From Lutibacter sp. B1 (GTDB lineage Bacteria > Bacteroidota > Bacteroidia > Flavobacteriales > Flavobacteriaceae), in NCBI RefSeq assembly GCF_012524075.1, contig NZ_JAAZUI010000003.1:1-64000 (forward strand): a DNA stretch of 64,000 nucleotides, read 5' to 3'. Below the pieces are notes generated by a model. It made no database searches. It saw only the letters and a program-made list of their open reading frames with translations, and was not told the DNA's origin. Position numbers and translations under genes: made by a program. Positions 1-64,000 of this stretch are shown piece after piece. Each line of letters opens with the position of its first letter. Position 1 is the first letter of the stretch.

Positions 1-173
1 AAAGGAACAAATTCTAAACAAAAATCATCTATAGAACAAAAAATTTGAGTAATTTTAATAGCAGAAATCATAAGCGAAATATTTAGTTATAAAATTGAAT
101 TTCAATACTTTAATTTACTAATTATTTTGCTTTTTTCTTGTAAATAAATCAACTTTTTTATGTCGAACTCACG

Positions 174-569
174 TTAATTTATTAAATACAATGCTAGTAT
201 ATTTAAAATAAAATATACGGTAATTGATGTTGCTCCAACATAATCCTTTGCTATTCTTTGGCCAATTAAAAGCATTAAAAATACTATTGAAGAAATTTCA
301 AAAGCAATTTTTAAAATATAAGTATTGGAATCTAAAATTAGATTTATAACTCCAAAAATTAATAATCCTAGTGTAATTATTTCAAAAACAATAATTAAAC
401 CTACCCAAAAATTAATGCTACTTTTTAAAACTGTTTTTTTAAAATGATTCGCGTAAAAAATGGTGGTATTTTTCCAATCTAAAATCTTTTCGAAAGCTGA
501 AAAAAAGAAGGTAATAATTAAAAAGAATGAGATTAAAATTACAGCAATATTTTGTTGAATAGCTTCCAT
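174..569 (-). CDS. DoxX-like small integral membrane protein
   Basis: This 131-residue protein is almost entirely hydrophobic, with four predicted membrane segments (about residues 8-28, 50-75, 84-103 and 110-130), the size and layout of the DoxX/DoxD-like family. The family is of poorly defined function; members have been linked to redox or thiol stress, but nothing here fixes a substrate. The ATG lies one base after the holB stop, so the two are very probably co-transcribed. No terminator is visible in the 173 bases downstream (1-173), which hold only AT-rich sequence. The DoxX assignment rests on topology and general resemblance rather than a diagnostic motif. Confidence 0.7.
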   Translation of the reverse strand: MEAIQQNIAVILISFFLIITFFFSAFEKILDWKNTTIFYANHFKKTVLKSSINFWVGLIIVFEIITLGLLIFGVINLILDSNTYILKIAFEISSIVFLMLLIGQRIAKDYVGATSITVYFILNILALYLIN

Positions 570-570
570 T

Positions 571-1710
571 TTATACTTCTTTACTGTGTAAAAGTCGCGT
601 AAGTTTTATTGATAGATCTAGCAAAATTATTTTAGCATTTCCATTTCGTTCTATATGATAAATAGCATCGTTCAGTTCGTTATTAATTTCTAAAATATTT
701 CCACTGTGAACAAAAGGAGCAAAGTTCTCCAATTTAAAACTAGTTGTTTTTGGTTGAATAAACACTAAAGATTCTGCATTATAATTTAACAATAACGCTT
801 GTCTAAAAAATTGTAAGCAGTAATTCAAAAAACGTTTTTGTGTTTCTCTTCCTGTTTTTGAAATTGTTTCACTCCATTCAATCAAATGTTGAATCACAGT
901 TGCGTTACCTTTTGCTTTAAAAGCTGCTCTAACCCAAGTAATAAACCATTGTTCAAACTGTTCATCGGCATTATTGTTATGTAATAAATGCAGTGCTTTA
1001 TTAAAACTACCATCAGCTTGCTGTGCTATTTGCTTTGCAATGGGTAAATCGGTACCCTCTCTTTCAACCAAACCTTTTGTAATATCTTCTTCTGATAGTA
1101 AAGGAAAATTTAAAACCTGACAACGCGATTTTATGGTTGAAATAATTTGATCTTCACGTATGGCAACTAAAATAAAAACTGTTTTTTCAGGTGGTTCTTC
1201 AATTAATTTTAATAATTTATTTGCTGCCGAAGGATGCATTTTTTCGGCCATCCAAATAATCATTACTTTATAACCACCTTCATACGACTTTAATTTTAAA
1301 GCTTTTACAATTTCTTCAGCTTCATCTACTCCAATTTGGCCTTGCTTATTTTCAATTCCTATTGATTGTAGCCATTCAAATAAATTTCCGTAAGGATTGG
1401 AAAGTATAAAATTTCTCCATTCTTCTAAAAACAGATTACTTACAGGGTGGCTTTTTATCTTGTCGTTTGTTGCTACAGGAAAAGCAAAATGTAAATCGGG
1501 ATGCATTAATTTAGAGCATTTTAACTCACAGGCAGATTTATCTTTGTTCGAAGAACACAAAATGTATTGTGCGTAAGCAATAGCTGTTGGTAAAGTACCG
1601 CTGCCTTCATCACCAACAAATAATTGCGCATGAGAAATCCTTCCATTATCGGTAGATTTCATTAAATGATTCTTTAAATGCTCTTGTCCTAAAATTTTTG
1701 AAAAATCCAT
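571..1710 (-). CDS. holB: DNA polymerase III subunit delta' (clamp loader)
   Basis: Delta' is the stator subunit of the clamp loader that puts the sliding clamp on primed DNA. The N-terminus (ILGQEHLKNHL, then ISHAQLFVGDEG) is the typical RuvB-like AAA+ start of DnaX/HolB proteins. The P-loop is degenerate (GDEGSGTLPTA, no GKS/T), as usual for delta', which does not hydrolyse ATP. Cysteines near residues 53, 62 and 66 fit the zinc module, HPDLHF follows, and the SRC motif (IKSRCQVLNF) sits near residue 198. The frame opens one codon earlier with TTG, but the ATG at 1710 gives the family start MDFSKILGQ. It is divergent from pgk and is followed directly by the DoxX-like gene. Confidence 0.93.
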   Translation of the reverse strand: MDFSKILGQEHLKNHLMKSTDNGRISHAQLFVGDEGSGTLPTAIAYAQYILCSSNKDKSACELKCSKLMHPDLHFAFPVATNDKIKSHPVSNLFLEEWRNFILSNPYGNLFEWLQSIGIENKQGQIGVDEAEEIVKALKLKSYEGGYKVMIIWMAEKMHPSAANKLLKLIEEPPEKTVFILVAIREDQIISTIKSRCQVLNFPLLSEEDITKGLVEREGTDLPIAKQIAQQADGSFNKALHLLHNNNADEQFEQWFITWVRAAFKAKGNATVIQHLIEWSETISKTGRETQKRFLNYCLQFFRQALLLNYNAESLVFIQPKTTSFKLENFAPFVHSGNILEINNELNDAIYHIERNGNAKIILLDLSIKLTRLLHSKEV

Positions 1711-1834
1711 CAAAGCGAAAGTAAAACTTTTTAAGCAAATCTGTTGTTTTTACTTTATTTTTTTAATTTCAAAATAGCGTGAAATCGGTTTCGTAAAAAA
1801 CCGTAATCCCTTAAATTATTTAAGTATTATAAGT

Positions 1835-1842
1835 TATATTTG
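1835..1842 (+). promoter_or_regulatory. TAnnTTTG -7 element of pgk
   Basis: TATATTTG matches the Bacteroidota primary sigma factor -7 consensus TAnnTTTG and lies 20 bases before the pgk ATG. No clear -33 TTTG is visible at the expected distance. Confidence 0.65.
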
Positions 1843-1862
1843 TAGTATAAAATTCTTTTAAA

Positions 1863-3050
1863 ATGAAAACTATACAGAACATAAATTTTAAAAACAAAAG
1901 GGCGTTAATTAGAGTTGATTTTAATGTGCCTTTAGATGAAAATTTTAATGTAACAGATGCTACAAGAATTGAAGCTGCTAAACCAACCATTATTAAAATT
2001 TTGGAAGATGGTGGAGCGGTTGTATTAATGTCTCATTTAGGAAGACCAAAAGGTGTAGAAGAAAAATACTCTTTAAAACATATTGTTGATAAAGTTTCAG
2101 AAATTATAGGTGTAGATGTTAAATTTGTTGATGATTGCATAGGTGAAAAGGTTGAAAAAGCTGCTTCTAATTTAAAAATGGGAGAAGTTTTATTGTTGGA
2201 AAATCTTCGTTTTTATGCTGAAGAAACTAAAGGAGATGAAGTTTTCTCAGAAAAACTTTCCAAGTTGGGAGATGTATATGTAAACGATGCTTTTGGCACA
2301 GCACATAGAGCTCACGCTTCTACAACAATTGTTGCCAAATTCTTTCCTGAAAACAAGTGTTTTGGAAATTTACTGGCGCAAGAAATTATCAGTATTAAAA
2401 AAGTATTGGAAGATAGTGAAAAACCTGTTTTGGCAATTTTAGGAGGTGCTAAAGTATCTTCAAAAATTACGATTATTGAAAATATTTTAGATAAAGTAGA
2501 TCATTTAATTATTGGTGGCGGAATGAGTTTTACATTTATCAAGGCTCAAGGAGGTAAAATAGGGAATTCTATTTGTGAAGATGATAAACAAGAACTAGCT
2601 CTTGAAATTTTAGAAAAAGCGAAAGCAAAAGGAGTACAAGTTCATATTCCGGTTGATGTTGTTGCAGCCGATGCTTTTAGTAACAATGCAAATACACAAA
2701 TTTGTGATATTGATAAAATTCCTGATGGTTGGGAAGGTGTTGATGCAGGGCCAAAATCAATTGAAATGTTTGACAAAATTGTAATGGAATCTAAAACCAT
2801 TCTTTGGAACGGACCTGTAGGAGTTTTTGAAATGGAAAAATTTGCAAAAGGAACCATTGCTTTAGGTAACTCAATTGCAGCAGCAACTAAAAAAGGCACA
2901 TTCTCTTTAGTTGGAGGAGGAGACTCAGTTGCAGCAGTAAAACAATTTGGTTTTGAACATAAAGTAAGTTATGTATCTACCGGAGGTGGAGCAATGTTAG
3001 AAAGTTTAGAAGGAAAAACATTACCAGGTATTGAAGCAATTTTGAAATAA
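1863..3050 (+). CDS. pgk: Phosphoglycerate kinase
   Basis: Cytoplasmic glycolytic enzyme that moves the 1-phosphate of 1,3-bisphosphoglycerate to ADP. At 395 residues it has the standard bacterial length. Recognisable blocks are the N-terminal substrate strand [19 protein letters not shown], the LLLENLRFY block, [14 protein letters not shown], the lysine-bearing [21 protein letters not shown], and the nucleotide-binding GGGDSVAAV near the C-terminus. It is a single-gene unit: a TAnnTTTG promoter lies upstream and a strong terminator 32 bases downstream. Nothing unusual is seen. Confidence 0.98.
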
Positions 3051-3082
3051 AATTTCTTAAATAATTATAACTAACACAAATT

Positions 3083-3115
3083 AAAACGCTTTTGAATTTT
3101 CAAAAGCGTTTTTTT
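3083..3115 (+). terminator. Rho-independent terminator of pgk
   Basis: A perfect 14-bp inverted repeat (arms 3083-3096 and 3099-3112, core ACGCTTTTGA) with a 2-base centre runs into seven T. It lies 32 bases after the pgk stop and is one of the clearest terminators in the window. Confidence 0.9.
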
Positions 3116-3408
3116 CTTAATTCAGAATTGATTTAATTACATTGAATTTTAGATTTCCGAATCTAGCTAATTATATGTTAAATAAGTAGAAGTTGAGTCA
3201 ATATGAATTTGGTTCAGGTTCTTATATAAAAAAAACAATTATTTGTGATTCTGAAATAACACTTCAACTCTATTTCGACTTCGCTCAATAACCTTTCAAA
3301 ATGACGATTTTCAACGCTTTTATAATAGCCTCTTTTGCTTCATACTACAAAGCGTATAAAGTATAAATTTGTTACATTTGAAACTTTTAACTTTCGTTCT
3401 AAATAAAG
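3116..3408. other. Intergenic region with a degenerate REP-like element
   Basis: No gene is seen in these 293 bases; both strands are broken by stops. Positions 3273-3306 contain TTCGACTTCGCTCAATAACC followed by an AATGACG tail. This is a degenerate relative of the flavobacterial REP-like sequence TTCGACTCCGCTCAGCGACC, which occurs on the minus strand inside mfd (61411-61449). The promoter of the aldo/keto reductase gene lies at the right end. Confidence 0.5.
3373..3380 (+). promoter_or_regulatory. TAnnTTTG -7 element of the aldo/keto reductase gene
   Basis: TACATTTG fits TAnnTTTG and is 28 bases upstream of the ATG at 3409. No TTTG is found at the normal -33 distance. Confidence 0.6.
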
Positions 3409-4446
3409 ATGAAATACACAATCCTACCTAACACCTCAATAAAAGTGAGTAAAATTTGTTTGGGAACTATGACTTTTGGTGAACAAAACACTGAAATTGA
3501 AGCGCACAAACAATTAAATTATGCAGTTGAAAAAGGAATTAATTTTATTGATACTGCCGAAATGTATTCAGTACCGGGCAGAGCAGAAACACAAGGAAGT
3601 ACCGAGAAGTTTATTGGAAGTTGGTTAAAAGATCAAAAACGAGAAAATTTAATAGCAGCTTCAAAAATAGCAGGTCCAAATCCTGTATTTAAGCATATAA
3701 GAGAAAATTTAGGCTTTACAAATGAAGCAATTGATGATGCTATAGAAAAAAGTTTAAAACGCTTACAAACTGATTATATAGACTTGTATCAGTTACATTG
3801 GCCGGATAGAAATACCAATTTTTTTGGGAAAAGAAATTACAAACATCAAAATGATGAAGCTTGGAGTGATAATTTTCATCAGGTCATAGAAAAATTAAAC
3901 AGTCTTGTAAAACAAGGTAAAATTCGCCATTATGGTGTTTCAAATGAAACTCCTTGGGGTTTAATGAGACATTTATCAGAAAGCGAAAAAAATAAGTTTA
4001 CACGTTGCAAAACTATTCAAAATCCATATTCGTTATTAAACAGAATTTTTGAAATTGGTTTGGCTGAAGTTGCCATGCGTGAAAATGTTGGTTTGTTAGC
4101 ATATTCTCCGTTAGGTTTTGGAAGGTTGTCCGGTAAATATTTGAACGGAACTAAACCTAAAAAATCACGTTTAACCTTGTTTCCAAAAATGGCTCGTTAT
4201 AATAGTGAGCAATCCTTATTTTTAACTCAAAAATATGCTGAATTAGCTCAAGAACTAAATTTGAGTTTAACTCAGTTGGCATTGGCTTTTGTAAATCAAC
4301 AACCCTTTGTTACTTCAACTATTATTGGGGCAACAAAGATGGAGCAATTAAAAGAAAATATAGAAAGTATCCACGTGGAACTTTCTGAAGAAATTTTACA
4401 AAAAATTGATAAAATTCAAAATTTACAACCAAATCCAGCACCATAA
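3409..4446 (+). CDS. NADP(H)-dependent aldo/keto reductase, Tas-like
   Basis: A 345-residue TIM-barrel oxidoreductase of the aldo/keto reductase superfamily, closest in pattern to E. coli Tas (GTMTFGEQNTEIEAHKQL at the N-terminus, GRAETQGSTEKFIG in the usual Tas-specific segment). The catalytic tetrad can be placed: Asp and Tyr in FIDTAEMY, Lys in AASKIAGP and His in YQLHWPD. The C-terminal NADP-binding pattern (TSTIIGATKMEQLKENI) is intact. The physiological substrate cannot be told from sequence. It has its own promoter, and the mannanase gene follows after 28 bases with a promoter-like element of its own, so co-transcription is uncertain. Confidence 0.92.
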   Translation: MKYTILPNTSIKVSKICLGTMTFGEQNTEIEAHKQLNYAVEKGINFIDTAEMYSVPGRAETQGSTEKFIGSWLKDQKRENLIAASKIAGPNPVFKHIRENLGFTNEAIDDAIEKSLKRLQTDYIDLYQLHWPDRNTNFFGKRNYKHQNDEAWSDNFHQVIEKLNSLVKQGKIRHYGVSNETPWGLMRHLSESEKNKFTRCKTIQNPYSLLNRIFEIGLAEVAMRENVGLLAYSPLGFGRLSGKYLNGTKPKKSRLTLFPKMARYNSEQSLFLTQKYAELAQELNLSLTQLALAFVNQQPFVTSTIIGATKMEQLKENIESIHVELSEEILQKIDKIQNLQPNPAP

Positions 4447-4460
4447 AAGAATATATAAAG

Positions 4461-4468
4461 TAAATTTG
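4461..4468 (+). promoter_or_regulatory. TAnnTTTG element just before the mannanase gene
   Basis: TAAATTTG fits the -7 consensus and ends six bases before the ATG at 4475. It also argues against the longer frame that opens at 4406, which would place the promoter inside the coding region. A transcript started here would be leaderless or nearly so. Confidence 0.5.
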
Positions 4469-4474
4469 TTTATT

Positions 4475-5611
4475 ATGAAAACATCAAAATACAACACTTT
4501 ATTTATAGTACTTTTTTCGTTTGTTTTACTTTCAATAAACGCACAAGAAAGCAATCTTATTGATAAAAATGCCACAAAGGAAACAAAAGCACTATTCAAT
4601 AATTTAAAAGAACTATCTAAAAAGCACATCTTATTTGGGCATCAACATGCAACAGAATATGGACACGGTTGGGTTGGTGACCAAGGAAGATCTGATGTAA
4701 AATCGGTTGTAGGGAGTCACCCGGCAGTTATCGGAGTTGATTTTAGCGGTTTTTCAGGAAATCATTTGTCAAGAGCACAGATAGAAGCCAATAAAGAACA
4801 TTTACGTAAAAATGTAGTTGATACGTATAACAGAGGTGGAGTTACAACTATTTCATGGCACTTTCACAATCCGGTCTCAGAAGGAGCTTTTTATTGGAAC
4901 GATTCCATTTCATTGCCAGCCGTAAAATACATTATTCCGGGTGGCGAAGCACATCAAAAATACAAAGAAATTTTAGATGATATTGCCAATTGGGCACACA
5001 GTATAAAAGGAAAAAACGGAGAGTTGGTGCCGGTTATTTTTCGTCCATATCACGAGTTTGACGGTGGTTGGTTTTGGTGGGGCGCACCTCATTGCACTGT
5101 TGATGAATTTAAAACATTATGGAAATTTACCGTTTCGTATTTAAGAGATGAAAAAAACGTACATAATTTTATTTATGCCTTTTCACCCGATGTTAAATTT
5201 AATACCGAAGCACAATTTTTAGAAAGATATCCTGGAGATGAATGGGCAGACATGGTTGGTGTTGATAATTATGGCAATTTCGGGCGCGATAACTACGATT
5301 TGGAAACCGGCTTTAAAAAGCTCAAAATAGTATCAGATTATGCAAAAAAAGCAGGGAAATTAGCAGCGTTTACCGAAACAGGTTTAGAATCAATCCCAAA
5401 CCCAACTTGGTGGACAGATACGCTTTTAAAAGTGCTGAAAAGAGACGGTTTACAGTTAGCGTATGTGTTAGTTTGGCGTAACGATATAAACAGCCCAACC
5501 CATTATTACGCACCTTTCCCAGGGCAAATAAGCGCACCAAATTTCATCGAATTTTATAACAATCCGTTTACACTTTTTGAGAAAGATTTAAAAGATATTT
5601 ATAAAAAATAA
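4475..5611 (+). CDS. Secreted glycoside hydrolase family 26 (beta-mannanase)
   Basis: A 378-residue GH26 enzyme, expected to cleave beta-1,4-mannan outside the cytoplasm. From the ATG at 4475 it begins with a clear signal peptide (MKTSK, a hydrophobic stretch, then SINAQES). The family blocks are present: LFGHQHATEYG near the N-terminus, RPYHEFDGGWFWW with the acid/base Glu194, and AFTETGLE with the nucleophile Glu301. The frame is open back to 4406, but that would mask the signal peptide and overlap the upstream gene. There is no T9SS tail or lipobox, so periplasmic or Sec-released location is likely. It stands alone, without SusC/SusD partners or other glycan genes. Confidence 0.93.
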   Translation: MKTSKYNTLFIVLFSFVLLSINAQESNLIDKNATKETKALFNNLKELSKKHILFGHQHATEYGHGWVGDQGRSDVKSVVGSHPAVIGVDFSGFSGNHLSRAQIEANKEHLRKNVVDTYNRGGVTTISWHFHNPVSEGAFYWNDSISLPAVKYIIPGGEAHQKYKEILDDIANWAHSIKGKNGELVPVIFRPYHEFDGGWFWWGAPHCTVDEFKTLWKFTVSYLRDEKNVHNFIYAFSPDVKFNTEAQFLERYPGDEWADMVGVDNYGNFGRDNYDLETGFKKLKIVSDYAKKAGKLAAFTETGLESIPNPTWWTDTLLKVLKRDGLQLAYVLVWRNDINSPTHYYAPFPGQISAPNFIEFYNNPFTLFEKDLKDIYKK

Positions 5612-5630
5612 ACATAAAATTTCAATTTTT

Positions 5631-5730
5631 TGGGCGTTACCCTTCGGGTCAGGCTGTCATTACTCGCTTTTTTTAGTTGATAAAAACAACTAAAAAAGAG
5701 CTCAAACAAGCCATTCCATCCTTAACGCGC
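5631..5730. repeat. Palindromic intergenic repeat element (MITE/REP-like)
   Basis: About 100 bases bounded by GGGCGTTACCC at the left and CCTTAACGCGC at the right, so the ends are inverted (GCGTTA against TAACGC). The centre is a perfect 11-bp hairpin: TTTTTTAGTTG at 5669-5679 and CAACTAAAAAA at 5687-5697. The left segment (GCGTTACCCTTCGGGTCAGG) is of a kind repeated between genes in many Flavobacteriaceae, from general familiarity and not from a search. It lies between the convergent mannanase and trpS genes and may also end transcription. Confidence 0.6.
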
Positions 5731-5803
5731 TTAAATTGTTATGCTGATTTCTATGATAAACCCGAATTATTTTGATCTGTTTAATTAACCGAACACACGT
5801 TAT

Positions 5804-6772
5804 TTAATATCCCAATTTATTTCTAACACGTTTTAAAACATCCACAGCAATTATACGAGCTTTTTCGGCTCCTAGTTCTAAGGCTTTGTCTATTTCATTC
5901 AGGTTGTTTATGTAGTAATTGTAACGTGCTCTTTCTTCTGAAAATTTATTAACCAACAGTTCGTAAAAAGCTTGTTTAGCATTTCCGTAACCGTAGTTTC
6001 CTGCTAAGTAATTGGTACGCATTTCTTCAACTTGTTCTGCAGAAGCAACTAATTTATACAACGCAAATAAATTACAAGTATCCGGATTTTTTGGATCTTC
6101 AAGTGGTGTTGAATTTGTCTGAATTTTCATAATTTGTTTGCGTAATTGCTTATCAGGTAAAAACAAATTAATAATATTTCCTTGAGATTTACTCATTTTT
6201 CCACCATCAGTACCCGGAACGTACATAGTATCTTTTTGAACTTTTGCTTCCGGTACAACTAAGGTTTCTCCCATTTGATGGTTGAATCTGCTGGCAACAT
6301 CACGTGTCATCTCCAAATGTTGTAACTGATCTTTTCCTACAGGCACAATTTCAGCATCATACAATAAAATATCAGCAGCCATCAACATTGGATAGGTAAA
6401 TAATCCGGCATTCACATCTTCTAACCTATCGGCTTTATCTTTAAAACTATGCGCTAATGTTAAACGTTGGTATGGATAAAAACAGCTTAAATACCAAGAA
6501 AGTTCAGTAACTTCAGGAATATCACTTTGGCGGTAAAACACCGTTTTACTAATATCTAAACCAAAGGCAAGCCAGGTTGCGGCAGTACTGTAAGTATTTT
6601 GACGTAATTCTTCTCCATTTTTTATTTGAGTTAGCGAATGCATATCTGCAATAAACAAATACGAATCGTTTTTTGGATCGTTTGCCATTTCAATTGCAGG
6701 TATAATTGCCCCTAATAAATTACCTAAGTGTGGTGTTCCTGTACTTTGTACTCCTGTTAAAATTCTTGACAT
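5804..6772 (-). CDS. trpS: Tryptophan--tRNA ligase
   Basis: Class I aminoacyl-tRNA synthetase that charges tRNA-Trp; 322 residues, the normal bacterial length. The HIGH-equivalent motif is GTPHLGNLLGA near residue 15, the KMSKS loop is GGKMSKSQGN near residue 192, and the DMHSLT and PVGKDQLQHLE blocks are conserved. The minus-strand gene has a TAnnTTTG element about 22 bases upstream, and a separate terminator lies between it and the preceding small membrane gene, so it is likely its own unit. The palindromic element 5631-5730 lies downstream. Confidence 0.97.
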   Translation of the reverse strand: MSRILTGVQSTGTPHLGNLLGAIIPAIEMANDPKNDSYLFIADMHSLTQIKNGEELRQNTYSTAATWLAFGLDISKTVFYRQSDIPEVTELSWYLSCFYPYQRLTLAHSFKDKADRLEDVNAGLFTYPMLMAADILLYDAEIVPVGKDQLQHLEMTRDVASRFNHQMGETLVVPEAKVQKDTMYVPGTDGGKMSKSQGNIINLFLPDKQLRKQIMKIQTNSTPLEDPKNPDTCNLFALYKLVASAEQVEEMRTNYLAGNYGYGNAKQAFYELLVNKFSEERARYNYYINNLNEIDKALELGAEKARIIAVDVLKRVRNKLGY

Positions 6773-6794
6773 TTATTTCAAATTTTTATGTGCA

Positions 6795-6802
6795 CAAAAG
6801 TA
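6795..6802 (-). promoter_or_regulatory. TAnnTTTG -7 element of trpS
   Basis: On the minus strand this reads TACTTTTG, 22 bases upstream of the trpS ATG, and fits the Bacteroidota -7 consensus. Confidence 0.6.
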
Positions 6803-6818
6803 CGTATTTCAATTGCAT

Positions 6819-6844
6819 AAAAAAAGTGGCTGAATGCCGCTTTT
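6819..6844 (-). terminator. Terminator after the GlsB/YeaQ-type gene
   Basis: On the minus strand AAAAGCGGC, a 5-base loop and GCCACTTTTTTT form a hairpin with one mismatch, followed by a T-run. It sits 18-43 bases past the stop of the small membrane gene. Confidence 0.65.
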
Positions 6845-6861
6845 ATGTATTTTGTAAAAAG

Positions 6862-7101
6862 TTATTTTTTCTTTAGAAGTCCGGCAATAAATAAAATAAC
6901 TATAGCACCTATAACTCCTTCAATTAAATCGCCTATAGTTCCTTCTACAATATAGATGCCAAGAGTGCCAAATAACCAGCCACCAACCAAACCACCTATA
7001 ATACCAAGTACAATATTCATTAAAATACCATAACCTCCGCCTTTCATAATTTTGCCTGCAAGCCATCCGGCAATACCACCAATAACAATTGAGTATAACA
7101 T
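6862..7101 (-). CDS. GlsB/YeaQ/YmgE family membrane protein
   Basis: A 79-residue, glycine-rich protein with three hydrophobic segments and the family pattern GGIAGWLAGKIMKGGGYG followed by GIIGGLVGGWLFG. These transglycosylase-associated or stress-response membrane proteins are small and widespread, and their molecular role is unknown. The length is normal. No TAnnTTTG element is obvious in the AT-rich region upstream. It is followed by its own terminator, so it is probably monocistronic. Confidence 0.88.
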   Translation of the reverse strand: MLYSIVIGGIAGWLAGKIMKGGGYGILMNIVLGIIGGLVGGWLFGTLGIYIVEGTIGDLIEGVIGAIVILFIAGLLKKK

Positions 7102-7227
7102 AATATAAAAGTTTAATTGTTAATATATTATAAATGTAATTATAAAAATTTAATTAGTTTTAAATTAATTATTCAAAGAAAAAAAATGTTTAAGTAAAAG
7201 TTAATCATAATATCTACTAAAAATTTT

Positions 7228-7235
7228 TACTTTTG
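7228..7235 (+). promoter_or_regulatory. TAnnTTTG -7 element of plsC
   Basis: TACTTTTG, 23 bases before the GTG start codon at 7259. Confidence 0.55.
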
Positions 7236-7258
7236 AAATCATTTAAAACACTAGTTAA

Positions 7259-7999
7259 GTGAAAATACTAAAATATATTTTAATCTTTTTTTGGAGAATT
7301 TGGTTTTATCTTTTGGTATTTATCACACTTTTGATAGCTACTCCGGTATTAGCTGTAGTTATTTCACACGAACGTTTTTACAAAACCTTTTATAAAATTG
7401 CACATGCTTGGGGAAAAACCATTTTGTTAGGAATGGGTTTTAGTTACGAGGTACATAAATTACAGCAAATACAAAAGGATAAAAGCTATATGTTTATAGC
7501 AAATCATACTTCAATGATCGATATTATGCTCATGTTGGCTGTTGTTAAAAATCCTTCGGTATTTGTTGGTAAAAAAGAACTCACCAAATTACCTTTATTT
7601 GGTTATATTTTTAAAAGAACAAGTATTACGGTTGATAGAAATTGTGTTAGAAGTAGAAAAGAAGTGTATGATGAAGCTCAAAAAAGATTGAATAACGGAT
7701 TAAGCGTATGTATTTTTCCTGAAGGATTGGTTCCAAGTGATGAAAGTGTAGTGTTAAGTGAATTTAAAAATGGAGCATTTAGGCTGGCAATTGAACACCA
7801 TATACCAATTGTACCTCTTGTTTTTTACGATTGTAAAAAACGATTTTCTTATACTTTTTTTAGTGGATCACCGGGTAAATTAAGAGTTAAAATACTTGAA
7901 TTTATCAATACCAATGGGTTAACTTTAAAAGATGTAGCTACTATTAAAAAGAAATCTTTTGGTTTAATTTATAATGAATTGATTTCTTATTTAAAATAA
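7259..7999 (+). CDS. plsC: 1-acyl-sn-glycerol-3-phosphate acyltransferase (GTG start)
   Basis: Membrane acyltransferase that acylates lysophosphatidic acid to phosphatidic acid in phospholipid synthesis; 246 residues. An N-terminal membrane segment (about residues 8-35) precedes the catalytic HX4D motif (ANHTSMID), the FVGKKEL block, FPEGLVPSDE (the FPEGTRS-equivalent, here without TRS) and IPIVPLVF. The start is GTG: the next in-frame Met lies after the membrane segment, so a later start would remove it. The hemolysin III family gene follows after 43 bases on the same strand and may be co-transcribed. Confidence 0.9.
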   Translation: MKILKYILIFFWRIWFYLLVFITLLIATPVLAVVISHERFYKTFYKIAHAWGKTILLGMGFSYEVHKLQQIQKDKSYMFIANHTSMIDIMLMLAVVKNPSVFVGKKELTKLPLFGYIFKRTSITVDRNCVRSRKEVYDEAQKRLNNGLSVCIFPEGLVPSDESVVLSEFKNGAFRLAIEHHIPIVPLVFYDCKKRFSYTFFSGSPGKLRVKILEFINTNGLTLKDVATIKKKSFGLIYNELISYLK

Positions 8000-8042
8000 T
8001 TGTATTCTAGATACTTAAAAAATAAATTTAAGCAGTAAAATT

Positions 8043-8693
8043 ATGAATAAACTAACATTTTACGAACCAACTGAAGAGAAAATGAATGTAATTTCTCATG
8101 CAATAGGATTGGTTTTAAGTGTTGCAGCATTGGTATTGTTAGTGGTGTATTCAAGTTTATACGGAACCGCATGGCATATAGTTAGTTTTAGTATTTACGG
8201 TGTTAGTTTAATTGTATTATATTCAGCTTCAACATTTTATCACTACTCAAAAAAGCCAAAATTAAGAGCTAGATTAAATATTTTTGATCATGCAGCTATT
8301 TATGTTTTAATTGCAGGTACTTACACACCATTTACTTTAGTAGTTTTAAAAGGTTGGGTTGGTTGGACTATTTTTGGAGTTTCTTGGGGAATTGCAATTA
8401 CCGGAATTATACTAAAACTTTTTTATACAGGAAAATATGATAAAATTTCAACCATTGCATACGTACTTATGGGTTGGTTAATCATCTTTGCCATTAAACC
8501 CCTAATAGATAATTTACCTTTTGAGGGTTTATTATGGTTGTTTAGTGGAGGAATTTTTTATACTGTTGGTGCCATTTTATATAGTATTAATAAAATAAAA
8601 TACAACCATGCCATTTTCCATATTTTTGTATTGTTAGGAAGCTTTTCACATTTTATTGCGGTGTTTTTTTATGTGTTGCCCATAAATAAATAG
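8043..8693 (+). CDS. Hemolysin III / AdipoR-like (YqfA) family membrane protein
   Basis: A 216-residue, seven-segment membrane protein of the hemolysin III/PAQR family. Conserved family features are NVISHAIGLVLSV at the N-terminus, the STFYHYS block, DHAAIYVLIAGTYTPF in the middle and HAIFHIFVLLGSFSHF at the C-terminus; the histidines and aspartate are the presumed zinc ligands of the PAQR fold. Despite the name, the bacterial members are not established cytolysins; a role in membrane homeostasis is usually suggested. It lies 43 bases after plsC, which fits a lipid-related context. A short palindrome (AGCTTAATTTAAGCT) overlaps its stop codon. Confidence 0.9.
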   Translation: MNKLTFYEPTEEKMNVISHAIGLVLSVAALVLLVVYSSLYGTAWHIVSFSIYGVSLIVLYSASTFYHYSKKPKLRARLNIFDHAAIYVLIAGTYTPFTLVVLKGWVGWTIFGVSWGIAITGIILKLFYTGKYDKISTIAYVLMGWLIIFAIKPLIDNLPFEGLLWLFSGGIFYTVGAILYSINKIKYNHAIFHIFVLLGSFSHFIAVFFYVLPINK

Positions 8694-8781
8694 CTTAATT
8701 TAAGCTAAAATTTACAAGTTTCTATTTTATTTTTTTTAGTAACTTCATAGGAAATTTGCTAAACAAATAAAATTTTTTAAC

Positions 8782-11700
8782 ATGAAACTTCAATATCTTG
8801 TATTTTCCCTATTATTTTCGGTAGTTTTTGTGTCTTGTAAAAAAGAAAATCCGGAAGAAAGAACTAATAATATTTTCAAATTTAGAGACTACATAAATTA
8901 TACAACTTCTGGTGAAGTATCTGTTGCGGAACCTATCCGAATTGATTTATCAAAAGAGGTTGAATCTTGGGTTTCAAATGAAGAGGTTTCAAATAATTTA
9001 GTAAGCATTTCACCAAAAGTTGAAGGGAAATTGTATTCGTTAAACACAAGAAGCCTACTTTTTCAACCGTCTAAAAAATTAGCGCAAAATAAGGAGTATA
9101 CAGTTACGGTAAATTTAGGTAAAATGTACAACAATGTTCCGTCAGAATTTAAAACGTATACGTTCAAATTTAAAACTATTGAACAAAATTTTATTGTAAC
9201 AACTACAAATTTTCAATCATACAATAAGGAGTGGCAATATATTGAAGGAAACATCCAAACTGCCGATGTTTTAGAATTAGAAAATGCCAAAACATTGATT
9301 TCTGCTACTCAAAAAAATAAAAACCTAATTATTAAATGGGGAAGTACCGATTCAATAAGTAAACGTTTTCAGTTTATAATTGATAGCGTACAGCGTTTTG
9401 AAGATGATTCTGAAGTTATTTTAACGTGGTCAGGTAAAAAGATTAATATTGACAATAAAGGAGAATCAACTTTAAAAATACCGGGTAAAAATAATTTTTC
9501 CATTCTTGCCATTGATGTTGTTCAATCACCGGAACAGCATTTAAACATTAATTTTTCTGATCCTTTAAAAAAACAGCAAAATTTTGATGGATTAGTAGCC
9601 ATAAAAAACACGAAGAATTTAAAATTTATTGTTGATGGAAATGTATTAAAAGTATATCCTGACTCTCGTGTTGTGGGTAATGTTCAGGTAGATATTTTTC
9701 AGGGTATTAAAAGTAATGACGGGTATAAGTTAAAAACACCTTTTTCTGAAGTTGTTGCTTTTGAACAGTTAAAACCGGCGGTTAGATTATTGTCTAGCGG
9801 AGTTATTTTACCAAGTTCAAACGATTTAAAATTTAATTTTGAAGCGGTAAATTTAAAAGCTGTTGATGTTCGTGTTATTAAAATATTTGAAGATAATGTA
9901 TTGCAATTTTTACAAGAAAATAATTTAGGAAGCGATAATCGTTATAACATCAGAAGAGTTGGAAGAAGAATAGCCAAAAAAACAATTACGCTTATAAATA
10001 ACGATTTAGAAAATGATGGTAAATGGAAAGCTTATGCCATTGATTTATCTAAAATGATAAAATCGAATCCCGGAGCCATTTATAGAGTTGAGTTAAGTAT
10101 AAAACAAGATTATTCGTTGTTTAAATGTGATGGATCAGAAACAACTTTAAATGAAGATTTAGAAGAATATTATGAAGAAGATTTTTACTACGACGAACAC
10201 GAATACACAACAGAAGAGGCGAGTGATTTAGACGAGCGAGAAGAACAATATTGGGATAATTTAATTTATAGTTATAACAATAATTATTACAATTGGAAAG
10301 ATAGAGAAAACCCTTGTAAAAAAGCTTATTACGACACTAATGAAAGGGTAGTTTCGGCAAATATTTTAGCTTCAAACTTAGGAGTTATAGCTAAAAAAGG
10401 TGAAAATCAATCCTATTTCTTTGCTGTAACCAATATCTTAACTACTAATTCTGTTTCCGGTGCCAAAGTAACACTTTACAACTATCAGCAACAAGAAATT
10501 GCACAAGCAGTTACAGATAATGAAGGTATTACGGGAGTTGATATTGATAAAAATGCCTATTTCGCAATAGTTTCAGATGGAAAACAAAAAACGTATATAA
10601 AGTTAGATGATGGAAATTCGCTATCGCTCAGCAAATTCAACGTTTCAGGAAAAAAATTACAAAAAGGTTTGAAGGGTTTTGTGTATGGTGAACGTGGCGT
10701 TTGGAGACCGGGAGATTCTATTCATCTAACGTTTGTTTTAAATGACAATGCAAATCCACTTCCTAAAGAACATCCCATTAAATTAGAAGTTACAGATGCA
10801 AGAGGTAAACTTGCTTATAAGCAACTAACAACAAACAATGTAAACGGTTTTTATAAATTTACAATTCCTACTTCAACTACCGATCCTACAGGGAATTGGA
10901 ATAGTACAATTTCAGTTGGTGGAGCTAAGTTTTACAAGCAATTAAAGGTTGAAACAGTTAAACCGAATCGTTTAAAAATTAAAATTGATTTTGATGAAGA
11001 GGTGTTATCCAACAACAAACCCATAAACGGAAAATTAGAAGTAAAATGGTTACACGGTACACCGGCAAAAAATATTAAAACAGAGGTAAATGCCAAATTC
11101 ACTTCAAATTCAACAGCGTTTAGTAATGAGTTTCCAAATTATATTTTTAGCGACCCTACCAGAGATTTTTCTTCGGAAGAAATAACCATTTTTGACAGTA
11201 AATTAGATGCAAATGGAAATGCGACAATTGACAAAAAGGTAAATTTAAAAAATACTGCTCCGGGAATGTTAAAAGTAGCATTTTTAACAAAGGCTTTTGA
11301 AAATGGTGGCGATTTTTCTACCGATGTAATAACTAAAAATTATGCTCCTTATGCATCATTTATCGGTTTAAAATTACCAAAACCAAAAACATACAGTTCG
11401 TATGATACTGGAGAAAATATAGTGTTTGATGTTGTTACTGTTACTTCTGAAGGAAAACCAATAACGAGAAACGATATAGAAGTTGAAGTTTTTAAAATTG
11501 AATGGCGTTGGTGGTGGAGTTCTTCTCCTGATAATTTATCATCGTATAGTGGTAGCAGTTATCATAAACCTTATAAGAAGCTTAAAATAAATACCAAGTC
11601 AAACGGAAAAGGAACATTTACATTAAATATTCCTGATAAAGACGGTGGAAGATACTTAATTAGAGTAATTGATAAAAAAAGTGGTCACGCAACAGGAGCT

Positions 11701-14355
11701 ACAACCTATTTTTATAAAGATTGGTGGAAACGTCCAACCGATGATCCGGAAGCTTCAAAAATGTTAGTTTTTTCTTCAGATAAAGATACTTATAATGTGG
11801 GAGAAAAAGCGATAGTAACGTTTCCTTCCGGAACAGAAGGCAAGGCATTAATTAGTGTTGAAAATGGGACAGAAGTTCTAAAAACTTTTTGGCAAAAAAC
11901 ACAAAAAGGAGAAACTAAAGTTGAAATTCCTATTACAAAAGAAATGACACCCAATGTGTTTATAAATATTTCATTGCTACAACCTCACGCGTCAACAGCA
12001 AACGATTTACCATTGCGTTTGTACGGTGTAATTCCAATTTTGGTTGAAGACTCAACTACACGTTTAGAACCTGTGATTTCAATGCCGAAAGTATTGAAGC
12101 CCGAAGAAAAATTTACTGTTAAAGTAAGTGAAAAAAACGGAAAAAGAATGTCGTACACCATTGCAGTTGTAGAAGAAGGCTTGTTAGATTTAACACGTTT
12201 TAAAACTCCTGAAATTTGGGATGCATTTTATACAAGAGAAGCTTTAGGAGTGAAAACTTGGGATATTTTTGATGATGTAATTGGTGCTTTTGGAGGAAGT
12301 ATAGAGCAAGTTTTTGCTATTGGTGGTGATGGAGAAGCTTTGAGTGGGAAAAACAAAAAAGCAAATCGATTTAAGCCTGTTGTTAAATTTTTAGGACCTT
12401 TTACTTTAACAAAAGGGGAAGCAGTTTCGCACAGTATCCAGATGCCCAAATATATTGGTTCGGTTAGAACTATGATTATTGCAGCAGATAATGCAAATGA
12501 TGCTTATGGTAAGACCGATGTTACCACTCCGGTTCGTAAACCATTAATGGTTTTAGCATCGTTACCTCGTAAATTAAGTCCGGGAGAAAAAGTGACACTT
12601 CCTGTTACTGTTTTTGCTATGGAAAATAAAGTAAAAAATGTTGAGGTTAGTTTAAAATTATCAGCAGGAATCAAAGTAATAGGTGAAAATTCTAAAAGAA
12701 TATCATTTTCAAACCCTGATGAAAAAATGGCATATTTTGATTTAGATGTTTCTGATGTAAAAGGTATTGGTAAAATTGAAGTAATAGCTTCAGGGAACGG
12801 AGAAAAATCTTCGTATGAAGTTGAAATTGATGTGGTAAATCCAAATCCAATTTCATCAAAAGTTATCGCTGTTGAATTAGAACCAAATTCAACTCAATCT
12901 ATCGATTTTGAAACATTTGGAATTAAAGGAAGTAATTTTTCGGCAATTGAATTTTCAACCTTGCCACCAATGGATATTTCAGGTAGGCTACAGTATTTAA
13001 TTCAATATCCTTATGGTTGTGTTGAGCAAGTAACATCGAGTGTTTTTCCTCAGTTATATTTAGATAAAATAGTTGAATTACCATTGCAACAAAAACAAAA
13101 AATGATTGCTAATATTAAAGACGCAATTGAAAAATTAGGAGATTTTCAAACATCTAACGGTGGATTGAGTTATTGGATGGGACAAAACTCAGCGAATGAT
13201 TGGGGAACAAGTTATGCGGGTCATTTTATGATTGAAGCAGAGAAAAAAGGATTTGTTTTACCATTAACATTTATGAGCAATTGGTTGAAATATCAAAAAG
13301 AAGCTGCGCATAGTTGGAGGCCAAGTTACAAGCAGTACAATTCAGATTTATCACAAGCGTATCGATTATATACGTTAGCTTTGGCTGGGCATCCGGACTT
13401 ATCTTCAATGAATAGATTGCGAGAATTTAGAGAACTTTCTAACAATGCAAAATGGCGTTTGGCAGCAGCGTATGCATTGGTAGGGCAAAAAGAAGCTTCC
13501 AATAAAATTGCAACTACAGCAAATATTAATTTTGAAAGCACACAAGGCGATTATTATACGTATGGTTCTGTTGATAGAAACCGAGCGATGGCACTAGAAA
13601 CAATGGTACTTACCGGAAATTCACAATCAAAGGAATTGGCTAAATATATAGCGAAAAGATTATCATCTAATGCTTGGATGAGTGCACAAACTACTGCATA
13701 TAGCTTATTGAGTATGGCAAAAATGGTTGAAATAAACGGTGGAAAGTCTATCAAACTTCAGTTCACTTTAAATAATGGAAAAGTAGAAAAAGTAGCTTCT
13801 GAATTTGCAATTGCACAACGAAAATTAGAAATCAAAGAAGGTCAAAATACCATTTCAATAACAAATAACGACAGTAATTTAGTATTTGTAAATGTATTAA
13901 ATTCGGGTATTTTGCCTTTGGGTGAAGAAATTATTGAAAAAAGAGGTTTAGGATTAAATGTAACCTATAGAGATTCTGAAGGAAAAACAATTGATGTTTC
14001 AAAACTTTCACAAGGAACAGAATTTGAAGCGCAGGTTACAGTAAGTAATTTGAAACAAGAAGAAGTGTATAATATAGCTTTAACCGAACTATTTCCTTCG
14101 GGTTGGGAAATTGTAAACACGCGCTTTACAGATTTTGGAAGCACAACTTTAGGAACAGCAACATATACAGACATACGAGATGATCGTGTGAATTTTTATT
14201 TCAATTTAAGAAAAAATGAATCTAAAACCTTTAAAGTTTTACTAAATGCATCTTATTTAGGAAAGTATTATTTATATGGCTTACAAGCTGAAGCAATGTA
14301 TGATAACGACTATTTTACTCGAACAAAAGGACAGTGGATTGAAGTTGTGAAATAG
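8782..14355 (+). CDS. Bacterial alpha-2-macroglobulin lipoprotein
   Basis: A very large lipoprotein (1857 residues) of the bacterial alpha-2-macroglobulin family, a broad-range protease trap thought to work with PBP1C in defence and wall repair. The signal peptide ends in a lipobox (VVFVSCKKE, Cys19), so it is membrane-anchored. The thioester motif is intact: GCVEQ with Cys1413 and Gln1416, inside YPYGCVEQVTSSVFPQLYL. Before it come MG-type beta domains (GVYRPGD-equivalent GVWRPGDSIHLTF near residue 640) and after it the alpha-helical TED and receptor-binding-like C-terminal domains. An acidic, Tyr-rich segment near residues 455-515 (several EEYYEED-like stretches) is unusual. pbpC follows after about 170 bases. 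Confidence 0.93.
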   Translation: MKLQYLVFSLLFSVVFVSCKKENPEERTNNIFKFRDYINYTTSGEVSVAEPIRIDLSKEVESWVSNEEVSNNLVSISPKVEGKLYSLNTRSLLFQPSKKLAQNKEYTVTVNLGKMYNNVPSEFKTYTFKFKTIEQNFIVTTTNFQSYNKEWQYIEGNIQTADVLELENAKTLISATQKNKNLIIKWGSTDSISKRFQFIIDSVQRFEDDSEVILTWSGKKINIDNKGESTLKIPGKNNFSILAIDVVQSPEQHLNINFSDPLKKQQNFDGLVAIKNTKNLKFIVDGNVLKVYPDSRVVGNVQVDIFQGIKSNDGYKLKTPFSEVVAFEQLKPAVRLLSSGVILPSSNDLKFNFEAVNLKAVDVRVIKIFEDNVLQFLQENNLGSDNRYNIRRVGRRIAKKTITLINNDLENDGKWKAYAIDLSKMIKSNPGAIYRVELSIKQDYSLFKCDGSETTLNEDLEEYYEEDFYYDEHEYTTEEASDLDEREEQYWDNLIYSYNNNYYNWKDRENPCKKAYYDTNERVVSANILASNLGVIAKKGENQSYFFAVTNILTTNSVSGAKVTLYNYQQQEIAQAVTDNEGITGVDIDKNAYFAIVSDGKQKTYIKLDDGNSLSLSKFNVSGKKLQKGLKGFVYGERGVWRPGDSIHLTFVLNDNANPLPKEHPIKLEVTDARGKLAYKQLTTNNVNGFYKFTIPTSTTDPTGNWNSTISVGGAKFYKQLKVETVKPNRLKIKIDFDEEVLSNNKPINGKLEVKWLHGTPAKNIKTEVNAKFTSNSTAFSNEFPNYIFSDPTRDFSSEEITIFDSKLDANGNATIDKKVNLKNTAPGMLKVAFLTKAFENGGDFSTDVITKNYAPYASFIGLKLPKPKTYSSYDTGENIVFDVVTVTSEGKPITRNDIEVEVFKIEWRWWWSSSPDNLSSYSGSSYHKPYKKLKINTKSNGKGTFTLNIPDKDGGRYLIRVIDKKSGHATGATTYFYKDWWKRPTDDPEASKMLVFSSDKDTYNVGEKAIVTFPSGTEGKALISVENGTEVLKTFWQKTQKGETKVEIPITKEMTPNVFINISLLQPHASTANDLPLRLYGVIPILVEDSTTRLEPVISMPKVLKPEEKFTVKVSEKNGKRMSYTIAVVEEGLLDLTRFKTPEIWDAFYTREALGVKTWDIFDDVIGAFGGSIEQVFAIGGDGEALSGKNKKANRFKPVVKFLGPFTLTKGEAVSHSIQMPKYIGSVRTMIIAADNANDAYGKTDVTTPVRKPLMVLASLPRKLSPGEKVTLPVTVFAMENKVKNVEVSLKLSAGIKVIGENSKRISFSNPDEKMAYFDLDVSDVKGIGKIEVIASGNGEKSSYEVEIDVVNPNPISSKVIAVELEPNSTQSIDFETFGIKGSNFSAIEFSTLPPMDISGRLQYLIQYPYGCVEQVTSSVFPQLYLDKIVELPLQQKQKMIANIKDAIEKLGDFQTSNGGLSYWMGQNSANDWGTSYAGHFMIEAEKKGFVLPLTFMSNWLKYQKEAAHSWRPSYKQYNSDLSQAYRLYTLALAGHPDLSSMNRLREFRELSNNAKWRLAAAYALVGQKEASNKIATTANINFESTQGDYYTYGSVDRNRAMALETMVLTGNSQSKELAKYIAKRLSSNAWMSAQTTAYSLLSMAKMVEINGGKSIKLQFTLNNGKVEKVASEFAIAQRKLEIKEGQNTISITNNDSNLVFVNVLNSGILPLGEEIIEKRGLGLNVTYRDSEGKTIDVSKLSQGTEFEAQVTVSNLKQEEVYNIALTELFPSGWEIVNTRFTDFGSTTLGTATYTDIRDDRVNFYFNLRKNESKTFKVLLNASYLGKYYLYGLQAEAMYDNDYFTRTKGQWIEVVK

Positions 14356-14382
14356 AATAACATCATAACGAGAAGAAAAACG

Positions 14383-14492
14383 ATGAAGTAATCTGTAAAT
14401 TAATTAACAAATTACTTCATTTCATTCGGAATGACAATTAGTATTGTCAACCTGGATTTATTCAGCGTAGCTAAACGAGTTCGGAATGATTT
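14383..14492. repeat. Hairpin-rich spacer between A2M and pbpC
   Basis: A perfect 10-bp inverted repeat (ATGAAGTAAT at 14383-14392, ATTACTTCAT at 14411-14420) is followed by TTCGGAATGAC, a 7-bp hairpin TGACAAT/ATTGTCA, and a second GTTCGGAATGA copy near 14480-14490. The TTCGGAATGA units look like remnants of REP-like sequence. There is no T-run, so full termination before pbpC is not expected. Confidence 0.4.
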
Positions 14493-14527
14493 ATTTTTAG
14501 AGAGTTAAATAAAGTTTGAAAAGAGTA

Positions 14528-16867
14528 ATGAAATTTATAAAAAAGCACAAATTCAAAATTATAATAGCCGTTATAATATTAACGGCTTATTATTTTTCAT
14601 TACCAAAACAACTCTTTAACAATCCAACTTCTACAGTAATTGAAAGTGCTGAAGGAGCATTATTAGGTGCAAAAATTGCAGATGACGGGCAGTGGAGATT
14701 TCCTCAAAACGATAGTGTTCCACAAAAATTTAAAGAGTGTATCGTTCAATTTGAAGATGCGTATTTTTATATACATCCTGGGTTTAATCCGATTTCAATT
14801 GTAAAGGCATTTTATCAAAACACAAAATCGAATCGAGTAAAAAGAGGTGGAAGTACATTAACGCAGCAAGTAATTCGCTTATCGCGAAAAAACAAAAAAA
14901 GAACCTATTTTGAAAAGTTAAAAGAACTTATTTTAGCTACTAGGTTAGAACTAAAATATTCAAAAGAAAAAATATTGGCACTTTATGCCTCAAACGCACC
15001 TTTTGGAGGTAATGTTGTTGGTTTAGATGTTGCTTCGTGGCGGTATTTTGGTCGTTTGCCCAATGAACTTTCTTGGGCAGAAAGCGCAACTTTAGCAGTT
15101 TTACCAAATGCTCCAAGCTTAATTTATCCGGGGAAAAATCAACAAAAATTAGTTGACAAACGTAATCGATTATTAAAAAAATTGTTTACTGAAAAAATTA
15201 TTGACAAGCTAACTTATGAATTGGCTATTAAAGAAAAATTACCTCAAAAACCTTATAAAATCCCTCAAATAGCGCCACATTTATTGCAAAATGTTGCTAA
15301 AACCCAAAAAGGAGCACGCGTAAAAACTTCAGTAAAAATTGATTTACAGAAAAAAGTTAATGCAATCGTTAAAAATCATTATAACGAATTAAGCCAAAAT
15401 CAAATTAACAATATTGCTGTGTTGGTTTTGGATGTAAAAACGCGAAAAGTGTTGAGTTATGTTGGAAATTCTCCAACTACAAAAGAAAACCAGAAAGATG
15501 TTGATATTATAAATAAACCTAGAAGTACCGGAAGTATTTTAAAACCCTTTTTATACGCTGCAATGCTGGACCAAGGAGATATTCTTCCAAATACTTTAGT
15601 GGCAGATGTGCCAACTCAAATAGGAAGTTACAATCCACAAAATTTCAGTAAAGAATATGATGGAGCAGTTGCGGCAAGTACCGCTTTATCCAGATCGTTA
15701 AATGTTCCGGCGGTTAGAATGTTACAAAGCTTTGGACTGGACAGGTTTCATCATTATTTAAAAAAATTAAACTTAAAAGATGTTAAGTACAATGCGAATC
15801 ATTACGGACTTTCTTTAATTTTAGGTGGAGCTGAAAGTAATTTATGGGATTTGTGTAAAAGTTATGCGTCTATGGCTTCTACTGTAAATCATTATGATGA
15901 CACACAAGGAAAATATTATACAAATGAGTTTTTAGAACCTTCCTATTTGGTAAATTATAAACCAAATTTTGAAAAAATTTCAACTGAAAAAACACTTTTT
16001 GATGCAGGATCAATTTATTTAACTTTTGATGCTTTGAATAAAGTAAATAGACCTGAAGGTGAAGAAAATTGGGAATTTTTTGATTCATCAAACAAAATAG
16101 CTTGGAAAACAGGTACAAGTTTTGGGTTTCGCGATGCTTGGGCAATTGGAACTACCAAAGATTTTGTAGTTGGCGTTTGGGTTGGTAATGCTGATGGAGA
16201 AGGCAGACCTGGATTGGTTGGTATTTATGCTGCTGCACCTATTTTATTTGATGTTTTTAATGAATTACCTAACAGTAATTGGTTTGAAATGCCGTACGAT
16301 GAGTTAGTGAAAATTCCCGTATGCAGTAAAAGTGGTTATAGAGCTAATGAATTTTGTGAGGTAAAAGACACTATTTTTGTACAACAAACCGGATTAAAAA
16401 CAAAACCTTGTCCGTTTCATTTTTGGGTGCATTTAGATAAAAATGAACAGTACCAGGTTAATTCTTCTTGCGAATCTTTGCAAAATATGATTCATAAAAG
16501 TTGGTTTATGTTACCACCATTAATGGAATATTATTATCAAAATAAAAACCCATTCTATAAAAAGTTGCCAAGCTTTAGAAAAGATTGTGTTATGCAAAGT
16601 AGCCGGGTAATGGAGTTTATATATCCAAAAGAAAATACCGTTATATATTTAACCAAAGATTTTACTGATAAAAATAACGGTTTGATTTTAAATTTAGCTC
16701 ATACAATTTCTGATGTAAAAGTTTTTTGGTATTTGGATGATGTATTTATTGGAAGTACTCAAAATATTCATGAAATAGAAATATTTCCTAAAAAAGGAAT
16801 TTATTTGATAACTGCTGTAGATGAATTTGGAAATGAAATAAAACAAAATGTTGAAATTAAAGATTAA
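14528..16867 (+). CDS. pbpC: Penicillin-binding protein 1C
   Basis: Bifunctional peptidoglycan glycosyltransferase/transpeptidase-type protein; about 779 residues. An N-terminal membrane anchor (about residues 8-26) is followed by the GT51 domain with the FEDAYFYIHPGF block and RGGSTLTQQ, then the penicillin-binding domain with the SxxK serine in STGSILKPF, SxN in SRSLN and KTGT in WKTGTSFG, and a C-terminal BiPBP_C domain. The frame opens with TTG at 14516; the ATG at 14528 is preferred because it keeps the basic anchor start MKFIKKHKFK. Its position after an alpha-2-macroglobulin gene is the classical pairing. Confidence 0.93.
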   Translation: MKFIKKHKFKIIIAVIILTAYYFSLPKQLFNNPTSTVIESAEGALLGAKIADDGQWRFPQNDSVPQKFKECIVQFEDAYFYIHPGFNPISIVKAFYQNTKSNRVKRGGSTLTQQVIRLSRKNKKRTYFEKLKELILATRLELKYSKEKILALYASNAPFGGNVVGLDVASWRYFGRLPNELSWAESATLAVLPNAPSLIYPGKNQQKLVDKRNRLLKKLFTEKIIDKLTYELAIKEKLPQKPYKIPQIAPHLLQNVAKTQKGARVKTSVKIDLQKKVNAIVKNHYNELSQNQINNIAVLVLDVKTRKVLSYVGNSPTTKENQKDVDIINKPRSTGSILKPFLYAAMLDQGDILPNTLVADVPTQIGSYNPQNFSKEYDGAVAASTALSRSLNVPAVRMLQSFGLDRFHHYLKKLNLKDVKYNANHYGLSLILGGAESNLWDLCKSYASMASTVNHYDDTQGKYYTNEFLEPSYLVNYKPNFEKISTEKTLFDAGSIYLTFDALNKVNRPEGEENWEFFDSSNKIAWKTGTSFGFRDAWAIGTTKDFVVGVWVGNADGEGRPGLVGIYAAAPILFDVFNELPNSNWFEMPYDELVKIPVCSKSGYRANEFCEVKDTIFVQQTGLKTKPCPFHFWVHLDKNEQYQVNSSCESLQNMIHKSWFMLPPLMEYYYQNKNPFYKKLPSFRKDCVMQSSRVMEFIYPKENTVIYLTKDFTDKNNGLILNLAHTISDVKVFWYLDDVFIGSTQNIHEIEIFPKKGIYLITAVDEFGNEIKQNVEIKD

Positions 16868-16934
16868 CTATTTGAACATTAATTCAAAAGTTGTATCTTG
16901 CAAATTAAACTAACCAAACGTCAACCCTATAACT

Positions 16935-17672
16935 ATGCTACAAATATTGCTTGTGGATGATGAAAAAGATGCTTTAGAAGCATTGGAATGGAAATTGAAT
17001 AATTACATTGATAATGTGGAAGTTACAACCTGTAACTCTCCTGTAAAAGCTATTGATTTAATTAATGAGACTAAACCTGATGTGGTTTTTTTAGATATTC
17101 AAATGCCAGAAATGGATGGATTTACTATGATTGAAAAATTAGAAAATAGAGATTTTAATCTGATTTTTACTACAGCGCATGATGAATTTGCGCTTAAAGC
17201 AATTAAAGTTTCGGCTATTGATTATTTATTAAAACCGGTTGATAAGGATGAACTATTAGACGCAATGTCTAAAATAAAAAAATCTAAAAAAGGTGATTTT
17301 CTTGAAAATAAATTACAATTATTGCTAAATAATTTGAATGATAATCAAGATAAAATCAATATTTCTGCTGATGGTAAAGTGTATTTATTGGACAAAGATG
17401 ATGTTGTGATGTTAAAATCGGATAAAAGTTACACTACTATTTACTTAAAATCTGAACAAGAAATAGTGGTATCTAAAACATTGAAAGAAGTAGAAAAAAA
17501 ATTCTTATTTACTAATTTTTTTAGAGTTCATAATTCTTATTTGATAAACTTAAATCACGTAAAAGAATATTTGAAAGGTCTAGGAGGAGAACTTATTATG
17601 ACAAATGGTTTAACTGCTAGTATTAGTAGAAACAGAAAAGCGGAATTGTTTAAAAAACTTTATTTAGATTAA
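16935..17672 (+). CDS. LytTR-family response regulator
   Basis: A 245-residue regulator: an N-terminal receiver domain (VDDEKDALEAL, phospho-acceptor Asp in VVFLDIQMPEMDG, switch Thr in FTTAHDEFA, Lys in YLLKPVDKDEL) and a C-terminal LytTR DNA-binding domain (YLLDKDDVVMLKSDKSYTTI, FRVHNSYLINLNHVKEY, ISRNRKAEL). LytTR domains bind pairs of 9-bp direct repeats about 21 bp apart. The sensor gene begins three bases after the stop, so the two form an operon. Repeats fitting the LytTR consensus occur downstream at 19451-19501 and at 47739-47789. The promoter is unclear; TATCTTGC near 16899 is one base off TAnnTTTG. Confidence 0.95.
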   Translation: MLQILLVDDEKDALEALEWKLNNYIDNVEVTTCNSPVKAIDLINETKPDVVFLDIQMPEMDGFTMIEKLENRDFNLIFTTAHDEFALKAIKVSAIDYLLKPVDKDELLDAMSKIKKSKKGDFLENKLQLLLNNLNDNQDKINISADGKVYLLDKDDVVMLKSDKSYTTIYLKSEQEIVVSKTLKEVEKKFLFTNFFRVHNSYLINLNHVKEYLKGLGGELIMTNGLTASISRNRKAELFKKLYLD

Positions 17673-17675
17673 AGA

Positions 17676-19001
17676 ATGCTTTTAGACTTCCATTCTGAAA
17701 TATATTCATGGATACGAGGAGGCCTTTTCGTTTTATTCATATACCATATTTTAATATTTTTCCAAAATAAAAATAAACTATACCTGTATTATAGTATTTA
17801 TTTATTATCACTTACACTATATTTACTACAACATATTTTATCACCTGAAATAAAAGAAATATATAAATACATTAATTTTCCTATACAATTTTTAGGATAT
17901 GCTGCATATATAGCTTTCGCCAGAGAGCTTTTAGAAACTAGAACACACTTAATTAAATGGGATAAATTTTTTGAGATTGCAACAAAAGCATTGATTGTTT
18001 TAGCACCTATTTTTATTTTAATTCAACTATTTTTTGGGTATCACTTTCAAACAAAAGCCTTTGAAATAGTTTCAATTTTACTATCAGCATTTTCACTTTA
18101 TTCTTTTTATATAATATTGAAAAATATTAAAGATAACTTTTCATTATTTTTTGTAATAGGATCTTTAATATATGTATTATTTGCCAATATTAGTTTTGCA
18201 GAACATTTTATAGGTAAAGGCTTTTTTATAAATAAAGGGTACGAACCTATGTTTTTTGTTTATTTAGGCGCGATACTGCAATGTCTTATATTTTCTATAT
18301 TAATAGGTTTTATAATTAAAAGAGTAGAGCAAAAAAGCAAAAATGCTGAAGTACGTTTAGCAGTTAAGTTGAAAGAGATGGAAGAACTTAAAATGACTGC
18401 GCTTCAAAGTCAAATGAATCCACACTTTTTATTTAATTCACTTAACTCGATAAATAACTTCGTATTAAAAAATGAAGTAGAAAAAGCTTCAGATTATATC
18501 ACCAAATTTTCAAGGTTAATCAGAGTTATATTAAATAGTTCATCAAGCCCAATATCAACGCTTTCTGAAGAATTAGGTATTTTGGCTTTGTATGTAAAAC
18601 TTGAGCAAATGAGAGTTACCGGAGGATTTAATTATGTGGTGAATATTGATGAAAGTTTAAACTTAGAAAGGATAAAAGTACCACCAATGTTTTTACAGCC
18701 ATTTATTGAAAATGCTATTTGGCATGGTATAATGAAAAAAGAAGGCGATAAATTTATTGAACTTACCATAAAAGAAGATAATGGATATGTTTTATGTGTT
18801 GTACTTGATAATGGAATTGGTATTAATAAAGCAAAAGAATTATCTCACATGTCACAAAAGCGTAAGTTTTTTGGAGCTAAGGCTACCGAGAACAGAATCA
18901 GAATGTTATATCAAAATAAAGCTGTTCAAGTTATTACTAAAGATATTTCTGATGAAACTAGAACCGGAACACAGGTCACAATTAAGTTCCCTTTAAAATA
19001 A
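17676..19001 (+). CDS. LytS-type sensor histidine kinase
   Basis: A 441-residue membrane kinase partnered with the LytTR regulator just upstream. About seven hydrophobic segments fill residues 12-215, in the manner of 7TM sensor modules without a large extracellular domain. A coiled linker (residues 220-240) leads to the His_kinase domain with the phospho-accepting His in QMNPHFLFNSLNSINNFV and a HATPase with PPMFLQPFIENAIWHGI and the DNGIGI box. The signal sensed cannot be read from sequence; a membrane-embedded sensor suggests a lipophilic, membrane-state or small-molecule cue. Confidence 0.93.
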   Translation: MLLDFHSEIYSWIRGGLFVLFIYHILIFFQNKNKLYLYYSIYLLSLTLYLLQHILSPEIKEIYKYINFPIQFLGYAAYIAFARELLETRTHLIKWDKFFEIATKALIVLAPIFILIQLFFGYHFQTKAFEIVSILLSAFSLYSFYIILKNIKDNFSLFFVIGSLIYVLFANISFAEHFIGKGFFINKGYEPMFFVYLGAILQCLIFSILIGFIIKRVEQKSKNAEVRLAVKLKEMEELKMTALQSQMNPHFLFNSLNSINNFVLKNEVEKASDYITKFSRLIRVILNSSSSPISTLSEELGILALYVKLEQMRVTGGFNYVVNIDESLNLERIKVPPMFLQPFIENAIWHGIMKKEGDKFIELTIKEDNGYVLCVVLDNGIGINKAKELSHMSQKRKFFGAKATENRIRMLYQNKAVQVITKDISDETRTGTQVTIKFPLK

Positions 19002-19010
19002 TCTTCAAAT

Positions 19011-19040
19011 TCCATTTATTCAAATAAGCTTACTGTTCGT
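19011..19040 (+). promoter_or_regulatory. Weak LytTR-like repeat pair
   Basis: TCCATTTAT (19011-19019) and ACTGTTCGT (19032-19040) start exactly 21 bp apart; each has one mismatch to the LytTR consensus [TA][AC][CA]GTTN[AG][TG]. They begin ten bases after the kinase stop and lie 53 bp before the -7 element of the 81-residue gene. A third site in register at 19053 is not recognisable. Alone this would be weak; it gains weight from the clearer arrays elsewhere. Confidence 0.3.
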
Positions 19041-19093
19041 TTATTTTTTACTATTGCATGTTAATTTTACACAAAAATTAATTAATTGATGAC

Positions 19094-19101
19094 TAATTTT
19101 G
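19094..19101 (+). promoter_or_regulatory. TAnnTTTG -7 element of the 81-residue gene
   Basis: TAATTTTG, 23 bases before the ATG at 19125. No -33 TTTG is seen. Confidence 0.5.
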
Positions 19102-19124
19102 CATCTTGAGCAAAGCAATAATAC

Positions 19125-19370
19125 ATGTCAATAATTAATTTTACAATACCTTCTGATGCTTCAATATTGAAAGATATCAATAATGTAATAGGAGAAAGAT
19201 TTATTAAGTTTATAGGGAGAGGAAGTGTATGCCAAAATATTCATGAAACAATTTATGTAAGAACATTCCAAGGTGATGATGAAATATTACGTAAAATTGT
19301 TTATCAAAAGAAAGGGACTAAATGGGTTTACCAAACAGTAGAGGTTATAAAATTGAAAAAATCTAGTTAA
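19125..19370 (+). CDS. Orphan small protein of unknown function
   Basis: An 81-residue soluble protein that I do not recognise. It has no signal peptide and no membrane segment, and its one Cys lies in RGSVCQN. The composition (charged, alternating strands such as IYVRTFQ, KIVYQKKG, WVYQTVEVIKLKK) suggests a small beta-rich domain. Evidence that it is real: its own ATG, a TAnnTTTG element at a normal distance, codon use like its neighbours, and no competing frame. It lies 123 bases after the LytTR sensor gene, behind a weak LytTR-like repeat pair, so it may be a target of that two-component system. No clear terminator follows. Confidence 0.6.
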   Translation: MSIINFTIPSDASILKDINNVIGERFIKFIGRGSVCQNIHETIYVRTFQGDDEILRKIVYQKKGTKWVYQTVEVIKLKKSS

Positions 19371-19450
19371 AATTCAGTATAAAACACTACAAAATAGGTT
19401 GATTAACCAATTAAAATACCAAAAAGCAATATTTTAAATAACTATAAATA

Positions 19451-19501
19451 TCCGTTTATTATTAAAATAATGCCATTTATAAATTATTTCTTCACGTTTG
19501 T
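19451..19501 (+). promoter_or_regulatory. LytTR-type direct-repeat array before the small RNA
   Basis: Three 9-bp units start at 19451 (TCCGTTTAT), 19472 (GCCATTTAT) and 19493 (CACGTTTGT), exactly 21 bp apart. Against the consensus [TA][AC][CA]GTTN[AG][TG] the first is a full match, the second has two mismatches and the third one. The array ends 32 bp before the TATATTTG -7 element and takes the place of a -33 box, as expected for an activator-dependent promoter. The LytTR regulator itself is encoded 2 kb upstream. Confidence 0.55.
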
Positions 19502-19533
19502 AAATTTCATCAAAAAGTAATCATTTTCAATAC

Positions 19534-19541
19534 TATATTTG
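19534..19541 (+). promoter_or_regulatory. TAnnTTTG -7 element of the candidate small RNA
   Basis: TATATTTG with no -33 TTTG upstream but with the 21-bp-periodic repeat array instead. The expected start is near 19547. Confidence 0.55.
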
Positions 19542-19546
19542 TTATG

Positions 19547-19660
19547 TATTAATGTCAAGAGGGGTTTTGGCACAGTACACAAAAACATTAAATAAGTCTT
19601 TGGGGTTGATTTATTTATTCCTTGAACATTGTAAGTATTATGATGTTCAAGGTTTTTTTT
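19547..19660 (+). ncRNA. Candidate structured small RNA (about 110 nt)
   Basis: Between the 81-residue gene and recO lies a complete small transcription unit with no reading frame. It has a TATATTTG promoter, then hairpin 1 (GTTTTG 19564-19569 with CAAAAAC 19580-19586), hairpin 2 (AAATAAGTC 19590-19598 with GATTTATTT 19608-19616, nine pairs with one G-U) and a strong terminator. The 5' part contains GTCAAGAGGGG. Length and lineage would be compatible with the Rfam 6S-Flavo family, but I could not check the covariance model, so identity stays open. It could instead be a regulatory RNA specific to the LytTR system next door. Confidence 0.55.
19620..19660 (+). terminator. Rho-independent terminator of the candidate small RNA
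   Basis: A perfect 10-bp stem (CCTTGAACAT 19620-19629, ATGTTCAAGG 19643-19652) with a 13-base loop runs into eight T. No coding gene ends nearby, which is the main argument that a separate RNA is made here. Confidence 0.85.
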
Positions 19661-19707
19661 GCTTCAAATTTCAATACCAATAACTATTTTTCTTTAGTAT
19701 TAATAAA

Positions 19708-19715
19708 TATATTTG
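19708..19715 (+). promoter_or_regulatory. TAnnTTTG -7 element of recO
   Basis: TATATTTG, 28 bases before the recO ATG and downstream of the small-RNA terminator, so recO has its own promoter. Confidence 0.6.
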
Positions 19716-19743
19716 AACAATCTGTAATGCTGATTATTTCAAT

Positions 19744-20460
19744 ATGATTGAAAACACAAAAGCAATAGTAATTAATACCATAAAATATGGAGACACAAGT
19801 TTAATTTCAACTTGCTATACTAAAAATTGCGGTATAAAAACATACATGCTTAAAGGTATTTTAAAATCAAAAAAATCAAAAATTAAATCGGCATATTTTC
19901 AACCTTTAATGCAACTTAATTTAACGGCTAACCATAACAATAAAGGAGCGTTAAACTCAATTAGAGATATTGAAATTGACCATTTTTATAATTCAATTTA
20001 TACCAATATAAAAAAACAAACCATTGCGCTTTTCTTAGCAGAAATACTATACTATGCTATAAAAGAAGAAGAGCAAAACCAATCTCTTTATGAATATTTA
20101 GAAACTTCATTTTTATGGTTAGATACACACGATAATGTTTCTAACTTTCATTTGCTTTTTCTTTTAAACTTGACCAAATTTTTAGGTTTTTATCCGGAAA
20201 TGAATTTACCTAACAGTAATTATTTTGATTTAATTGAAGGAAACTTTACTAATATTAATAATTTTAACTCAGTTTCAGGAGAGAATTTAGTTCAATTTAA
20301 AAAGCTGTTAGGCATAAATTTTGATGTGTTACATAAAATTGATTTTAGTGCCGAAAACAGGCAAACTATACTGTTCATTTTAATTCAGTATTTTGAATTA
20401 CATTTAAGCGGTTTTAAAAAACCAAAATCATTAAATGTCTTAAAATCGGTATTCAGCTAG
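19744..20460 (+). CDS. recO: DNA repair protein RecO
   Basis: RecO helps load RecA onto SSB-coated DNA in the RecFOR recombination pathway. At 238 residues it is of normal length. The N-terminal OB fold shows the family pattern TKAIVINTIKYGDTSLISTCYT and LKGILKSKKSKIK, followed by the alpha-helical C-terminal domain (LFLAEILYYAIKEEEQN, then LLFLLNLTKFLGFYPE). The four-cysteine zinc cluster found in some RecO proteins is absent. The TonB receptor gene starts two bases after the stop, a very tight arrangement that implies co-transcription despite unrelated functions. Confidence 0.92.
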   Translation: MIENTKAIVINTIKYGDTSLISTCYTKNCGIKTYMLKGILKSKKSKIKSAYFQPLMQLNLTANHNNKGALNSIRDIEIDHFYNSIYTNIKKQTIALFLAEILYYAIKEEEQNQSLYEYLETSFLWLDTHDNVSNFHLLFLLNLTKFLGFYPEMNLPNSNYFDLIEGNFTNINNFNSVSGENLVQFKKLLGINFDVLHKIDFSAENRQTILFILIQYFELHLSGFKKPKSLNVLKSVFS

Positions 20461-20462
20461 TT

Positions 20463-22913
20463 ATGAGATTCTTATTAATTATTCTACTTTTTTTTACAAT
20501 TATAAAGTTAAATGCACAGCAGGTTAAAGTACTTGAGAGAGGTACTAATTTTCCTATAGAGAATGTAACAATTTATAATGATACAAAAGAAAAAGTTGTA
20601 CATACCAATAAAAAAGGTATAGCAGATTTATCGATATTTTCTGCTAATGATATTATTTCATTTAATCATCTATCATTTGTTGAATATGAGATTTTAAAAA
20701 GAGAATTAGGTATAGTTGAATTTGTTGTTTATTTAACAAAAAGAGCTGAACAATTAGATGAGGTTGTTTTATCAGCTTCTAGAGGAAAAGAAAAAAGAAG
20801 TAGAATAGCCGAACAGGTTACAATTACCTCTTTTGAAGAAATTAAAAAAATTGCTCCTCAAACATCGGCGGATTTATTAGCAAATTTACCCGGAATTAAA
20901 GTTCAAAAATCACAATTTGGAGGAGGAAGTCCTGTTTTACGTGGAATGGAAGCAAATAGGGTGCTATTAGTAGTGGATGGAGTTAGAATGAATAACGCTA
21001 TTTATAGAGTAGGTCACTTACAAAACTCCATCACTGTTTCACCAAATATTATTGATAGAACAGAAGTTATTTTTGGACCTTCGTCAGTTATTTATGGTTC
21101 TGATGCGTTAGGTGGTGTAGTTCATTATTACACAAAAACACCTAAAATAAGTGATAAAAATGAAGTTTTACCGTCACTGTATTCTCGTTTTTCAACAGTA
21201 AATAATGAATTTACAAATCAGGGAGATGTTGAGATTAGAAGTAAAAAATGGGCAAGTTATACCAGTATTTCTCATAGTAAGTTTGGAGATTTACGAATGG
21301 GGAAAAATAGAAATCATAATTTTAACGACTGGGGAAAGGTTTTTGAATATTCTAATAATACCAACACCTATTATAACCCTAATTCTGTAGTAAATTCAAA
21401 CAGTAATATTCAAAAAAATACAGGATATAACCAAACTGATTTTTTACAAAAAATAGCATTACCAATCACAAATCAAACCAATTTAGTTTTTAATTTTCAG
21501 TATTCAACATCTTCAAATATAGATAGATTTGATAGTTTAAATGAAAGATCAGGTGACAATTTAAAGTTTGCAGAATGGTATTACGGTCCTCAAGATCGTT
21601 TATTGATTTCTTCTCAATTAAAAATTACCCCTGAAAAAAAATGGTTGAATAATGGAATTATAACAGCTGCGTATCAAAATATAAAAGAATCTCGAATTCA
21701 AAGAAAATTCACCAGCCTCGATCGCACTTATAGAAAAGAAAAAGTTGATGTTTATAGCTTGAACGGAGATTTTTTTGTGCCTTTAACAAAAGGTGAAAAT
21801 AGAATTCTTTCTTATGGGTTTGAAGCAACACACAATAAAGTAAATTCTAATGCTTATGGCAAAACTTTAGAAGTTCAAAACAATAAAGTTGTAGGTTTTA
21901 GTGGTGATTTTATCGTTCAATCTCGTTATCCTGATGGTGGTGGAGATTATTCAAGTTTGGCCTCTTATGTAAATTACAGACAAGACATTAATAAAAAATC
22001 AACCTTAAATACCGGTTTGCGTTTTAACTATACAAATTTAAATGCAAAATGGATTGATGATACTTTTATAACGCTACCAGATTTTGATATTACGTTAGAT
22101 AATTCAGCCCTAACAGCTACAATTGGTTATACATACAGACCAACCGAAAATTGGCAGTTGAACGGAGTAATATCATCAGGTTTCAGATCTCCAAATTTAG
22201 ACGATGTTGGTAAAATTAGAGAAAAATCAGGAAAGGTTACTGTACCAAACATTAATTTAGAGCCGGAATATGCTTATAATTTTGAGACCGGGATTTTAAA
22301 GTATTTCAATAATAAAAGGTTTCAAACAGGATTAAATATTTACTACACACTTTTAACCAATTATATTACCAGAGATTATTTTGAGGTAAATGATTCTCCA
22401 ACTATTTTGTACGATGGAGAAGAGGGTACCGTTGTAGCTAATGTAAATAAAGACAACGCCTATATTGTTGGAGGAACTTATAGTTTTAAAGGCAGTATAA
22501 CAGATTTATGGTTTACAAAAGGCTCTGTTACTTATACAAAAGGAAAAGCATACGATACGCACGAACCGCTATCTTCAATTCCTCCTTTATTTGGTTCGTT
22601 AGAATTTGGAATTGAAAAGGAACGTTTTGAGGCTGGTTTAAACTGGAAATTCAATGCAAAAAAGAAGGAAAAAGACTATAATTTAATTGAAGGAATCGAC
22701 AATGTTGAGCAAACACCATACAATAGCGCTACCGATTCTTATTATGGTGTACCAAGTTGGAGTACATTTAATTTAAATGCCAATTATAAAATTAAAAATA
22801 ACATTACTCTATATTTAAGTATTGATAATATTTTAGATCAACACTATAAAGAATTTGCCACATCAATAAGTGCTCCCGGGCGAAATTTTTCAGTATCAGT
22901 ATTGGTAAATTAA
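20463..22913 (+). CDS. TonB-dependent outer membrane receptor
   Basis: An 816-residue outer membrane transporter. A signal peptide (MRFLLIILLF to KLNAQQ, about 19 residues) is followed by a carboxypeptidase-regulatory-like domain (residues 20-95), a plug domain (LDEVVLSAS, then LPGIKVQKS, VLRGMEANRVLLVVDGVRM, GPSSVIYGSDALGGVVHY) and a 22-strand-type barrel ending in an aromatic strand (RNFSVSVLVN). The segment SGFRSPNLDDVG with VPNINLEPEYAYNFE resembles heme and catecholate receptors, but the ligand cannot be called. There is no SusD partner. It is coupled to recO. Confidence 0.92.
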   Translation: MRFLLIILLFFTIIKLNAQQVKVLERGTNFPIENVTIYNDTKEKVVHTNKKGIADLSIFSANDIISFNHLSFVEYEILKRELGIVEFVVYLTKRAEQLDEVVLSASRGKEKRSRIAEQVTITSFEEIKKIAPQTSADLLANLPGIKVQKSQFGGGSPVLRGMEANRVLLVVDGVRMNNAIYRVGHLQNSITVSPNIIDRTEVIFGPSSVIYGSDALGGVVHYYTKTPKISDKNEVLPSLYSRFSTVNNEFTNQGDVEIRSKKWASYTSISHSKFGDLRMGKNRNHNFNDWGKVFEYSNNTNTYYNPNSVVNSNSNIQKNTGYNQTDFLQKIALPITNQTNLVFNFQYSTSSNIDRFDSLNERSGDNLKFAEWYYGPQDRLLISSQLKITPEKKWLNNGIITAAYQNIKESRIQRKFTSLDRTYRKEKVDVYSLNGDFFVPLTKGENRILSYGFEATHNKVNSNAYGKTLEVQNNKVVGFSGDFIVQSRYPDGGGDYSSLASYVNYRQDINKKSTLNTGLRFNYTNLNAKWIDDTFITLPDFDITLDNSALTATIGYTYRPTENWQLNGVISSGFRSPNLDDVGKIREKSGKVTVPNINLEPEYAYNFETGILKYFNNKRFQTGLNIYYTLLTNYITRDYFEVNDSPTILYDGEEGTVVANVNKDNAYIVGGTYSFKGSITDLWFTKGSVTYTKGKAYDTHEPLSSIPPLFGSLEFGIEKERFEAGLNWKFNAKKKEKDYNLIEGIDNVEQTPYNSATDSYYGVPSWSTFNLNANYKIKNNITLYLSIDNILDQHYKEFATSISAPGRNFSVSVLVN

Positions 22914-22980
22914 TGGTTGATTACTTAGGTATTGTTAATAAGATCAAGTAGGGTTTAAAAGAGGTTGTTGTATTAAAACT

Positions 22981-23034
22981 TTAATAACCAATTGTTTATG
23001 TGTTAAAATAAAAGTAAAAAAATTTGGTTATTAA
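22981..23034. promoter_or_regulatory. 11-bp inverted repeat over the T9SS gene promoter
   Basis: TTAATAACCAA (22981-22991) and TTGGTTATTAA (23024-23034) form a perfect inverted repeat with a 32-base spacer. The right arm overlaps the -33 TTTG (23023-23026) of the promoter whose -7 is at 23046. It could be an operator, or a hairpin in the tail of the TonB receptor transcript. Confidence 0.35.
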
Positions 23035-23053
23035 CAATTTTTTATTATATTTG
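23023..23053 (+). promoter_or_regulatory. Full Bacteroidota promoter (TTTG, 19 bp, TATATTTG)
   Basis: TTTG at 23023-23026, a 19-base spacer, and TATATTTG at 23046-23053: the only promoter in the window where I see both boxes at canonical spacing. It lies 27 bases before the ATG of the first giant T9SS protein. Confidence 0.65.
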
Positions 23054-23080
23054 TAATACCCACACATAACCCCACTAGCT

Positions 23081-26000
23081 ATGATACTAAAATTACCCCA
23101 AATTAAAGTATCCTTTTTTGTACTTTTATTTATTTTTCCACTATATACTTTTTCTCAAATAAACATTTGGACAGAGGATTTTTCAACTTATGCTAATGGT
23201 ACAATAACAGGTACAGATGATAGATGGACATTAACAACAACTTCTGATGTTAATGGAACCGATGCAAATGACTATTTTAAAGTAGTATCTAATGAAATGC
23301 AAGCAAGAGACGTAAATGCTAATGAACAAATTTTTACTACGGAATTAATAGACATATCTGCATATACTAACATTGGCTTAAAAATAGATGTTTTTAAAGT
23401 TGGAGGGACAATGGAGTCAAACGACTATATTAAAGTTTATTACAAACTTGATGATGGTTCTGAAATATTGTTTACAGGTGGAGATAATTATGATGATTTT
23501 TCTGCTAAAACAGTAGCAGAAACAGGTTTAAATGGTTTAACAGTTCAAATTATAGTAAAAATCAAAAACGATGCTGATACCGAAATTTATGGATTTGATA
23601 CTATTATAGTTGAAGGAACACCTATAGAGCCTGAAATAAACGTTCAAGGTAATGGAATTGATATTTTAAACGGAAATACTTCAATTTCTAAAAATGATAA
23701 TACAGATTTTGGAATAATAAATGTATCATCTAGTGTTAGCAAAACTTTTATAATTCAAAATTTAGGAAGTTCAACATTAAATTTAACAGGAAATCCTATT
23801 GTTGAAATTAGCGGAGCTTCAGAATTCACTGTAATATCACAGCCAAGTTCAAGTTCAATTTCGGGTACAAGTAGTAGTAGTTTTGTAGTTGAATTTAGCC
23901 CTACAAGTGAAGGAACTTTTTCTGGCACTATAATTATCAATAATGATGATAGTGATGAATCAATTTATCAATTTTCCATACAGGCAAGTGCTGAGCAAAA
24001 CTTTTTTGATAGTGATGGTGATGGCATTTTTGATAATGTTGATATTGATGATGATAATGATGGTATTAGAGATGAAGAAGAAGAAAATACATGTAAAAAT
24101 TCTGCTATTTCTGTAACAGCAAATTATAAATTTTTAAACGAAACTTTTGGAACAGGAACAAATAGAACTACTATAGATACTAATTATGATACCATTACAA
24201 CGTATTGTTATGAAGACGGGACATCCGGTACAAATACAGCAACATGTTCTAGCTTATCAGATTACAGCCTTAATGATGGAGAATATACAGTAGGTTCTTC
24301 TACGCAAATAGCATCTTGGGCTTCAGAATATTGGTTTTTAGGAGGCGATCATACTGGTGATGTCAATGGTAGAATGGCAATTTTTAATGCTTCTTACGAT
24401 CCTGGAATATTTTATACCGCAACAATAAGTGGTGCACTTCCAAATGTACCTATTACGTATAGTTTTTGGGTATTAAATATTGATAGATCTGATGCTCCGG
24501 GTATTGAAAGCAGATTGAGACCTGATATTTTAGTTGAATTTAGAGATATTGATGATAATTTATTAGCTTCAATTACAACTGGAGATATTCCACCAACAAC
24601 AGCAGGGAATTTAGATGGAGATTGGTATCAATTTTCAGCTGATTTAACATTAAATGTTAATGAGTTTTATGTGTATTTTATTAATAATGAAACAGGAGGA
24701 TTAGGAAACGATTTAGCAATTGATGACATTGAAATAAGTCAAACATTATGTGATACAGATAGTGATGGAGTGGCCGATGTTTTTGATTTAGATTCAGATA
24801 ATGATGGTATTCCTGATGTTGTTGAAATTGGATTAGGAGATTATAGTGGAGGCACAGCTACACTTTCAGGAACTTGGGTTGATAATAATTCAAATGGTAT
24901 GCATGATCTTGCCGAAAGCCATACAGTTTTAGATTCTGATGGTGATGGAACTCCTAATTATTTAGATTTAGATAGTGATAATGATAGTATTTTTGATGTT
25001 GATGAATCAGGAGCGGGGAATTCAGCTGATGTCAATTTCCAAAACGGAGATGGAGATATTTCCGGAGATGGTGTTGGAGATGGAAGTGATACAGATTTGG
25101 TAAGAGAAACAGATATTAATTCTGATGGAATTTTAGAGTATTTTCCAGATGGAATTTTAGATATATATGATTATTATAATGGAAGTACATTTAATACAGC
25201 GTATGGGAATGAAAACCAAGGTGTTGGATTTACTTATTATGTTAAAGATACAGACAATGATGGTTTGCCGGATTATATTGATACAGATTCAAATAATGAC
25301 GAAAAATATGATATTGAAACAACATTATATGCAAATTTAGATACGGATTATGATGGTATAATTGACGACACTAATGATACAGACGGCGATGGTATTGTTG
25401 ATTTATTTGATACCGATGAAACAGTCTTTGGTTCGCCTAGGGATTTAGATGATAAATTTGCTCTTTATTTTGATGGAAGAAATGATTTTATTGAAGAAGA
25501 TGGTGAAGATATTGTGAATGGTCTTTCTGAAGCAACTATGATGGCTTGGGTTAAATTAGATTCCGATTTCTCTAATGATGGAGCCATAATGGGACAAAAT
25601 AATTTTTGGATTAGAATTAACGCCACAAAACGTTTAAGAGTTGAAATTAATGATCAATACCCTCTTACTGCACCGGATTCAACAATGTTATCATTAAATA
25701 TATGGACTCACGTAGCGGTGGTTTATAATGGTTCTGATACAGAGGAAACAGTAAAATTATATGTAAATGGAGAAAAAGTTGCTAGTAGAAATGAAGACAT
25801 TCAAGGAGGTATAAATACAAGTACAAATCAAAAATTTAGAATTGGCAGAACGCCATCAAGCTTATCTTTTGATACTGGTGAGATGTTTAAAGGAGAGATG
25901 GATGAATTACGAGTATTTAACAAAGCTTTATCAGATGAGGAGTTGCAAAAAATGGTCTACCAAGAGTTAGATGACACTAATAGTTTTAACAGGGGTGCAA

Positions 26001-28081
26001 TTATTCCATTAGATATATCTTCAACAATAGGATCTAATTTAATTAGATACTATAAAATGGATGTTTATAAAGATGACATTTTAGATAACAAAATAACTCC
26101 CTCACCTGATTTAACAGGAGCTAAAATATACAATGTTAAAAATATTTTTTATCAAACAGCACCATTACCTTTTGAAACAAAATCAAATGGTAATTGGTCT
26201 GATTCTGCTACATGGTTAAATGGAGACGTTTTGGATATTGCAGATGAAACAACTAATAAAAACTGGATTATTGCACACGTTAAAAATAATCTAACTACAT
26301 CATATCCTCATAGAACTGTTGGATTAATAGTAAATAATGGCTCAGAGCTTTCAATTCAAAGTAATCAACCTCTGTATAATTCATGGTATTTAGAATTAGA
26401 TGGTATTTTAGATTTAGAGGGAGAGTCACAATTAATACAAACAGAAGGCAGTATTTTAGATGCCGATAGCGGAGGATATATAGAACGAGATCAGCAAGGA
26501 ACTGCAAGCAGTTATAACTATAATTATTGGTCATCCTCAGTAAGTACAATCAATACAGCAGGTATAAGTACAAGAGGTACAGGAGTTTCAAGTGAAGGAA
26601 ATCAAACATATACTGTGAAAAGTATTCTATTAGATGGTACAGATTCGTTAAATCCTCTGGAAACAATAAATTTTAAATCGGAATATTATGCAGCAGATGG
26701 AGCAAAAACAAATCCGTTAACGCTTAGCACGTATTGGTTATGGAAATTTAATGGGACCAATAGTAATTATGGAGAATGGAAAAAGATTGATGAAAACACC
26801 GTTTTAGAAGCGGGAGAAGGCTATACAATGAAGGGAATTTCTGGTACAGCATCAATTACAGATGAGCAGAATTATGTATTTAAAGGAAGGCCCAATAACG
26901 GAACTATTACATTATCAATAGAGCTTAATAAAGATCGGTTAATAGGCAATCCGTATCCTTCAGTTATTGATGCAGATGAGTTTATAAAAGATAATATCAA
27001 AGATGGCGGAAGAGCATCAACTAACATAATAAATGGAGCAATCTATTTTTGGCATCATTTTGCAGGGAAAACACATTATTTATCGGGATATGAAGGGGGT
27101 TACGCTACATATACTTTAACAGGAGGTGTTCAAGCGTACGCAACTGATGAACGAATAAAAGCAACAGGTAATGGCGGAGGAAAGATACCAGAAAGATATA
27201 TTCCTTTAAACCAAGGATTTTTCGTTACAACAGCACTTAATGAATCATTAACGGCTATTACAACCGTAACAGGAGGCGATATAGTATTTAAAAACAGTCA
27301 AAGAGCGTTTAAATTAGAGGGAGAAACAGAGAATAATGATGGTTCATTATTTTTTAAAGGTTCAAAAAAAGCAAAAAGTTCTGAAACAACAGTAAATACA
27401 GATACACGCCAAAGAATATGGCTCTTATTTGATTCTCCAACAGGCTACCATCGCCAAATATTAGTTGGTACAGATGAAAATGCTACAAAAGAATTTGATT
27501 TAGGCTATGATGCAATAATGATTGATAAAGGTAATGAAGATATGTTTTGGTTAATAAACGAAGGTGAATTTGTAATACAAGGCATTGATAATTTTAATAA
27601 AGACCAAGAAATACCATTAGGGCTTGTAATTAGTGAAACCGGTTTAGCAAGAATAACAATAGATAAACTTGAGAACGTAGAAGAAAGTGAAGAAATTTAT
27701 ATAAAAGATAATACAACAGGAGAAACATATCAAATAAACGGACAGGATTTTGAAATAGAATTGGAAGCAGGAGAATATTTGGACAGATTTGCGTTAGTGT
27801 TTCAGCCACGTTTAAAAACCATTGAAGAAGTAGCCTTAGAAGAAGGTATCACATTATATATGGACAATCAAAGTTCAGAATTGTATGTAAAAAAGATTGT
27901 AGATACCACCATTACAGGAATAAGCGTATATAATTATTTAGGACAATCAATCAGTAATTTACAAAGTAATTTTAATCAAAGAGAGTTTTCAGTGCCTATA
28001 AGCAAAACCCCAACGGGAGTTTATGTGGTTCAGTTAACTACAGGAAATGGCAGCATTATAAAAAAGGTAGTTATTCAATAA
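23081..28081 (+). CDS. Giant T9SS surface protein with TSP3 repeats and LamG domain
   Basis: A 1666-residue secreted protein. It has a signal peptide (about residues 1-25), a HYDIN/choice-of-anchor-D-like beta domain (about 180-305), a series of calcium-binding thrombospondin type 3 repeats (DSDGDGIFDNVDIDDDNDG near 308, more between about 560 and 790) with a beta-sandwich module between them, a LamG/concanavalin-like domain (about 805-960), a long region ending in GNPYPSVIDADEF-type sequence, and a C-terminal type A T9SS domain (GISVYNYLGQSI, PTGVYVVQL, IIKKVVIQ). No catalytic motif is seen; adhesion or glycan binding is inferred. The next gene is a paralog over the C-terminal 500 or so residues. 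Confidence 0.88.
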   Translation: MILKLPQIKVSFFVLLFIFPLYTFSQINIWTEDFSTYANGTITGTDDRWTLTTTSDVNGTDANDYFKVVSNEMQARDVNANEQIFTTELIDISAYTNIGLKIDVFKVGGTMESNDYIKVYYKLDDGSEILFTGGDNYDDFSAKTVAETGLNGLTVQIIVKIKNDADTEIYGFDTIIVEGTPIEPEINVQGNGIDILNGNTSISKNDNTDFGIINVSSSVSKTFIIQNLGSSTLNLTGNPIVEISGASEFTVISQPSSSSISGTSSSSFVVEFSPTSEGTFSGTIIINNDDSDESIYQFSIQASAEQNFFDSDGDGIFDNVDIDDDNDGIRDEEEENTCKNSAISVTANYKFLNETFGTGTNRTTIDTNYDTITTYCYEDGTSGTNTATCSSLSDYSLNDGEYTVGSSTQIASWASEYWFLGGDHTGDVNGRMAIFNASYDPGIFYTATISGALPNVPITYSFWVLNIDRSDAPGIESRLRPDILVEFRDIDDNLLASITTGDIPPTTAGNLDGDWYQFSADLTLNVNEFYVYFINNETGGLGNDLAIDDIEISQTLCDTDSDGVADVFDLDSDNDGIPDVVEIGLGDYSGGTATLSGTWVDNNSNGMHDLAESHTVLDSDGDGTPNYLDLDSDNDSIFDVDESGAGNSADVNFQNGDGDISGDGVGDGSDTDLVRETDINSDGILEYFPDGILDIYDYYNGSTFNTAYGNENQGVGFTYYVKDTDNDGLPDYIDTDSNNDEKYDIETTLYANLDTDYDGIIDDTNDTDGDGIVDLFDTDETVFGSPRDLDDKFALYFDGRNDFIEEDGEDIVNGLSEATMMAWVKLDSDFSNDGAIMGQNNFWIRINATKRLRVEINDQYPLTAPDSTMLSLNIWTHVAVVYNGSDTEETVKLYVNGEKVASRNEDIQGGINTSTNQKFRIGRTPSSLSFDTGEMFKGEMDELRVFNKALSDEELQKMVYQELDDTNSFNRGAIIPLDISSTIGSNLIRYYKMDVYKDDILDNKITPSPDLTGAKIYNVKNIFYQTAPLPFETKSNGNWSDSATWLNGDVLDIADETTNKNWIIAHVKNNLTTSYPHRTVGLIVNNGSELSIQSNQPLYNSWYLELDGILDLEGESQLIQTEGSILDADSGGYIERDQQGTASSYNYNYWSSSVSTINTAGISTRGTGVSSEGNQTYTVKSILLDGTDSLNPLETINFKSEYYAADGAKTNPLTLSTYWLWKFNGTNSNYGEWKKIDENTVLEAGEGYTMKGISGTASITDEQNYVFKGRPNNGTITLSIELNKDRLIGNPYPSVIDADEFIKDNIKDGGRASTNIINGAIYFWHHFAGKTHYLSGYEGGYATYTLTGGVQAYATDERIKATGNGGGKIPERYIPLNQGFFVTTALNESLTAITTVTGGDIVFKNSQRAFKLEGETENNDGSLFFKGSKKAKSSETTVNTDTRQRIWLLFDSPTGYHRQILVGTDENATKEFDLGYDAIMIDKGNEDMFWLINEGEFVIQGIDNFNKDQEIPLGLVISETGLARITIDKLENVEESEEIYIKDNTTGETYQINGQDFEIELEAGEYLDRFALVFQPRLKTIEEVALEEGITLYMDNQSSELYVKKIVDTTITGISVYNYLGQSISNLQSNFNQREFSVPISKTPTGVYVVQLTTGNGSIIKKVVIQ

Positions 28082-28196
28082 CATATTTGGTTATGTATTA
28101 TAGGTTACGGGCTGTTGCATTATAAATAATTTTGGTTTAAATTTGTTGTTCCCCTCATTAACCTCAAAACAAATATACAAATGAAAATATTGTATA

Positions 28197-31100
28197 ATGA
28201 GGATAATAGTACCCATATTAAAGTATATCACTAAAATACGATTTCAGTTACTATTTTTTGTTTTCTGTTTTATTGGTTTTAATTCTTTTTCGCAAACTAC
28301 CGTTATATATTCTGAAGATTTTGAATCTGGATTTGGTGGTTGGTCTAACACTCAAACCACCAATGGTGATTGGTTATTAGGAAATAATACAGCTCACTCT
28401 ACAGGAGCGTCTGGTAATTATTTTTACTCTGAAATGTATGAATTTACTGGGAGGCCTTGGTGGGTAAAATATTATTATTACAATAATGATACTTATGTAG
28501 TTGCTACAAGCCCAACTATAGATTTCACAGGATATTCTAATATCGTTTTTCAATTTGATATATGGTTTGATACTGAAGTAGATTGGGATGGCATGAAAGT
28601 GGAATATTCTTTGGATAATGGATTAAGTTGGTCTGATTTAGGAAGTGTAGCTAATACAAATTGGTATAATGATACAGATGTTGATGCGTTTAATAATGGT
28701 GAAGATGGTTGGTCTGGAGATAGTGGTGGTTGGGTTACCAAAAGTATCAACTTAAGTTTAGAAAATGGTGGATTTGATAATAATTCTCAAGTTAAATTTA
28801 GAATTCTTTTTGCTTCATCTGAAGCAGTGCAAGATACAGGAGTTGCTTTCGATAATATTATAATTGTATCAACTAAATATTGTTTATCTTATGGAAATGA
28901 TTCTGACGGTTATTATACAGGAATAAAACAGGTTAAGTTTAATACAATAGATAATAGTGAACCTGATGACGAAGATAATGACTATTCAGATTTTACAAGT
29001 CAATCTACAACTGTTTTACAAGGGTCTCCCTATGATTTAACGGTAAATGTTAATACAGATGGTAATTATACAGTAAATGTATTTGCTTGGATAGATTGGA
29101 ATCAAGATGGAGATTTTGATGATGTTAATGAAGAATATGATTTAGGCACTGCCAAAAATGTTAATAATGGTATTACTTCAAATTCTCCATATTCAATAAC
29201 AGTTCCTTTGTCAGCCTCTGTAGGCTCTACTATAATGAGAGTATCTGTAAAATGGGATATAGATGGTGCAGACCCAACAAGTTGTGAAAAAGGGTTTGAT
29301 GGTGAAGTTGAAGATTATACTATAAATATTGAAGCATATATACCTAGAATAGATTTTGATGGAACTGATGATTATGTTGATTTTGGGGATAATCATGATT
29401 TAACAGGTAATTTTTCAATAGAAGCTTGGGTTTTTCAGGAAGCAACTAATTCAAGTTCTAGATCTAATATGATTGTTACAAAAGGAACTTCCTCTACAAG
29501 TGTTACTTCTCGTTACTGGAGAGGATATTGTTTAGATATAGATTATAATAATTATCCACGATTTAGATGGTGGGATAATTCAGGAAATTTAATTATAGAT
29601 ATTACAACAACAAATGCAATAACAAATAATCAATGGCGTCATTTAGCAGTAACTTATGATGGAACAACAGCTACTTTGTATATAGACGGTATATCAGTTG
29701 GAAATGATACTTTTTCAGGGGCTTTAGTAAATAATAATTTTAATTTTATTATTGGGGCTATGTACTACAGTTACTCAAGTGTTGAAGCATTAGATTATTT
29801 CAACGGAGCCATTCAAGAAGTACGTATTTGGGATACAGCATTAAGCGAAGTTCAAATACGAGAAATGATGAACCAGCATATCGAAAATGATGTTGGGAAT
29901 GTAAAAGGAGAAATTATCCCATTACCAATTTCAGGAGGATTACAATGGAGTAATTTAAAAGGGTACTATCCTTTAATTAACAATACTGCAACAGATTATT
30001 CTGTTAACAGTATTAATGGTTCACCTAAAAATATTACAACACAACAGAAAATTACAGCGCCTTTACCTTATGTAGCTATCACAAATTCTGATTGGGATAC
30101 TGCAGGCACCTGGTTAAATAATGCAGATATTTACGTTCCAAATACAACTGGTATTGATGGAAGTACTTCTATTGATTGGAATATTGTGCACGTTACAGAA
30201 AATATGCAAAATGCTAGAGATATTACTGTATTAGGTCTGCTTGTTGATGCGGATAAAGAATTAGAAGTGGATGGAAATACCGGTACAAATACAGGGTATA
30301 GTTTAACAGTAACCAATTATTTAAAATTAGATGGTGTTATTGATTTAGAAGGAGAATCACAATTAATACAAATAGAAGGAAGTGTATTGGATGATACAAG
30401 TAGCGGATATATAGAAAGGGACCAACAAGGAGAAGGAAACAGGTATAGATACAACTATTGGTGTTCTCCGGTAATACAAACAGGAACACCATCAGGTTCA
30501 TCTTTCACAATTGCAAGTGTTTTAAAAGACGGTACATATACAAATACGCCTAAAGATATTTCTTTTATATCTGGTTATGATGGTGCTCCTGCTACAGCTT
30601 CACTACCAATTCAAATTGCAAATTATTGGTTATACAAATTTGTTAATAGAACAGCAGGGGATTATAGCCAATGGTTACAAATAGGTAGTACAGGATCTTT
30701 AAATGCAGGTGAAGGATTTACAATGAAAGGGCCCAGCGATCCGGGACCACCTTCACCTGACCAAAATTATGTATTTGTAGGTAAGCCCAATAATGGAGAT
30801 ATTGAATTAAATATAACTTCAGGCAATAATTATCTGGTAGGTAATCCATATCCGTCAGCGTTAGATGCAGATCAATTTATAGATGATAATACTTCAATAA
30901 GTGGTACTCTATATTTTTGGGAACATTATGGTGGAGATAGTCACTATTTAGCAGATTATGAAGGCTCTTATGCAACTTATACTAAGTCAGGAGCAACACC
31001 GGCACCAACACCTAGTGGTATAACACCTAAAACTCCAGAGCGATACATCCCTGTAGGTCAAGGATTTTTTGTGTATTCCGATGTAGATGATAAAATTAAG

Positions 31101-31898
31101 TTTAATAATGGCCAACGTATTTTTGTAACTGAAGCAAATCCTGATAATTCTATTTTTATGAAAGAGGTCACATCAAAAAAAGCAAGCGTTGTCAAAAATA
31201 AAAATGTTGTTATTACTGATACTCGACAAAAAATTAGAATAGGTTTTGGAGCTTCAAAAACCGGGCATAGGCAATTATTATTAACCGTAGATGATAGAAC
31301 AACTGATTTAGCAGATTGGGGATTTGATGGAGAAATATATGGTTTGTTACCTGAAGATATGTTTTGGATAATAGATGATAAAAAATATGTAATTCAAGGA
31401 TTACCGGATTTAAATATAGATAGAGAAATACCATTGGGAATTATAATTGATGAAGATGGTTTAATATCAATAAAAATTGATAAACTTGAGAATATAGAAG
31501 AAAGTAAGAAGTTATATATTAAAGATAATTTAACAGGCGAAACATATCAAATAAACAAACAATCTTTTGAAATAGAATTGGAAGCAGGAGAGTATTTGGA
31601 CAGATTTTCTTTGGTTTTTCAACCACGTTTAAAAACATTAGAAGAAATAAAGTTAGAGCAAGGGTTTAGTATATTTACACATAAATCACAATATGCGGTA
31701 CAGGTTAAAAAAATAATTGATGCCGAAATTTTAAGTATAAATTTATATAACATATACGGTCGTATGGTACAAACTTGGGAAGGAGATTTAGGAGGAAGAC
31801 ATTTATTATTACCTATTAGAAAAACCACTACAGGAGTTTATATTGTACAATTAAACACTGCTAATGGAACTTTTGAAAAAAAGATTATTATTGAATAG
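28197..31898 (+). CDS. Giant T9SS surface protein with GEVEDY and LamG domains
   Basis: A 1233-residue secreted protein, paralog of the gene before it. The signal peptide is long (about residues 1-32). Then come a beta-sandwich with Trp-rich stretches (about 35-230), a GEVEDY domain (WIDWNQDGDFDD to GEVEDYTINI, about 295-380), a LamG domain (about 385-560), and the region shared with the neighbour from DLEGESQLIQ to the end, including IELEAGEYLDRF and VFQPRLKT. It ends in a type A T9SS domain (INLYNIYGRMVQ, TTGVYIVQL, FEKKIIIE). No enzymatic motif is visible. No TAnnTTTG lies in the 115-base gap, so co-transcription with the first gene is likely. Confidence 0.88.
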   Translation: MRIIVPILKYITKIRFQLLFFVFCFIGFNSFSQTTVIYSEDFESGFGGWSNTQTTNGDWLLGNNTAHSTGASGNYFYSEMYEFTGRPWWVKYYYYNNDTYVVATSPTIDFTGYSNIVFQFDIWFDTEVDWDGMKVEYSLDNGLSWSDLGSVANTNWYNDTDVDAFNNGEDGWSGDSGGWVTKSINLSLENGGFDNNSQVKFRILFASSEAVQDTGVAFDNIIIVSTKYCLSYGNDSDGYYTGIKQVKFNTIDNSEPDDEDNDYSDFTSQSTTVLQGSPYDLTVNVNTDGNYTVNVFAWIDWNQDGDFDDVNEEYDLGTAKNVNNGITSNSPYSITVPLSASVGSTIMRVSVKWDIDGADPTSCEKGFDGEVEDYTINIEAYIPRIDFDGTDDYVDFGDNHDLTGNFSIEAWVFQEATNSSSRSNMIVTKGTSSTSVTSRYWRGYCLDIDYNNYPRFRWWDNSGNLIIDITTTNAITNNQWRHLAVTYDGTTATLYIDGISVGNDTFSGALVNNNFNFIIGAMYYSYSSVEALDYFNGAIQEVRIWDTALSEVQIREMMNQHIENDVGNVKGEIIPLPISGGLQWSNLKGYYPLINNTATDYSVNSINGSPKNITTQQKITAPLPYVAITNSDWDTAGTWLNNADIYVPNTTGIDGSTSIDWNIVHVTENMQNARDITVLGLLVDADKELEVDGNTGTNTGYSLTVTNYLKLDGVIDLEGESQLIQIEGSVLDDTSSGYIERDQQGEGNRYRYNYWCSPVIQTGTPSGSSFTIASVLKDGTYTNTPKDISFISGYDGAPATASLPIQIANYWLYKFVNRTAGDYSQWLQIGSTGSLNAGEGFTMKGPSDPGPPSPDQNYVFVGKPNNGDIELNITSGNNYLVGNPYPSALDADQFIDDNTSISGTLYFWEHYGGDSHYLADYEGSYATYTKSGATPAPTPSGITPKTPERYIPVGQGFFVYSDVDDKIKFNNGQRIFVTEANPDNSIFMKEVTSKKASVVKNKNVVITDTRQKIRIGFGASKTGHRQLLLTVDDRTTDLADWGFDGEIYGLLPEDMFWIIDDKKYVIQGLPDLNIDREIPLGIIIDEDGLISIKIDKLENIEESKKLYIKDNLTGETYQINKQSFEIELEAGEYLDRFSLVFQPRLKTLEEIKLEQGFSIFTHKSQYAVQVKKIIDAEILSINLYNIYGRMVQTWEGDLGGRHLLLPIRKTTTGVYIVQLNTANGTFEKKIIIE

Positions 31899-31901
31899 TA
31901 T

Positions 31902-31936
31902 AAAAAAAGGGACTTTAATTAAAGCCCCTTTTTTTA
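31902..31936. terminator. Bidirectional terminator
   Basis: A near-perfect palindrome (A7, GGG, one mismatch, CTTTAATTAAAG, one mismatch, CCC, T7) lies between the convergent T9SS and acyl-CoA dehydrogenase genes. It works in both orientations and just overlaps the stop codon of the minus-strand gene. Confidence 0.88.
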
Positions 31937-33112
31937 TTTAAAAGCTTGCAGTCCGGTAATATCCATCCCTGTAATTAATAAGTGAATATCATGAGTTCCT
32001 TCATAAGTAATTACACTTTCTAAATTCATCATGTGCCGCATTATTGAATATTCTCCTGTAATACCCATTGCACCAAGTACCTGACGTGCTTCTCGAGCAA
32101 TTTTTAAAGCCATATCAACATTATTACGCTTTGCCATAGATATTTGGGCAGAGGTTGCTTTATTTTCGTTTTTAAGCGTTCCTAAACGCCAAGTCAGTAA
32201 TTGCGCTTTGGTAATTTCTGTAATCATTTCAGCTAATTTTTTTTGCTGAAGCTGTGTTGCAGCAATGGGCTTATCAAACTGAATACGCTCTTTAGCATAA
32301 CGCAAAGCAGTATCATAACAATCCATAGCAGCACCAATAGCGCCCCAGGCTATTCCATAGCGTGCAGAATCTAAACAGCCTAAAGGAGCTCCTAAACCAT
32401 CTTTATTAGGTAATATATTTTCTTTAGGAATTTTTACATTGTCAAAAATTAACTCTCCTGTTGCAGAAGTTCTTAAAGACCATTTGTTATGAGTTTCCGG
32501 AGTTGAAAAACCTTCCATTCCTCTTTCAACAATCAATCCTTTTATACGTCCGGCTTCATTTTTTGCCCAAACTACGGCAATATCTGCAAAAGGTGCATTT
32601 GAAATCCACATTTTTGCTCCATTTAATAAAAAATGATCACCTTTATCTTTAATGTTGGTTACCATTCCTCCCGGATTCGATCCAAAATCGGGCTCGGTTA
32701 ATCCAAAACAACCCATAAGTTCACCGCTGGCTAATTTTGGCAGGTATTTTTGTTTTTGTTTTTCAGAGCCATATTTCCATATAGGATACATTACTAATGA
32801 AGATTGGACAGATGCTGTTGAACGTACACCGGAATCTCCTCGTTCAATTTCTTGCATAATTAAACCATACGACATTTGATCTAAACCGGCGCCACCATAT
32901 TCTTCAGGAATATAAGGTCCAAATGCACCAATTTCGGCTAAACCTGAAATTATTGAAGTTGGAAATTTTGCTTGTTGTGCAGCTTCTTCAATAATTGGAG
33001 AAACAGAACGTTTTACCCATTCTCGCGCAGCATCTCTTACTAAAAGATGTTCTTCAGTTAATAATTCATCAAGTTGATAGTAATCCGGAGCTTGAAATAA
33101 ATCTTGTGACAT
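31934..33112 (-). CDS. gcdH: Acyl-CoA dehydrogenase, glutaryl-CoA dehydrogenase type
   Basis: A 392-residue flavoenzyme of the acyl-CoA dehydrogenase family. The glutaryl-CoA dehydrogenase subgroup is indicated by RGDSGVRSTASVQSSLVMYPI (the Arg that binds the substrate carboxylate), FGLTEPDFGSNPGGM, KMWISNAPFADI, and the catalytic Glu in ITYEGTHDIH. The reaction would turn glutaryl-CoA into crotonyl-CoA with FAD in lysine/tryptophan catabolism. No other pathway gene is adjacent. A minus-strand TAAATTTG element lies 24 bases upstream, divergent from the rnpA promoter. Confidence 0.9.
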   Translation of the reverse strand: MSQDLFQAPDYYQLDELLTEEHLLVRDAAREWVKRSVSPIIEEAAQQAKFPTSIISGLAEIGAFGPYIPEEYGGAGLDQMSYGLIMQEIERGDSGVRSTASVQSSLVMYPIWKYGSEKQKQKYLPKLASGELMGCFGLTEPDFGSNPGGMVTNIKDKGDHFLLNGAKMWISNAPFADIAVVWAKNEAGRIKGLIVERGMEGFSTPETHNKWSLRTSATGELIFDNVKIPKENILPNKDGLGAPLGCLDSARYGIAWGAIGAAMDCYDTALRYAKERIQFDKPIAATQLQQKKLAEMITEITKAQLLTWRLGTLKNENKATSAQISMAKRNNVDMALKIAREARQVLGAMGITGEYSIMRHMMNLESVITYEGTHDIHLLITGMDITGLQAFK

Positions 33113-33136
33113 TAATTAATTATTTTTGGTTTCTAA

Positions 33137-33144
33137 CAAATTTA
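33137..33144 (-). promoter_or_regulatory. TAnnTTTG -7 element of the acyl-CoA dehydrogenase gene
   Basis: On the minus strand TAAATTTG, 24 bases before the ATG at 33112. Confidence 0.55.
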
Positions 33145-33190
33145 GCAATTAAACTGTTTAGAAATTAATTTATTAAAATCTTTTATTCCT

Positions 33191-33198
33191 TACATTTG
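33191..33198 (+). promoter_or_regulatory. TAnnTTTG -7 element of rnpA
   Basis: TACATTTG ends five bases before the ATG at 33204. It overlaps the upstream in-frame GTG (33198), which therefore cannot be the start. The transcript would be leaderless or nearly so. Confidence 0.55.
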
Positions 33199-33203
33199 TG
33201 TTA

Positions 33204-33593
33204 ATGAGATATACGTTAGGAAAAGAAGAGAAATTAAAAAGTAAAAAACTAATTGAACAGTTGTTTGCTGAAGGAAGTAGAATTAAATCATTCCCAATTC
33301 AATTAATTTATTTACAAAGTACATACGATGCTGAATTTCCAATAAAAGTTGGATTTTCAGTACCGAAACGTTCTATAAAATTAGCGGTAAACCGAAATAG
33401 AATTAAAAGAGTATTACGTGAAGTTTACAGAAAGAATAAATATTTATTTTCAGAAAATATACATAAACAATACATATTTATGTTTATATATATGGCTAAG
33501 GATGAAATAGAATATGCCGATTTGGAATTGTCTTTCAAAAAACTAAACGAAAAATTTTTAAGCAAAATTAAAGAAGATGAAACTAAAAATTAA
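33204..33593 (+). CDS. rnpA: Ribonuclease P protein component
   Basis: Protein cofactor of RNase P, which matures tRNA 5' ends; about 129 residues. The start MRYTLGKEEKLKSKKLIEQLF, the FPIKVGFSVPKRSIKLAV strand and the RNR motif VNRNRIKRVLREVYR are all typical. It is not next to rpmH or the origin region, as is common in Bacteroidota. The last 17 bases overlap the start of the S41 protease gene, so the two are translationally coupled. Confidence 0.95.
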   Translation: MRYTLGKEEKLKSKKLIEQLFAEGSRIKSFPIQLIYLQSTYDAEFPIKVGFSVPKRSIKLAVNRNRIKRVLREVYRKNKYLFSENIHKQYIFMFIYMAKDEIEYADLELSFKKLNEKFLSKIKEDETKN

Positions 33594-35214
33594 AAAACGG
33601 ATACTAAGTATATTTTTACTTATTTCTGTTATCGTATCAGCAGGTTTTCAATCTGATTTTTTTGAAGTTGCTAAGCAAATAGATATTTATACAACACTAT
33701 TTAAAGAACTGAATATGTATTATATAGATGAGGTAAATCCTGCAAAACTCACCAATAATGCTATAAATCACATGCTCGAAAATTTAGACCCATATACTCG
33801 CTATTATGATGAACAGGGAATAGAAGATGCCAGAATTGCTTCTACAGGAGAGTATGGAGGTATTGGAGCTTTATCTCAGTTTAAAAATCACGAACTAATT
33901 ATTAGAGAAATTTTAAAAAATTCTCCTGCAGAAGAAGCAGGAATAAAATCGGGAGATAAAATTTTAAAAATTAACGATGTTTTTGTGAAAGATTTTGATG
34001 AAAAAGGTGTAGCAGCGTTATTAAACGGATTGCCAAACACCAAAGTAAACCTTCAAATAGAAAGACAAAATAAAACATTTGACATAGAAATTATCAGGAA
34101 AAAAATAGATATAAATCCAGTTCCTTATTATACAATGCTCGATGCTGAAGTAGGCTATATTTCTTTTGTAAAATTTAATGATAAAGCTGCTTCTGAAGTA
34201 AAAAAAGCATTTTTAGATTTGAAAGAGCAAGGCATGAAAAAACTGGTAATTGATGTAAGAAATAATCCGGGAGGTTTGTTAAATGAAGCGGTAGATATTA
34301 CCAATTTTTTTATACCAAAAGATAAAGTTGTAGTAACTACAAAAGGAAAAGTTCAAAAATTGAGCGATACTTTTAAAACAAGAAATGAGCCTTTAGATTT
34401 AGAAATACCAATTTCAATTTTGGTGGATAACCATTCGGCATCAGCTTCCGAAATTTTAGCCGGTTCTTTACAAGATTACGATAGAGCTGTAGTTATAGGT
34501 GAAAGATCTTTCGGAAAAGGATTGGTACAACGCTACAGAGAGCTTTCGTACGGTACTCAAATGAAATTGACCATTTCAAAATATTATACTCCAAGTGGCA
34601 GATGCATTCAAGAATTGGATTATGCCAATAGAGATGAAAAAGGAAATGTTCCAAAGTTTTCAGATTACGAAATTGAAACGTATAAAACCGAAAAAGGAAG
34701 AACGGTTTATGGAGGCGGTGGTATTCGTCCCGACATAGAAATTAATAAAGCCAAAACTACCGAAACTACTAAAGCTTTATTCGAATCGGATGCATTTTTT
34801 AACTATGCTACCAATTACTTTTATACTCATAAATCTATTTCAGAGCCTTCAAAATTCAATTTAGATGAAGGAGAATATGTTAAGTTGAAAAATTATTTGA
34901 ATCAAAACAATGCAGATTTTGAAACTAAAACAGAAAATGAGTTTAAAAAAGCTAAAAATATAGCTTCAGAAGAAAAATTGGACGGAAGCTTACATAAAAG
35001 TTATGATGATTTGTTAAAGGCAATTCAAACTGAAAAACTAAAGGAACTAGATAAAAATAAAGAAGAAATTTTAGAAAAATTAACCGAAGAAATTGTAAAA
35101 AGGTATTTTTATATTGAAGGAGTTTATCAACAAAAAGCTGCTTTTGATCCAATCATTTTACAAGCGGTTTCAATTTTAAATAATACAAAAGAGTATAACA
35201 AAATATTAAACTAA
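33577..35214 (+). CDS. C-terminal processing (S41) protease with PDZ domain
   Basis: A 545-residue periplasmic serine protease of the CtpA/Prc type. It has an N-terminal membrane/signal segment (LSIFLLISVIVSAGF), a PDZ domain (about residues 80-165, IREILKNSPAEEAGIKSGDKIL), the S41 core with VIDVRNNPGGLLNEAVDI, the catalytic Ser in NHSASASEILAGS and Lys in GERSFGKGLVQ, and a charged helical C-terminal extension (about 420-545). It starts within rnpA (17-base overlap), a coupling common in Flavobacteria. Substrates are probably misfolded or C-terminally tagged envelope proteins, by family analogy. Confidence 0.94.
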   Translation: MKLKIKKRILSIFLLISVIVSAGFQSDFFEVAKQIDIYTTLFKELNMYYIDEVNPAKLTNNAINHMLENLDPYTRYYDEQGIEDARIASTGEYGGIGALSQFKNHELIIREILKNSPAEEAGIKSGDKILKINDVFVKDFDEKGVAALLNGLPNTKVNLQIERQNKTFDIEIIRKKIDINPVPYYTMLDAEVGYISFVKFNDKAASEVKKAFLDLKEQGMKKLVIDVRNNPGGLLNEAVDITNFFIPKDKVVVTTKGKVQKLSDTFKTRNEPLDLEIPISILVDNHSASASEILAGSLQDYDRAVVIGERSFGKGLVQRYRELSYGTQMKLTISKYYTPSGRCIQELDYANRDEKGNVPKFSDYEIETYKTEKGRTVYGGGGIRPDIEINKAKTTETTKALFESDAFFNYATNYFYTHKSISEPSKFNLDEGEYVKLKNYLNQNNADFETKTENEFKKAKNIASEEKLDGSLHKSYDDLLKAIQTEKLKELDKNKEEILEKLTEEIVKRYFYIEGVYQQKAAFDPIILQAVSILNNTKEYNKILN

Positions 35215-35224
35215 CCATTAAAAA

Positions 35225-35252
35225 TACAACAAGTATAGATGTTGTATCTTTG
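35225..35252 (+). promoter_or_regulatory. Promoter with overlapping operator-like palindrome
   Basis: TATCTTTG (35245-35252) fits TAnnTTTG and is 17 bases before the ATG at 35270. A perfect 7-bp inverted repeat TACAACA (35225-35231) / TGTTGTA (35240-35246) overlaps its first two bases, the placement expected of a repressor site. Confidence 0.45.
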
Positions 35253-35269
35253 CATTCCAAAATACTACT

Positions 35270-36958
35270 ATGCAACAATCAAGAATAAAAGGAAGAACCA
35301 GAGCGCAAGAATCATCAAATGCAATAGAACGTTTGTATATTTCTATGCGCCACTTATTTAGCCGTGGTTTTTATAAACCTATGGGAATTTCAGGTGATGC
35401 TTTACGTCAATCATTATTGTTACTTCGCCCGGAAATTTATGGCTCAATAGCCGAAGAAAAAGTAGAATTAAATGGGTTAATTTATGTTATTGAAAGGCTG
35501 CCTGTTGGAATTGAAGAGTGTAGATTTATAAATTTAACAGCCGATGAAGGGTATTCAAATTCTCATTTTAAACCAATTGTTCCTCCAAAAAGAAGAAGAA
35601 ATTGTTTTAGAATTGACAAAGATCAAATGAATATTGAAGTTACCAGAGGACGATCTGAGATCTATGATATTTTAACGCATTTGACTTTTTTATTTATTGA
35701 ATCTCATAAAATAGCAGATAGAGTTCTTATTGATGAAGAAAGAGATACTGTTAGGGAGTGGAAAAGACTGGAAGATATAGTATTGCATAATAAAAAGCTT
35801 TCTAAAGACGATAGAGATATAATGTTGGCACACTTAGCGAGCGTTTTAGGAAGAACTTTTGAAGAGGTTCAAGAAGTGCACTTAATACTTGGAGAAAAAA
35901 ATAATCCGGACAGGTTTTTCCAGATTATATTTTGGTTAGGGCATTTAGCTATTAACGAAAAAGTAAATAATTTAAAAAGAGCTATTTCATTTAGCCCGGT
36001 TTTAAGAGAACGCATAGGTCACCACATTTACGGTGAAATTTGGGCAAATAATATTAAAAAAGTATTACAAGATAATAATTTATTAGATAGACCAATACAT
36101 ATTATAAGCGCCAATATGCACAGTGTAATGAACTCTATTTATGCTCCTGTTGTTTTGCCTGATTTAGTAGAAGATGACAATATAATTTCTTTATTTGAAC
36201 TGTTAAGTAATGATGAAAATGAAGATTTACGGAAACAGGTAAAAGAATTTGCATCTGAAAATGGTTTAATCTATTTAAAAGACACTTCAGGAACCAATAT
36301 AAATGTACAGGTTATTGATACCGAGAAAATAGATTTTAGTAAAACTCAATACCAACTTAATAATATTAGTGAAGATGTAGAAAAACCGGTTATAATTGTA
36401 ATGGATTATGCATTTGGTGAGCAGGCTTACGAAACTATGGACGAATTACTAAAACCTTATATTTGTGAGAACGGAAAACGCTATCATTTAAATGTAGAGT
36501 CGGTTTCTATAATGGGGAAAGCAGGAATTTTAGAAGGTGGTAAAGGAGATATTATGATTCCATCATCACATATTTTTGAGGGTACAGCCGATAATTATCC
36601 GTTTAAAAATCAATTAAAAAAGAAAATGTTTGAAGGTTGTGGTGTTGATGTTTACTCTGGTTCTATGGTAACAGTTTTAGGAACATCGCTTCAAAATAAA
36701 GATATTTTAAAATTCTTTTACGATTCTACCTGGAAAGTAACAGGATTGGAAATGGAAGGTGCTCATTACCAAAAAGCAATACAAGCGGCTTCAAAAATAA
36801 GAGGAAACATTTCTAGAAAAGTTAAGGTTCGATATGCCTATTACGCTTCAGATAATCCATTAGAATCAGGAAGTACATTAGCTTCAGGAGGTTTAGGAAC
36901 TACCGGAGTATTGCCAACGTATGTTATAACTCAAAAAATATTAGAACAAATTTTTTAG
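35270..36958 (+). CDS. DUF6909 family protein with nucleosidase-like C-terminus
   Basis: A 562-residue cytoplasmic protein conserved in Bacteroidota and, as far as I know, uncharacterised (DUF6909). The N-terminal half (residues 1-330) is helical, with SMRHLFSRGFYKPMGISGDALRQSL and RPEIYGSIAEEKVEL. The C-terminal part (about 370-562) has features of the nucleoside phosphorylase/AMP nucleosidase fold: VIIVMDYAFGEQAY, VSIMGKAGILEGGKGDIM, GVDVYSGSMVTVLGTS, and VTGLEMEGAHYQKAI, which resembles the ribose-binding EMEGA motif. This functional guess is inference. It has its own promoter with a palindrome and lies ahead of purD (38-base gap), which would suit a purine link. Confidence 0.8.
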   Translation: MQQSRIKGRTRAQESSNAIERLYISMRHLFSRGFYKPMGISGDALRQSLLLLRPEIYGSIAEEKVELNGLIYVIERLPVGIEECRFINLTADEGYSNSHFKPIVPPKRRRNCFRIDKDQMNIEVTRGRSEIYDILTHLTFLFIESHKIADRVLIDEERDTVREWKRLEDIVLHNKKLSKDDRDIMLAHLASVLGRTFEEVQEVHLILGEKNNPDRFFQIIFWLGHLAINEKVNNLKRAISFSPVLRERIGHHIYGEIWANNIKKVLQDNNLLDRPIHIISANMHSVMNSIYAPVVLPDLVEDDNIISLFELLSNDENEDLRKQVKEFASENGLIYLKDTSGTNINVQVIDTEKIDFSKTQYQLNNISEDVEKPVIIVMDYAFGEQAYETMDELLKPYICENGKRYHLNVESVSIMGKAGILEGGKGDIMIPSSHIFEGTADNYPFKNQLKKKMFEGCGVDVYSGSMVTVLGTSLQNKDILKFFYDSTWKVTGLEMEGAHYQKAIQAASKIRGNISRKVKVRYAYYASDNPLESGSTLASGGLGTTGVLPTYVITQKILEQIF

Positions 36959-36996
36959 AAACTATAAACTCAAAAAACATAAAATATTTTAAACTG

Positions 36997-38268
36997 ATGA
37001 ACGTATTAATTTTAGGATCTGGAGGAAGAGAACATGCAATAGCATGGAAAATAGCGCAAAGCAAATTATTAAATAAGCTATTTATTGCACCGGGCAATGC
37101 AGGTACTTTACAAGTAGGAACTAATATTGATATCAATCCAACCGATTTTAATTCATTAAAAAAAATAGTATTAGAAAATAATATTGAGTTGGTTATAGTT
37201 GGGCCGGAAGATCCTTTGGTAAAAGGCGTTCACGATTTCTTTTTAAAAGATGATGAATTAAAAAATATTGCGGTAATTGGACCACAAAAATATGCTGCTC
37301 AATTAGAAGGAAGTAAAGAATTTGCTAAAGAATTTATGTTTCGTCACAATATACCAACAGCCGCTTACAAAAGTTTTACAAAAGCTAATTTAAAAGAGGG
37401 TTATACATTTTTAGAAACTTTAACTCCACCATACGTTTTAAAAGCCGATGGCTTGGCAGCAGGTAAAGGTGTTTTAATTTTAAGCGATTTACAAGAGGCA
37501 AAAAACGAACTAACTGAAATGTTGGCAAACGAAAAGTTTGGAGCTGCAAGCAGTAAAGTTGTTATTGAAGAATTTTTAGATGGTATAGAGTTAAGTTGCT
37601 TTGTTTTAACTGATGGAAAAAGCTATGTTAACTTACCAAATGCAAAAGATTATAAACGTATTGGAGAAGGCGATAAAGGTCTAAATACAGGAGGTATGGG
37701 AGCAGTTTCTCCAGTTCCGTTTGCCAATAACGAGTTTATGGCTAAAGTTGAAGAGCAAGTTATCAAGCCAACCATTGATGGTTTACAAAAAGATGATATC
37801 CCTTATGTTGGTTTTATCTTTTTTGGATTGATAAAAGTTGAAAACGAACCAAAAGTAATTGAATACAATTGCCGAATGGGAGATCCTGAGACCGAAGTTG
37901 TAATTCCGAGAGTAAAAAGCGATTTTCTTGAATTATTAATTGCAGCCGGAAAAAAAGAATTGGGTACAAAAACTATTGAATTTAAAAACGAAAGTGCCTG
38001 TACTGTTATGTTGGTTTCTGGCGGATATCCTGATGCTTATGAAAAAGGAAAAGAAATTACAGGCTTAAATTTGGTTGAAAATTCAATTGCTTTTCATGCC
38101 GGAACAGCAACTAAAAACAATAAGGTTGTAACAAATGGAGGTAGAGTTATTGCTATCACTTCTTATGGAAGCGACTTTAAAGAAGCTTTAAAACAGTCTT
38201 ATCAAAACATTAAAAAAATTAGTTTTGATAAAATGAACTTTAGAAAAGATATTGGTTTTGACCTTTAA
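36997..38268 (+). CDS. purD: Phosphoribosylamine--glycine ligase (GAR synthetase)
   Basis: ATP-grasp enzyme for the second step of de novo purine synthesis; 423 residues, normal length. Blocks: MNVLILGSGGREHAIAWKIA at the N-terminus, IVGPEDPLVKGV, PPYVLKADGLAAGKGVLI, the glycine-rich LNTGGMGAVSPVPF, and EYNCRMGDPETEVVIPR. The C-terminus KDIGFDL is the usual flavobacterial end. The TAA is followed at once by a poly-A run and the start of the glycosyltransferase sequence in the same frame. Confidence 0.97.
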   Translation: MNVLILGSGGREHAIAWKIAQSKLLNKLFIAPGNAGTLQVGTNIDINPTDFNSLKKIVLENNIELVIVGPEDPLVKGVHDFFLKDDELKNIAVIGPQKYAAQLEGSKEFAKEFMFRHNIPTAAYKSFTKANLKEGYTFLETLTPPYVLKADGLAAGKGVLILSDLQEAKNELTEMLANEKFGAASSKVVIEEFLDGIELSCFVLTDGKSYVNLPNAKDYKRIGEGDKGLNTGGMGAVSPVPFANNEFMAKVEEQVIKPTIDGLQKDDIPYVGFIFFGLIKVENEPKVIEYNCRMGDPETEVVIPRVKSDFLELLIAAGKKELGTKTIEFKNESACTVMLVSGGYPDAYEKGKEITGLNLVENSIAFHAGTATKNNKVVTNGGRVIAITSYGSDFKEALKQSYQNIKKISFDKMNFRKDIGFDL

Positions 38269-39315
38269 AAAAAAATTCTTGTAGCCCCATTAAATTGGGG
38301 ATTAGGACATGCAACGCGCTGCATACCTATAATTAATGCTTTGCTAAAAGCAGGTTTTGAACCTATTTTAGCAAGTGATGGAAATGCGTTGTTATTGCTT
38401 CAAAAAGAGTTTCCTTCATTAAAATTTTATACGCTTCCATCATATAACATCAAGTATACAAAAAGCGGTAAAAATTTAAAATTCAAGCTGTTTTTACATT
38501 TTCCTTCCATAATTTCAGCAGTAAAAAAAGAAAAAAAAATTGTACATAAAATCATTTTAAATGAAAACGTTGCCGGAATAATTTCTGACAATAGATTTGG
38601 TGTTTTTAGTAAAAAAGTACCATCGGTTTACATAACTCATCAATTAAATGTGTTATCAGGTAAAAGCACATATTTAACGTCTAAAATTCATCAAAAAATC
38701 ATTAAAAAATACAATCAATGTTGGGTTCCTGATATGGAAGGTAAGGAAAGTCTTTCAGGTGAATTAGGGCATCTTTTAAAACGTAATTTGATGCCTGAAT
38801 ATATTGGAGTGTTAAGTAGGTTTAAACGAAGAAAAACGGTTAAAAAATACAATTTAATGGTGTTTTTATCGGGACCGGAACCACAGAGAACTTTGTTGGA
38901 AAATATTTTGTTGAACAAATTAAAAGATGTTAAAGAACCTGTTTTATTTGTTAGAGGCATTTTGTCTGATGAAACTGAGATTTCTGCACCTGAAAATTTT
39001 AATGTGGTTAATTATTTAAATGGAAATGATTTAGAGATGGCTTTAAATGAGAGCAAATTAATTATTGCTCGTTCAGGCTATTCTACAATAATGGATTTGG
39101 CCGTGTTGGGGAAAAAAGCATTTTTTATTCCAACTCCAGGGCAATATGAACAAGAGTATTTAGCTGAAATTTTAAATGATAAAAGGATAGCGCCTTATGC
39201 AAAGCAACATAAGTTTACGTTAGAAAATTTAAAGAAAGTTGAAAATTTTAATGGATTTAAATCGCATCAAATGAAGTTAGATTTAGATCTTTTCAACCTT
39301 TTCAAGAGTAAATGA
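38258..39315 (+). CDS. Glycosyltransferase (family 28-like) lacking a normal start codon
   Basis: Coding homology begins directly after the purD stop with KKILVAPLNWGLGHATRCIPII, the classical N-terminus of a MurG-like GT28 family, and runs to 39315. It includes ISDNRFGVFSKKVPSVYITHQ, LSGPEPQRTLLENILL and the nucleotide-sugar region ARSGYSTIMDLAVLGKKAFFIPTPGQYEQEYLA. No ATG, GTG or TTG lies in this frame between the purD TAA (38266-38268) and 38341. A TTG at 38258 in the neighbouring frame would give MTFKKKILVAPLNW if the nine-A run (38267-38275) had ten A. Otherwise an ATT at 38275 must serve. The interval given starts at that TTG. The 3' end overlaps the convergent kinase gene by 33 bases. 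Confidence 0.75.
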
Positions 39316-40332
39316 AAACTCTGAACCTTTTTTGTACTCACTTTTAACAAAAATTTGATCTCCATGAGCTTCAACAATATGTTTTACAATAGAAAGCCCT
39401 AAGCCTGAGCCTCCCTGTTCTCTCGACCTACTTTGGTCTACTCTGTAAAAACGTTCAAAAAGTCTTTTTTGGTGCTCTTCTTTAATACCTTCACCATTGT
39501 CTGCTACTCTAATAACTACTTTATCTTTATCAAAAGTCTCAACAGTTGTCATGGTTGTACCTCCAAACCTACCGTATTTTATTGAATTTACAATCAAATT
39601 GGTTAGTACGCGTTCTATTTGCTCAACATCTCCAATAACCATTATAGGATAATCATAATATTTATTAAAAAGCAAAGAAATTTTTCTTTTTTTAGCCTTC
39701 ATCTCGAGTAATTCATAAACATTTTGAATTAACTCTATAATGTTGAATTGTTTTTTATTAAGATTTAAATCGGCAGATTCCAGTTTAGAAATTAAATCTA
39801 AATCTTTTACAATTGCAATTAAACGATCAACGCCTTTATTAGCTCTTTTTAAATATTTATGACTAATTTTTTTATCATCAATAGCACCGCCTGCTAAAGT
39901 TAATAAATAGCCTTGTACGGTAAATAATGGTGTTTTTAACTCGTGTGAAATGTTTCCTAAAAATTCTCTTCTGTAGCCTTCTCTTAAAGTTAATTTTCTA
40001 ATTTGTTGTTGTTTGTTTATTGCAAATTTTCGTACTTCTCTGGAAAGAGTGTCTATGTCGGACGTGATAGATGTATTTTGTAAATCTGTAGAATCTAAAA
40101 TAGCTACACTGTCGTATATTTTTTTAATACGCTGATAAATAAATTTTTCTAAACGGTATTGAATTATAAAAAAAACAAAAGCGTATACAACAATTATATA
40201 AAGTAATATATATTCAATTTTTAACCAAATGCCAAATATTATGTATGATAATAAATATAAAGTTAATGAAGAGAAAAATGTAATATAAGAGGATGACCAA
40301 AATGCAAAAGAGTACGTTTTTTTAATCTTCAT
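39283..40332 (-). CDS. PhoR-like sensor histidine kinase
   Basis: A 349-residue kinase. Two membrane segments (about residues 10-32 and 38-58) with almost no periplasmic loop are followed by a HAMP-like linker, a HisKA domain (REFLGNISHELKTPLFTVQGY) and a HATPase with NLIVNSIKYGR, DNGEGI and GGSGLGLSIVKHIV. The start ATG lies 11 bases inside the end of the response regulator gene, so it is co-transcribed and coupled. The layout resembles PhoR, but without phosphate genes nearby the signal is unknown. The C-terminus overlaps the glycosyltransferase gene tail to tail. Confidence 0.93.
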   Translation of the reverse strand: MKIKKTYSFAFWSSSYITFFSSLTLYLLSYIIFGIWLKIEYILLYIIVVYAFVFFIIQYRLEKFIYQRIKKIYDSVAILDSTDLQNTSITSDIDTLSREVRKFAINKQQQIRKLTLREGYRREFLGNISHELKTPLFTVQGYLLTLAGGAIDDKKISHKYLKRANKGVDRLIAIVKDLDLISKLESADLNLNKKQFNIIELIQNVYELLEMKAKKRKISLLFNKYYDYPIMVIGDVEQIERVLTNLIVNSIKYGRFGGTTMTTVETFDKDKVVIRVADNGEGIKEEHQKRLFERFYRVDQSRSREQGGSGLGLSIVKHIVEAHGDQIFVKSEYKKGSEFSFTLEKVEKI

Positions 40333-41020
40333 CTATAACAAATTTATAACCAACTCCTTTTACTGTTTTAAAATTATCGTCTCCTATTTTTTCTCTAAGT
40401 TTTCTAATATGAACATCAATAGTTCTACCTCCAACCACAACTTCATTTCCCCAAACTTTATCTAAAATATCATCGCGTTTAAATACTTTTCCTGGTTTAG
40501 ACGCTAAAAGTGAAAATAGTTCAAATTCTTTTCTTGGTAAAGAAAGTTTTTCTCCATCTTTAATAATTACATATTCTTCTCTGTCAATAATAATTTCACC
40601 AACATTAACTTTATCAGATGAGGTATCAACTTCATCTATATTAACTCTACGTAAAAGAGCTTTAATTTTGCTTACTAAAACTTTTGGCTTTATTGGTTTT
40701 GTAATATAATCATCGGCGCCAACATCAAAGCCAGCAACTTGAGAATAATCTTCTCCTCGAGCGGTAAAAAATGTTATAAGTACATTTTCTAAGCCTTTGG
40801 TAGCTCTAATTTTTTCACATGCCTCAATGCCATCCATTTCTGGCATCATAATGTCTAAAATTATCAAATGCGGTATTGTTTTTTTTGCAATTTTAAGGGC
40901 TTCAATACCGTTTTTTGCTGTAAATATTTTGTATCCTTCAGTTTTTAAATTGTAACCAACAATTTCTAAAATATCCGGTTCATCATCAACCAACAGAATT
41001 TTTATATCAGAATTTTTCAT
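40322..41020 (-). CDS. PhoB-like (OmpR family) response regulator
   Basis: About 232 residues: a receiver (ILLVDDEPDILEIV, phospho-Asp in LIILDIMMPEMDG, TFFTARGED, ITKPIKPKVL) and a winged-helix DNA-binding domain (LPRKEFELFSLLASKPGKVF, DDILDKVWG, GGRTIDVHIRKLREKIG, VKGVGYKF). The frame is open from a TTG at 41053, but a minus-strand TACTTTTG element covers that codon; the ATG at 41020 gives the expected MKNSDIKILLVDDE. It forms an operon with the overlapping kinase gene. Confidence 0.93.
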   Translation of the reverse strand: MKNSDIKILLVDDEPDILEIVGYNLKTEGYKIFTAKNGIEALKIAKKTIPHLIILDIMMPEMDGIEACEKIRATKGLENVLITFFTARGEDYSQVAGFDVGADDYITKPIKPKVLVSKIKALLRRVNIDEVDTSSDKVNVGEIIIDREEYVIIKDGEKLSLPRKEFELFSLLASKPGKVFKRDDILDKVWGNEVVVGGRTIDVHIRKLREKIGDDNFKTVKGVGYKFVIDED

Positions 41021-41050
41021 ATTTAATGCTATTTTAACAATAAAATCATT

Positions 41051-41058
41051 CAAAAGTA
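41051..41058 (-). promoter_or_regulatory. TAnnTTTG -7 element of the PhoB/PhoR-like operon
   Basis: On the minus strand TACTTTTG, 30 bases before the ATG at 41020. Its position rules out the TTG start of the longer frame. Confidence 0.6.
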
Positions 41059-41108
41059 AACATAAATTGTGATTACCAAATTATAAGTAGTAAACTAATC
41101 AAATTTAT

Positions 41109-41159
41109 AACATTAAGCTAATGTTAAAATTACATTGAATTAATTTAGCGCAAACGCTA
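41109..41159. promoter_or_regulatory. Two palindromes between divergent genes
   Basis: AACATTAAGCTAATGTT (41109-41125, perfect 7-bp arms) and TAGCGCAAACGCTA (41146-41159, perfect 5-bp arms) lie between the response regulator and exonuclease promoters. They look like operator half-site pairs; the factor is unknown. Confidence 0.35.
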
Positions 41160-41219
41160 TTAAAATAACTAAAATAATTTAAAAAGTCTTTTTTTTAGTA
41201 CATTTAAATAAAAAAAGTT

Positions 41220-41936
41220 ATGAATACTAAAATCAATTTTGAAAACATCCTTTTTTTGGACATTGAAACGGTTCCTGAAGTTGAGTTTTTTTCTGATTTA
41301 AATGAAGAAAAACAAGAATTATTTGCGTTGAAAACACAATATCAGCGTAAAGATGAATTATCTCCTGAAGAATTTTATGAACGTGCTGGAATTTGGGCTG
41401 AGTTTGGTAAAATAGTGTGTATATCTGTAGGTTATTTTACCAATTTTAATTCGAGCTCCCGAATGTTTCGTGTTACATCTTTTTTTGGTGATGAAGTAAA
41501 AATTTTAGAAGATTTTAAAGATTTATTGAATAATCATTTTAATAAACCAGCACATGTTTTGTGTGCTCATAATGGTAAAGAATTTGATTTTCCTTATATA
41601 GCCAGAAGAATGATAATTCATCAAATTCAATTACCTGTAAAATTGAATTTATTTGGTAAAAAGCCATGGGAAATACCTCATCTAGATACTATGGAGTTAT
41701 GGAAATTTGGTGATTACAAGCATTTTACTTCATTAAAATTATTAACATCTATTTTAGGGATTCCTTCACCAAAAGATGATATTAGCGGAGCTCAAGTGAG
41801 TGAAGTGTATTATAAGGAAAAGAATATGGACAGAATTGTTACGTATTGTGAAAAAGATACTATTGCAGTTGCTCAATTACTTTTACGATTTAACAATTTA
41901 CCATTACTAGAGGAATTGAATATTATTCATATTTAA
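41220..41936 (+). CDS. Predicted 3'-5' exonuclease related to PolB proofreading domain
   Basis: A 238-residue soluble protein of the DnaQ/RNase H-like exonuclease fold (the DNA_pol_B_exo2-type group). The DEDDy pattern is visible: ExoI LFLDIETVPE (Asp and Glu), ExoII CAHNGKEFDFPYIARR (Asp), and ExoIII YCEKDTIAVAQLLLR (Tyr and Asp). It is a stand-alone nuclease without a polymerase domain; substrate and pathway are unknown. A TACATTTA sequence about 20 bases upstream is close to, but not exactly, the -7 consensus. The REP-like hairpin at 41956 follows shortly after the stop. Confidence 0.85.
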   Translation: MNTKINFENILFLDIETVPEVEFFSDLNEEKQELFALKTQYQRKDELSPEEFYERAGIWAEFGKIVCISVGYFTNFNSSSRMFRVTSFFGDEVKILEDFKDLLNNHFNKPAHVLCAHNGKEFDFPYIARRMIIHQIQLPVKLNLFGKKPWEIPHLDTMELWKFGDYKHFTSLKLLTSILGIPSPKDDISGAQVSEVYYKEKNMDRIVTYCEKDTIAVAQLLLRFNNLPLLEELNIIHI

Positions 41937-41955
41937 AAAAGTGTTTAGTATAAAA

Positions 41956-41980
41956 GATTCCTGCCTTCGCAGGAATGACA
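41956..41980 (-). repeat. REP-like palindrome, copy 1
   Basis: ATTCCTGC-CTTC-GCAGGAAT stem-loop (perfect 8-bp arms) flanked by the GTCA tail. It is inverted relative to the next two copies and lies 20 bases after the exonuclease stop, where it could stabilise the mRNA end. Confidence 0.75.
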
Positions 41981-42068
41981 TTAAATAGATTTTTTTAACT
42001 GATTATTTCTGAAAAAATATGAATTTAAAGAATTTTATTTTATGTGTATTCTATCTAACTTAAACAGC

Positions 42069-42093
42069 TGTCATTCCTGCGTAGGCAGGAATC
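42069..42093 (+). repeat. REP-like palindrome, copy 2
   Basis: Same 25-base unit with the loop GTAG (ATTCCTGC-GTAG-GCAGGAAT), preceded by TGTC. Confidence 0.75.
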
Positions 42094-42196
42094 TCTTAAA
42101 GAGACCACTAATTATTAATAGCGAAAAAGCTATTGTTCTTACATTGTATAAATTTGAGAAGTATAACTTTTTTAATGTAACAATTAATTAAAGAAC

Positions 42197-42221
42197 TGTC
42201 ATTACTGCGAAGGCAGGAATC
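42197..42221 (+). repeat. REP-like palindrome, copy 3
   Basis: Same unit with one C-to-A change in the left arm (ATTACTGC-GAAG-GCAGGAAT), 18 bases before the end of the ABC-F gene. Confidence 0.7.
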
Positions 42222-42238
42222 TATTTATAATTTAAAAA

Positions 42239-44104
42239 TTAAACTTCATCTTCCAATTTAGCAGAGAGCTCTAGCCAACGATCTTCCTTGGTTTCAATAG
42301 AGGTTTTAATTTCCTGTAATTTAATAGAGAGTTCATTAATTTCTTCTCCAGTTAAATTACCTGTAGTAAATAAATTTTCAATTTCTATTTTTTGATTTTC
42401 TAGCTTTTCAATTTCATTTTCAATAGAATCGAATTCTTTTTTTTCATTATAAGACAGTTTGACTTTACTTACTTTTTTTTCTGTTGAATCTATTTTTTTG
42501 GGTTCTGTATCTTCTTCCATAGGTTTAGAATCCTCATACACTCTATAATCGGAATAATTCCCCGGAAAATCTTCAATAACACCATCACCTCTAAAAACAA
42601 ATAAATGATCAACAATTTTGTCCATAAAATACCTGTCGTGAGAAACAACAAGTAAACAACCGGGAAAGTCCAATAAAAAATTTTCCAACACGTTTAGGGT
42701 TACAATATCCAAATCGTTCGTTGGTTCATCTAAAATTAAAAAGTTAGGGTTTTGAATTAAAACAGCACATAAATACAAGCGTTTTTGTTCGCCACCGCTT
42801 AATTTTTCAACAAAATCGTATTGTCTTTTCCTACTGAATAGAAAGCGTTCCAATAGCTGTGCTGCAGAAATTTTACGCCCTTTTGTAAGAGGAATATATT
42901 CTCCAAATTCTTTAATAACTTCAATTACTTTTTGTCCCGGTTTTATTATAATACCATTTTGTGTGTAATACCCAAATTTTATAGTTTCTCCTACAACAAC
43001 TTTACCGGAATCAACAGGTATTTTTTGAGTGATAATATTTAAAAAAGACGATTTTCCTGTTCCGTTTTTACCTATAATTCCTATACGTTCACCACGTTTA
43101 AAAACGTATTCAAACTTATTTAAGATTTGTAAATCGCCAAACGATTTTGAAATATGATGCAGTTCTAAAATTTTAGAACCCATACGTTCCATATCAATTT
43201 CTAATTGTACAACATGGTTGTTTCTGCGCTTATGGGCTTCTTCTTTAATTACAAAAAAGTCGTCAATTCTAGATTTGGACTTGGTGGTTCGGGCTTTAGG
43301 TTGCCTACGCATCCATTCCAATTCTTTTTTAAATAAGTTTTTAGCCTTGTCAATACTAGCTTGCTCTTGCTCTATGCGTTCTTCTTTTTTTTGTAAATAG
43401 TTAGAGTAATTTCCTTTGTAAGTATAAAAACCACCGTTATCTAACTCTACTATTTCATCACAAACCCGTTCTAAAAAATAACGGTCGTGTGTTACCATAA
43501 ACAAGGTTATTTTTTCTTTTTTAAAGTAATTTTCGAGCCATTCAATCATTTCTAAGTCCAAATGATTGGTTGGTTCATCCAAAATCAATAAATCAGGTTT
43601 ATGAATTAAAATAATAGCCAAAGCTAATCGTTTACGTTGTCCACCTGAAAGGTTGCTTACTTTTTGGTCAAGGTTATCGAGTTTTAATTTAAAAAGAATT
43701 TGTTTGTATTGCGTTTCAAAATCCCAAGCGTTTAATCGTTCCATTTTTTCAAAAGCTGCTTGATATGCTTTTTCATCTGAAGGATCTTTCAATGCGTGCT
43801 CGTATTCTTCAATAATTTTTAAAGTAGCATTGTCTGAATTAAAAATAGTTTCTTCAACAGTTAGGGTACTATCTAATACATCTACTTGAGACAAATATTC
43901 AATTTTCAGCCCTTTTCTACAAATTACCTGTCCTGTATCCGGACTACTCACACCCGCAATAATATTTAGCATTGAGGTTTTTCCTGCACCATTTTTAGCA
44001 ATAAATGCAATTTTTTGATCTTTATTTATTCCGAATGAAATATTGCTAAAAAGTTCAACTTCACCATAAGATTTTGAGATATTTTCTACCGATACGTAAT
44101 TCAT
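42239..44104 (-). CDS. ABC-F family ATPase (Uup-like)
   Basis: A 621-residue cytoplasmic protein with two ABC domains and no membrane part. Domain 1 has Walker A AKNGAGKT, signature LSGGQRKR and Walker B LLILDEPTNHLD; domain 2 has GKNGTGKS, LSGGEQKR and FLILDEPTNDLD. A charged linker lies between (about residues 240-300, with RQPKARTTKSKSR), and a C-terminal coiled coil of about 80 residues (YNEKKEFDSIENEIEKLENQ) is typical of Uup. ABC-F proteins act on ribosomes or, for Uup, on replication and ribosome assembly intermediates. A minus-strand TAGTTTTG promoter is 15 bases upstream. Confidence 0.92.
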   Translation of the reverse strand: MNYVSVENISKSYGEVELFSNISFGINKDQKIAFIAKNGAGKTSMLNIIAGVSSPDTGQVICRKGLKIEYLSQVDVLDSTLTVEETIFNSDNATLKIIEEYEHALKDPSDEKAYQAAFEKMERLNAWDFETQYKQILFKLKLDNLDQKVSNLSGGQRKRLALAIILIHKPDLLILDEPTNHLDLEMIEWLENYFKKEKITLFMVTHDRYFLERVCDEIVELDNGGFYTYKGNYSNYLQKKEERIEQEQASIDKAKNLFKKELEWMRRQPKARTTKSKSRIDDFFVIKEEAHKRRNNHVVQLEIDMERMGSKILELHHISKSFGDLQILNKFEYVFKRGERIGIIGKNGTGKSSFLNIITQKIPVDSGKVVVGETIKFGYYTQNGIIIKPGQKVIEVIKEFGEYIPLTKGRKISAAQLLERFLFSRKRQYDFVEKLSGGEQKRLYLCAVLIQNPNFLILDEPTNDLDIVTLNVLENFLLDFPGCLLVVSHDRYFMDKIVDHLFVFRGDGVIEDFPGNYSDYRVYEDSKPMEEDTEPKKIDSTEKKVSKVKLSYNEKKEFDSIENEIEKLENQKIEIENLFTTGNLTGEEINELSIKLQEIKTSIETKEDRWLELSAKLEDEV

Positions 44105-44119
44105 TCAACTTAAATTTTT

Positions 44120-44127
44120 GACAAAAC
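44120..44127 (-). promoter_or_regulatory. TAnnTTTG -7 element of the ABC-F gene
   Basis: On the minus strand TAGTTTTG, 15 bases before the ATG at 44104 and just after the terminator of the M4 protease gene. Confidence 0.5.
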
Positions 44128-44130
44128 TAC

Positions 44131-44164
44131 ATAAAAAAAACCGAGAATTAAGTCTCGGGTTTTA
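44131..44164 (-). terminator. Terminator of the M4 protease gene
   Basis: On the minus strand AAAACCCGAGA, a short loop and TCTCGGTTTTTTTT form a hairpin (one bulged C) with a T-run, about 20 bases after the stop codon. Confidence 0.85.
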
Positions 44165-44184
44165 AAGTAAAATTAAGTTGTTTA

Positions 44185-47100
44185 TTATTCTTTAACTATT
44201 TTGGTTATTATAGATTTTTGTCCGTCATTAACTTCTAAGAAATAAACATCAGGCTTTAAATTTGAAATATTAATGCTTTCTTTATTCCCTTTTCCTGTTT
44301 TTACAACCTGTCCAAGCCTGTTAGAAATTTTGTAGCTCAAATTTTCTTTTTTGTTGAACTTAATTTGAATAGTTTCGGTTGTTGGGTTAGGATATACATT
44401 TAAGTCGGAACCTATTTCAAAACCTAAATCTTCAGAAGGAATAAAAGCTAAAGACGAATTATAATTAACAGTTGTACTGCTAATATTTACAGTATAATCT
44501 TCAACTTCTCCGTAAGTAAATGTTTCGCAAGCAGTTTGAGAAGAATTATATTTCATTGAAACACGCATTCTGGTTTGTCCGCTTACTGCATCTGAAGGAA
44601 TTGTAATATCTGCTGATAAATTTCCTGAACTTGATGAAGATCCTGTAACCATTTTTTCGGCATCGGCAAATGTTCCATCTTGGTTAAAGTCAATCCATAC
44701 AGCCCAATATTCTGTGTAAGAAGAGCTTCTAAAACCTGCACTTATTATAATTTCATTGGTAGTTCCTTTTGCTACAGTTGCAACACTAGATGTATAATCA
44801 GCATAACCACCATCATTACCTGTAGTATTTGTCATCCCTCCAAAAGAAACATAATCAATCCATTCATAAGAAGAATTATTTCCTTTAGAATCACAATAAG
44901 TAATTTGGTTATTTAATGTTGTTACACTCACAGCATTACTGGTATTAGATACATTTCCTGCATCATCTTTAGCTTTAATTGTGAAGCTATAAGTAGTTGC
45001 AGCTGTTAAACCTGTAACTTGATATGTAGTTGTTGTAACTGAGGTTAATAAACTGGTTCCCTGATAGACATCGTAGCTGGTAACAGCCACATTATCTGTA
45101 GCACCACTCCATGATAGATCAACTGTAGTATTTGTTGTATTACTTGCTGTTAAAGTTGGTGCTGTTGGAGCTTGAGTATCTGGAGCTAATGTTGTTACAG
45201 AAACCGTATTGCTGCTTTCAGAAATATTTCCGGCTTCATCTTTTGCTTTAACTGTAAAGCTATAAGATGTATCTGCAGATAAATTTGTAACCTGGTATGA
45301 TGTACCTGTAATAGAAGTTAATAAAGTAGTTCCTTGATAAACATCATATCCCGTAACACCTACATTATCTGTAGCACCACTCCAAGATAAATCAACTGTA
45401 GTCTGTGTAATATTGCTTGATGTTAAAGTAGGAGCAGTAGGCGCTTCTGTATCAGGAGCACCCGTACCTAAAACAACGGTATAATCTTCAACTTCACCAT
45501 AAGAAAAAGATTCGCAAGCTGTTGGAATTGCGTTGTATTTCATAGATACCCTCATTGTTGTGCTTCCTGTTATAGCACTGGTTGGTACTGTAAAAGTTCC
45601 ACTAACAGGTGTTGTTTTTGAAGCTGCATTTGTCCACACTTGTTCTTCTGAATCATCAAAATCACCATCTTTATTATAATCTATCCAAACACTATAACCT
45701 TCACTGTAAACTGTACCGGTCCAAGTTGGTGTAATAGTAATAGTATAGGTATCACCTTTTACTAAATCTGTAGAAATAGAGGTATAATCTGTATAACCGC
45801 TTGATGCTCCTGTACTATTATCAATAGTTCCTAGCTGTACACGACCAATATATTCGTCACTTACACTATTTCCTGCAGAAGTACAATACTCTATAGAAGT
45901 ATCTCCATATTCTTTACCAACACCCACAGCGTAAAAAGCATTGGTAGTGGCAATAACTTCTGCTGAATCTGCGCCGTATAAATCTTCTGCAGATTGAATA
46001 CCAGATGTTCTTGCTTCAGCATAAGTTGAATTTGCTGATAAATAAAGGCTTTCTAATCTAAATGCAATTTGTGCAGCTTTGTCAATTCCAATACCGGTTA
46101 CATTGTAAGAACTTCCAATATCATTAGTTCCAGATTTTCCTTCCGATAAAATATAAAACCAATGATTTAACACTCCTGAATTGGTATGTACACCACAATA
46201 ATCGTTACTAGAGCTAGGAGTACAATTTACATCAACCCAATTAGTACCTCCATAGGTATCTGGCTGCCCTTCATCTTTAGGGTTGCTCATAGATCTTAGA
46301 GCAACACTTGTTGTTCTTCTTTCAATATCTTCACCAATTAACCATATATCTTTTTCAGGAGCAGCGTAAGCTTCTACACAAGCAGCCCAAATATCAGAAA
46401 AGGCTTCATTCATAGCTCCGGATTCTTTTTGATAAGCTAAATCTGCAGTATTTGTACATACTGCATGACCAATTTCATGTGCAGCTACATCTAATGATGT
46501 TAAAATATCAAAATAACCATCACCAACAGTTCCGTCAGAGCTACCATCACCGTAAGTCATTCTTGATCCATCCCAAAAAGCATTGTCATAAGCAGTATCA
46601 TAATGCACATAACTATTAATAGTTGCACCGGCATCATCAAAACTGTTTCTTCCGTGTTTATCTTGCCAATAATCATAAGTCATTTCCGCACCCCAATGTG
46701 CGTCTAATGCGCCATTGTCTTTGGCAGTGTTATCCCATTCTGCTGCAGTCCAATTATTATCATTATCACTAAAATCAACAGCAGAGCTATAATTGGTACC
46801 TTCATTCATATCATAAGTTTTAATACCATTGCCTCGGGTAATATCACTTAAAATATAACTACCACTGCTTGAAGATGTTTCAATGGTTTTTGTGCCGCTA
46901 TATCTTGTGGCAGCATTTCCCGCAGTTAATAATTTATCGGCACTTTTAGCTTTGGTTACTTTAGAGTAGTATTCTTCAAAATCTATTCCTAATAAATTAT
47001 CAGCATGTTTGATAATGGCATTATAAAATAAAATTTCACCATTTTGAGCATCAACATAAACAAATCCTCTACTTATTGGTTTTGTTGCATAAATATCGAA

Positions 47101-47652
47101 TTTATAAGCTAACTTATTTTCTTTTTTATCAATAATGTAACCTGGTAAAATTACCAATTCGCCTTTTGGTTTATCATATTTTATAAGTTTAGCGTTTTTG
47201 GTTTCTTGCCATAAATAAGATGAAGCACCAATGTGAGAAATTGCTTTTTGAAATGCAGTTGCTTCTGAAAGACTTGGTTTGGTGTTTAAATTTTCAATTT
47301 GATAAAATTCACCGGAAATAGATTTTATTTCTCCATTTTTACTGTGAACAATTGGGGTAGCAAAATCAACTTTTACATTGTTGTAAAATTGTTGGTGTTT
47401 TTCGTGAGTAAAACCTAGTTTATCTTTTTTACTTTTAGTGAAAACTATATTATCTTCACTTTTAAGATTTAATTGTTCTTTAAATAAAAGATCTTTTTGA
47501 TTGGTTTTGTAAACCTTATCTATTTTTTTCTTTAAAGAATTAGGTTTGGCATTGAGTTTTGGTTCTTTTTTTTGCGCGTTGATTTGCCCTATAAATAAGG
47601 AAAAAACAACAAAAAAAACAGCAAAACTTTTTTTGGAGTAGTTTTTTTTCAT
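44185..47652 (-). CDS. T9SS-secreted M4 (thermolysin-like) metalloprotease
   Basis: A 1155-residue secreted protease. It has a signal peptide (about 1-26), an FTP/PepSY propeptide (about 50-190), the M4 catalytic domain with zinc motif AAHEIGHAV, third ligand Glu in GAMNEAFSD and the C-terminal GVLNHWFYILSEG segment, a first GEVEDY domain (WIDYNKDGDFDD to GEVEDYTVVL), two nearly identical fibronectin type III domains (each TVDLSWSGATDNV), a second GEVEDY domain, and a C-terminal type A T9SS domain (NVYPNPTTETIQI to IITKIVKE). It probably degrades extracellular protein for nutrition. It is divergent from the peptide ABC gene across a LytTR-like repeat array. Confidence 0.94.
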   Translation of the reverse strand: MKKNYSKKSFAVFFVVFSLFIGQINAQKKEPKLNAKPNSLKKKIDKVYKTNQKDLLFKEQLNLKSEDNIVFTKSKKDKLGFTHEKHQQFYNNVKVDFATPIVHSKNGEIKSISGEFYQIENLNTKPSLSEATAFQKAISHIGASSYLWQETKNAKLIKYDKPKGELVILPGYIIDKKENKLAYKFDIYATKPISRGFVYVDAQNGEILFYNAIIKHADNLLGIDFEEYYSKVTKAKSADKLLTAGNAATRYSGTKTIETSSSSGSYILSDITRGNGIKTYDMNEGTNYSSAVDFSDNDNNWTAAEWDNTAKDNGALDAHWGAEMTYDYWQDKHGRNSFDDAGATINSYVHYDTAYDNAFWDGSRMTYGDGSSDGTVGDGYFDILTSLDVAAHEIGHAVCTNTADLAYQKESGAMNEAFSDIWAACVEAYAAPEKDIWLIGEDIERRTTSVALRSMSNPKDEGQPDTYGGTNWVDVNCTPSSSNDYCGVHTNSGVLNHWFYILSEGKSGTNDIGSSYNVTGIGIDKAAQIAFRLESLYLSANSTYAEARTSGIQSAEDLYGADSAEVIATTNAFYAVGVGKEYGDTSIEYCTSAGNSVSDEYIGRVQLGTIDNSTGASSGYTDYTSISTDLVKGDTYTITITPTWTGTVYSEGYSVWIDYNKDGDFDDSEEQVWTNAASKTTPVSGTFTVPTSAITGSTTMRVSMKYNAIPTACESFSYGEVEDYTVVLGTGAPDTEAPTAPTLTSSNITQTTVDLSWSGATDNVGVTGYDVYQGTTLLTSITGTSYQVTNLSADTSYSFTVKAKDEAGNISESSNTVSVTTLAPDTQAPTAPTLTASNTTNTTVDLSWSGATDNVAVTSYDVYQGTSLLTSVTTTTYQVTGLTAATTYSFTIKAKDDAGNVSNTSNAVSVTTLNNQITYCDSKGNNSSYEWIDYVSFGGMTNTTGNDGGYADYTSSVATVAKGTTNEIIISAGFRSSSYTEYWAVWIDFNQDGTFADAEKMVTGSSSSSGNLSADITIPSDAVSGQTRMRVSMKYNSSQTACETFTYGEVEDYTVNISSTTVNYNSSLAFIPSEDLGFEIGSDLNVYPNPTTETIQIKFNKKENLSYKISNRLGQVVKTGKGNKESINISNLKPDVYFLEVNDGQKSIITKIVKE

Positions 47653-47738
47653 ATGAATTTAATTTTGGGGTTTTGGTTATAAAAACATTAAATATGTGTC
47701 GAAGATATTAAAAAAATGTTAAAAAACTATAAAAACAT

Positions 47739-47789
47739 ACCGTTTATATAAAAAAACATACCGTTTGTTTAAAAAATCATACAGTTTAA
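47739..47789 (+). promoter_or_regulatory. LytTR-type direct-repeat array before the peptide ABC gene
   Basis: Three repeats start at 47739 (ACCGTTTAT), 47760 (ACCGTTTGT) and 47781 (ACAGTTTAA), exactly 21 bp apart, each preceded by CAT. The first two match the LytTR consensus [TA][AC][CA]GTTN[AG][TG] fully; the third differs at the last base. The second ends 31 bp and the third 10 bp before the TACTTTTG -7 element. They lie 87-137 bp upstream of the divergent M4 protease start, so both genes could be controlled. Confidence 0.65.
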
Positions 47790-47799
47790 TTAAATTAAT

Positions 47800-47807
47800 T
47801 ACTTTTG
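47800..47807 (+). promoter_or_regulatory. TAnnTTTG -7 element of the peptide ABC gene
   Basis: TACTTTTG ends four bases before the ATG at 47812, so the transcript is predicted to be leaderless or nearly so. There is no -33 TTTG; the repeat array takes that place. Confidence 0.55.
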
Positions 47808-47811
47808 ATAT

Positions 47812-49494
47812 ATGAGTATAATTCTTAATGTAAAAGACCTTTCAGTTTCTTTTAAAACTGACGATAATTACAATAAAGTTGTTAAAGGGGTTTCTTATAT
47901 TGTTAATGAAAATGAGATTTTAGGAATTGTTGGTGAATCGGGTAGTGGAAAGTCAGTTTCATCATTGGCTATTTTAGGACTTTTGCCTAAAAGTACTTTG
48001 GTTGAAGGAGAAATTATTTTTAAAGATATTTTATTAACCAAAGTTACAGGCAAGCAATTTAAAAAAATTAGAGGCAATCAAATTTCTATGATTTTTCAAG
48101 AACCAATGAGTTCTTTAAATCCCAGTTTAACATGTGGTTATCAAGTATTAGAAATTTTACTTCAGCATAAAAAAATATCAAAAAAAGAAGCAAAAAAAGA
48201 GGTAATTGAATTGTTTAAAAAAGTAAAGTTGCCTAGAGCCGAAACTATTTTTAATCATTACCCACATCAAATTTCGGGCGGACAAAAACAACGTGTTATG
48301 ATAGCGATGGCTATAGCTTGCAAACCTCAAATTTTAATTGCTGATGAGCCTACAACTGCTTTAGATGTTACCGTTCAAAAAGAAATTATTTTATTATTGA
48401 AAGAATTGCAGCAAGAAACAAATATGAGCATCATTTTTATTACTCACGATTTGGCTTTGGTTTCTGAAATTGCAGATAGAGTTTTAGTAATGAAACAAGG
48501 AGAAATTGTTGAGCAAGGTACTTCAACAGAGTTATTTAAAAATCCACAACATAATTACACAAAAGCACTTATAAATTCAAAGCCCAATTTAAATTTCAGA
48601 TTAAAAAAGCTGCCAACTGTACAGAATTTTATGGAGCAAACTATTAATAATGAAGTTTATACTGAGGAGGAAAGAAACAATTTTCATTCAAAAATATACG
48701 CAAAAGAACCTTTGTTGGAAGTAAAAAATTTAGCTACATATTTTGGTAAAGAAAGCAATTGGTTTTTTGAAAAAGAACAGCTGGTAAAAGCAGTAGATAA
48801 TGTTTCGTTTCAACTGTTTGAAGGTGAAACATTGGGTTTGGTTGGCGAATCGGGTTGTGGAAAAACCACGTTAGGCCGTACAATTTTACATTTAGAAAAA
48901 GCTACTAAAGGAGAGCTGTTTTATAAACAAAAAGACGTAACAAATCTTTCAAATAAAGAATTAAAAGATTTCAGAAAAGAAGTTCAAATAATTTTTCAAG
49001 ATCCATTTTCTTCTTTAAATCCTAGAATTCCTGTTGGTAAAGCCATTATGGAACCAATGAAAGTACACGGAATTTTAAATTCTAAAGAAGAACGAAAGCA
49101 ATATGTTTTAGAAATTTTACAACGTGTTGGCTTAAATGAAGAATATTTTTACCGCTATCCACACGAATTTTCAGGCGGGCAACGTCAACGAATTGGTATT
49201 GCGCGTACCATAGCTTTAAAGCCTAAATTAATTATTTGTGACGAATCTGTTTCGGCATTAGACGTTTCGGTTCAAGCTCAAGTTTTAAATTTGTTGAACG
49301 AGTTAAAACAGGATTTTGGTTTTACGTATATTTTTATTTCGCACGATTTGTCTGTTGTAAAATATATGTCTGATCAACTTATGGTAATGAATAATGGTAA
49401 AATTGAAGAAATTGGTGATGCTGATGAGGTTTACAAAAATCCAAAATCAAGCTATTCTAAAAAATTAATTGATGCTATTCCTAAAGGAATTTAA
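47812..49494 (+). CDS. Dipeptide/oligopeptide-type ABC transporter, fused double ATPase
   Basis: A 560-residue protein made of two complete ABC ATPases of the oligopeptide/nickel type in tandem (DppD-DppF fusion, as in YejF or GsiA). Domain 1: Walker A GESGSGKS, Q-loop MIFQEPMSSLNPSL, signature ISGGQKQR, Walker B ILIADEPTTALDVT. Domain 2: GESGCGKT, IIFQDPFSSLNPRI, FSGGQRQR, LIICDESVSALDVS. Both end with the family tail (KNPQHNYTKALI, KNPKSSYSKKLI). No permease or binding protein is adjacent, so partners must be encoded elsewhere. Adjacent control with a secreted protease would fit peptide uptake. Confidence 0.93.
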   Translation: MSIILNVKDLSVSFKTDDNYNKVVKGVSYIVNENEILGIVGESGSGKSVSSLAILGLLPKSTLVEGEIIFKDILLTKVTGKQFKKIRGNQISMIFQEPMSSLNPSLTCGYQVLEILLQHKKISKKEAKKEVIELFKKVKLPRAETIFNHYPHQISGGQKQRVMIAMAIACKPQILIADEPTTALDVTVQKEIILLLKELQQETNMSIIFITHDLALVSEIADRVLVMKQGEIVEQGTSTELFKNPQHNYTKALINSKPNLNFRLKKLPTVQNFMEQTINNEVYTEEERNNFHSKIYAKEPLLEVKNLATYFGKESNWFFEKEQLVKAVDNVSFQLFEGETLGLVGESGCGKTTLGRTILHLEKATKGELFYKQKDVTNLSNKELKDFRKEVQIIFQDPFSSLNPRIPVGKAIMEPMKVHGILNSKEERKQYVLEILQRVGLNEEYFYRYPHEFSGGQRQRIGIARTIALKPKLIICDESVSALDVSVQAQVLNLLNELKQDFGFTYIFISHDLSVVKYMSDQLMVMNNGKIEEIGDADEVYKNPKSSYSKKLIDAIPKGI

Positions 49495-49496
49495 CA

Positions 49497-49515
49497 GCAA
49501 TATATTGTATATTGC
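49497..49515. promoter_or_regulatory. 8-bp palindrome before the TPR gene
   Basis: GCAATATA-TTG-TATATTGC is a perfect inverted repeat directly after the ABC stop and nine bases before the TPR ATG. It overlaps TATATTGC, one base off TAnnTTTG. It could be an operator or a weak stem-loop. Confidence 0.35.
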
Positions 49516-49523
49516 ACCTGTAA

Positions 49524-50477
49524 ATGAGCACAAAAAGTATACATAGATTTTTTTTGGTTGTAGCCTTGGTTGTTACAGGATTTTCTTATGCTCAAATTCA
49601 ACCTTTTTTTGAAGAAAATAACTTAAATTTTCAAGAACATTTTTTTGAAGCTCTAAAGCAAAAAGCAATCAATAATTTTGGAAAAGCAGTTGAAAGTCTT
49701 GAAAAATGTTACGAGATAGACCAAAATAATACTGCTGTAGAGTTTGAACTTTCAAAAAATTATTTGGAACTAAAAAAATATGAAGAAGCCGAAATATTTG
49801 TAAACAGAGCCTTGAAAAAAGAACCTAAAAATGTGTATTTATTACAGCATAAAGAAGCTATTTATAAGGCTAAGAATAATTTAGAAAAAGCAATTGAAAT
49901 TCAAAAAGAAATTATTAAGTTAAACCCTAAATTTAGTGATGAGTTGGTGTTGTTGTACATTCAGAACAGAGAATTTGAAAAAGCTGGTAAATTAATTTTA
50001 GAAATAGAAGACATGGCTTTGTCAACCACTAGAATTAAAAGTTATAAAGAATATCTTGAAAACAGAAAATTACCGGTTTTAACTTCTCAAAATAATATAG
50101 ATACTTCTAATGAAGATATTGAAACATTAAAAAAACAGTACAAGGAACATAAAGATTACAAAATACTACAACAAATTTTAATTAAAGAAGCAGAAAGCGA
50201 ATATTTTGAAAACTTGTATAACGATAGTAAAGAAGCATTAGAATTATTTCCTTCGCAGTCCTTTTTGTATAAAATGAATGGTTTAGCTTTAAACAAACTT
50301 GGAAAATATAACGAAGCAATTTCCGTTCTTACAGTTGGCATTGATTTTGTTATTGATAATAATAAATTAGAAGCAGATTTTTATGAAGAACTATCAATAA
50401 GTTACAAAGGTTTAAATAACAATAATGAAGCTTTAAAATACCAACAAAAAGCTAAGGAGTTAAGAAAAGAAAATTAA
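49524..50477 (+). CDS. Periplasmic TPR protein
   Basis: A 317-residue protein with a signal peptide (about 1-24, ending FSYAQ) and tetratricopeptide repeats along most of its length: for example NFGKAVESLEKCYEIDQNN, KYEEAEIFVNRALKKEPKN, NLEKAIEIQKEIIKLNPK and, near the C-terminus, KYNEAISVLTVGIDF. It is a scaffold without catalytic residues. It heads an operon with a DUF4292 lipoprotein (ATG directly after its stop) and an EnvC-like protein, a conserved flavobacterial trio probably concerned with the envelope. Confidence 0.88.
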   Translation: MSTKSIHRFFLVVALVVTGFSYAQIQPFFEENNLNFQEHFFEALKQKAINNFGKAVESLEKCYEIDQNNTAVEFELSKNYLELKKYEEAEIFVNRALKKEPKNVYLLQHKEAIYKAKNNLEKAIEIQKEIIKLNPKFSDELVLLYIQNREFEKAGKLILEIEDMALSTTRIKSYKEYLENRKLPVLTSQNNIDTSNEDIETLKKQYKEHKDYKILQQILIKEAESEYFENLYNDSKEALELFPSQSFLYKMNGLALNKLGKYNEAISVLTVGIDFVIDNNKLEADFYEELSISYKGLNNNNEALKYQQKAKELRKEN

Positions 50478-51254
50478 ATGAAACATTTTTCAAAATTATG
50501 TGTAGTGCTGTTATTAGGAATTACTTCATGTAAATCCACTAAAAACATAACAACAGCCGAAACTATAAGTGTATTATCAACCAAAAAAATAATTAGCAAT
50601 CATTACGAGAATAATTTTAAACAAAATACGGTAACAGCTAAATTAGATGTGAAATATAAAGATAAAAAAACATCGGTTAGTGCTAATATAAAGTTGCGAA
50701 TTGAGAAAGATAAAACTATTTGGATGAGCGCAACAAAATTAGGGATACCTTTAGCGAAATTAAAAATTACTCCAACCAGAGTTAGTTATTACGAAAAATT
50801 GGATAAAACGTATTTTGATGGAGATTTTTCTTTGCTAAGCAAATGGTTAGGTACAGAATTAGATTATGAAAAAGTACAAAATATATTGTTAGGACAAGCA
50901 GTATTTAATTTGAAAAAAGGAAAATATATATCTTCAATTGAAGATAATTTGTATCGAATAATGCCAAAAAAAGACAATGAATTATTTAATATTTTGTTTT
51001 TTATGAATCCGGAAAATTTTAAGTTAAATAAACAAGAAATTAGAAATCCGGCAAAACAACAACTATTAACAGTTTCATATCCAAAATATCAAAATGTTAA
51101 CGGAATTCAATTTCCTGAAGATATAAAAATTAAAGCTATAGAAAAAAAGAAGTTAACTACCATAGATATTGAATATCGATCAGTAGAATTTGATAAAGAA
51201 TTAACTTTTCCGTTTTCTATACCAAATGGTTATAAAGAAATTAGTTTAAAATAA
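50478..51254 (+). CDS. DUF4292 lipoprotein
   Basis: A 258-residue lipoprotein with the lipobox GITSCKS (Cys18), so it is anchored to a membrane. The rest is beta-rich (TVTAKLDVKYKDKKTSVSANIKLRIEKDKTIWMSAT, read in parts) with the DUF4292 signature region GIPLAKLKITPTRVSYYEK. The domain is thought to share the LolA/LolB fold, which would suggest lipoprotein or lipid handling; this is family knowledge plus inference. Its start abuts the TPR stop and its stop overlaps the next ATG by one base, so three-gene coupling is strong. Confidence 0.88.
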   Translation: MKHFSKLCVVLLLGITSCKSTKNITTAETISVLSTKKIISNHYENNFKQNTVTAKLDVKYKDKKTSVSANIKLRIEKDKTIWMSATKLGIPLAKLKITPTRVSYYEKLDKTYFDGDFSLLSKWLGTELDYEKVQNILLGQAVFNLKKGKYISSIEDNLYRIMPKKDNELFNILFFMNPENFKLNKQEIRNPAKQQLLTVSYPKYQNVNGIQFPEDIKIKAIEKKKLTTIDIEYRSVEFDKELTFPFSIPNGYKEISLK

Positions 51255-52483
51255 TGCAGTTTAAATTACATCATATTCTTATTGTTTTAGCGCTGCTGTT
51301 AAGTATAAATGTTTCGGCTCAAAAATCGAAAAGAGAACGCCTTGAAGCCCGCCGTATACAGCTGCAAAAAGATAAGGTTTACATAAATGCGTTGCTTTCA
51401 AATACCAAAAGGAAAGAAAAAAATGTGCTGGATGATTTAAAAGATTTGAAAGATAAAATTAAAACTCGGGAAGAATTTATTAACGCAATAACTAATGAAA
51501 CCAACGAGCTAGGAAATGAGATCTATTTAAATCAGCTTGAAATTAATGAGTATAAAAGAGAGTTGGAAGCCTTAAAAAAAGATTATGCTGATATGATTTT
51601 TAAATCGTATAAAAGTAAATCTCAAAATAGCCGAATTATGTTTTTGCTTTCTTCTGAAAACTTTTTTCAGGCGTACAAAAGATTTCAGTACATGAATCAA
51701 TACACCAAGTTTAGAAAGAAACAAGGAGAAGTAATTCAAGAAAAAACAGCTCAGTTGCAAGTTTTAACAGATTCTTTAACGGTAAAAAAACAGCAAAAAC
51801 AAGCTCTTTTAAATGAGAAAAAACAAGAGCAATTAGCCATTGAAAATGAGAAAAAGGAGCAAGAGAATTTATTAAGTCAGGTAAAGAAAAAAGAAAGCAA
51901 GTATAAAAAGCAAATTCAGCAATTTCAAAAAGAAGAAGAACGAATAAATGCTCAGATTGATAAAATTATTAGAGATGCTATTGCAGCGTCGAATAAAAGA
52001 AATAAAGGTGAAATCTCCGGAAGTTCTTCGGCAACGTTTGCTTTAACTGCTGAAGCAAAAGAATTAGCTTCGCAATTTACACAAAACAAAGGGAAATTGC
52101 CTTGGCCTGTAGAAAAAGGGTACGTTTCTACATATTACGGTAAACAACCGCATCCTATAGTAAAAACTGCAACTATACAAAGTAACGGTGTTAGAATTAC
52201 AACTAATGAAGGCAGTAAAGCCAGAGCTGTTTTTAATGGAACTGTTTTAGCGGTTCAGGTGATGACGGGTAATAAAAAAGCCGTTCTAATACAACATGGT
52301 AATTATATTACGGTTTATAAAAATTTAGAGAATGTTTGGGTTAAAAAAGGCGATAAAGTTACCACCAAACAAGAAATAGGAACCATTTTTACCGATAAAA
52401 TTACAGGAAAAACCATTTTAAGCTTTGTTTTAACAAATAATGCTAAAACGGAAAATCCAACAGCGTGGATTTATAGAATGTGA
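51254..52483 (+). CDS. EnvC-like murein hydrolase activator (non-catalytic M23)
   Basis: A 409-residue periplasmic protein: a signal peptide (about 1-22, SINVSAQ), a long coiled coil (about 25-250, very rich in Lys, Glu and Gln), and a C-terminal LytM/M23-like domain (about 280-409, LPWPVEKGYVSTYYGKQPHP). The zinc ligands of active M23 peptidases are missing: the HxGxD position reads NGVRI and the HxH position reads ITVYKNL. It should therefore act like EnvC, activating an amidase at division, rather than cut peptidoglycan itself. The start overlaps the DUF4292 stop by one base. Only a weak palindrome follows. Confidence 0.92.
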   Translation: MQFKLHHILIVLALLLSINVSAQKSKRERLEARRIQLQKDKVYINALLSNTKRKEKNVLDDLKDLKDKIKTREEFINAITNETNELGNEIYLNQLEINEYKRELEALKKDYADMIFKSYKSKSQNSRIMFLLSSENFFQAYKRFQYMNQYTKFRKKQGEVIQEKTAQLQVLTDSLTVKKQQKQALLNEKKQEQLAIENEKKEQENLLSQVKKKESKYKKQIQQFQKEEERINAQIDKIIRDAIAASNKRNKGEISGSSSATFALTAEAKELASQFTQNKGKLPWPVEKGYVSTYYGKQPHPIVKTATIQSNGVRITTNEGSKARAVFNGTVLAVQVMTGNKKAVLIQHGNYITVYKNLENVWVKKGDKVTTKQEIGTIFTDKITGKTILSFVLTNNAKTENPTAWIYRM

Positions 52484-52571
52484 TTTTCACAATGAAATTT
52501 ATTATACAATAGCAGGTATAAGTCTTACGTTGATTGTACTTTTTATATAGCCGATAAGCATATTGTTTTTT

Positions 52572-52591
52572 TAAATAAGTGCACTTATTTA
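52572..52591. terminator. 20-bp perfect palindrome between convergent genes
   Basis: TAAATAAGTG/CACTTATTTA lies between the EnvC-like gene and the cytidylate kinase-like gene, eight bases from the latter's stop. T-runs are on the left side only, so it is a weak candidate for a bidirectional end signal. Confidence 0.4.
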
Positions 52592-52598
52592 TAATTCA

Positions 52599-53222
52599 TT
52601 AGAATCCAAACTTTTGTTTTACAAATTGTTGGATTAAAGTCACAGTACCTTTAATACCAAGGGCTGAAGAATTGATACAGATATGGTATGATTCAGCAGC
52701 TCCCCAAACTTTGTTGCTGTAATAGTTATAATATCCTGCGCGTTTTTTATCCATTTTCTCAATAAAATCTTTGGCTTTACTCTCCGATAATTGTTGAATT
52801 TCAGCAATACGTTTTACTCGGTCTTCTATATTGGCACTAATAAATACATTTACGCAGCGTGGATTTTCATGTAAAACATAATCAGCACAACGCCCTACAA
52901 AAAGACATGATTTCTGTTCAGCCAATTCGCGGATAACATCACTTTGTATTTTAAACAATGTCTCGTTACACAGGTAATTATTCACATTAATTTCATCAAT
53001 TAAAGAAGTACGTAAACCAAATAAACCTCCTAAAAGACTATGACTTTCTTTTTCATCAGCTTGTTCAAAAATCTCTTTCCCTAGCCCGCTTTCCTGCGAT
53101 GCAATTCGAATCAATTCCTTGTCGTAAAAAGAAATGTTTAATTCAGAAGCTAATTTTTTTCCAATTATTCGACCTCCACTACCAAGCTGTCTCCCTATAT
53201 TTATAAAAAATTTTTCGTCCAT
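52599..53222 (-). CDS. Cytidylate kinase-like family protein
   Basis: A 207-residue P-loop protein of the cytidylate kinase-like group, distinct from housekeeping Cmk. The N-terminal NIGRQLGSGGRIIGKKLA is the P-loop region (GSGG in place of GKS/T), followed by FYDKELIRIAS, CLFVGRCADYVL and the DRVKRIAEI/KKRAGYYNYY region with the lid arginines. Enzymatic substrate is not established. It follows a MATE transporter gene with a 26-base gap on the same strand, so they probably share a transcript. Confidence 0.85.
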   Translation of the reverse strand: MDEKFFINIGRQLGSGGRIIGKKLASELNISFYDKELIRIASQESGLGKEIFEQADEKESHSLLGGLFGLRTSLIDEINVNNYLCNETLFKIQSDVIRELAEQKSCLFVGRCADYVLHENPRCVNVFISANIEDRVKRIAEIQQLSESKAKDFIEKMDKKRAGYYNYYSNKVWGAAESYHICINSSALGIKGTVTLIQQFVKQKFGF

Positions 53223-53248
53223 GGTTGAATTGTTTTAGAAGAATAAAG

Positions 53249-54598
53249 TTACATCATAATTTTAGATTTTCGATATTGTGTAATTAGCAAATATGCTGCT
53301 ACAATACTTGATAACAAATCTGCCGTAGGCATACTGTACCAAACACCTTTTATTCCGAAGAATGACGGGAAAATAAGAAGGCACGGTAATAAAAAAAGTA
53401 CTTGACGAGCTAACGACATAAAAATGGCTTTGCCCGGCATTCCAATACTTTGAAAGAAATTTGAGGTAACCATTTGAAAACCTACAATAGGAAACAGAAA
53501 CAATACTATGCGTAAACCCGGTACGGCTATTGCGATTAATTCTTTATCATTGGTAAAAACGGCAGCAATGGTATGAGGAAAAATTTCACTCATTAAAAAG
53601 CCTACAGCCATTATACCGGTAGCTAAAATAATAGTTAATTTTAATACTTGATTTACTCTGATATATTGTTTGGCTCCAAAATTATAGCCGGCAATAGGCT
53701 GCATACCTTGGTTAAGTCCCATTACAATCATAAGAAAAAGAGCCGAAACTCGATTTATAATTCCGTAAGCACCAACAGCCAAGTCACCACCATGCTTTAT
53801 AAGACTTTGATTGATGATAATTACAATTATACTTGTAGCTGCATTCATTAAAAACGGAGCCATACCAATTGATAAAGAATCAACTACAATTTTGCGTTTT
53901 AACTTATATATTCCCTTCTGTAAATGAACTAAATTTTTCTTGTTACTAAATAGCTTTATTTGCCAAATTAACATAGATGTTTGAGCTATAACTGTAGCAA
54001 ACGCAGCTCCTTTTATTCCCCAGTTTAATACATAAATAAATAAGGGTGTTAATACAATATTGATGATAACTGAAAAAATGGTAGCATACATTGATTTTTG
54101 AGGATTGCCGGTTGATCGCAATAAGGCATTTAAACCAAGATACATGTGTGTTATTACATTACCAAGTGTAATAATTATCATATAATCGTGGGCATATGGG
54201 ATAGTATCGGAACTGGCACCAAAAAAATAGAGTATAGGATCAAGAAAAAGGAGTATTATTACCGTATAAGTAATCCCAAAAATTAAGTTTAATGAAAATA
54301 CGTTCCCTAAAATATTGTTGGCAGTACTGTAGTCTTTTTGTCCTAAACGTAATGACATTAACGCAGCCGCACCTGCTCCAACTAATGATCCAAACGCAGC
54401 TGCTAGATTCATTAAAGGAAAAGTAATAGCTAATCCTGATATAGCCAACGCACCTACTCCTTGACCGATAAAAACACTATCAGTTATGTTATATAGCGAT
54501 GCTGCCGTCATAGCAATTACAGCCGGAATGGCATATTGCATAAGCAAACTCCACACATTTTCACTACCTAATGCTATAGGAGATCCTTTTTTCTCCAT
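53249..54598 (-). CDS. MATE family efflux transporter
   Basis: A 449-residue inner membrane protein with twelve hydrophobic segments in two related halves, typical of MATE cation antiporters (AIPAVIAMTAASLYNITDSVFIGQ at the start of the N-lobe, GLNQGMQPIAGYNFGAKQ in the C-lobe, the latter a hallmark of the DinF/NorM-like group). Substrate is unknown; drugs or metabolites are exchanged for Na+ or H+. The gene is followed by the cytidylate kinase-like gene. The 180 bases upstream contain no recognisable promoter motif or gene. Confidence 0.93.
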   Translation of the reverse strand: MEKKGSPIALGSENVWSLLMQYAIPAVIAMTAASLYNITDSVFIGQGVGALAISGLAITFPLMNLAAAFGSLVGAGAAALMSLRLGQKDYSTANNILGNVFSLNLIFGITYTVIILLFLDPILYFFGASSDTIPYAHDYMIIITLGNVITHMYLGLNALLRSTGNPQKSMYATIFSVIINIVLTPLFIYVLNWGIKGAAFATVIAQTSMLIWQIKLFSNKKNLVHLQKGIYKLKRKIVVDSLSIGMAPFLMNAATSIIVIIINQSLIKHGGDLAVGAYGIINRVSALFLMIVMGLNQGMQPIAGYNFGAKQYIRVNQVLKLTIILATGIMAVGFLMSEIFPHTIAAVFTNDKELIAIAVPGLRIVLFLFPIVGFQMVTSNFFQSIGMPGKAIFMSLARQVLFLLPCLLIFPSFFGIKGVWYSMPTADLLSSIVAAYLLITQYRKSKIMM

Positions 54599-54778
54599 AA
54601 ATTTATTTAACTTGTCCTTAAAAAAACAAAATCAAATCAATTAGAAATTAGTATTGCAGAGTTAATGGTGCGAACAATAAAATTGAATTGATTAAGGCTT
54701 CGAAATTACTATTATTTTCAGTATTGAATTGAAAAATCTATATTTAATTTATTAAAAATATAATTGAAAGGGTTGATG

Positions 54779-55288
54779 TTAATCAGCAAATAAGGCTTTT
54801 AATTCTGTAGCTTGGTGTGGATTCATTTTACCTGAAAGTATTAAACTTAGTTGTTTACGTCTTAAAGCACCTTCATAACGTTCAATTTCAAGATCAGTTT
54901 CAGGTTTAACTTCAGGAACTTCAACAGTTTTTCCAAACTTATCTAGAGCTACAAACGTATAAATTCCTTCGTTAACTTTAGTTCGTTGTAAGGTTTCTCT
55001 ATCTTCAATCCAAACATCAACATACACTTCCATTGATGATTTAAAAGCACGAGAAACTTTTGCTTCAACAGAAACAACACTACCAACAGGTACAGGTTTT
55101 TTAAAAGAAACATGGTTTACAGATGCTGTTACTACAATGCTGTGCGAATGTCTTTTTGCAGCAATACTACAGGCTCTATCCATTCTTGCCAATAATTCAC
55201 CTCCAAATAAATACCCTAGCGGATTGGTTTCTCCGGGCAAAACAATATCAGTTAAAATTGTAAGCGATTCTTTAGGTGTTTTTACCAT
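54779..55288 (-). CDS. Acyl-CoA thioesterase (hotdog fold)
   Basis: A 169-residue hotdog-fold thioesterase of the cytoplasmic BACH/YciA type. Family blocks: LPGETNPLGYLFGGELLARMDRA (with the catalytic Asp region), SVNHVSFKKPVPVGSVVSVEAKV and the TFVALDKFGK strand. It would hydrolyse acyl-CoA to free acid and CoA. A minus-strand TATCTTTG promoter lies 16 bases upstream (55305-55312). It stands alone. Confidence 0.9.
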   Translation of the reverse strand: MVKTPKESLTILTDIVLPGETNPLGYLFGGELLARMDRACSIAAKRHSHSIVVTASVNHVSFKKPVPVGSVVSVEAKVSRAFKSSMEVYVDVWIEDRETLQRTKVNEGIYTFVALDKFGKTVEVPEVKPETDLEIERYEGALRRKQLSLILSGKMNPHQATELKALFAD

Positions 55289-55304
55289 GCCAAATAGTTT
55301 TTCA

Positions 55305-55312
55305 CAAAGATA
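55305..55312 (-). promoter_or_regulatory. TAnnTTTG -7 element of the thioesterase gene
   Basis: On the minus strand TATCTTTG, 16 bases before the ATG at 55288. Confidence 0.55.
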
Positions 55313-55352
55313 TGGGTATTTTTTAAAAGAAGAATGTGTTTAAAAGTGAATT

Positions 55353-56285
55353 CTAGTATTCTTTAACAAGCAGCCAAGCTTCAGAAGATTCAGTTCTTTT
55401 AATTTTATTTAGTGTATTGATAGCATCATTTTTAGAGTTAAAACTCTCATACGCTACCTGAGTTAAATTCCATTTATTAACACCTAAAATTTTAGCATTG
55501 TATCCTTTTTCAATAAGCTGAATTAATTTTTTTTCAGCATTTTCAGGCTCTCTAAATGCTCCGGCAATAATGTGGTAATTAAAGGTTTCTTTGGTAACAT
55601 TTAAAGTGATAGCAGGCAATGGATTGCTTATAACAAAAGTTGCTTCTTGTATGGTTTTTTCTACTTTTTGCTGTTGTTGTTCAGCTTTAGCAACCATGTT
55701 GTTGTATTGATGTGTTTGGTACTGATTCCAACCTACAGAACCCAAAGCAAAAATAATTGCAGCAGTAGCTGCGTATTTTATAAATGCAGGAGTTTTACGC
55801 TTATTTTCTTCTGAAGGAAGGATAGGTGCAACGGTTTCTAATTGTCGTACTTTTTCTTTGTATGCGATGCGTTTTACAGCCGGAGAAACATAAGAACTTA
55901 AACCAAACGAAGATGTTAAATAATTAACCGTTTTATTAGGTTCAAAAATAAGTTTTCCTTCACTGTTCAAATTGAAAGAACCAATATTTTCCAATTCAAG
56001 TTCTTCCTTTTTCAAAGAATTTTTCCAAAAATCAACTTCAGTTTCAATAAATTCAACAGCATTTGAATATGAAATATTTTTTGCACCGGCTACATAATTT
56101 ACCAATAATCCATCATTATTTTGTAAATGAGAATTAAAAGTTAATTGTTTGGAAGGAGCATAAAAAGTATGCGTGTAATTATTTACTCTTGCCGAAATTT
56201 CGTTAGTAACAAAACCTCCAAAATTTGGTACAATCACACATTCATATCTGTATAATAAATCGCTTATGTATTTTGCTAAAGTCAT
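55353..56285 (-). CDS. HU-CCDC81/SPOR domain membrane protein
   Basis: About 310 residues. The N-terminal part (1-140) is the HU-like CCDC81 domain usual in Bacteroidota (MTLAKYISDLLYRYECVIVPNFGGFVTNE). A single membrane segment follows (about 165-185, AAIIFALGSVGW), then a Gln/Glu-rich linker, and a C-terminal SPOR domain (about 235-310, YHIIAGAFREPENAEKKL, then VAYESFNSKNDAI), which binds denuded peptidoglycan at the division septum. A longer frame starts at 56309, but the TATATTTG promoter at 56291-56298 lies inside it, so the ATG at 56285 is preferred. It is divergent from dprA. Confidence 0.88.
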   Translation of the reverse strand: MTLAKYISDLLYRYECVIVPNFGGFVTNEISARVNNYTHTFYAPSKQLTFNSHLQNNDGLLVNYVAGAKNISYSNAVEFIETEVDFWKNSLKKEELELENIGSFNLNSEGKLIFEPNKTVNYLTSSFGLSSYVSPAVKRIAYKEKVRQLETVAPILPSEENKRKTPAFIKYAATAAIIFALGSVGWNQYQTHQYNNMVAKAEQQQQKVEKTIQEATFVISNPLPAITLNVTKETFNYHIIAGAFREPENAEKKLIQLIEKGYNAKILGVNKWNLTQVAYESFNSKNDAINTLNKIKRTESSEAWLLVKEY

Positions 56286-56290
56286 TAAAA

Positions 56291-56298
56291 CAAATATA
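56291..56298 (-). promoter_or_regulatory. TAnnTTTG -7 element of the SPOR/HU gene
   Basis: On the minus strand TATATTTG, ending five bases before the ATG at 56285; another near-leaderless arrangement. Confidence 0.55.
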
Positions 56299-56380
56299 GA
56301 AAAAAGCACACTTAAAATTAAAAGTTATGCTATTTTTTATTAACAATAATTTTATATATTGACCCTCAAATTGTTAAAAA

Positions 56381-57484
56381 ATGCTTGAAGAAGATTTACT
56401 GTATGTTTTAGCGTTGCAATGCGTTAAAGGAATAGGAGATGTAAGTGCAAAAAAGCTGATTTCTCACTGTGGCAGTGCTAAAAATGTATTTAAAGAGAAA
56501 AGAAGTTTACTTGAAAAAATTAATGGAATTGGTACATTAACGGTTAAAAATCTATTTGATTCGACCAATTTGAAAGAAGCTGAAAAAGAGCTTAATTATA
56601 TCCGAAAAAATAATATTTCTACCCTTTATTTTTTAGATAAAGAATATCCCGAAAAATTAAAACATTGTTTAGATGCTCCAATTTTGCTTTTTAAAGAAGG
56701 GAATATCAATTTTAAAAATCAGCCCATTATAAGTGTTGTTGGAACCAGAAAAATTACAAGTTACGGTCGTGATTTTTGCGAAAACCTAATACACGATCTT
56801 AAACAATATAATCCAATAATTGTAAGTGGTTTTGCATACGGAGTTGATATTTGCGCTCATAAAGCTGCCTTAAAAAACAAGTTGCAAACCATTGGAGTTT
56901 TAGCGCATGGGTTGGAAGATGTTTATCCTAAAATTCATAAAAAATACATAAACGAAATACATAAAAACGGTGGTTTTTTAACAGAGTTTTGGCATGATAA
57001 CAGTATTTATCGTGAAAATTTTTTAAAAAGAAATCGCATTGTTGCAGGCATTTCTGATGCTACAATAATAATTGAATCTGCTGAAAAAGGAGGTTCATTA
57101 GTAACAGCCGATATAGCAAATTCATATAATAGAGATGTTTTTGCAGTTCCGGGAAGAACTACAGATGTTTACAGTAAAGGTTGCAACGCTTTAATTAGAA
57201 GTAATAAAGCAGCAATTTTAACTTCTGCTGAAGATGTAATTGAAATGTTGAATTGGGAATTAAAAAATGAAAACCCAAAAGTTATTCAAAAGCAACTTTT
57301 TGTAGAACTTACAGAAATTGAAGAGCATGTATACGATTTTCTGCTTCAAAACGGAAAGGAATTGTTAGATATAATTTCTGTAAACTGTCAACTGCCAATT
57401 CACCAAACAACCTCTGTACTATTCAATTTGGAAATGAAAGGTGTTGTAAAACCATTACCGGGCAAATTATTTGAGGCAGTTTAA
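56381..57484 (+). CDS. dprA: DNA-processing protein DprA
   Basis: A 367-residue protein that protects incoming single-stranded DNA and loads RecA in natural transformation. Order: an N-terminal helix-hairpin-helix/SAM-like region (GIGDVSAKKLISHCG, INGIGTLTVKNL), the Rossmann-like core with VVGTRKITSYGRD, IVSGFAYGVDICAHKAAL, GLEDVYPKIH, and SAEKGGSLVTADIAN, FAVPG, and a C-terminal winged-helix DML1-type domain (about 300-367). All key blocks are intact, so it should be functional. The start is ATG at 56381. Confidence 0.95.
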   Translation: MLEEDLLYVLALQCVKGIGDVSAKKLISHCGSAKNVFKEKRSLLEKINGIGTLTVKNLFDSTNLKEAEKELNYIRKNNISTLYFLDKEYPEKLKHCLDAPILLFKEGNINFKNQPIISVVGTRKITSYGRDFCENLIHDLKQYNPIIVSGFAYGVDICAHKAALKNKLQTIGVLAHGLEDVYPKIHKKYINEIHKNGGFLTEFWHDNSIYRENFLKRNRIVAGISDATIIIESAEKGGSLVTADIANSYNRDVFAVPGRTTDVYSKGCNALIRSNKAAILTSAEDVIEMLNWELKNENPKVIQKQLFVELTEIEEHVYDFLLQNGKELLDIISVNCQLPIHQTTSVLFNLEMKGVVKPLPGKLFEAV

Positions 57485-57547
57485 TTTTTAAATATTAAAA
57501 TAACTTTAAATCTTATTGTTTTACCGATGAAATGGAGTATTAATCTT

Positions 57548-57555
57548 TATTTTTG
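57548..57555 (+). promoter_or_regulatory. TAnnTTTG -7 element of the HAD phosphatase gene
   Basis: TATTTTTG, 18 bases before the ATG at 57574. It overlaps an upstream in-frame TTG at 57553, which is thereby ruled out as the start. Confidence 0.5.
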
Positions 57556-57573
57556 CTGAATAAAATAAAAAAG

Positions 57574-58170
57574 ATGATAGAAATCTCAAAACAAGCAAAA
57601 GGACTTATTTTTGATTTAGACGGCACAGTTGCTAATACAATGCAAAATCATTTTGAAGCATGGAGAAAAGCAATTTTACCACACGGAATAGATTTTAATG
57701 CAACGTTATTTAAAGAACTTACGGGTATGCCTCGTACCGCAACTATTGAAAAATTAAATGAAATGTTCGGAACAAATATGGATACTCAAAAGGTGGGAGA
57801 TGTAAAATCAAATCACTTTGAAAAATTGGCACACTTAACAGAAGAAATTAAAGTTGTTACCGATGTTGTTAGAAAATATCATGGTATTTTACCTATGTCA
57901 ATTGGCACCGGAAGTCACAAAGCAGGAGCTTTTAAAACTTTAGAAGTAATTGGAATGAATTCTTATTTTGATGTGGTTGTTACTTCAGATGATGTTACGA
58001 ACTTTAAACCACATCCTGAAACCTTTTTGAAATGTGCTGAGCTTATGGGAGTAAATCCAAAAGATTGTGTGGTTTTTGAAGATGGTATTTTGGGGATACA
58101 AGCTGCAGAAAAAGCAGGAATGATGGTAGTTGATATAAACGATTATTATGAAATGGAGTTTAAAGTATAA
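57574..58170 (+). CDS. HAD-superfamily phosphatase, beta-phosphoglucomutase-like
   Basis: About 198 residues. HAD motif I is GLIFDLDGTVANT (nucleophile and acid/base Asp), motif II SIGTGSHK, motif III Lys in NFKPHPETF, and motif IV VVFEDGILGIQAA. The cap (HFEAWRKAIL, LTGMPRTATIEKLNE) is the four-helix type of the beta-phosphoglucomutase/YqaB group, so a sugar-phosphate substrate is likely. The ATG at 57574 is chosen because a promoter element covers the earlier TTG. The stop codon directly abuts the stop of the convergent DMT transporter gene. Confidence 0.88.
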   Translation: MIEISKQAKGLIFDLDGTVANTMQNHFEAWRKAILPHGIDFNATLFKELTGMPRTATIEKLNEMFGTNMDTQKVGDVKSNHFEKLAHLTEEIKVVTDVVRKYHGILPMSIGTGSHKAGAFKTLEVIGMNSYFDVVVTSDDVTNFKPHPETFLKCAELMGVNPKDCVVFEDGILGIQAAEKAGMMVVDINDYYEMEFKV

Positions 58171-59028
58171 CTATTTTTTATGATTGATACTTTCAATAAT
58201 TACTGTTGCTACAATTAAAAAGCCACCAATAAAAATAGTTAAACTAGGAATTTCATTTAAAAATAACATTCCCATTAAAATGCCATAAACAGGTTGTACA
58301 CTACTCATTATACTTGCAGTACTTACGTTGAAGTTTTTAAAACTCATTACAAATAAAGTGTGCCCAATAGAGGTTGTTACCAAAGCTAAAGCCGCTAACG
58401 CTTTCCAATCGTTTACTGTTGGGTTTACTTCAAAAACAAATAATACAGGCCATAAAACCAATGTAACTATTACCATTTGGTAAAACATAAGCATTGAACC
58501 ATGGTAATTTGTCACTTTCTTTTTCATTAAAATATTTCGAATTGCGTAAAAAACAGCTGAGATCAACCCAAAAATAACACCTTTGGTATGGTTATTTTCT
58601 AAGTTAAATTCCGGAGATAAAAAATAGATACCGATAAGTACTATAATTCCTAAAACTACGTGTTTAAAGTTAAGCTTTGTTCTAAAAAAAACAGGCTCTA
58701 ATAAAGCTGTAATTACAGGATAGGTAAATAAAGAAAGCATTCCTATAGCTACATTAGAAAGTTGTAAGGCATAAAAATAAGTAACCCAATGCGCTCCAAA
58801 AAATAAGCCACTTACAATAATTGAAGCCAAATCTCTTTTATTAAAAACTTTGAGATTAATTTTTTTATACCAGCAAAACAGTCCTAAAATTACAGCAGCA
58901 AATAAACAACGAAACCAAATGGTAACAGGAGGCGGCATAGAAACAAATCTCCCTAACGGTCCTGATGTACTTATCAAAATGACCGCAATATTAAGTTCGA
59001 TGATATTTTTTAAGTGTTGATTTTTCAA
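58171..59028 (-). CDS. DMT superfamily (EamA) transporter
   Basis: A 285-residue inner membrane protein with ten hydrophobic segments in two EamA repeats (first ISTSGPLGRFVSMPPPVTIWFRCL, second GVIFGLISAVFYAIRNILMKK and SSVQPVYGILMGMLFLNE). Family members export amino acids or other metabolites; the substrate is unknown. Its ATG overlaps the mfd stop by four bases (59025-59028), so it is the second gene of an operon with mfd, although no functional link is obvious. It ends without any spacer against the HAD gene. Confidence 0.92.
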   Translation of the reverse strand: MKNQHLKNIIELNIAVILISTSGPLGRFVSMPPPVTIWFRCLFAAVILGLFCWYKKINLKVFNKRDLASIIVSGLFFGAHWVTYFYALQLSNVAIGMLSLFTYPVITALLEPVFFRTKLNFKHVVLGIIVLIGIYFLSPEFNLENNHTKGVIFGLISAVFYAIRNILMKKKVTNYHGSMLMFYQMVIVTLVLWPVLFVFEVNPTVNDWKALAALALVTTSIGHTLFVMSFKNFNVSTASIMSSVQPVYGILMGMLFLNEIPSLTIFIGGFLIVATVIIESINHKK

Positions 59029-62000
59029 CTGTTCATTTTTTGAAGGGTTTCTAACGCTTTTTTAACAGAAGTAATTTTAGTAAAGGTTACTAATAAACGC
59101 AATCCGTTTTTAGTTTCTTTCTCTTTCATAGTACAACTTGCTGTATTTTGTTGTACAAATTGCAGCACTTTTGTAAATATAGGCGTTTGGTAATAAGAAC
59201 TTTGCTGATTTGCAATAAAATAACCAACCATTTTATTGTGCTTTAAAATAAGCCTTTCAATACCCAATTTTTTTGCAATCCATTTTATGCGAACACTGTT
59301 TAATAAATCAACTACTTGTGTTGGAAGTTCACCAAAACGGTCAATGAGTTCTAATTCAAATTTTTGCAATTCATCTTCGTTTTTAAGCTCACCTAACCTA
59401 TTGTATTGGTTTAAACGTTCTGTAATTACGTTGATATAATCATCAGGAAAAAGAATTTCAAAATCGGTATCAATTTGAATTTCTTTTACATATTCTTTAG
59501 GTTTATCTGAAGTGTCTTTATACAAGTCTTTAAACTCATTTTCTTTCAGTTCTTCAATGGTTTCATTTAATATTTTTTGATAGGTTTCAAAACCAATATC
59601 GTTAATAAAACCACTTTGTTCACCACCTAATAAATCACCTGCACCACGAATTTCCAAATCTTTCATAGCAATGTTAATTCCGCTTCCTAAATCGGTAAAC
59701 AATTCAATTGCTTGTATTCGTTTTCGTGCCTCTTCGGTCATCATATGATACGGAGGTGTAATAAAATAAGCAAAAGCTTTTTTATTGGAGCGCCCAACTC
59801 TACCACGCATTTGATGTAGATCGGATAAACCGAAATTGTTTGCGTTATTTATAAAAATGGTATTTGCATTTGGAACATCCAAACCACTTTCAATAATAGT
59901 AGTGGAAACTAACACATCAAATTCATTATTGATGAATGAAAGCATTAAACCTTCTAATTTTTTACCATCCATTTGCCCGTGACCAATACCAATTTTTGCA
60001 TCAGGCACCAAGCGTTGCAACATTCCGGCAACTTCTTTAATATTTTCAATTCTGTTATGAATAAAAAATACTTGTCCACCTCGTTGAATTTCATATCGAA
60101 TAGCATCACGAATTATTTCTTCATTAAAACGAATCACATTACTTTCAATGGGATGGCGGTTTGGTGGCGGTGTACTGATAACAGATAAATCACGCGCTGC
60201 CATTAACGAAAACTGTAACGTTCTTGGTATTGGTGTGGCGGTAAGTGTTAGCGTATCAATATTTTCTTTTAGTGTTTTGAGTTTATCTTTAACTGCTACA
60301 CCAAATTTTTGTTCTTCATCAACAATTAAAAGGCCTAAATCTTTATATTTTATGGCTGAATTTGTAAGCTGATGTGTACCAATAACAATATCAACCGAAC
60401 CATTAGCTAAACCTTCTAAAACTCCTTTACGTTGTTTTGCTGTTCTAAATCTATTTAAATATTCAACAGCAACAGGAAAATCTTTTAAGCGTTCGCTAAA
60501 CGTTTTAAAATGCTGAAACGCTAAAATTGTAGTAGGTACTAAAATGGCAACTTGTTTACCATTATCTACTGCTTTAAAAGCTGCTCTAACGGCAACCTCG
60601 GTTTTACCAAAACCAACATCACCACAAACCAACCTATCCATAGGCTGTTGACTTTCCATATCATTTTTTACATCTTGTGTTGCTGTAGATTGATCAGGCG
60701 TGTCTTCATAAATAAAACTGGCTTCTAATTCATTTTGCAAATAACTGTCCAAATTGTACTGATATCCTTTTTGGATTTTACGTTTTGCATACAGTTCAAT
60801 TAAATTAAAAGCAATATGACGTATGCGCGATTTTGTTTTCTGTTTTAATTTTTGCCATGCACCGGAACCTAATTTGTATAATTTAGGAGCTGTACCGTCT
60901 TTACCGTTGTATTTTGAAATTTTATGAAGCGAATGAATGCTGATGTATAAAATATCTCTGTCACCATAAATAAGTTTAATAGCTTCTTGTTTTTTTCCTT
61001 CAACATCAATTTTTTGAAGTCCGCCAAATTTACCAATACCGTGGTCAATATGAGTTACATAATCACCAATTTCAAGATTTGTAAGTTCTTTTAAGCTGAT
61101 GGCTTGCTTTTTTGCGTAACCATTTTTTAAGCGGAATTTATGGTAACGTTCAAAAATTTGGTGGTCGGTATAACAAACAAGTTTGTTTTCTATATCAATA
61201 AATCCTTGATATAATGGAAAAACAATGGTTTTGTATTCAATTTCTTTATCAACATCATTAAAAATATCGTGAAAACGATTGGCTTGTTTTTGCGAATCAC
61301 AAAAAAGATAGTTTTCAAAACCATTTTTTGTGTTTTGATGCAAATTTTCAATTAATAAATCGAATTGTTTATTAAATGAAGGCTGCGGTTTTGTATTGAA
61401 AATAATTGAACCTTCGTTCTGAGTAGGTCGCTGAGCGGAGTCGAAGCGTTGATCCTGAATCTTTTGATGCGATTTCGAATCAAGCTCTGATTGAAGTGAA
61501 TTAACAATTTCAACAACACTAAAATCTTGAAGTTCATTTTTTATATGCTCACCATTGCAAAATAATTCGTTTGGTTTTGCGTGGTTTATGGCACTTGATA
61601 AATTACTAAAAGCACTTTCGGCTTTACTGAAAAGCTTGTCTAACCTATCAGAAAACAACTCAATATTTTTAGTAAAAACAACCGTTTTATCGGAAATGTA
61701 TTTTAAAAAACTTTCACGTTTTTCATCTAATGCCTTGTTTTCAACATTAGGCATAATGTTTATTTTCTTTAGTTTTTCAGTTGAAAGTTGGGTTTCAACA
61801 TCAAAAGTTCTGATGCTTTCAACTTCATCACCAAAAAATTCTATTCGGTAGGGTTCATCATTAGAAAACGAAAACACATCAATAATACCACCTCTAACCG
61901 AAAATTCGCCGGGTTCTGTAACAAAATCGACTCTGTTAAAATGATATTCAAACAACACTTCGTTTACAAAATCTAAACTTAAATTGTCGTTTACACTTAT

Positions 62001-62432
62001 TTTTAAGGTATTTCTGTTTAGTTCAGCCTTTGTAACAACTTGTTCAAAAAGTGCTTCAGGATAGGTAACAATAATAGCCGGTTTTTTTCGCGAATTTATT
62101 CGATTTAAAACTTCCGATCGCAATAAAACATTCGCATTATCGGTTTTTTCAATCTGATAAGGTCTTCGGTACGAACCCGGATAAAAAAGTACATCGTTAT
62201 CATTTAAAAGTTGTTCTAAATCATTTAAATAATAAGCGGCTTCTTCTTTATCATTAAAAATTAATAAGAAAGGTTTTTCGGCCTTTTTAAAAGTTTCAGA
62301 AATAACAAAAGACAATGACGATCCAACCAAATTCGAAATTTGAAAATGGTGATTGCCTTTTGAAAGGAGTTGAACTATCTGTTTTTGCTGAACAGCTTGC
62401 TCAAAAGTTTTAATAATATGTTGTTTGCTCAA
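59025..62432 (-). CDS. mfd: Transcription-repair coupling factor Mfd
   Basis: About 1135 residues; removes RNA polymerase stalled at lesions and recruits UvrA. Order: a UvrB-like N-terminal region (about 1-240), the RNA polymerase-interacting CarD-like domain (LEIGDYVTHIDHGIGKFGG, about 455), the helicase motor (Walker A VCGDVGFGKTEVAV, DEEQ box LLIVDEEQKFG, TATPIPRTLQ, QMRGRVGRS) and the TRCF C-terminal domain. There is no ATG near the start: TTG at 62432 gives MSKQHIIKTFEQ-like sequence, and TTG at 62441 is also in frame. A TACCTTTG element (62449-62456, minus) supports a short leader. Residues about 325-345 are encoded by a REP-like repeat. Confidence 0.94.
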   Translation of the reverse strand: MSKQHIIKTFEQAVQQKQIVQLLSKGNHHFQISNLVGSSLSFVISETFKKAEKPFLLIFNDKEEAAYYLNDLEQLLNDNDVLFYPGSYRRPYQIEKTDNANVLLRSEVLNRINSRKKPAIIVTYPEALFEQVVTKAELNRNTLKISVNDNLSLDFVNEVLFEYHFNRVDFVTEPGEFSVRGGIIDVFSFSNDEPYRIEFFGDEVESIRTFDVETQLSTEKLKKINIMPNVENKALDEKRESFLKYISDKTVVFTKNIELFSDRLDKLFSKAESAFSNLSSAINHAKPNELFCNGEHIKNELQDFSVVEIVNSLQSELDSKSHQKIQDQRFDSAQRPTQNEGSIIFNTKPQPSFNKQFDLLIENLHQNTKNGFENYLFCDSQKQANRFHDIFNDVDKEIEYKTIVFPLYQGFIDIENKLVCYTDHQIFERYHKFRLKNGYAKKQAISLKELTNLEIGDYVTHIDHGIGKFGGLQKIDVEGKKQEAIKLIYGDRDILYISIHSLHKISKYNGKDGTAPKLYKLGSGAWQKLKQKTKSRIRHIAFNLIELYAKRKIQKGYQYNLDSYLQNELEASFIYEDTPDQSTATQDVKNDMESQQPMDRLVCGDVGFGKTEVAVRAAFKAVDNGKQVAILVPTTILAFQHFKTFSERLKDFPVAVEYLNRFRTAKQRKGVLEGLANGSVDIVIGTHQLTNSAIKYKDLGLLIVDEEQKFGVAVKDKLKTLKENIDTLTLTATPIPRTLQFSLMAARDLSVISTPPPNRHPIESNVIRFNEEIIRDAIRYEIQRGGQVFFIHNRIENIKEVAGMLQRLVPDAKIGIGHGQMDGKKLEGLMLSFINNEFDVLVSTTIIESGLDVPNANTIFINNANNFGLSDLHQMRGRVGRSNKKAFAYFITPPYHMMTEEARKRIQAIELFTDLGSGINIAMKDLEIRGAGDLLGGEQSGFINDIGFETYQKILNETIEELKENEFKDLYKDTSDKPKEYVKEIQIDTDFEILFPDDYINVITERLNQYNRLGELKNEDELQKFELELIDRFGELPTQVVDLLNSVRIKWIAKKLGIERLILKHNKMVGYFIANQQSSYYQTPIFTKVLQFVQQNTASCTMKEKETKNGLRLLVTFTKITSVKKALETLQKMNS
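61411..61449 (-). repeat. REP-like element inside mfd
   Basis: Read on the minus strand this holds TTCGACTCCGCTCAGCGACC, the same kind of unit as the degenerate copy at 3273. It is translated in frame within mfd as RFDSAQRPTQNEGS, a hydrophilic insert in the variable region between the UvrB-like and CarD-like domains. Confidence 0.65.
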
Positions 62433-62448
62433 AAGTTGCAAATTTTGC

Positions 62449-62456
62449 CAAAGGTA
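62449..62456 (-). promoter_or_regulatory. TAnnTTTG -7 element of mfd
   Basis: On the minus strand TACCTTTG, seven bases before the TTG at 62441 and sixteen before the TTG at 62432. Confidence 0.5.
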
Positions 62457-62534
62457 GTATTTTATGAAAAATGAAAAAAAAATCGTTAAAATTTCTTAAA
62501 TTTATAAGAGCGAAATTTTTAAAAACAATGTATT

Positions 62535-62975
62535 ATGACTATTTCAGATTTGTATCCAACGGGTTTGCATGAAGAAAATATTGGACATTTTGCTACTATT
62601 GTTAGACTAGCTCTTATGGATGGTAAAATAGATTCTGATGAATTTATACTATTAAAAAGATTAGCTTTAAGATTAGATATTAGCAAAACTGAATTTAAAG
62701 ATATTTTAAAAAATCCAACTAATTATCCTGAAAACCCTCCGGTAAGTTATGAGGACAGACTTGAACGATTATACGACTTAACTAAAATGTTATTTGTTGA
62801 TAGAAATCCTACGATTGATAAAATGTCTACAATGGACAGAATTGCTATAGGTTTGGGATTTCCTGTAGAACACGCAAGAGATGTGGTAAAAGAAGCGGTA
62901 AAGTTCTTTTTTAAAGAACCTGATTTAGAAGATTTTAAAAATAAAATTAAAAAAGTAAATCCTATGAAACATTAA
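62535..62975 (+). CDS. TerB-like protein, first copy
   Basis: A 146-residue all-helical soluble protein of the TerB-like fold (tellurite resistance TerB family in the broad sense). The acidic pattern LALMDGKIDSDEFILLKRLA near residues 26-45 is typical of the metal-binding helix pair, and it recurs at about 88 as KMLFVDRNPTIDKM. It shares RLERLYDLTKM, IGLGFPVEHA, and the DLEDF tail with the broken gene just downstream, so the two are tandem paralogs. There is no other ter gene nearby. Function is unknown. No clear promoter is visible. Confidence 0.8.
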   Translation: MTISDLYPTGLHEENIGHFATIVRLALMDGKIDSDEFILLKRLALRLDISKTEFKDILKNPTNYPENPPVSYEDRLERLYDLTKMLFVDRNPTIDKMSTMDRIAIGLGFPVEHARDVVKEAVKFFFKEPDLEDFKNKIKKVNPMKH

Positions 62976-63015
62976 CCTTCGGGATTAAGCATGATGTAAA
63001 TTTGGTTAGTTTATT

Positions 63016-63023
63016 TATATTTG
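63016..63023 (+). promoter_or_regulatory. TAnnTTTG -7 element of the second TerB-like gene
   Basis: TATATTTG, 19 bases before the ATG at 63043. TAAATTTG at 62997-63004 is a second possible match. Confidence 0.5.
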
Positions 63024-63042
63024 TTCACAAAAAATCAAAAAC

Positions 63043-63476
63043 ATGAAAATATCTGACCATAATCTAAACGGAGAGCAAAAAAGAAATTTTGATCATTTTG
63101 CAAGTTTAGTGAAATTAGCTTTAGCTGATAATGTTATTACTGAAGGAGAAGAAAAGTTTTTAAAAAAATAGCAACCAAGTTTCATATTTTAGATGAAAAA
63201 TATGACGAAATTCTAGCAAATCCAGAAAAATTTTGTGCGCACAGTTTGCATAATTACGATGAACGTATTGAACATTTATACGATTTAACCAAAATGATTT
63301 TTGCTGATAATGAAGTTACAGGAATTGAAGCCAAAGTGTTAAGAAAAATTTGTTACGGATTGGGTTTTCCAACAGATAATGTTGAAAAAGTAGTTGACGA
63401 AGCTATACATTTGGTTTTGAATGATAATGATTTGGAGGAGTTCACAAAAGCTGTAAAATATGTGAATAGAATCTAA
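63043..63476 (+). pseudogene. TerB-like protein, second copy, frameshifted
   Basis: The frame from ATG 63043 reads MKISDHNLNGEQKRNFDHF to EGEEKFLKK and then stops at a TAG (63169-63171). The coding sequence continues in another frame as IATKFHILDEKYDEILANP through RIEHLYDLTKM and IEAKVLRKICYGLGFPTDN to 63476. One extra A in the seven-A run just before the TAG joins the two into a 144-residue protein aligned with the 146-residue neighbour. The rest shows no decay. This could be a true recent mutation, transcriptional slippage on the A-run, or a sequencing error; as written, the gene encodes only a 42-residue peptide. Confidence 0.8.
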
Positions 63477-63497
63477 TTAAGTTTAATGTTTATATTG

Positions 63498-63527
63498 AAA
63501 AAAGCCGAACAATTTGTTCGGCTTTTT
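63498..63527 (+). terminator. Rho-independent terminator after the TerB-like genes
   Basis: Stem AAAAAGCCGAAC / GTTCGGCTTTTT (perfect 12 bp, 5-base loop), 22 bases after the TerB stop and 37 before the helicase start. Confidence 0.88.
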
Positions 63528-63563
63528 GTGTTTAAAATAGTATTTTGCAGTAAAATTAAACAA

Positions 63564-64000
63564 GTGCCAAACGCAACTTCATTTCAAGTATATAACGCAT
63601 CTGCAGGGAGCGGAAAAACTTTCACATTGGTAAAAGAATATTTAAAAATTCTTTTACAAAGCACCAATACTTTTAAATTTCAGCAAATTTTAGCTGTTAC
63701 CTTCACTAATAAAGCTGCTGGTGAAATGAAAGAGCGTATTATTGAGAATTTAAATGTATTTTCAAAAAACACAACAAATAGCATGTTATCGGTAATTTGT
63801 AACGAAACAGGCTTAACAGAAGAAACGGTTTTTATAAGATCTAAAGTAATTTTAAATGCAATTTTGCAAAACTATTCGGCATTTAATATTACAACAATTG
63901 ATGCTTTTACACATAAATTAATCAGAACTTTTGCGTACGATTTAAAACTTCCATTAAATTTTGAGGTAGAAATGGATTCTAAAAGTTTGTTAAATGAAGC
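63564..64000 (+). CDS. UvrD/AddA-type ATP-dependent helicase (5' part)
   Basis: The first 145 codons of a gene cut by the window end. The start is GTG (VPNATSFQVY, read Met); no ATG lies in frame before the terminator. Walker A is NASAGSGKTFTLV, followed by ILAVTFTNKAAGEMKERI (motif Ia) and FNITTIDAFTHKLIRTFAYDL, the hallmark of RecB/AddA-like UvrD helicases of Bacteroidota that pair with a nuclease subunit for double-strand break repair. The remaining domains, including any nuclease domain, lie outside the window. Confidence 0.88.
   Translation, partial: MPNATSFQVYNASAGSGKTFTLVKEYLKILLQSTNTFKFQQILAVTFTNKAAGEMKERIIENLNVFSKNTTNSMLSVICNETGLTEETVFIRSKVILNAILQNYSAFNITTIDAFTHKLIRTFAYDLKLPLNFEVEMDSKSLLNE

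Follow-up and report, generated by a model that had tools for sequence, protein, structure and literature searches.

We analysed a window of 64,000 nt, taken from contig C129 of a 3.42-Mb draft genome of Lutibacter (label G000). Between two divergent genes in this window lies an array of short direct repeats, which a first-pass annotation had read as a LytTR-type operator and as a switch coupling a secreted protease to peptide uptake. The locus raises the question of which gene the array serves, which regulator would read it, and whether the same signal is used elsewhere.

The array and the gene it probably serves

The array (47738–47789, minus strand) consisted of three repeats of 21 bp, with 10-mers at 47738–47747, 47759–47768, and 47780–47789. 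The 9-mers listed in the first-pass annotation, ACCGTTTAT (47739–47747), ACCGTTTGT (47760–47768), and ACAGTTTAA (47781–47789), were recovered at the same coordinates, with an exact period of 21 bp and 12-bp spacers; read toward the protease gene, they form AYAAAYGGTA-like units. TRF reported repetition of the whole 21-bp unit (2.8 copies, 86% match, score 88). The first two repeats fitted the LytTR consensus quoted in that annotation in full and the third at eight of nine positions. A genome-wide scan for pairs, which the annotation had proposed as a check, showed no enrichment of this degenerate consensus (eight places, compared with 12 when the pattern was reversed); a match to it is therefore no proof in itself. 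Pairs of ACMGTTTRW with 10–14 bp between them were found in the G000 genome at one place only, the window array. TACCGTTTRT followed by ACCGTTTRT at 1–30 bp was matched six times in 397 Flavobacteriaceae genomes; four of these matches, which came from three genera and included the window, had exactly the window spacing. An ACMGTTTRW pair scan at 21–22 bp in the 397 genomes was rejected as evidence because it was too noisy (26 places versus 18 for the reversed control).

The E. coli BtsR (YehT) oligonucleotide printed in Table 1 of PMC4847170 carries ACCGCTTA and ACCACTCA 21 bp apart, with N13 between them. As far as the available text of that source goes, the likeness to this site lies in the 21-bp period, in G or A at position 4, and in an A-rich stretch ahead of the second repeat; the counterpart of the site here is ACC(G/A)TTT(A/G) repeated 21 bp apart with an A-tract. 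The same text gives at least two direct repeats of 9–11 nt with 11–13 bp between them as the form of such operators, and the window has three 9-mers with 12-bp spacers. The resemblance in period, spacer, and A-tract, together with the conservation of the array across genera and its preferred distances to −7 boxes (described below), supports the window array as a candidate LytTR-type operator, as first proposed.

Both flanking genes had been identified correctly, as judged by their Pfam domains. The first (44185–47652, minus strand; M4, Por_Secre_tail) encodes an M4 metalloprotease with fn3, GEVED, and T9SS sorting domains, and its promoter has a −7 box, TATCTTCG (47700–47707, minus strand; 5/6 positions), 30 bp from the proximal repeat. 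The second (47812–49494, plus strand; ABC_tran, oligo_HPY) encodes a fused dipeptide-type ABC ATPase (GsiA/YejF-like). Its −7 box, TACTTTTG (47800–47807, plus strand), was present as described, and by eye there was no TTTG at −33 spacing before it, again as described. This box-less −33 region belongs to the ABC side, whereas the conserved partner of the array is on the protease side.

Near full-length protease orthologues (75–78% identity) were found in three other Lutibacter genomes (G012, G027, and G007). Those of G012 (L197) and G027 (L198) were preceded by arrays of two or three repeats, oriented as in the window and likewise 29–30 bp from a −7-like box, and that of G007 (L196) by a single good repeat. 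This check covered the three closest orthologues; more distant M4 homologues (42–57% identity) occur in other Lutibacter genomes. Upstream of ABC orthologues (22 Lutibacter loci, seven genomes of other families, and 80 named loci, with overlap in a few genomes), no comparable array was found; scattered weaker pairs were present in 15 of the ABC loci. Conservation before orthologous genes thus held for the protease (two of its three closest Lutibacter orthologues) and not for the ABC gene (none of the other orthologues examined). Because the array recurs before protease orthologues and is absent before the other ABC orthologues examined, we assigned it to the protease: it is the putative LytTR-type operator of the divergent M4/T9SS protease gene. 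A conserved role at the ABC side, and with it a conserved form of the protease/peptide-uptake switch proposed in the first-pass annotation, was not supported.

Control of both genes by the one array, as a switch, is unlikely. The array does lie between the two promoters, the gap from its second repeat to the ABC −7 box is 31 bp, similar to that in other array promoters, and the ABC side has no −33 box by eye. An M4 homologue (49–54% identity) also stands opposite the ABC gene in three of the 80 named loci (L037, L054, and L091, all in other genera), so the neighbourhood itself recurs; however, it does so without the array, which was absent upstream of these three ABC genes despite the M4 homologue facing them. 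Among the Lutibacter loci read, the protease adjoined the ABC gene in the window only; of the 22 others, 14 had an ABC-F gene opposite the ABC gene within the 1.5 kb read. The third repeat would, moreover, overlap the −33 region of the ABC promoter. In this species alone, the array may have an effect on the ABC gene.

Several further features of the two genes were recorded. The ABC −7 box and the start codon are 4 bp apart (window 47800–47814), and the message would therefore be leaderless or nearly so; leaderless mRNAs make up 5.5% of those mapped in F. psychrophilum according to the available text of PMC9723704. The protease gene contains a tandem duplication of 273 bp (window 44914–45459), the two copies of which are 77% alike. 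A palindrome, TACGG-n-CCGTA, was located 37–93 bp before the start of the ABC match in 16 of the 80 named ABC loci (L045, L060, L062, L066, L070, L075, L076, L077, L081, L094, L095, L097, L098, and three more), of 30 occurrences in the 1031 kb of these 80 loci; it was absent from the four Lutibacter loci among them. It is an operator different from the array.

Putative array-controlled genes and their candidate LytTR regulator

We refined the motif to TACCRTTTRT-N11-TACCRTTTRT with an A-tract. With the A-tract, it occurred at 54 places in 30 of the 397 Flavobacteriaceae genomes, compared with eight for the reversed control; the sample included three Lutibacter genomes, which accounted for 16 places, and the other 38 were outside Lutibacter. 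A relaxed pair (at most three mismatches) was found at 321 places in 38 Lutibacter genomes, compared with 215 for the reversed control. As the control counts were above zero, single weak sites are unreliable. In the neighbourhoods read, the unit in the direction of the target gene was ATAAAYGGTA-nGTTTTT-nnnn. Genes behind the arrays encoded CAP-domain lipoproteins, leucine-rich repeat (LRR) proteins, proteins with T9SS sorting domains, a hybrid histidine kinase, and the M4 protease. The best further array places in G000 preceded genes for a CAP lipoprotein (L229) and an LRR protein (L228). Intergenic matches L131, L137, and L144 were dropped on inspection, as was a match adjoining a LytTR gene in G030 (L142/L194), which resembled terminator hairpins.

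The distance from the proximal repeat to a −7-like box was determined for 33 gene instances from Lutibacter neighbourhoods among the matches listed. It fell at 29–32 bp in 14 and at 40–41 bp in 12, i.e., in two classes one helical turn apart that together took in 26 of the 33, in a search that favoured boxes near 35 bp; five boxes were otherwise placed and two were not found. Since these loci were motif-selected and many are mutual orthologues, counts of array genes are not independent. Preferred promoter distances are hard to reconcile with a tandem duplication of AT-rich spacer DNA that has no function, as is the preservation of the repeat cores, across genera and before orthologous genes, between spacers that vary. 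Whole 21-bp units do repeat in the array and the window has other 21-bp tandem repeats, but we regard this origin as extremely unlikely. Taken as an operator, the refined motif marks a predicted regulon of secreted proteins in this marine group. The first-pass statement that no described LytTR regulon of this kind was known in Flavobacteriaceae agrees with the open-licence literature (titles and abstract openings), where no LytTR regulon of the family was found.

The candidate binder proposed earlier is a LytTR response regulator (16935–17672, plus strand) encoded directly before a 7TMR-DISM histidine kinase (17676–19001, plus strand). It is one of nine LytTR proteins in G000, and its best NCBIfam model is BtsR, for which it scored 153.7 bits, below the equivalog cut-off of 246. 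Orthologues were present in 36 of the 38 Lutibacter genomes, window included, the 35 others at 88–95% identity; the two without it are incomplete (62% and 86%). Neither G004, one of these two, nor the regulator-bearing G028 appeared among the matches listed in the relaxed-pair scan. Across the family, orthologues with at least 60% identity were detected in 16 of the 397 genomes. The array was present in 12 of these 16 versus 18 of the 381 others (Fisher p-value 5e-12), and in nine of 13 regulator genomes after removal of Lutibacter (5e-9), both values being computed on genomes as independent and uncorrected for relatedness. The refined-motif scan found no array in the remaining four of the 16. 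Thirteen regulator-negative genomes had a refined-motif place that was not assigned to a position before a LytTR gene, against a reversed control of eight places.

In five genomes of other genera (L308, L313, L316, L320, and L321), the array preceded a gene for a LytTR response regulator at a distance of approximately 220–350 bp (Pfam domains were read for one of the five, L320). Among the nine G000 LytTR proteins, the closest to these array-preceded regulators was that at 16935–17672 (40–42% identity, 179–188 bits), followed by scores of 100–110. It also formed a clade with them in a tree that placed the seven other included LytTR proteins of G000 elsewhere, and for which the program warned of long branches. 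This pattern suggests a second BtsR-like LytTR subfamily that would regulate itself via a common DNA code.

By its co-occurrence with the array across genomes, the arrays adjoining its operon, and the array upstream of the gene of a related LytTR regulator in five other genomes, the regulator at 16935–17672 stands as the best candidate. The window array is probably bound by it, after phosphorylation by the neighbouring kinase. LytTR proteins are not alone in having direct repeats spaced by close to 22 bp, and OmpR/PhoB-type regulators, for example, use direct repeats too; with LytTR binding predicted from sequence, the array could serve a regulator of another such family. We consider this very unlikely, as arrays adjoin the LytTR operon in Lutibacter, precede a LytTR gene in the five other genomes, and co-occur with orthologues of the regulator at 16935–17672. 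The array also matches the form of the BtsR site, ACCGCTTA-N13-ACCACTCA (in the available text of PMC4847170), and BtsR is the best NCBIfam model of this very regulator.

A conserved putative RNA beside the regulator operon and its complementarity to leaders

Arrays recurred just downstream of the regulator–kinase operon, followed by a TATATTTG-like box and an unannotated stretch of approximately 110 bp that was far better conserved than its flanks. In the window, the corresponding features were a weak array (19450–19501, plus strand; three mismatches per pair), a −7 box TATATTTG (19534–19541, plus strand), and a putative small RNA (19548–19661, plus strand) with hairpin 1 (19553–19572, GGGG at the loop), hairpin 2 (19589–19617, loop UUUGGGGUU), and a terminator from 19620. 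Another weak array (19010–19040, plus strand; three mismatches) lies directly 3′ of the kinase gene and before an 81-aa ORF (19125–19370, plus strand). This ORF, which thus sits between the kinase and the small RNA with its own weak array, has relatives at the equivalent place in G008 and G020 and no match in Pfam or NCBIfam.

The RNA was present in all 33 readable Lutibacter neighbourhoods (32 others and the window, all extending beyond the kinase gene); outside this set were G028, where the contig ends first, G026, G005, and the regulator-less G016 and G004. It was also present in G296 and G062. A covariance model built on 17 sequences, including one copy each from G171 and G367, located relatives at the equivalent place in G171 and G367 (two copies each), G092, G061, and G295. 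The model did not find the RNA in G411, G239, G371, G177, or the 400-kb sample of G012, and its best E-value in the 400-kb sample of the control G366 was 0.086. A pair with at most three mismatches preceded the RNA in 28 of the 32 other Lutibacter loci and was missing in four. The array-to-RNA distance was 108–109 bp in 27 of these 28, 87 bp in one, and 109 bp in the window, unlike the kinase-to-array distance, which varied from 18 to 556 bp.

The predicted fold had a z-score of −4.1 and comprised a terminator and two hairpins, whose GGGG stretches lie in or at the loop. In the alignment (the G009 row of which is without the 5′ part), all 326 pair cells of the structure were standard pairs, compared with 29–53% when the structure was slid. 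Pair cells changed on both sides numbered seven versus 2.1 in shuffles; two of the five covariation measures did not exceed shuffles (such pairs, three versus 1.8; further pair types, nine versus 8.8). Rfam gave no match above the gathering score in the whole window, and an E-value search of 19380–19760 gave seven matches, all far below gathering scores.

Complementarity between the RNA and the leaders of array-controlled genes was assessed next to control leaders. CCCC was present in 26 and GGGG in none of the 33 array-gene leaders among the matches listed; seven were without CCCC. The RNA core UUUGGGGUUGAUUUAUUUAUU complements leader stretches such as AATAAATAAATCAACCCC before CAP genes. Unbroken complementarity of at least 12 nt was found for 13 of the 33 array leaders among the matches listed versus three of 325 control leaders from the G012 sample, and the longest stretch was 19 nt (G009 CAP gene) versus 12 nt in control leaders. 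Duplex energy separated the two sets less (p-value 0.004). A duplex z-score of −2 or lower (40 shuffles each) was obtained for 12 of the 33 array leaders among the matches listed: seven of 15 CAP, two of three T9SS-protein, two of three protease, one of nine LRR, and none of three other leaders. LRR-gene leaders were thus mostly unremarkable. The 13-mer AATAAATCAACCC was found in eight of the 15 CAP leaders (L285, which is not a CAP gene, was left out), in no other array-controlled leader, and nowhere in the 400-kb samples of G012 and G366.

The protease leader of the window contains a stretch complementary to the RNA (47666–47700, minus strand), with predicted pairing of 10 bp (CCAAAACCCC, 47667–47676) and 14 bp (TATTTAATGTTTTT, 47681–47694) and a predicted energy of −31.2 versus −17.2 for shuffles (z −4.0). 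The G027 RNA carries U in place of C within the 14-bp part, and the protease leader of that genome is changed to match (z −3.5), although the stretch is AT-rich. No pairing was predicted for the G012 protease leader (z +1.1). Pairing is best supported, on these predictions, for the CAP lipoprotein genes, two T9SS-protein genes, and the window protease.

A genome-wide CCCC leader code was rejected. In an even 400-kb sample of G012, CCCC leaders belonged to six of 70 signal-peptide-like genes versus none of 143 others (p-value 0.001), but the control G366 had no such bias (two of 54 versus six of 152), and the code therefore covers at most a subset of secreted genes. Signal-peptide-like genes were called by a rough rule of our own, and sampled leaders were 70 nt long versus up to 150 nt for array-controlled leaders. 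In the regulator neighbourhoods of other genera, CCCC leaders were not linked to signal-peptide-like genes (none of nine versus three of 48). Two large T9SS-sorted proteins of the window (23081–28081 and 28197–31898) have CCCC in their leaders; no array was found upstream of these genes and their predicted pairing with the RNA was unremarkable.

A porZ-like (T9SS) gene follows the RNA in L261, L273, L282, and L294 (PorZ being named for L261), and recO follows it in the window and G008. The conserved stretch could be an attenuator or 5′ leader belonging to whichever gene comes next (porZ or recO) instead of an RNA acting in trans; in the four porZ loci the gene starts some 230–250 bp after the array. 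This seems quite unlikely to us: the next gene varies, the RNA closes with a terminator hairpin that shows covariation and precedes a T run, and its unbroken complementarity is to unlinked messages.

A proposed circuit and related systems

We consider it probable that these parts form one system, a LytTR operator with a regulon of secreted proteins and a co-controlled pairing RNA, joined in a feed-forward loop. The proposal builds on anatomy, conservation, co-occurrence, and complementarity, which were observed here. The 7TMR-DISM kinase would read a signal and phosphorylate the LytTR regulator, which would bind the direct repeats on one face of the DNA with the proximal edge approximately 30 or 40 bp before the −7 box, as expected of an activator site. 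It would then activate the −7 promoters of the protease and of further secreted and surface protein genes, and would drive the RNA of approximately 110 nt from the promoter just downstream of its own operon. GGGG-bearing loops of the RNA would initiate pairing with CCCC in the 5′ leaders of co-controlled messages (some of them, and not most LRR messages), and pairing would extend from this GGGG/CCCC start up to 19 nt. One signal would thus act on target transcription and on the pairing RNA, a feed-forward loop on secreted proteins. Binding, activation, expression of the RNA, and pairing in the cell with its effect are predicted steps of this model. Neither the regulon nor the small RNA was recognisable from the array by itself. 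If the model is true, the locus names a switch, an operator, an RNA, and targets together, and a testable pairing rule would be available for bacteria that start translation without Shine–Dalgarno signals.

Control of RNAs by LytTR regulators is known from Firmicutes: in AgrA–RNAIII of Staphylococcus and VirR–VR-RNA of Clostridium perfringens, a two-component LytTR regulator drives an RNA that affects secreted proteins. The layout found here is alike, with a LytTR two-component pair, an RNA, and secreted-protein targets, and the agr-like anatomy extends to an adjacent RNA gene carrying the regulator's type of operator, through which it would be controlled. The likeness is one of layout; the phylum and the RNA are different, and here GGGG loops face CCCC leaders. 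No peptide signal was found in the two neighbours scanned for AgrB/AgrD, 19125–19370 (no family match) and 19744–20460 (RecO). Whether the locus is a Bacteroidota counterpart of the AgrA–RNAIII design that arose independently, we judge to be nearly an even call, tipping toward no. In this reading, a LytTR system would drive secreted-protein genes and an adjacent RNA, the GGGG loops of the RNA would recognise a CCCC code in the leaders of messages that lack Shine–Dalgarno sequences, and a single signal would exert joint transcriptional and post-transcriptional control over type IX and lipoprotein secretion. The LRR leaders and the other genera, which are without the leader code, take weight from it.

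VR-RNA is a precedent for a stabilising effect on targets, and by analogy with it and with Rfp18, a small RNA of F. psychrophilum, such an effect is weakly favoured for the RNA described here. In the available text of PMC9723704, Rfp18 has a strong predicted structure and predicted pairing to metalloprotease messages, and its loss lowers the mRNA of two metalloproteases; the family is reported there to lack Shine–Dalgarno sequences. The two RNAs are likened by this description only, as flavobacterial, structured, and directed at metalloprotease messages, and they differ in that no regulator is reported for Rfp18 in that text. Repression of the targets, which would make the feed-forward loop incoherent, has somewhat short of an even chance. 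In its favour, the predicted pairing in the window reaches to approximately 14 nt before the protease start codon; the lowered protease mRNA upon loss of Rfp18 (available text of PMC9723704) speaks against it if Rfp18 is a fair analogue. In the open-licence literature (titles and abstract openings), no regulator of a protease-controlling RNA in Flavobacteriaceae was named, and the array and RNA locus may bear on how RNAs, e.g., Rfp18, tune flavobacterial proteases.

The E. coli BtsR system differs from the one proposed here in having two repeats and a transporter gene as its target (available text of PMC4847170), compared with two to three repeats, secreted proteins, and a small RNA. The kinase here is, moreover, of the 7TMR-DISM type, and the NCBIfam score of the regulator is below the cut-off. 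In LytTR Regulatory Systems (LRS), including LRS-like operons of Bacteroides, the regulator is paired with a membrane protein, and the available text of PMC6193735 describes no small RNA; the Bacteroides repeats, TCCGG(T/C)ATTCA-11-ACCG(G/T)AAATCA, are also different. What the LRS of that text share with the arrays described here is LytTR-type direct repeats with 11–13 bp spacers upstream of promoters, and autoregulation.
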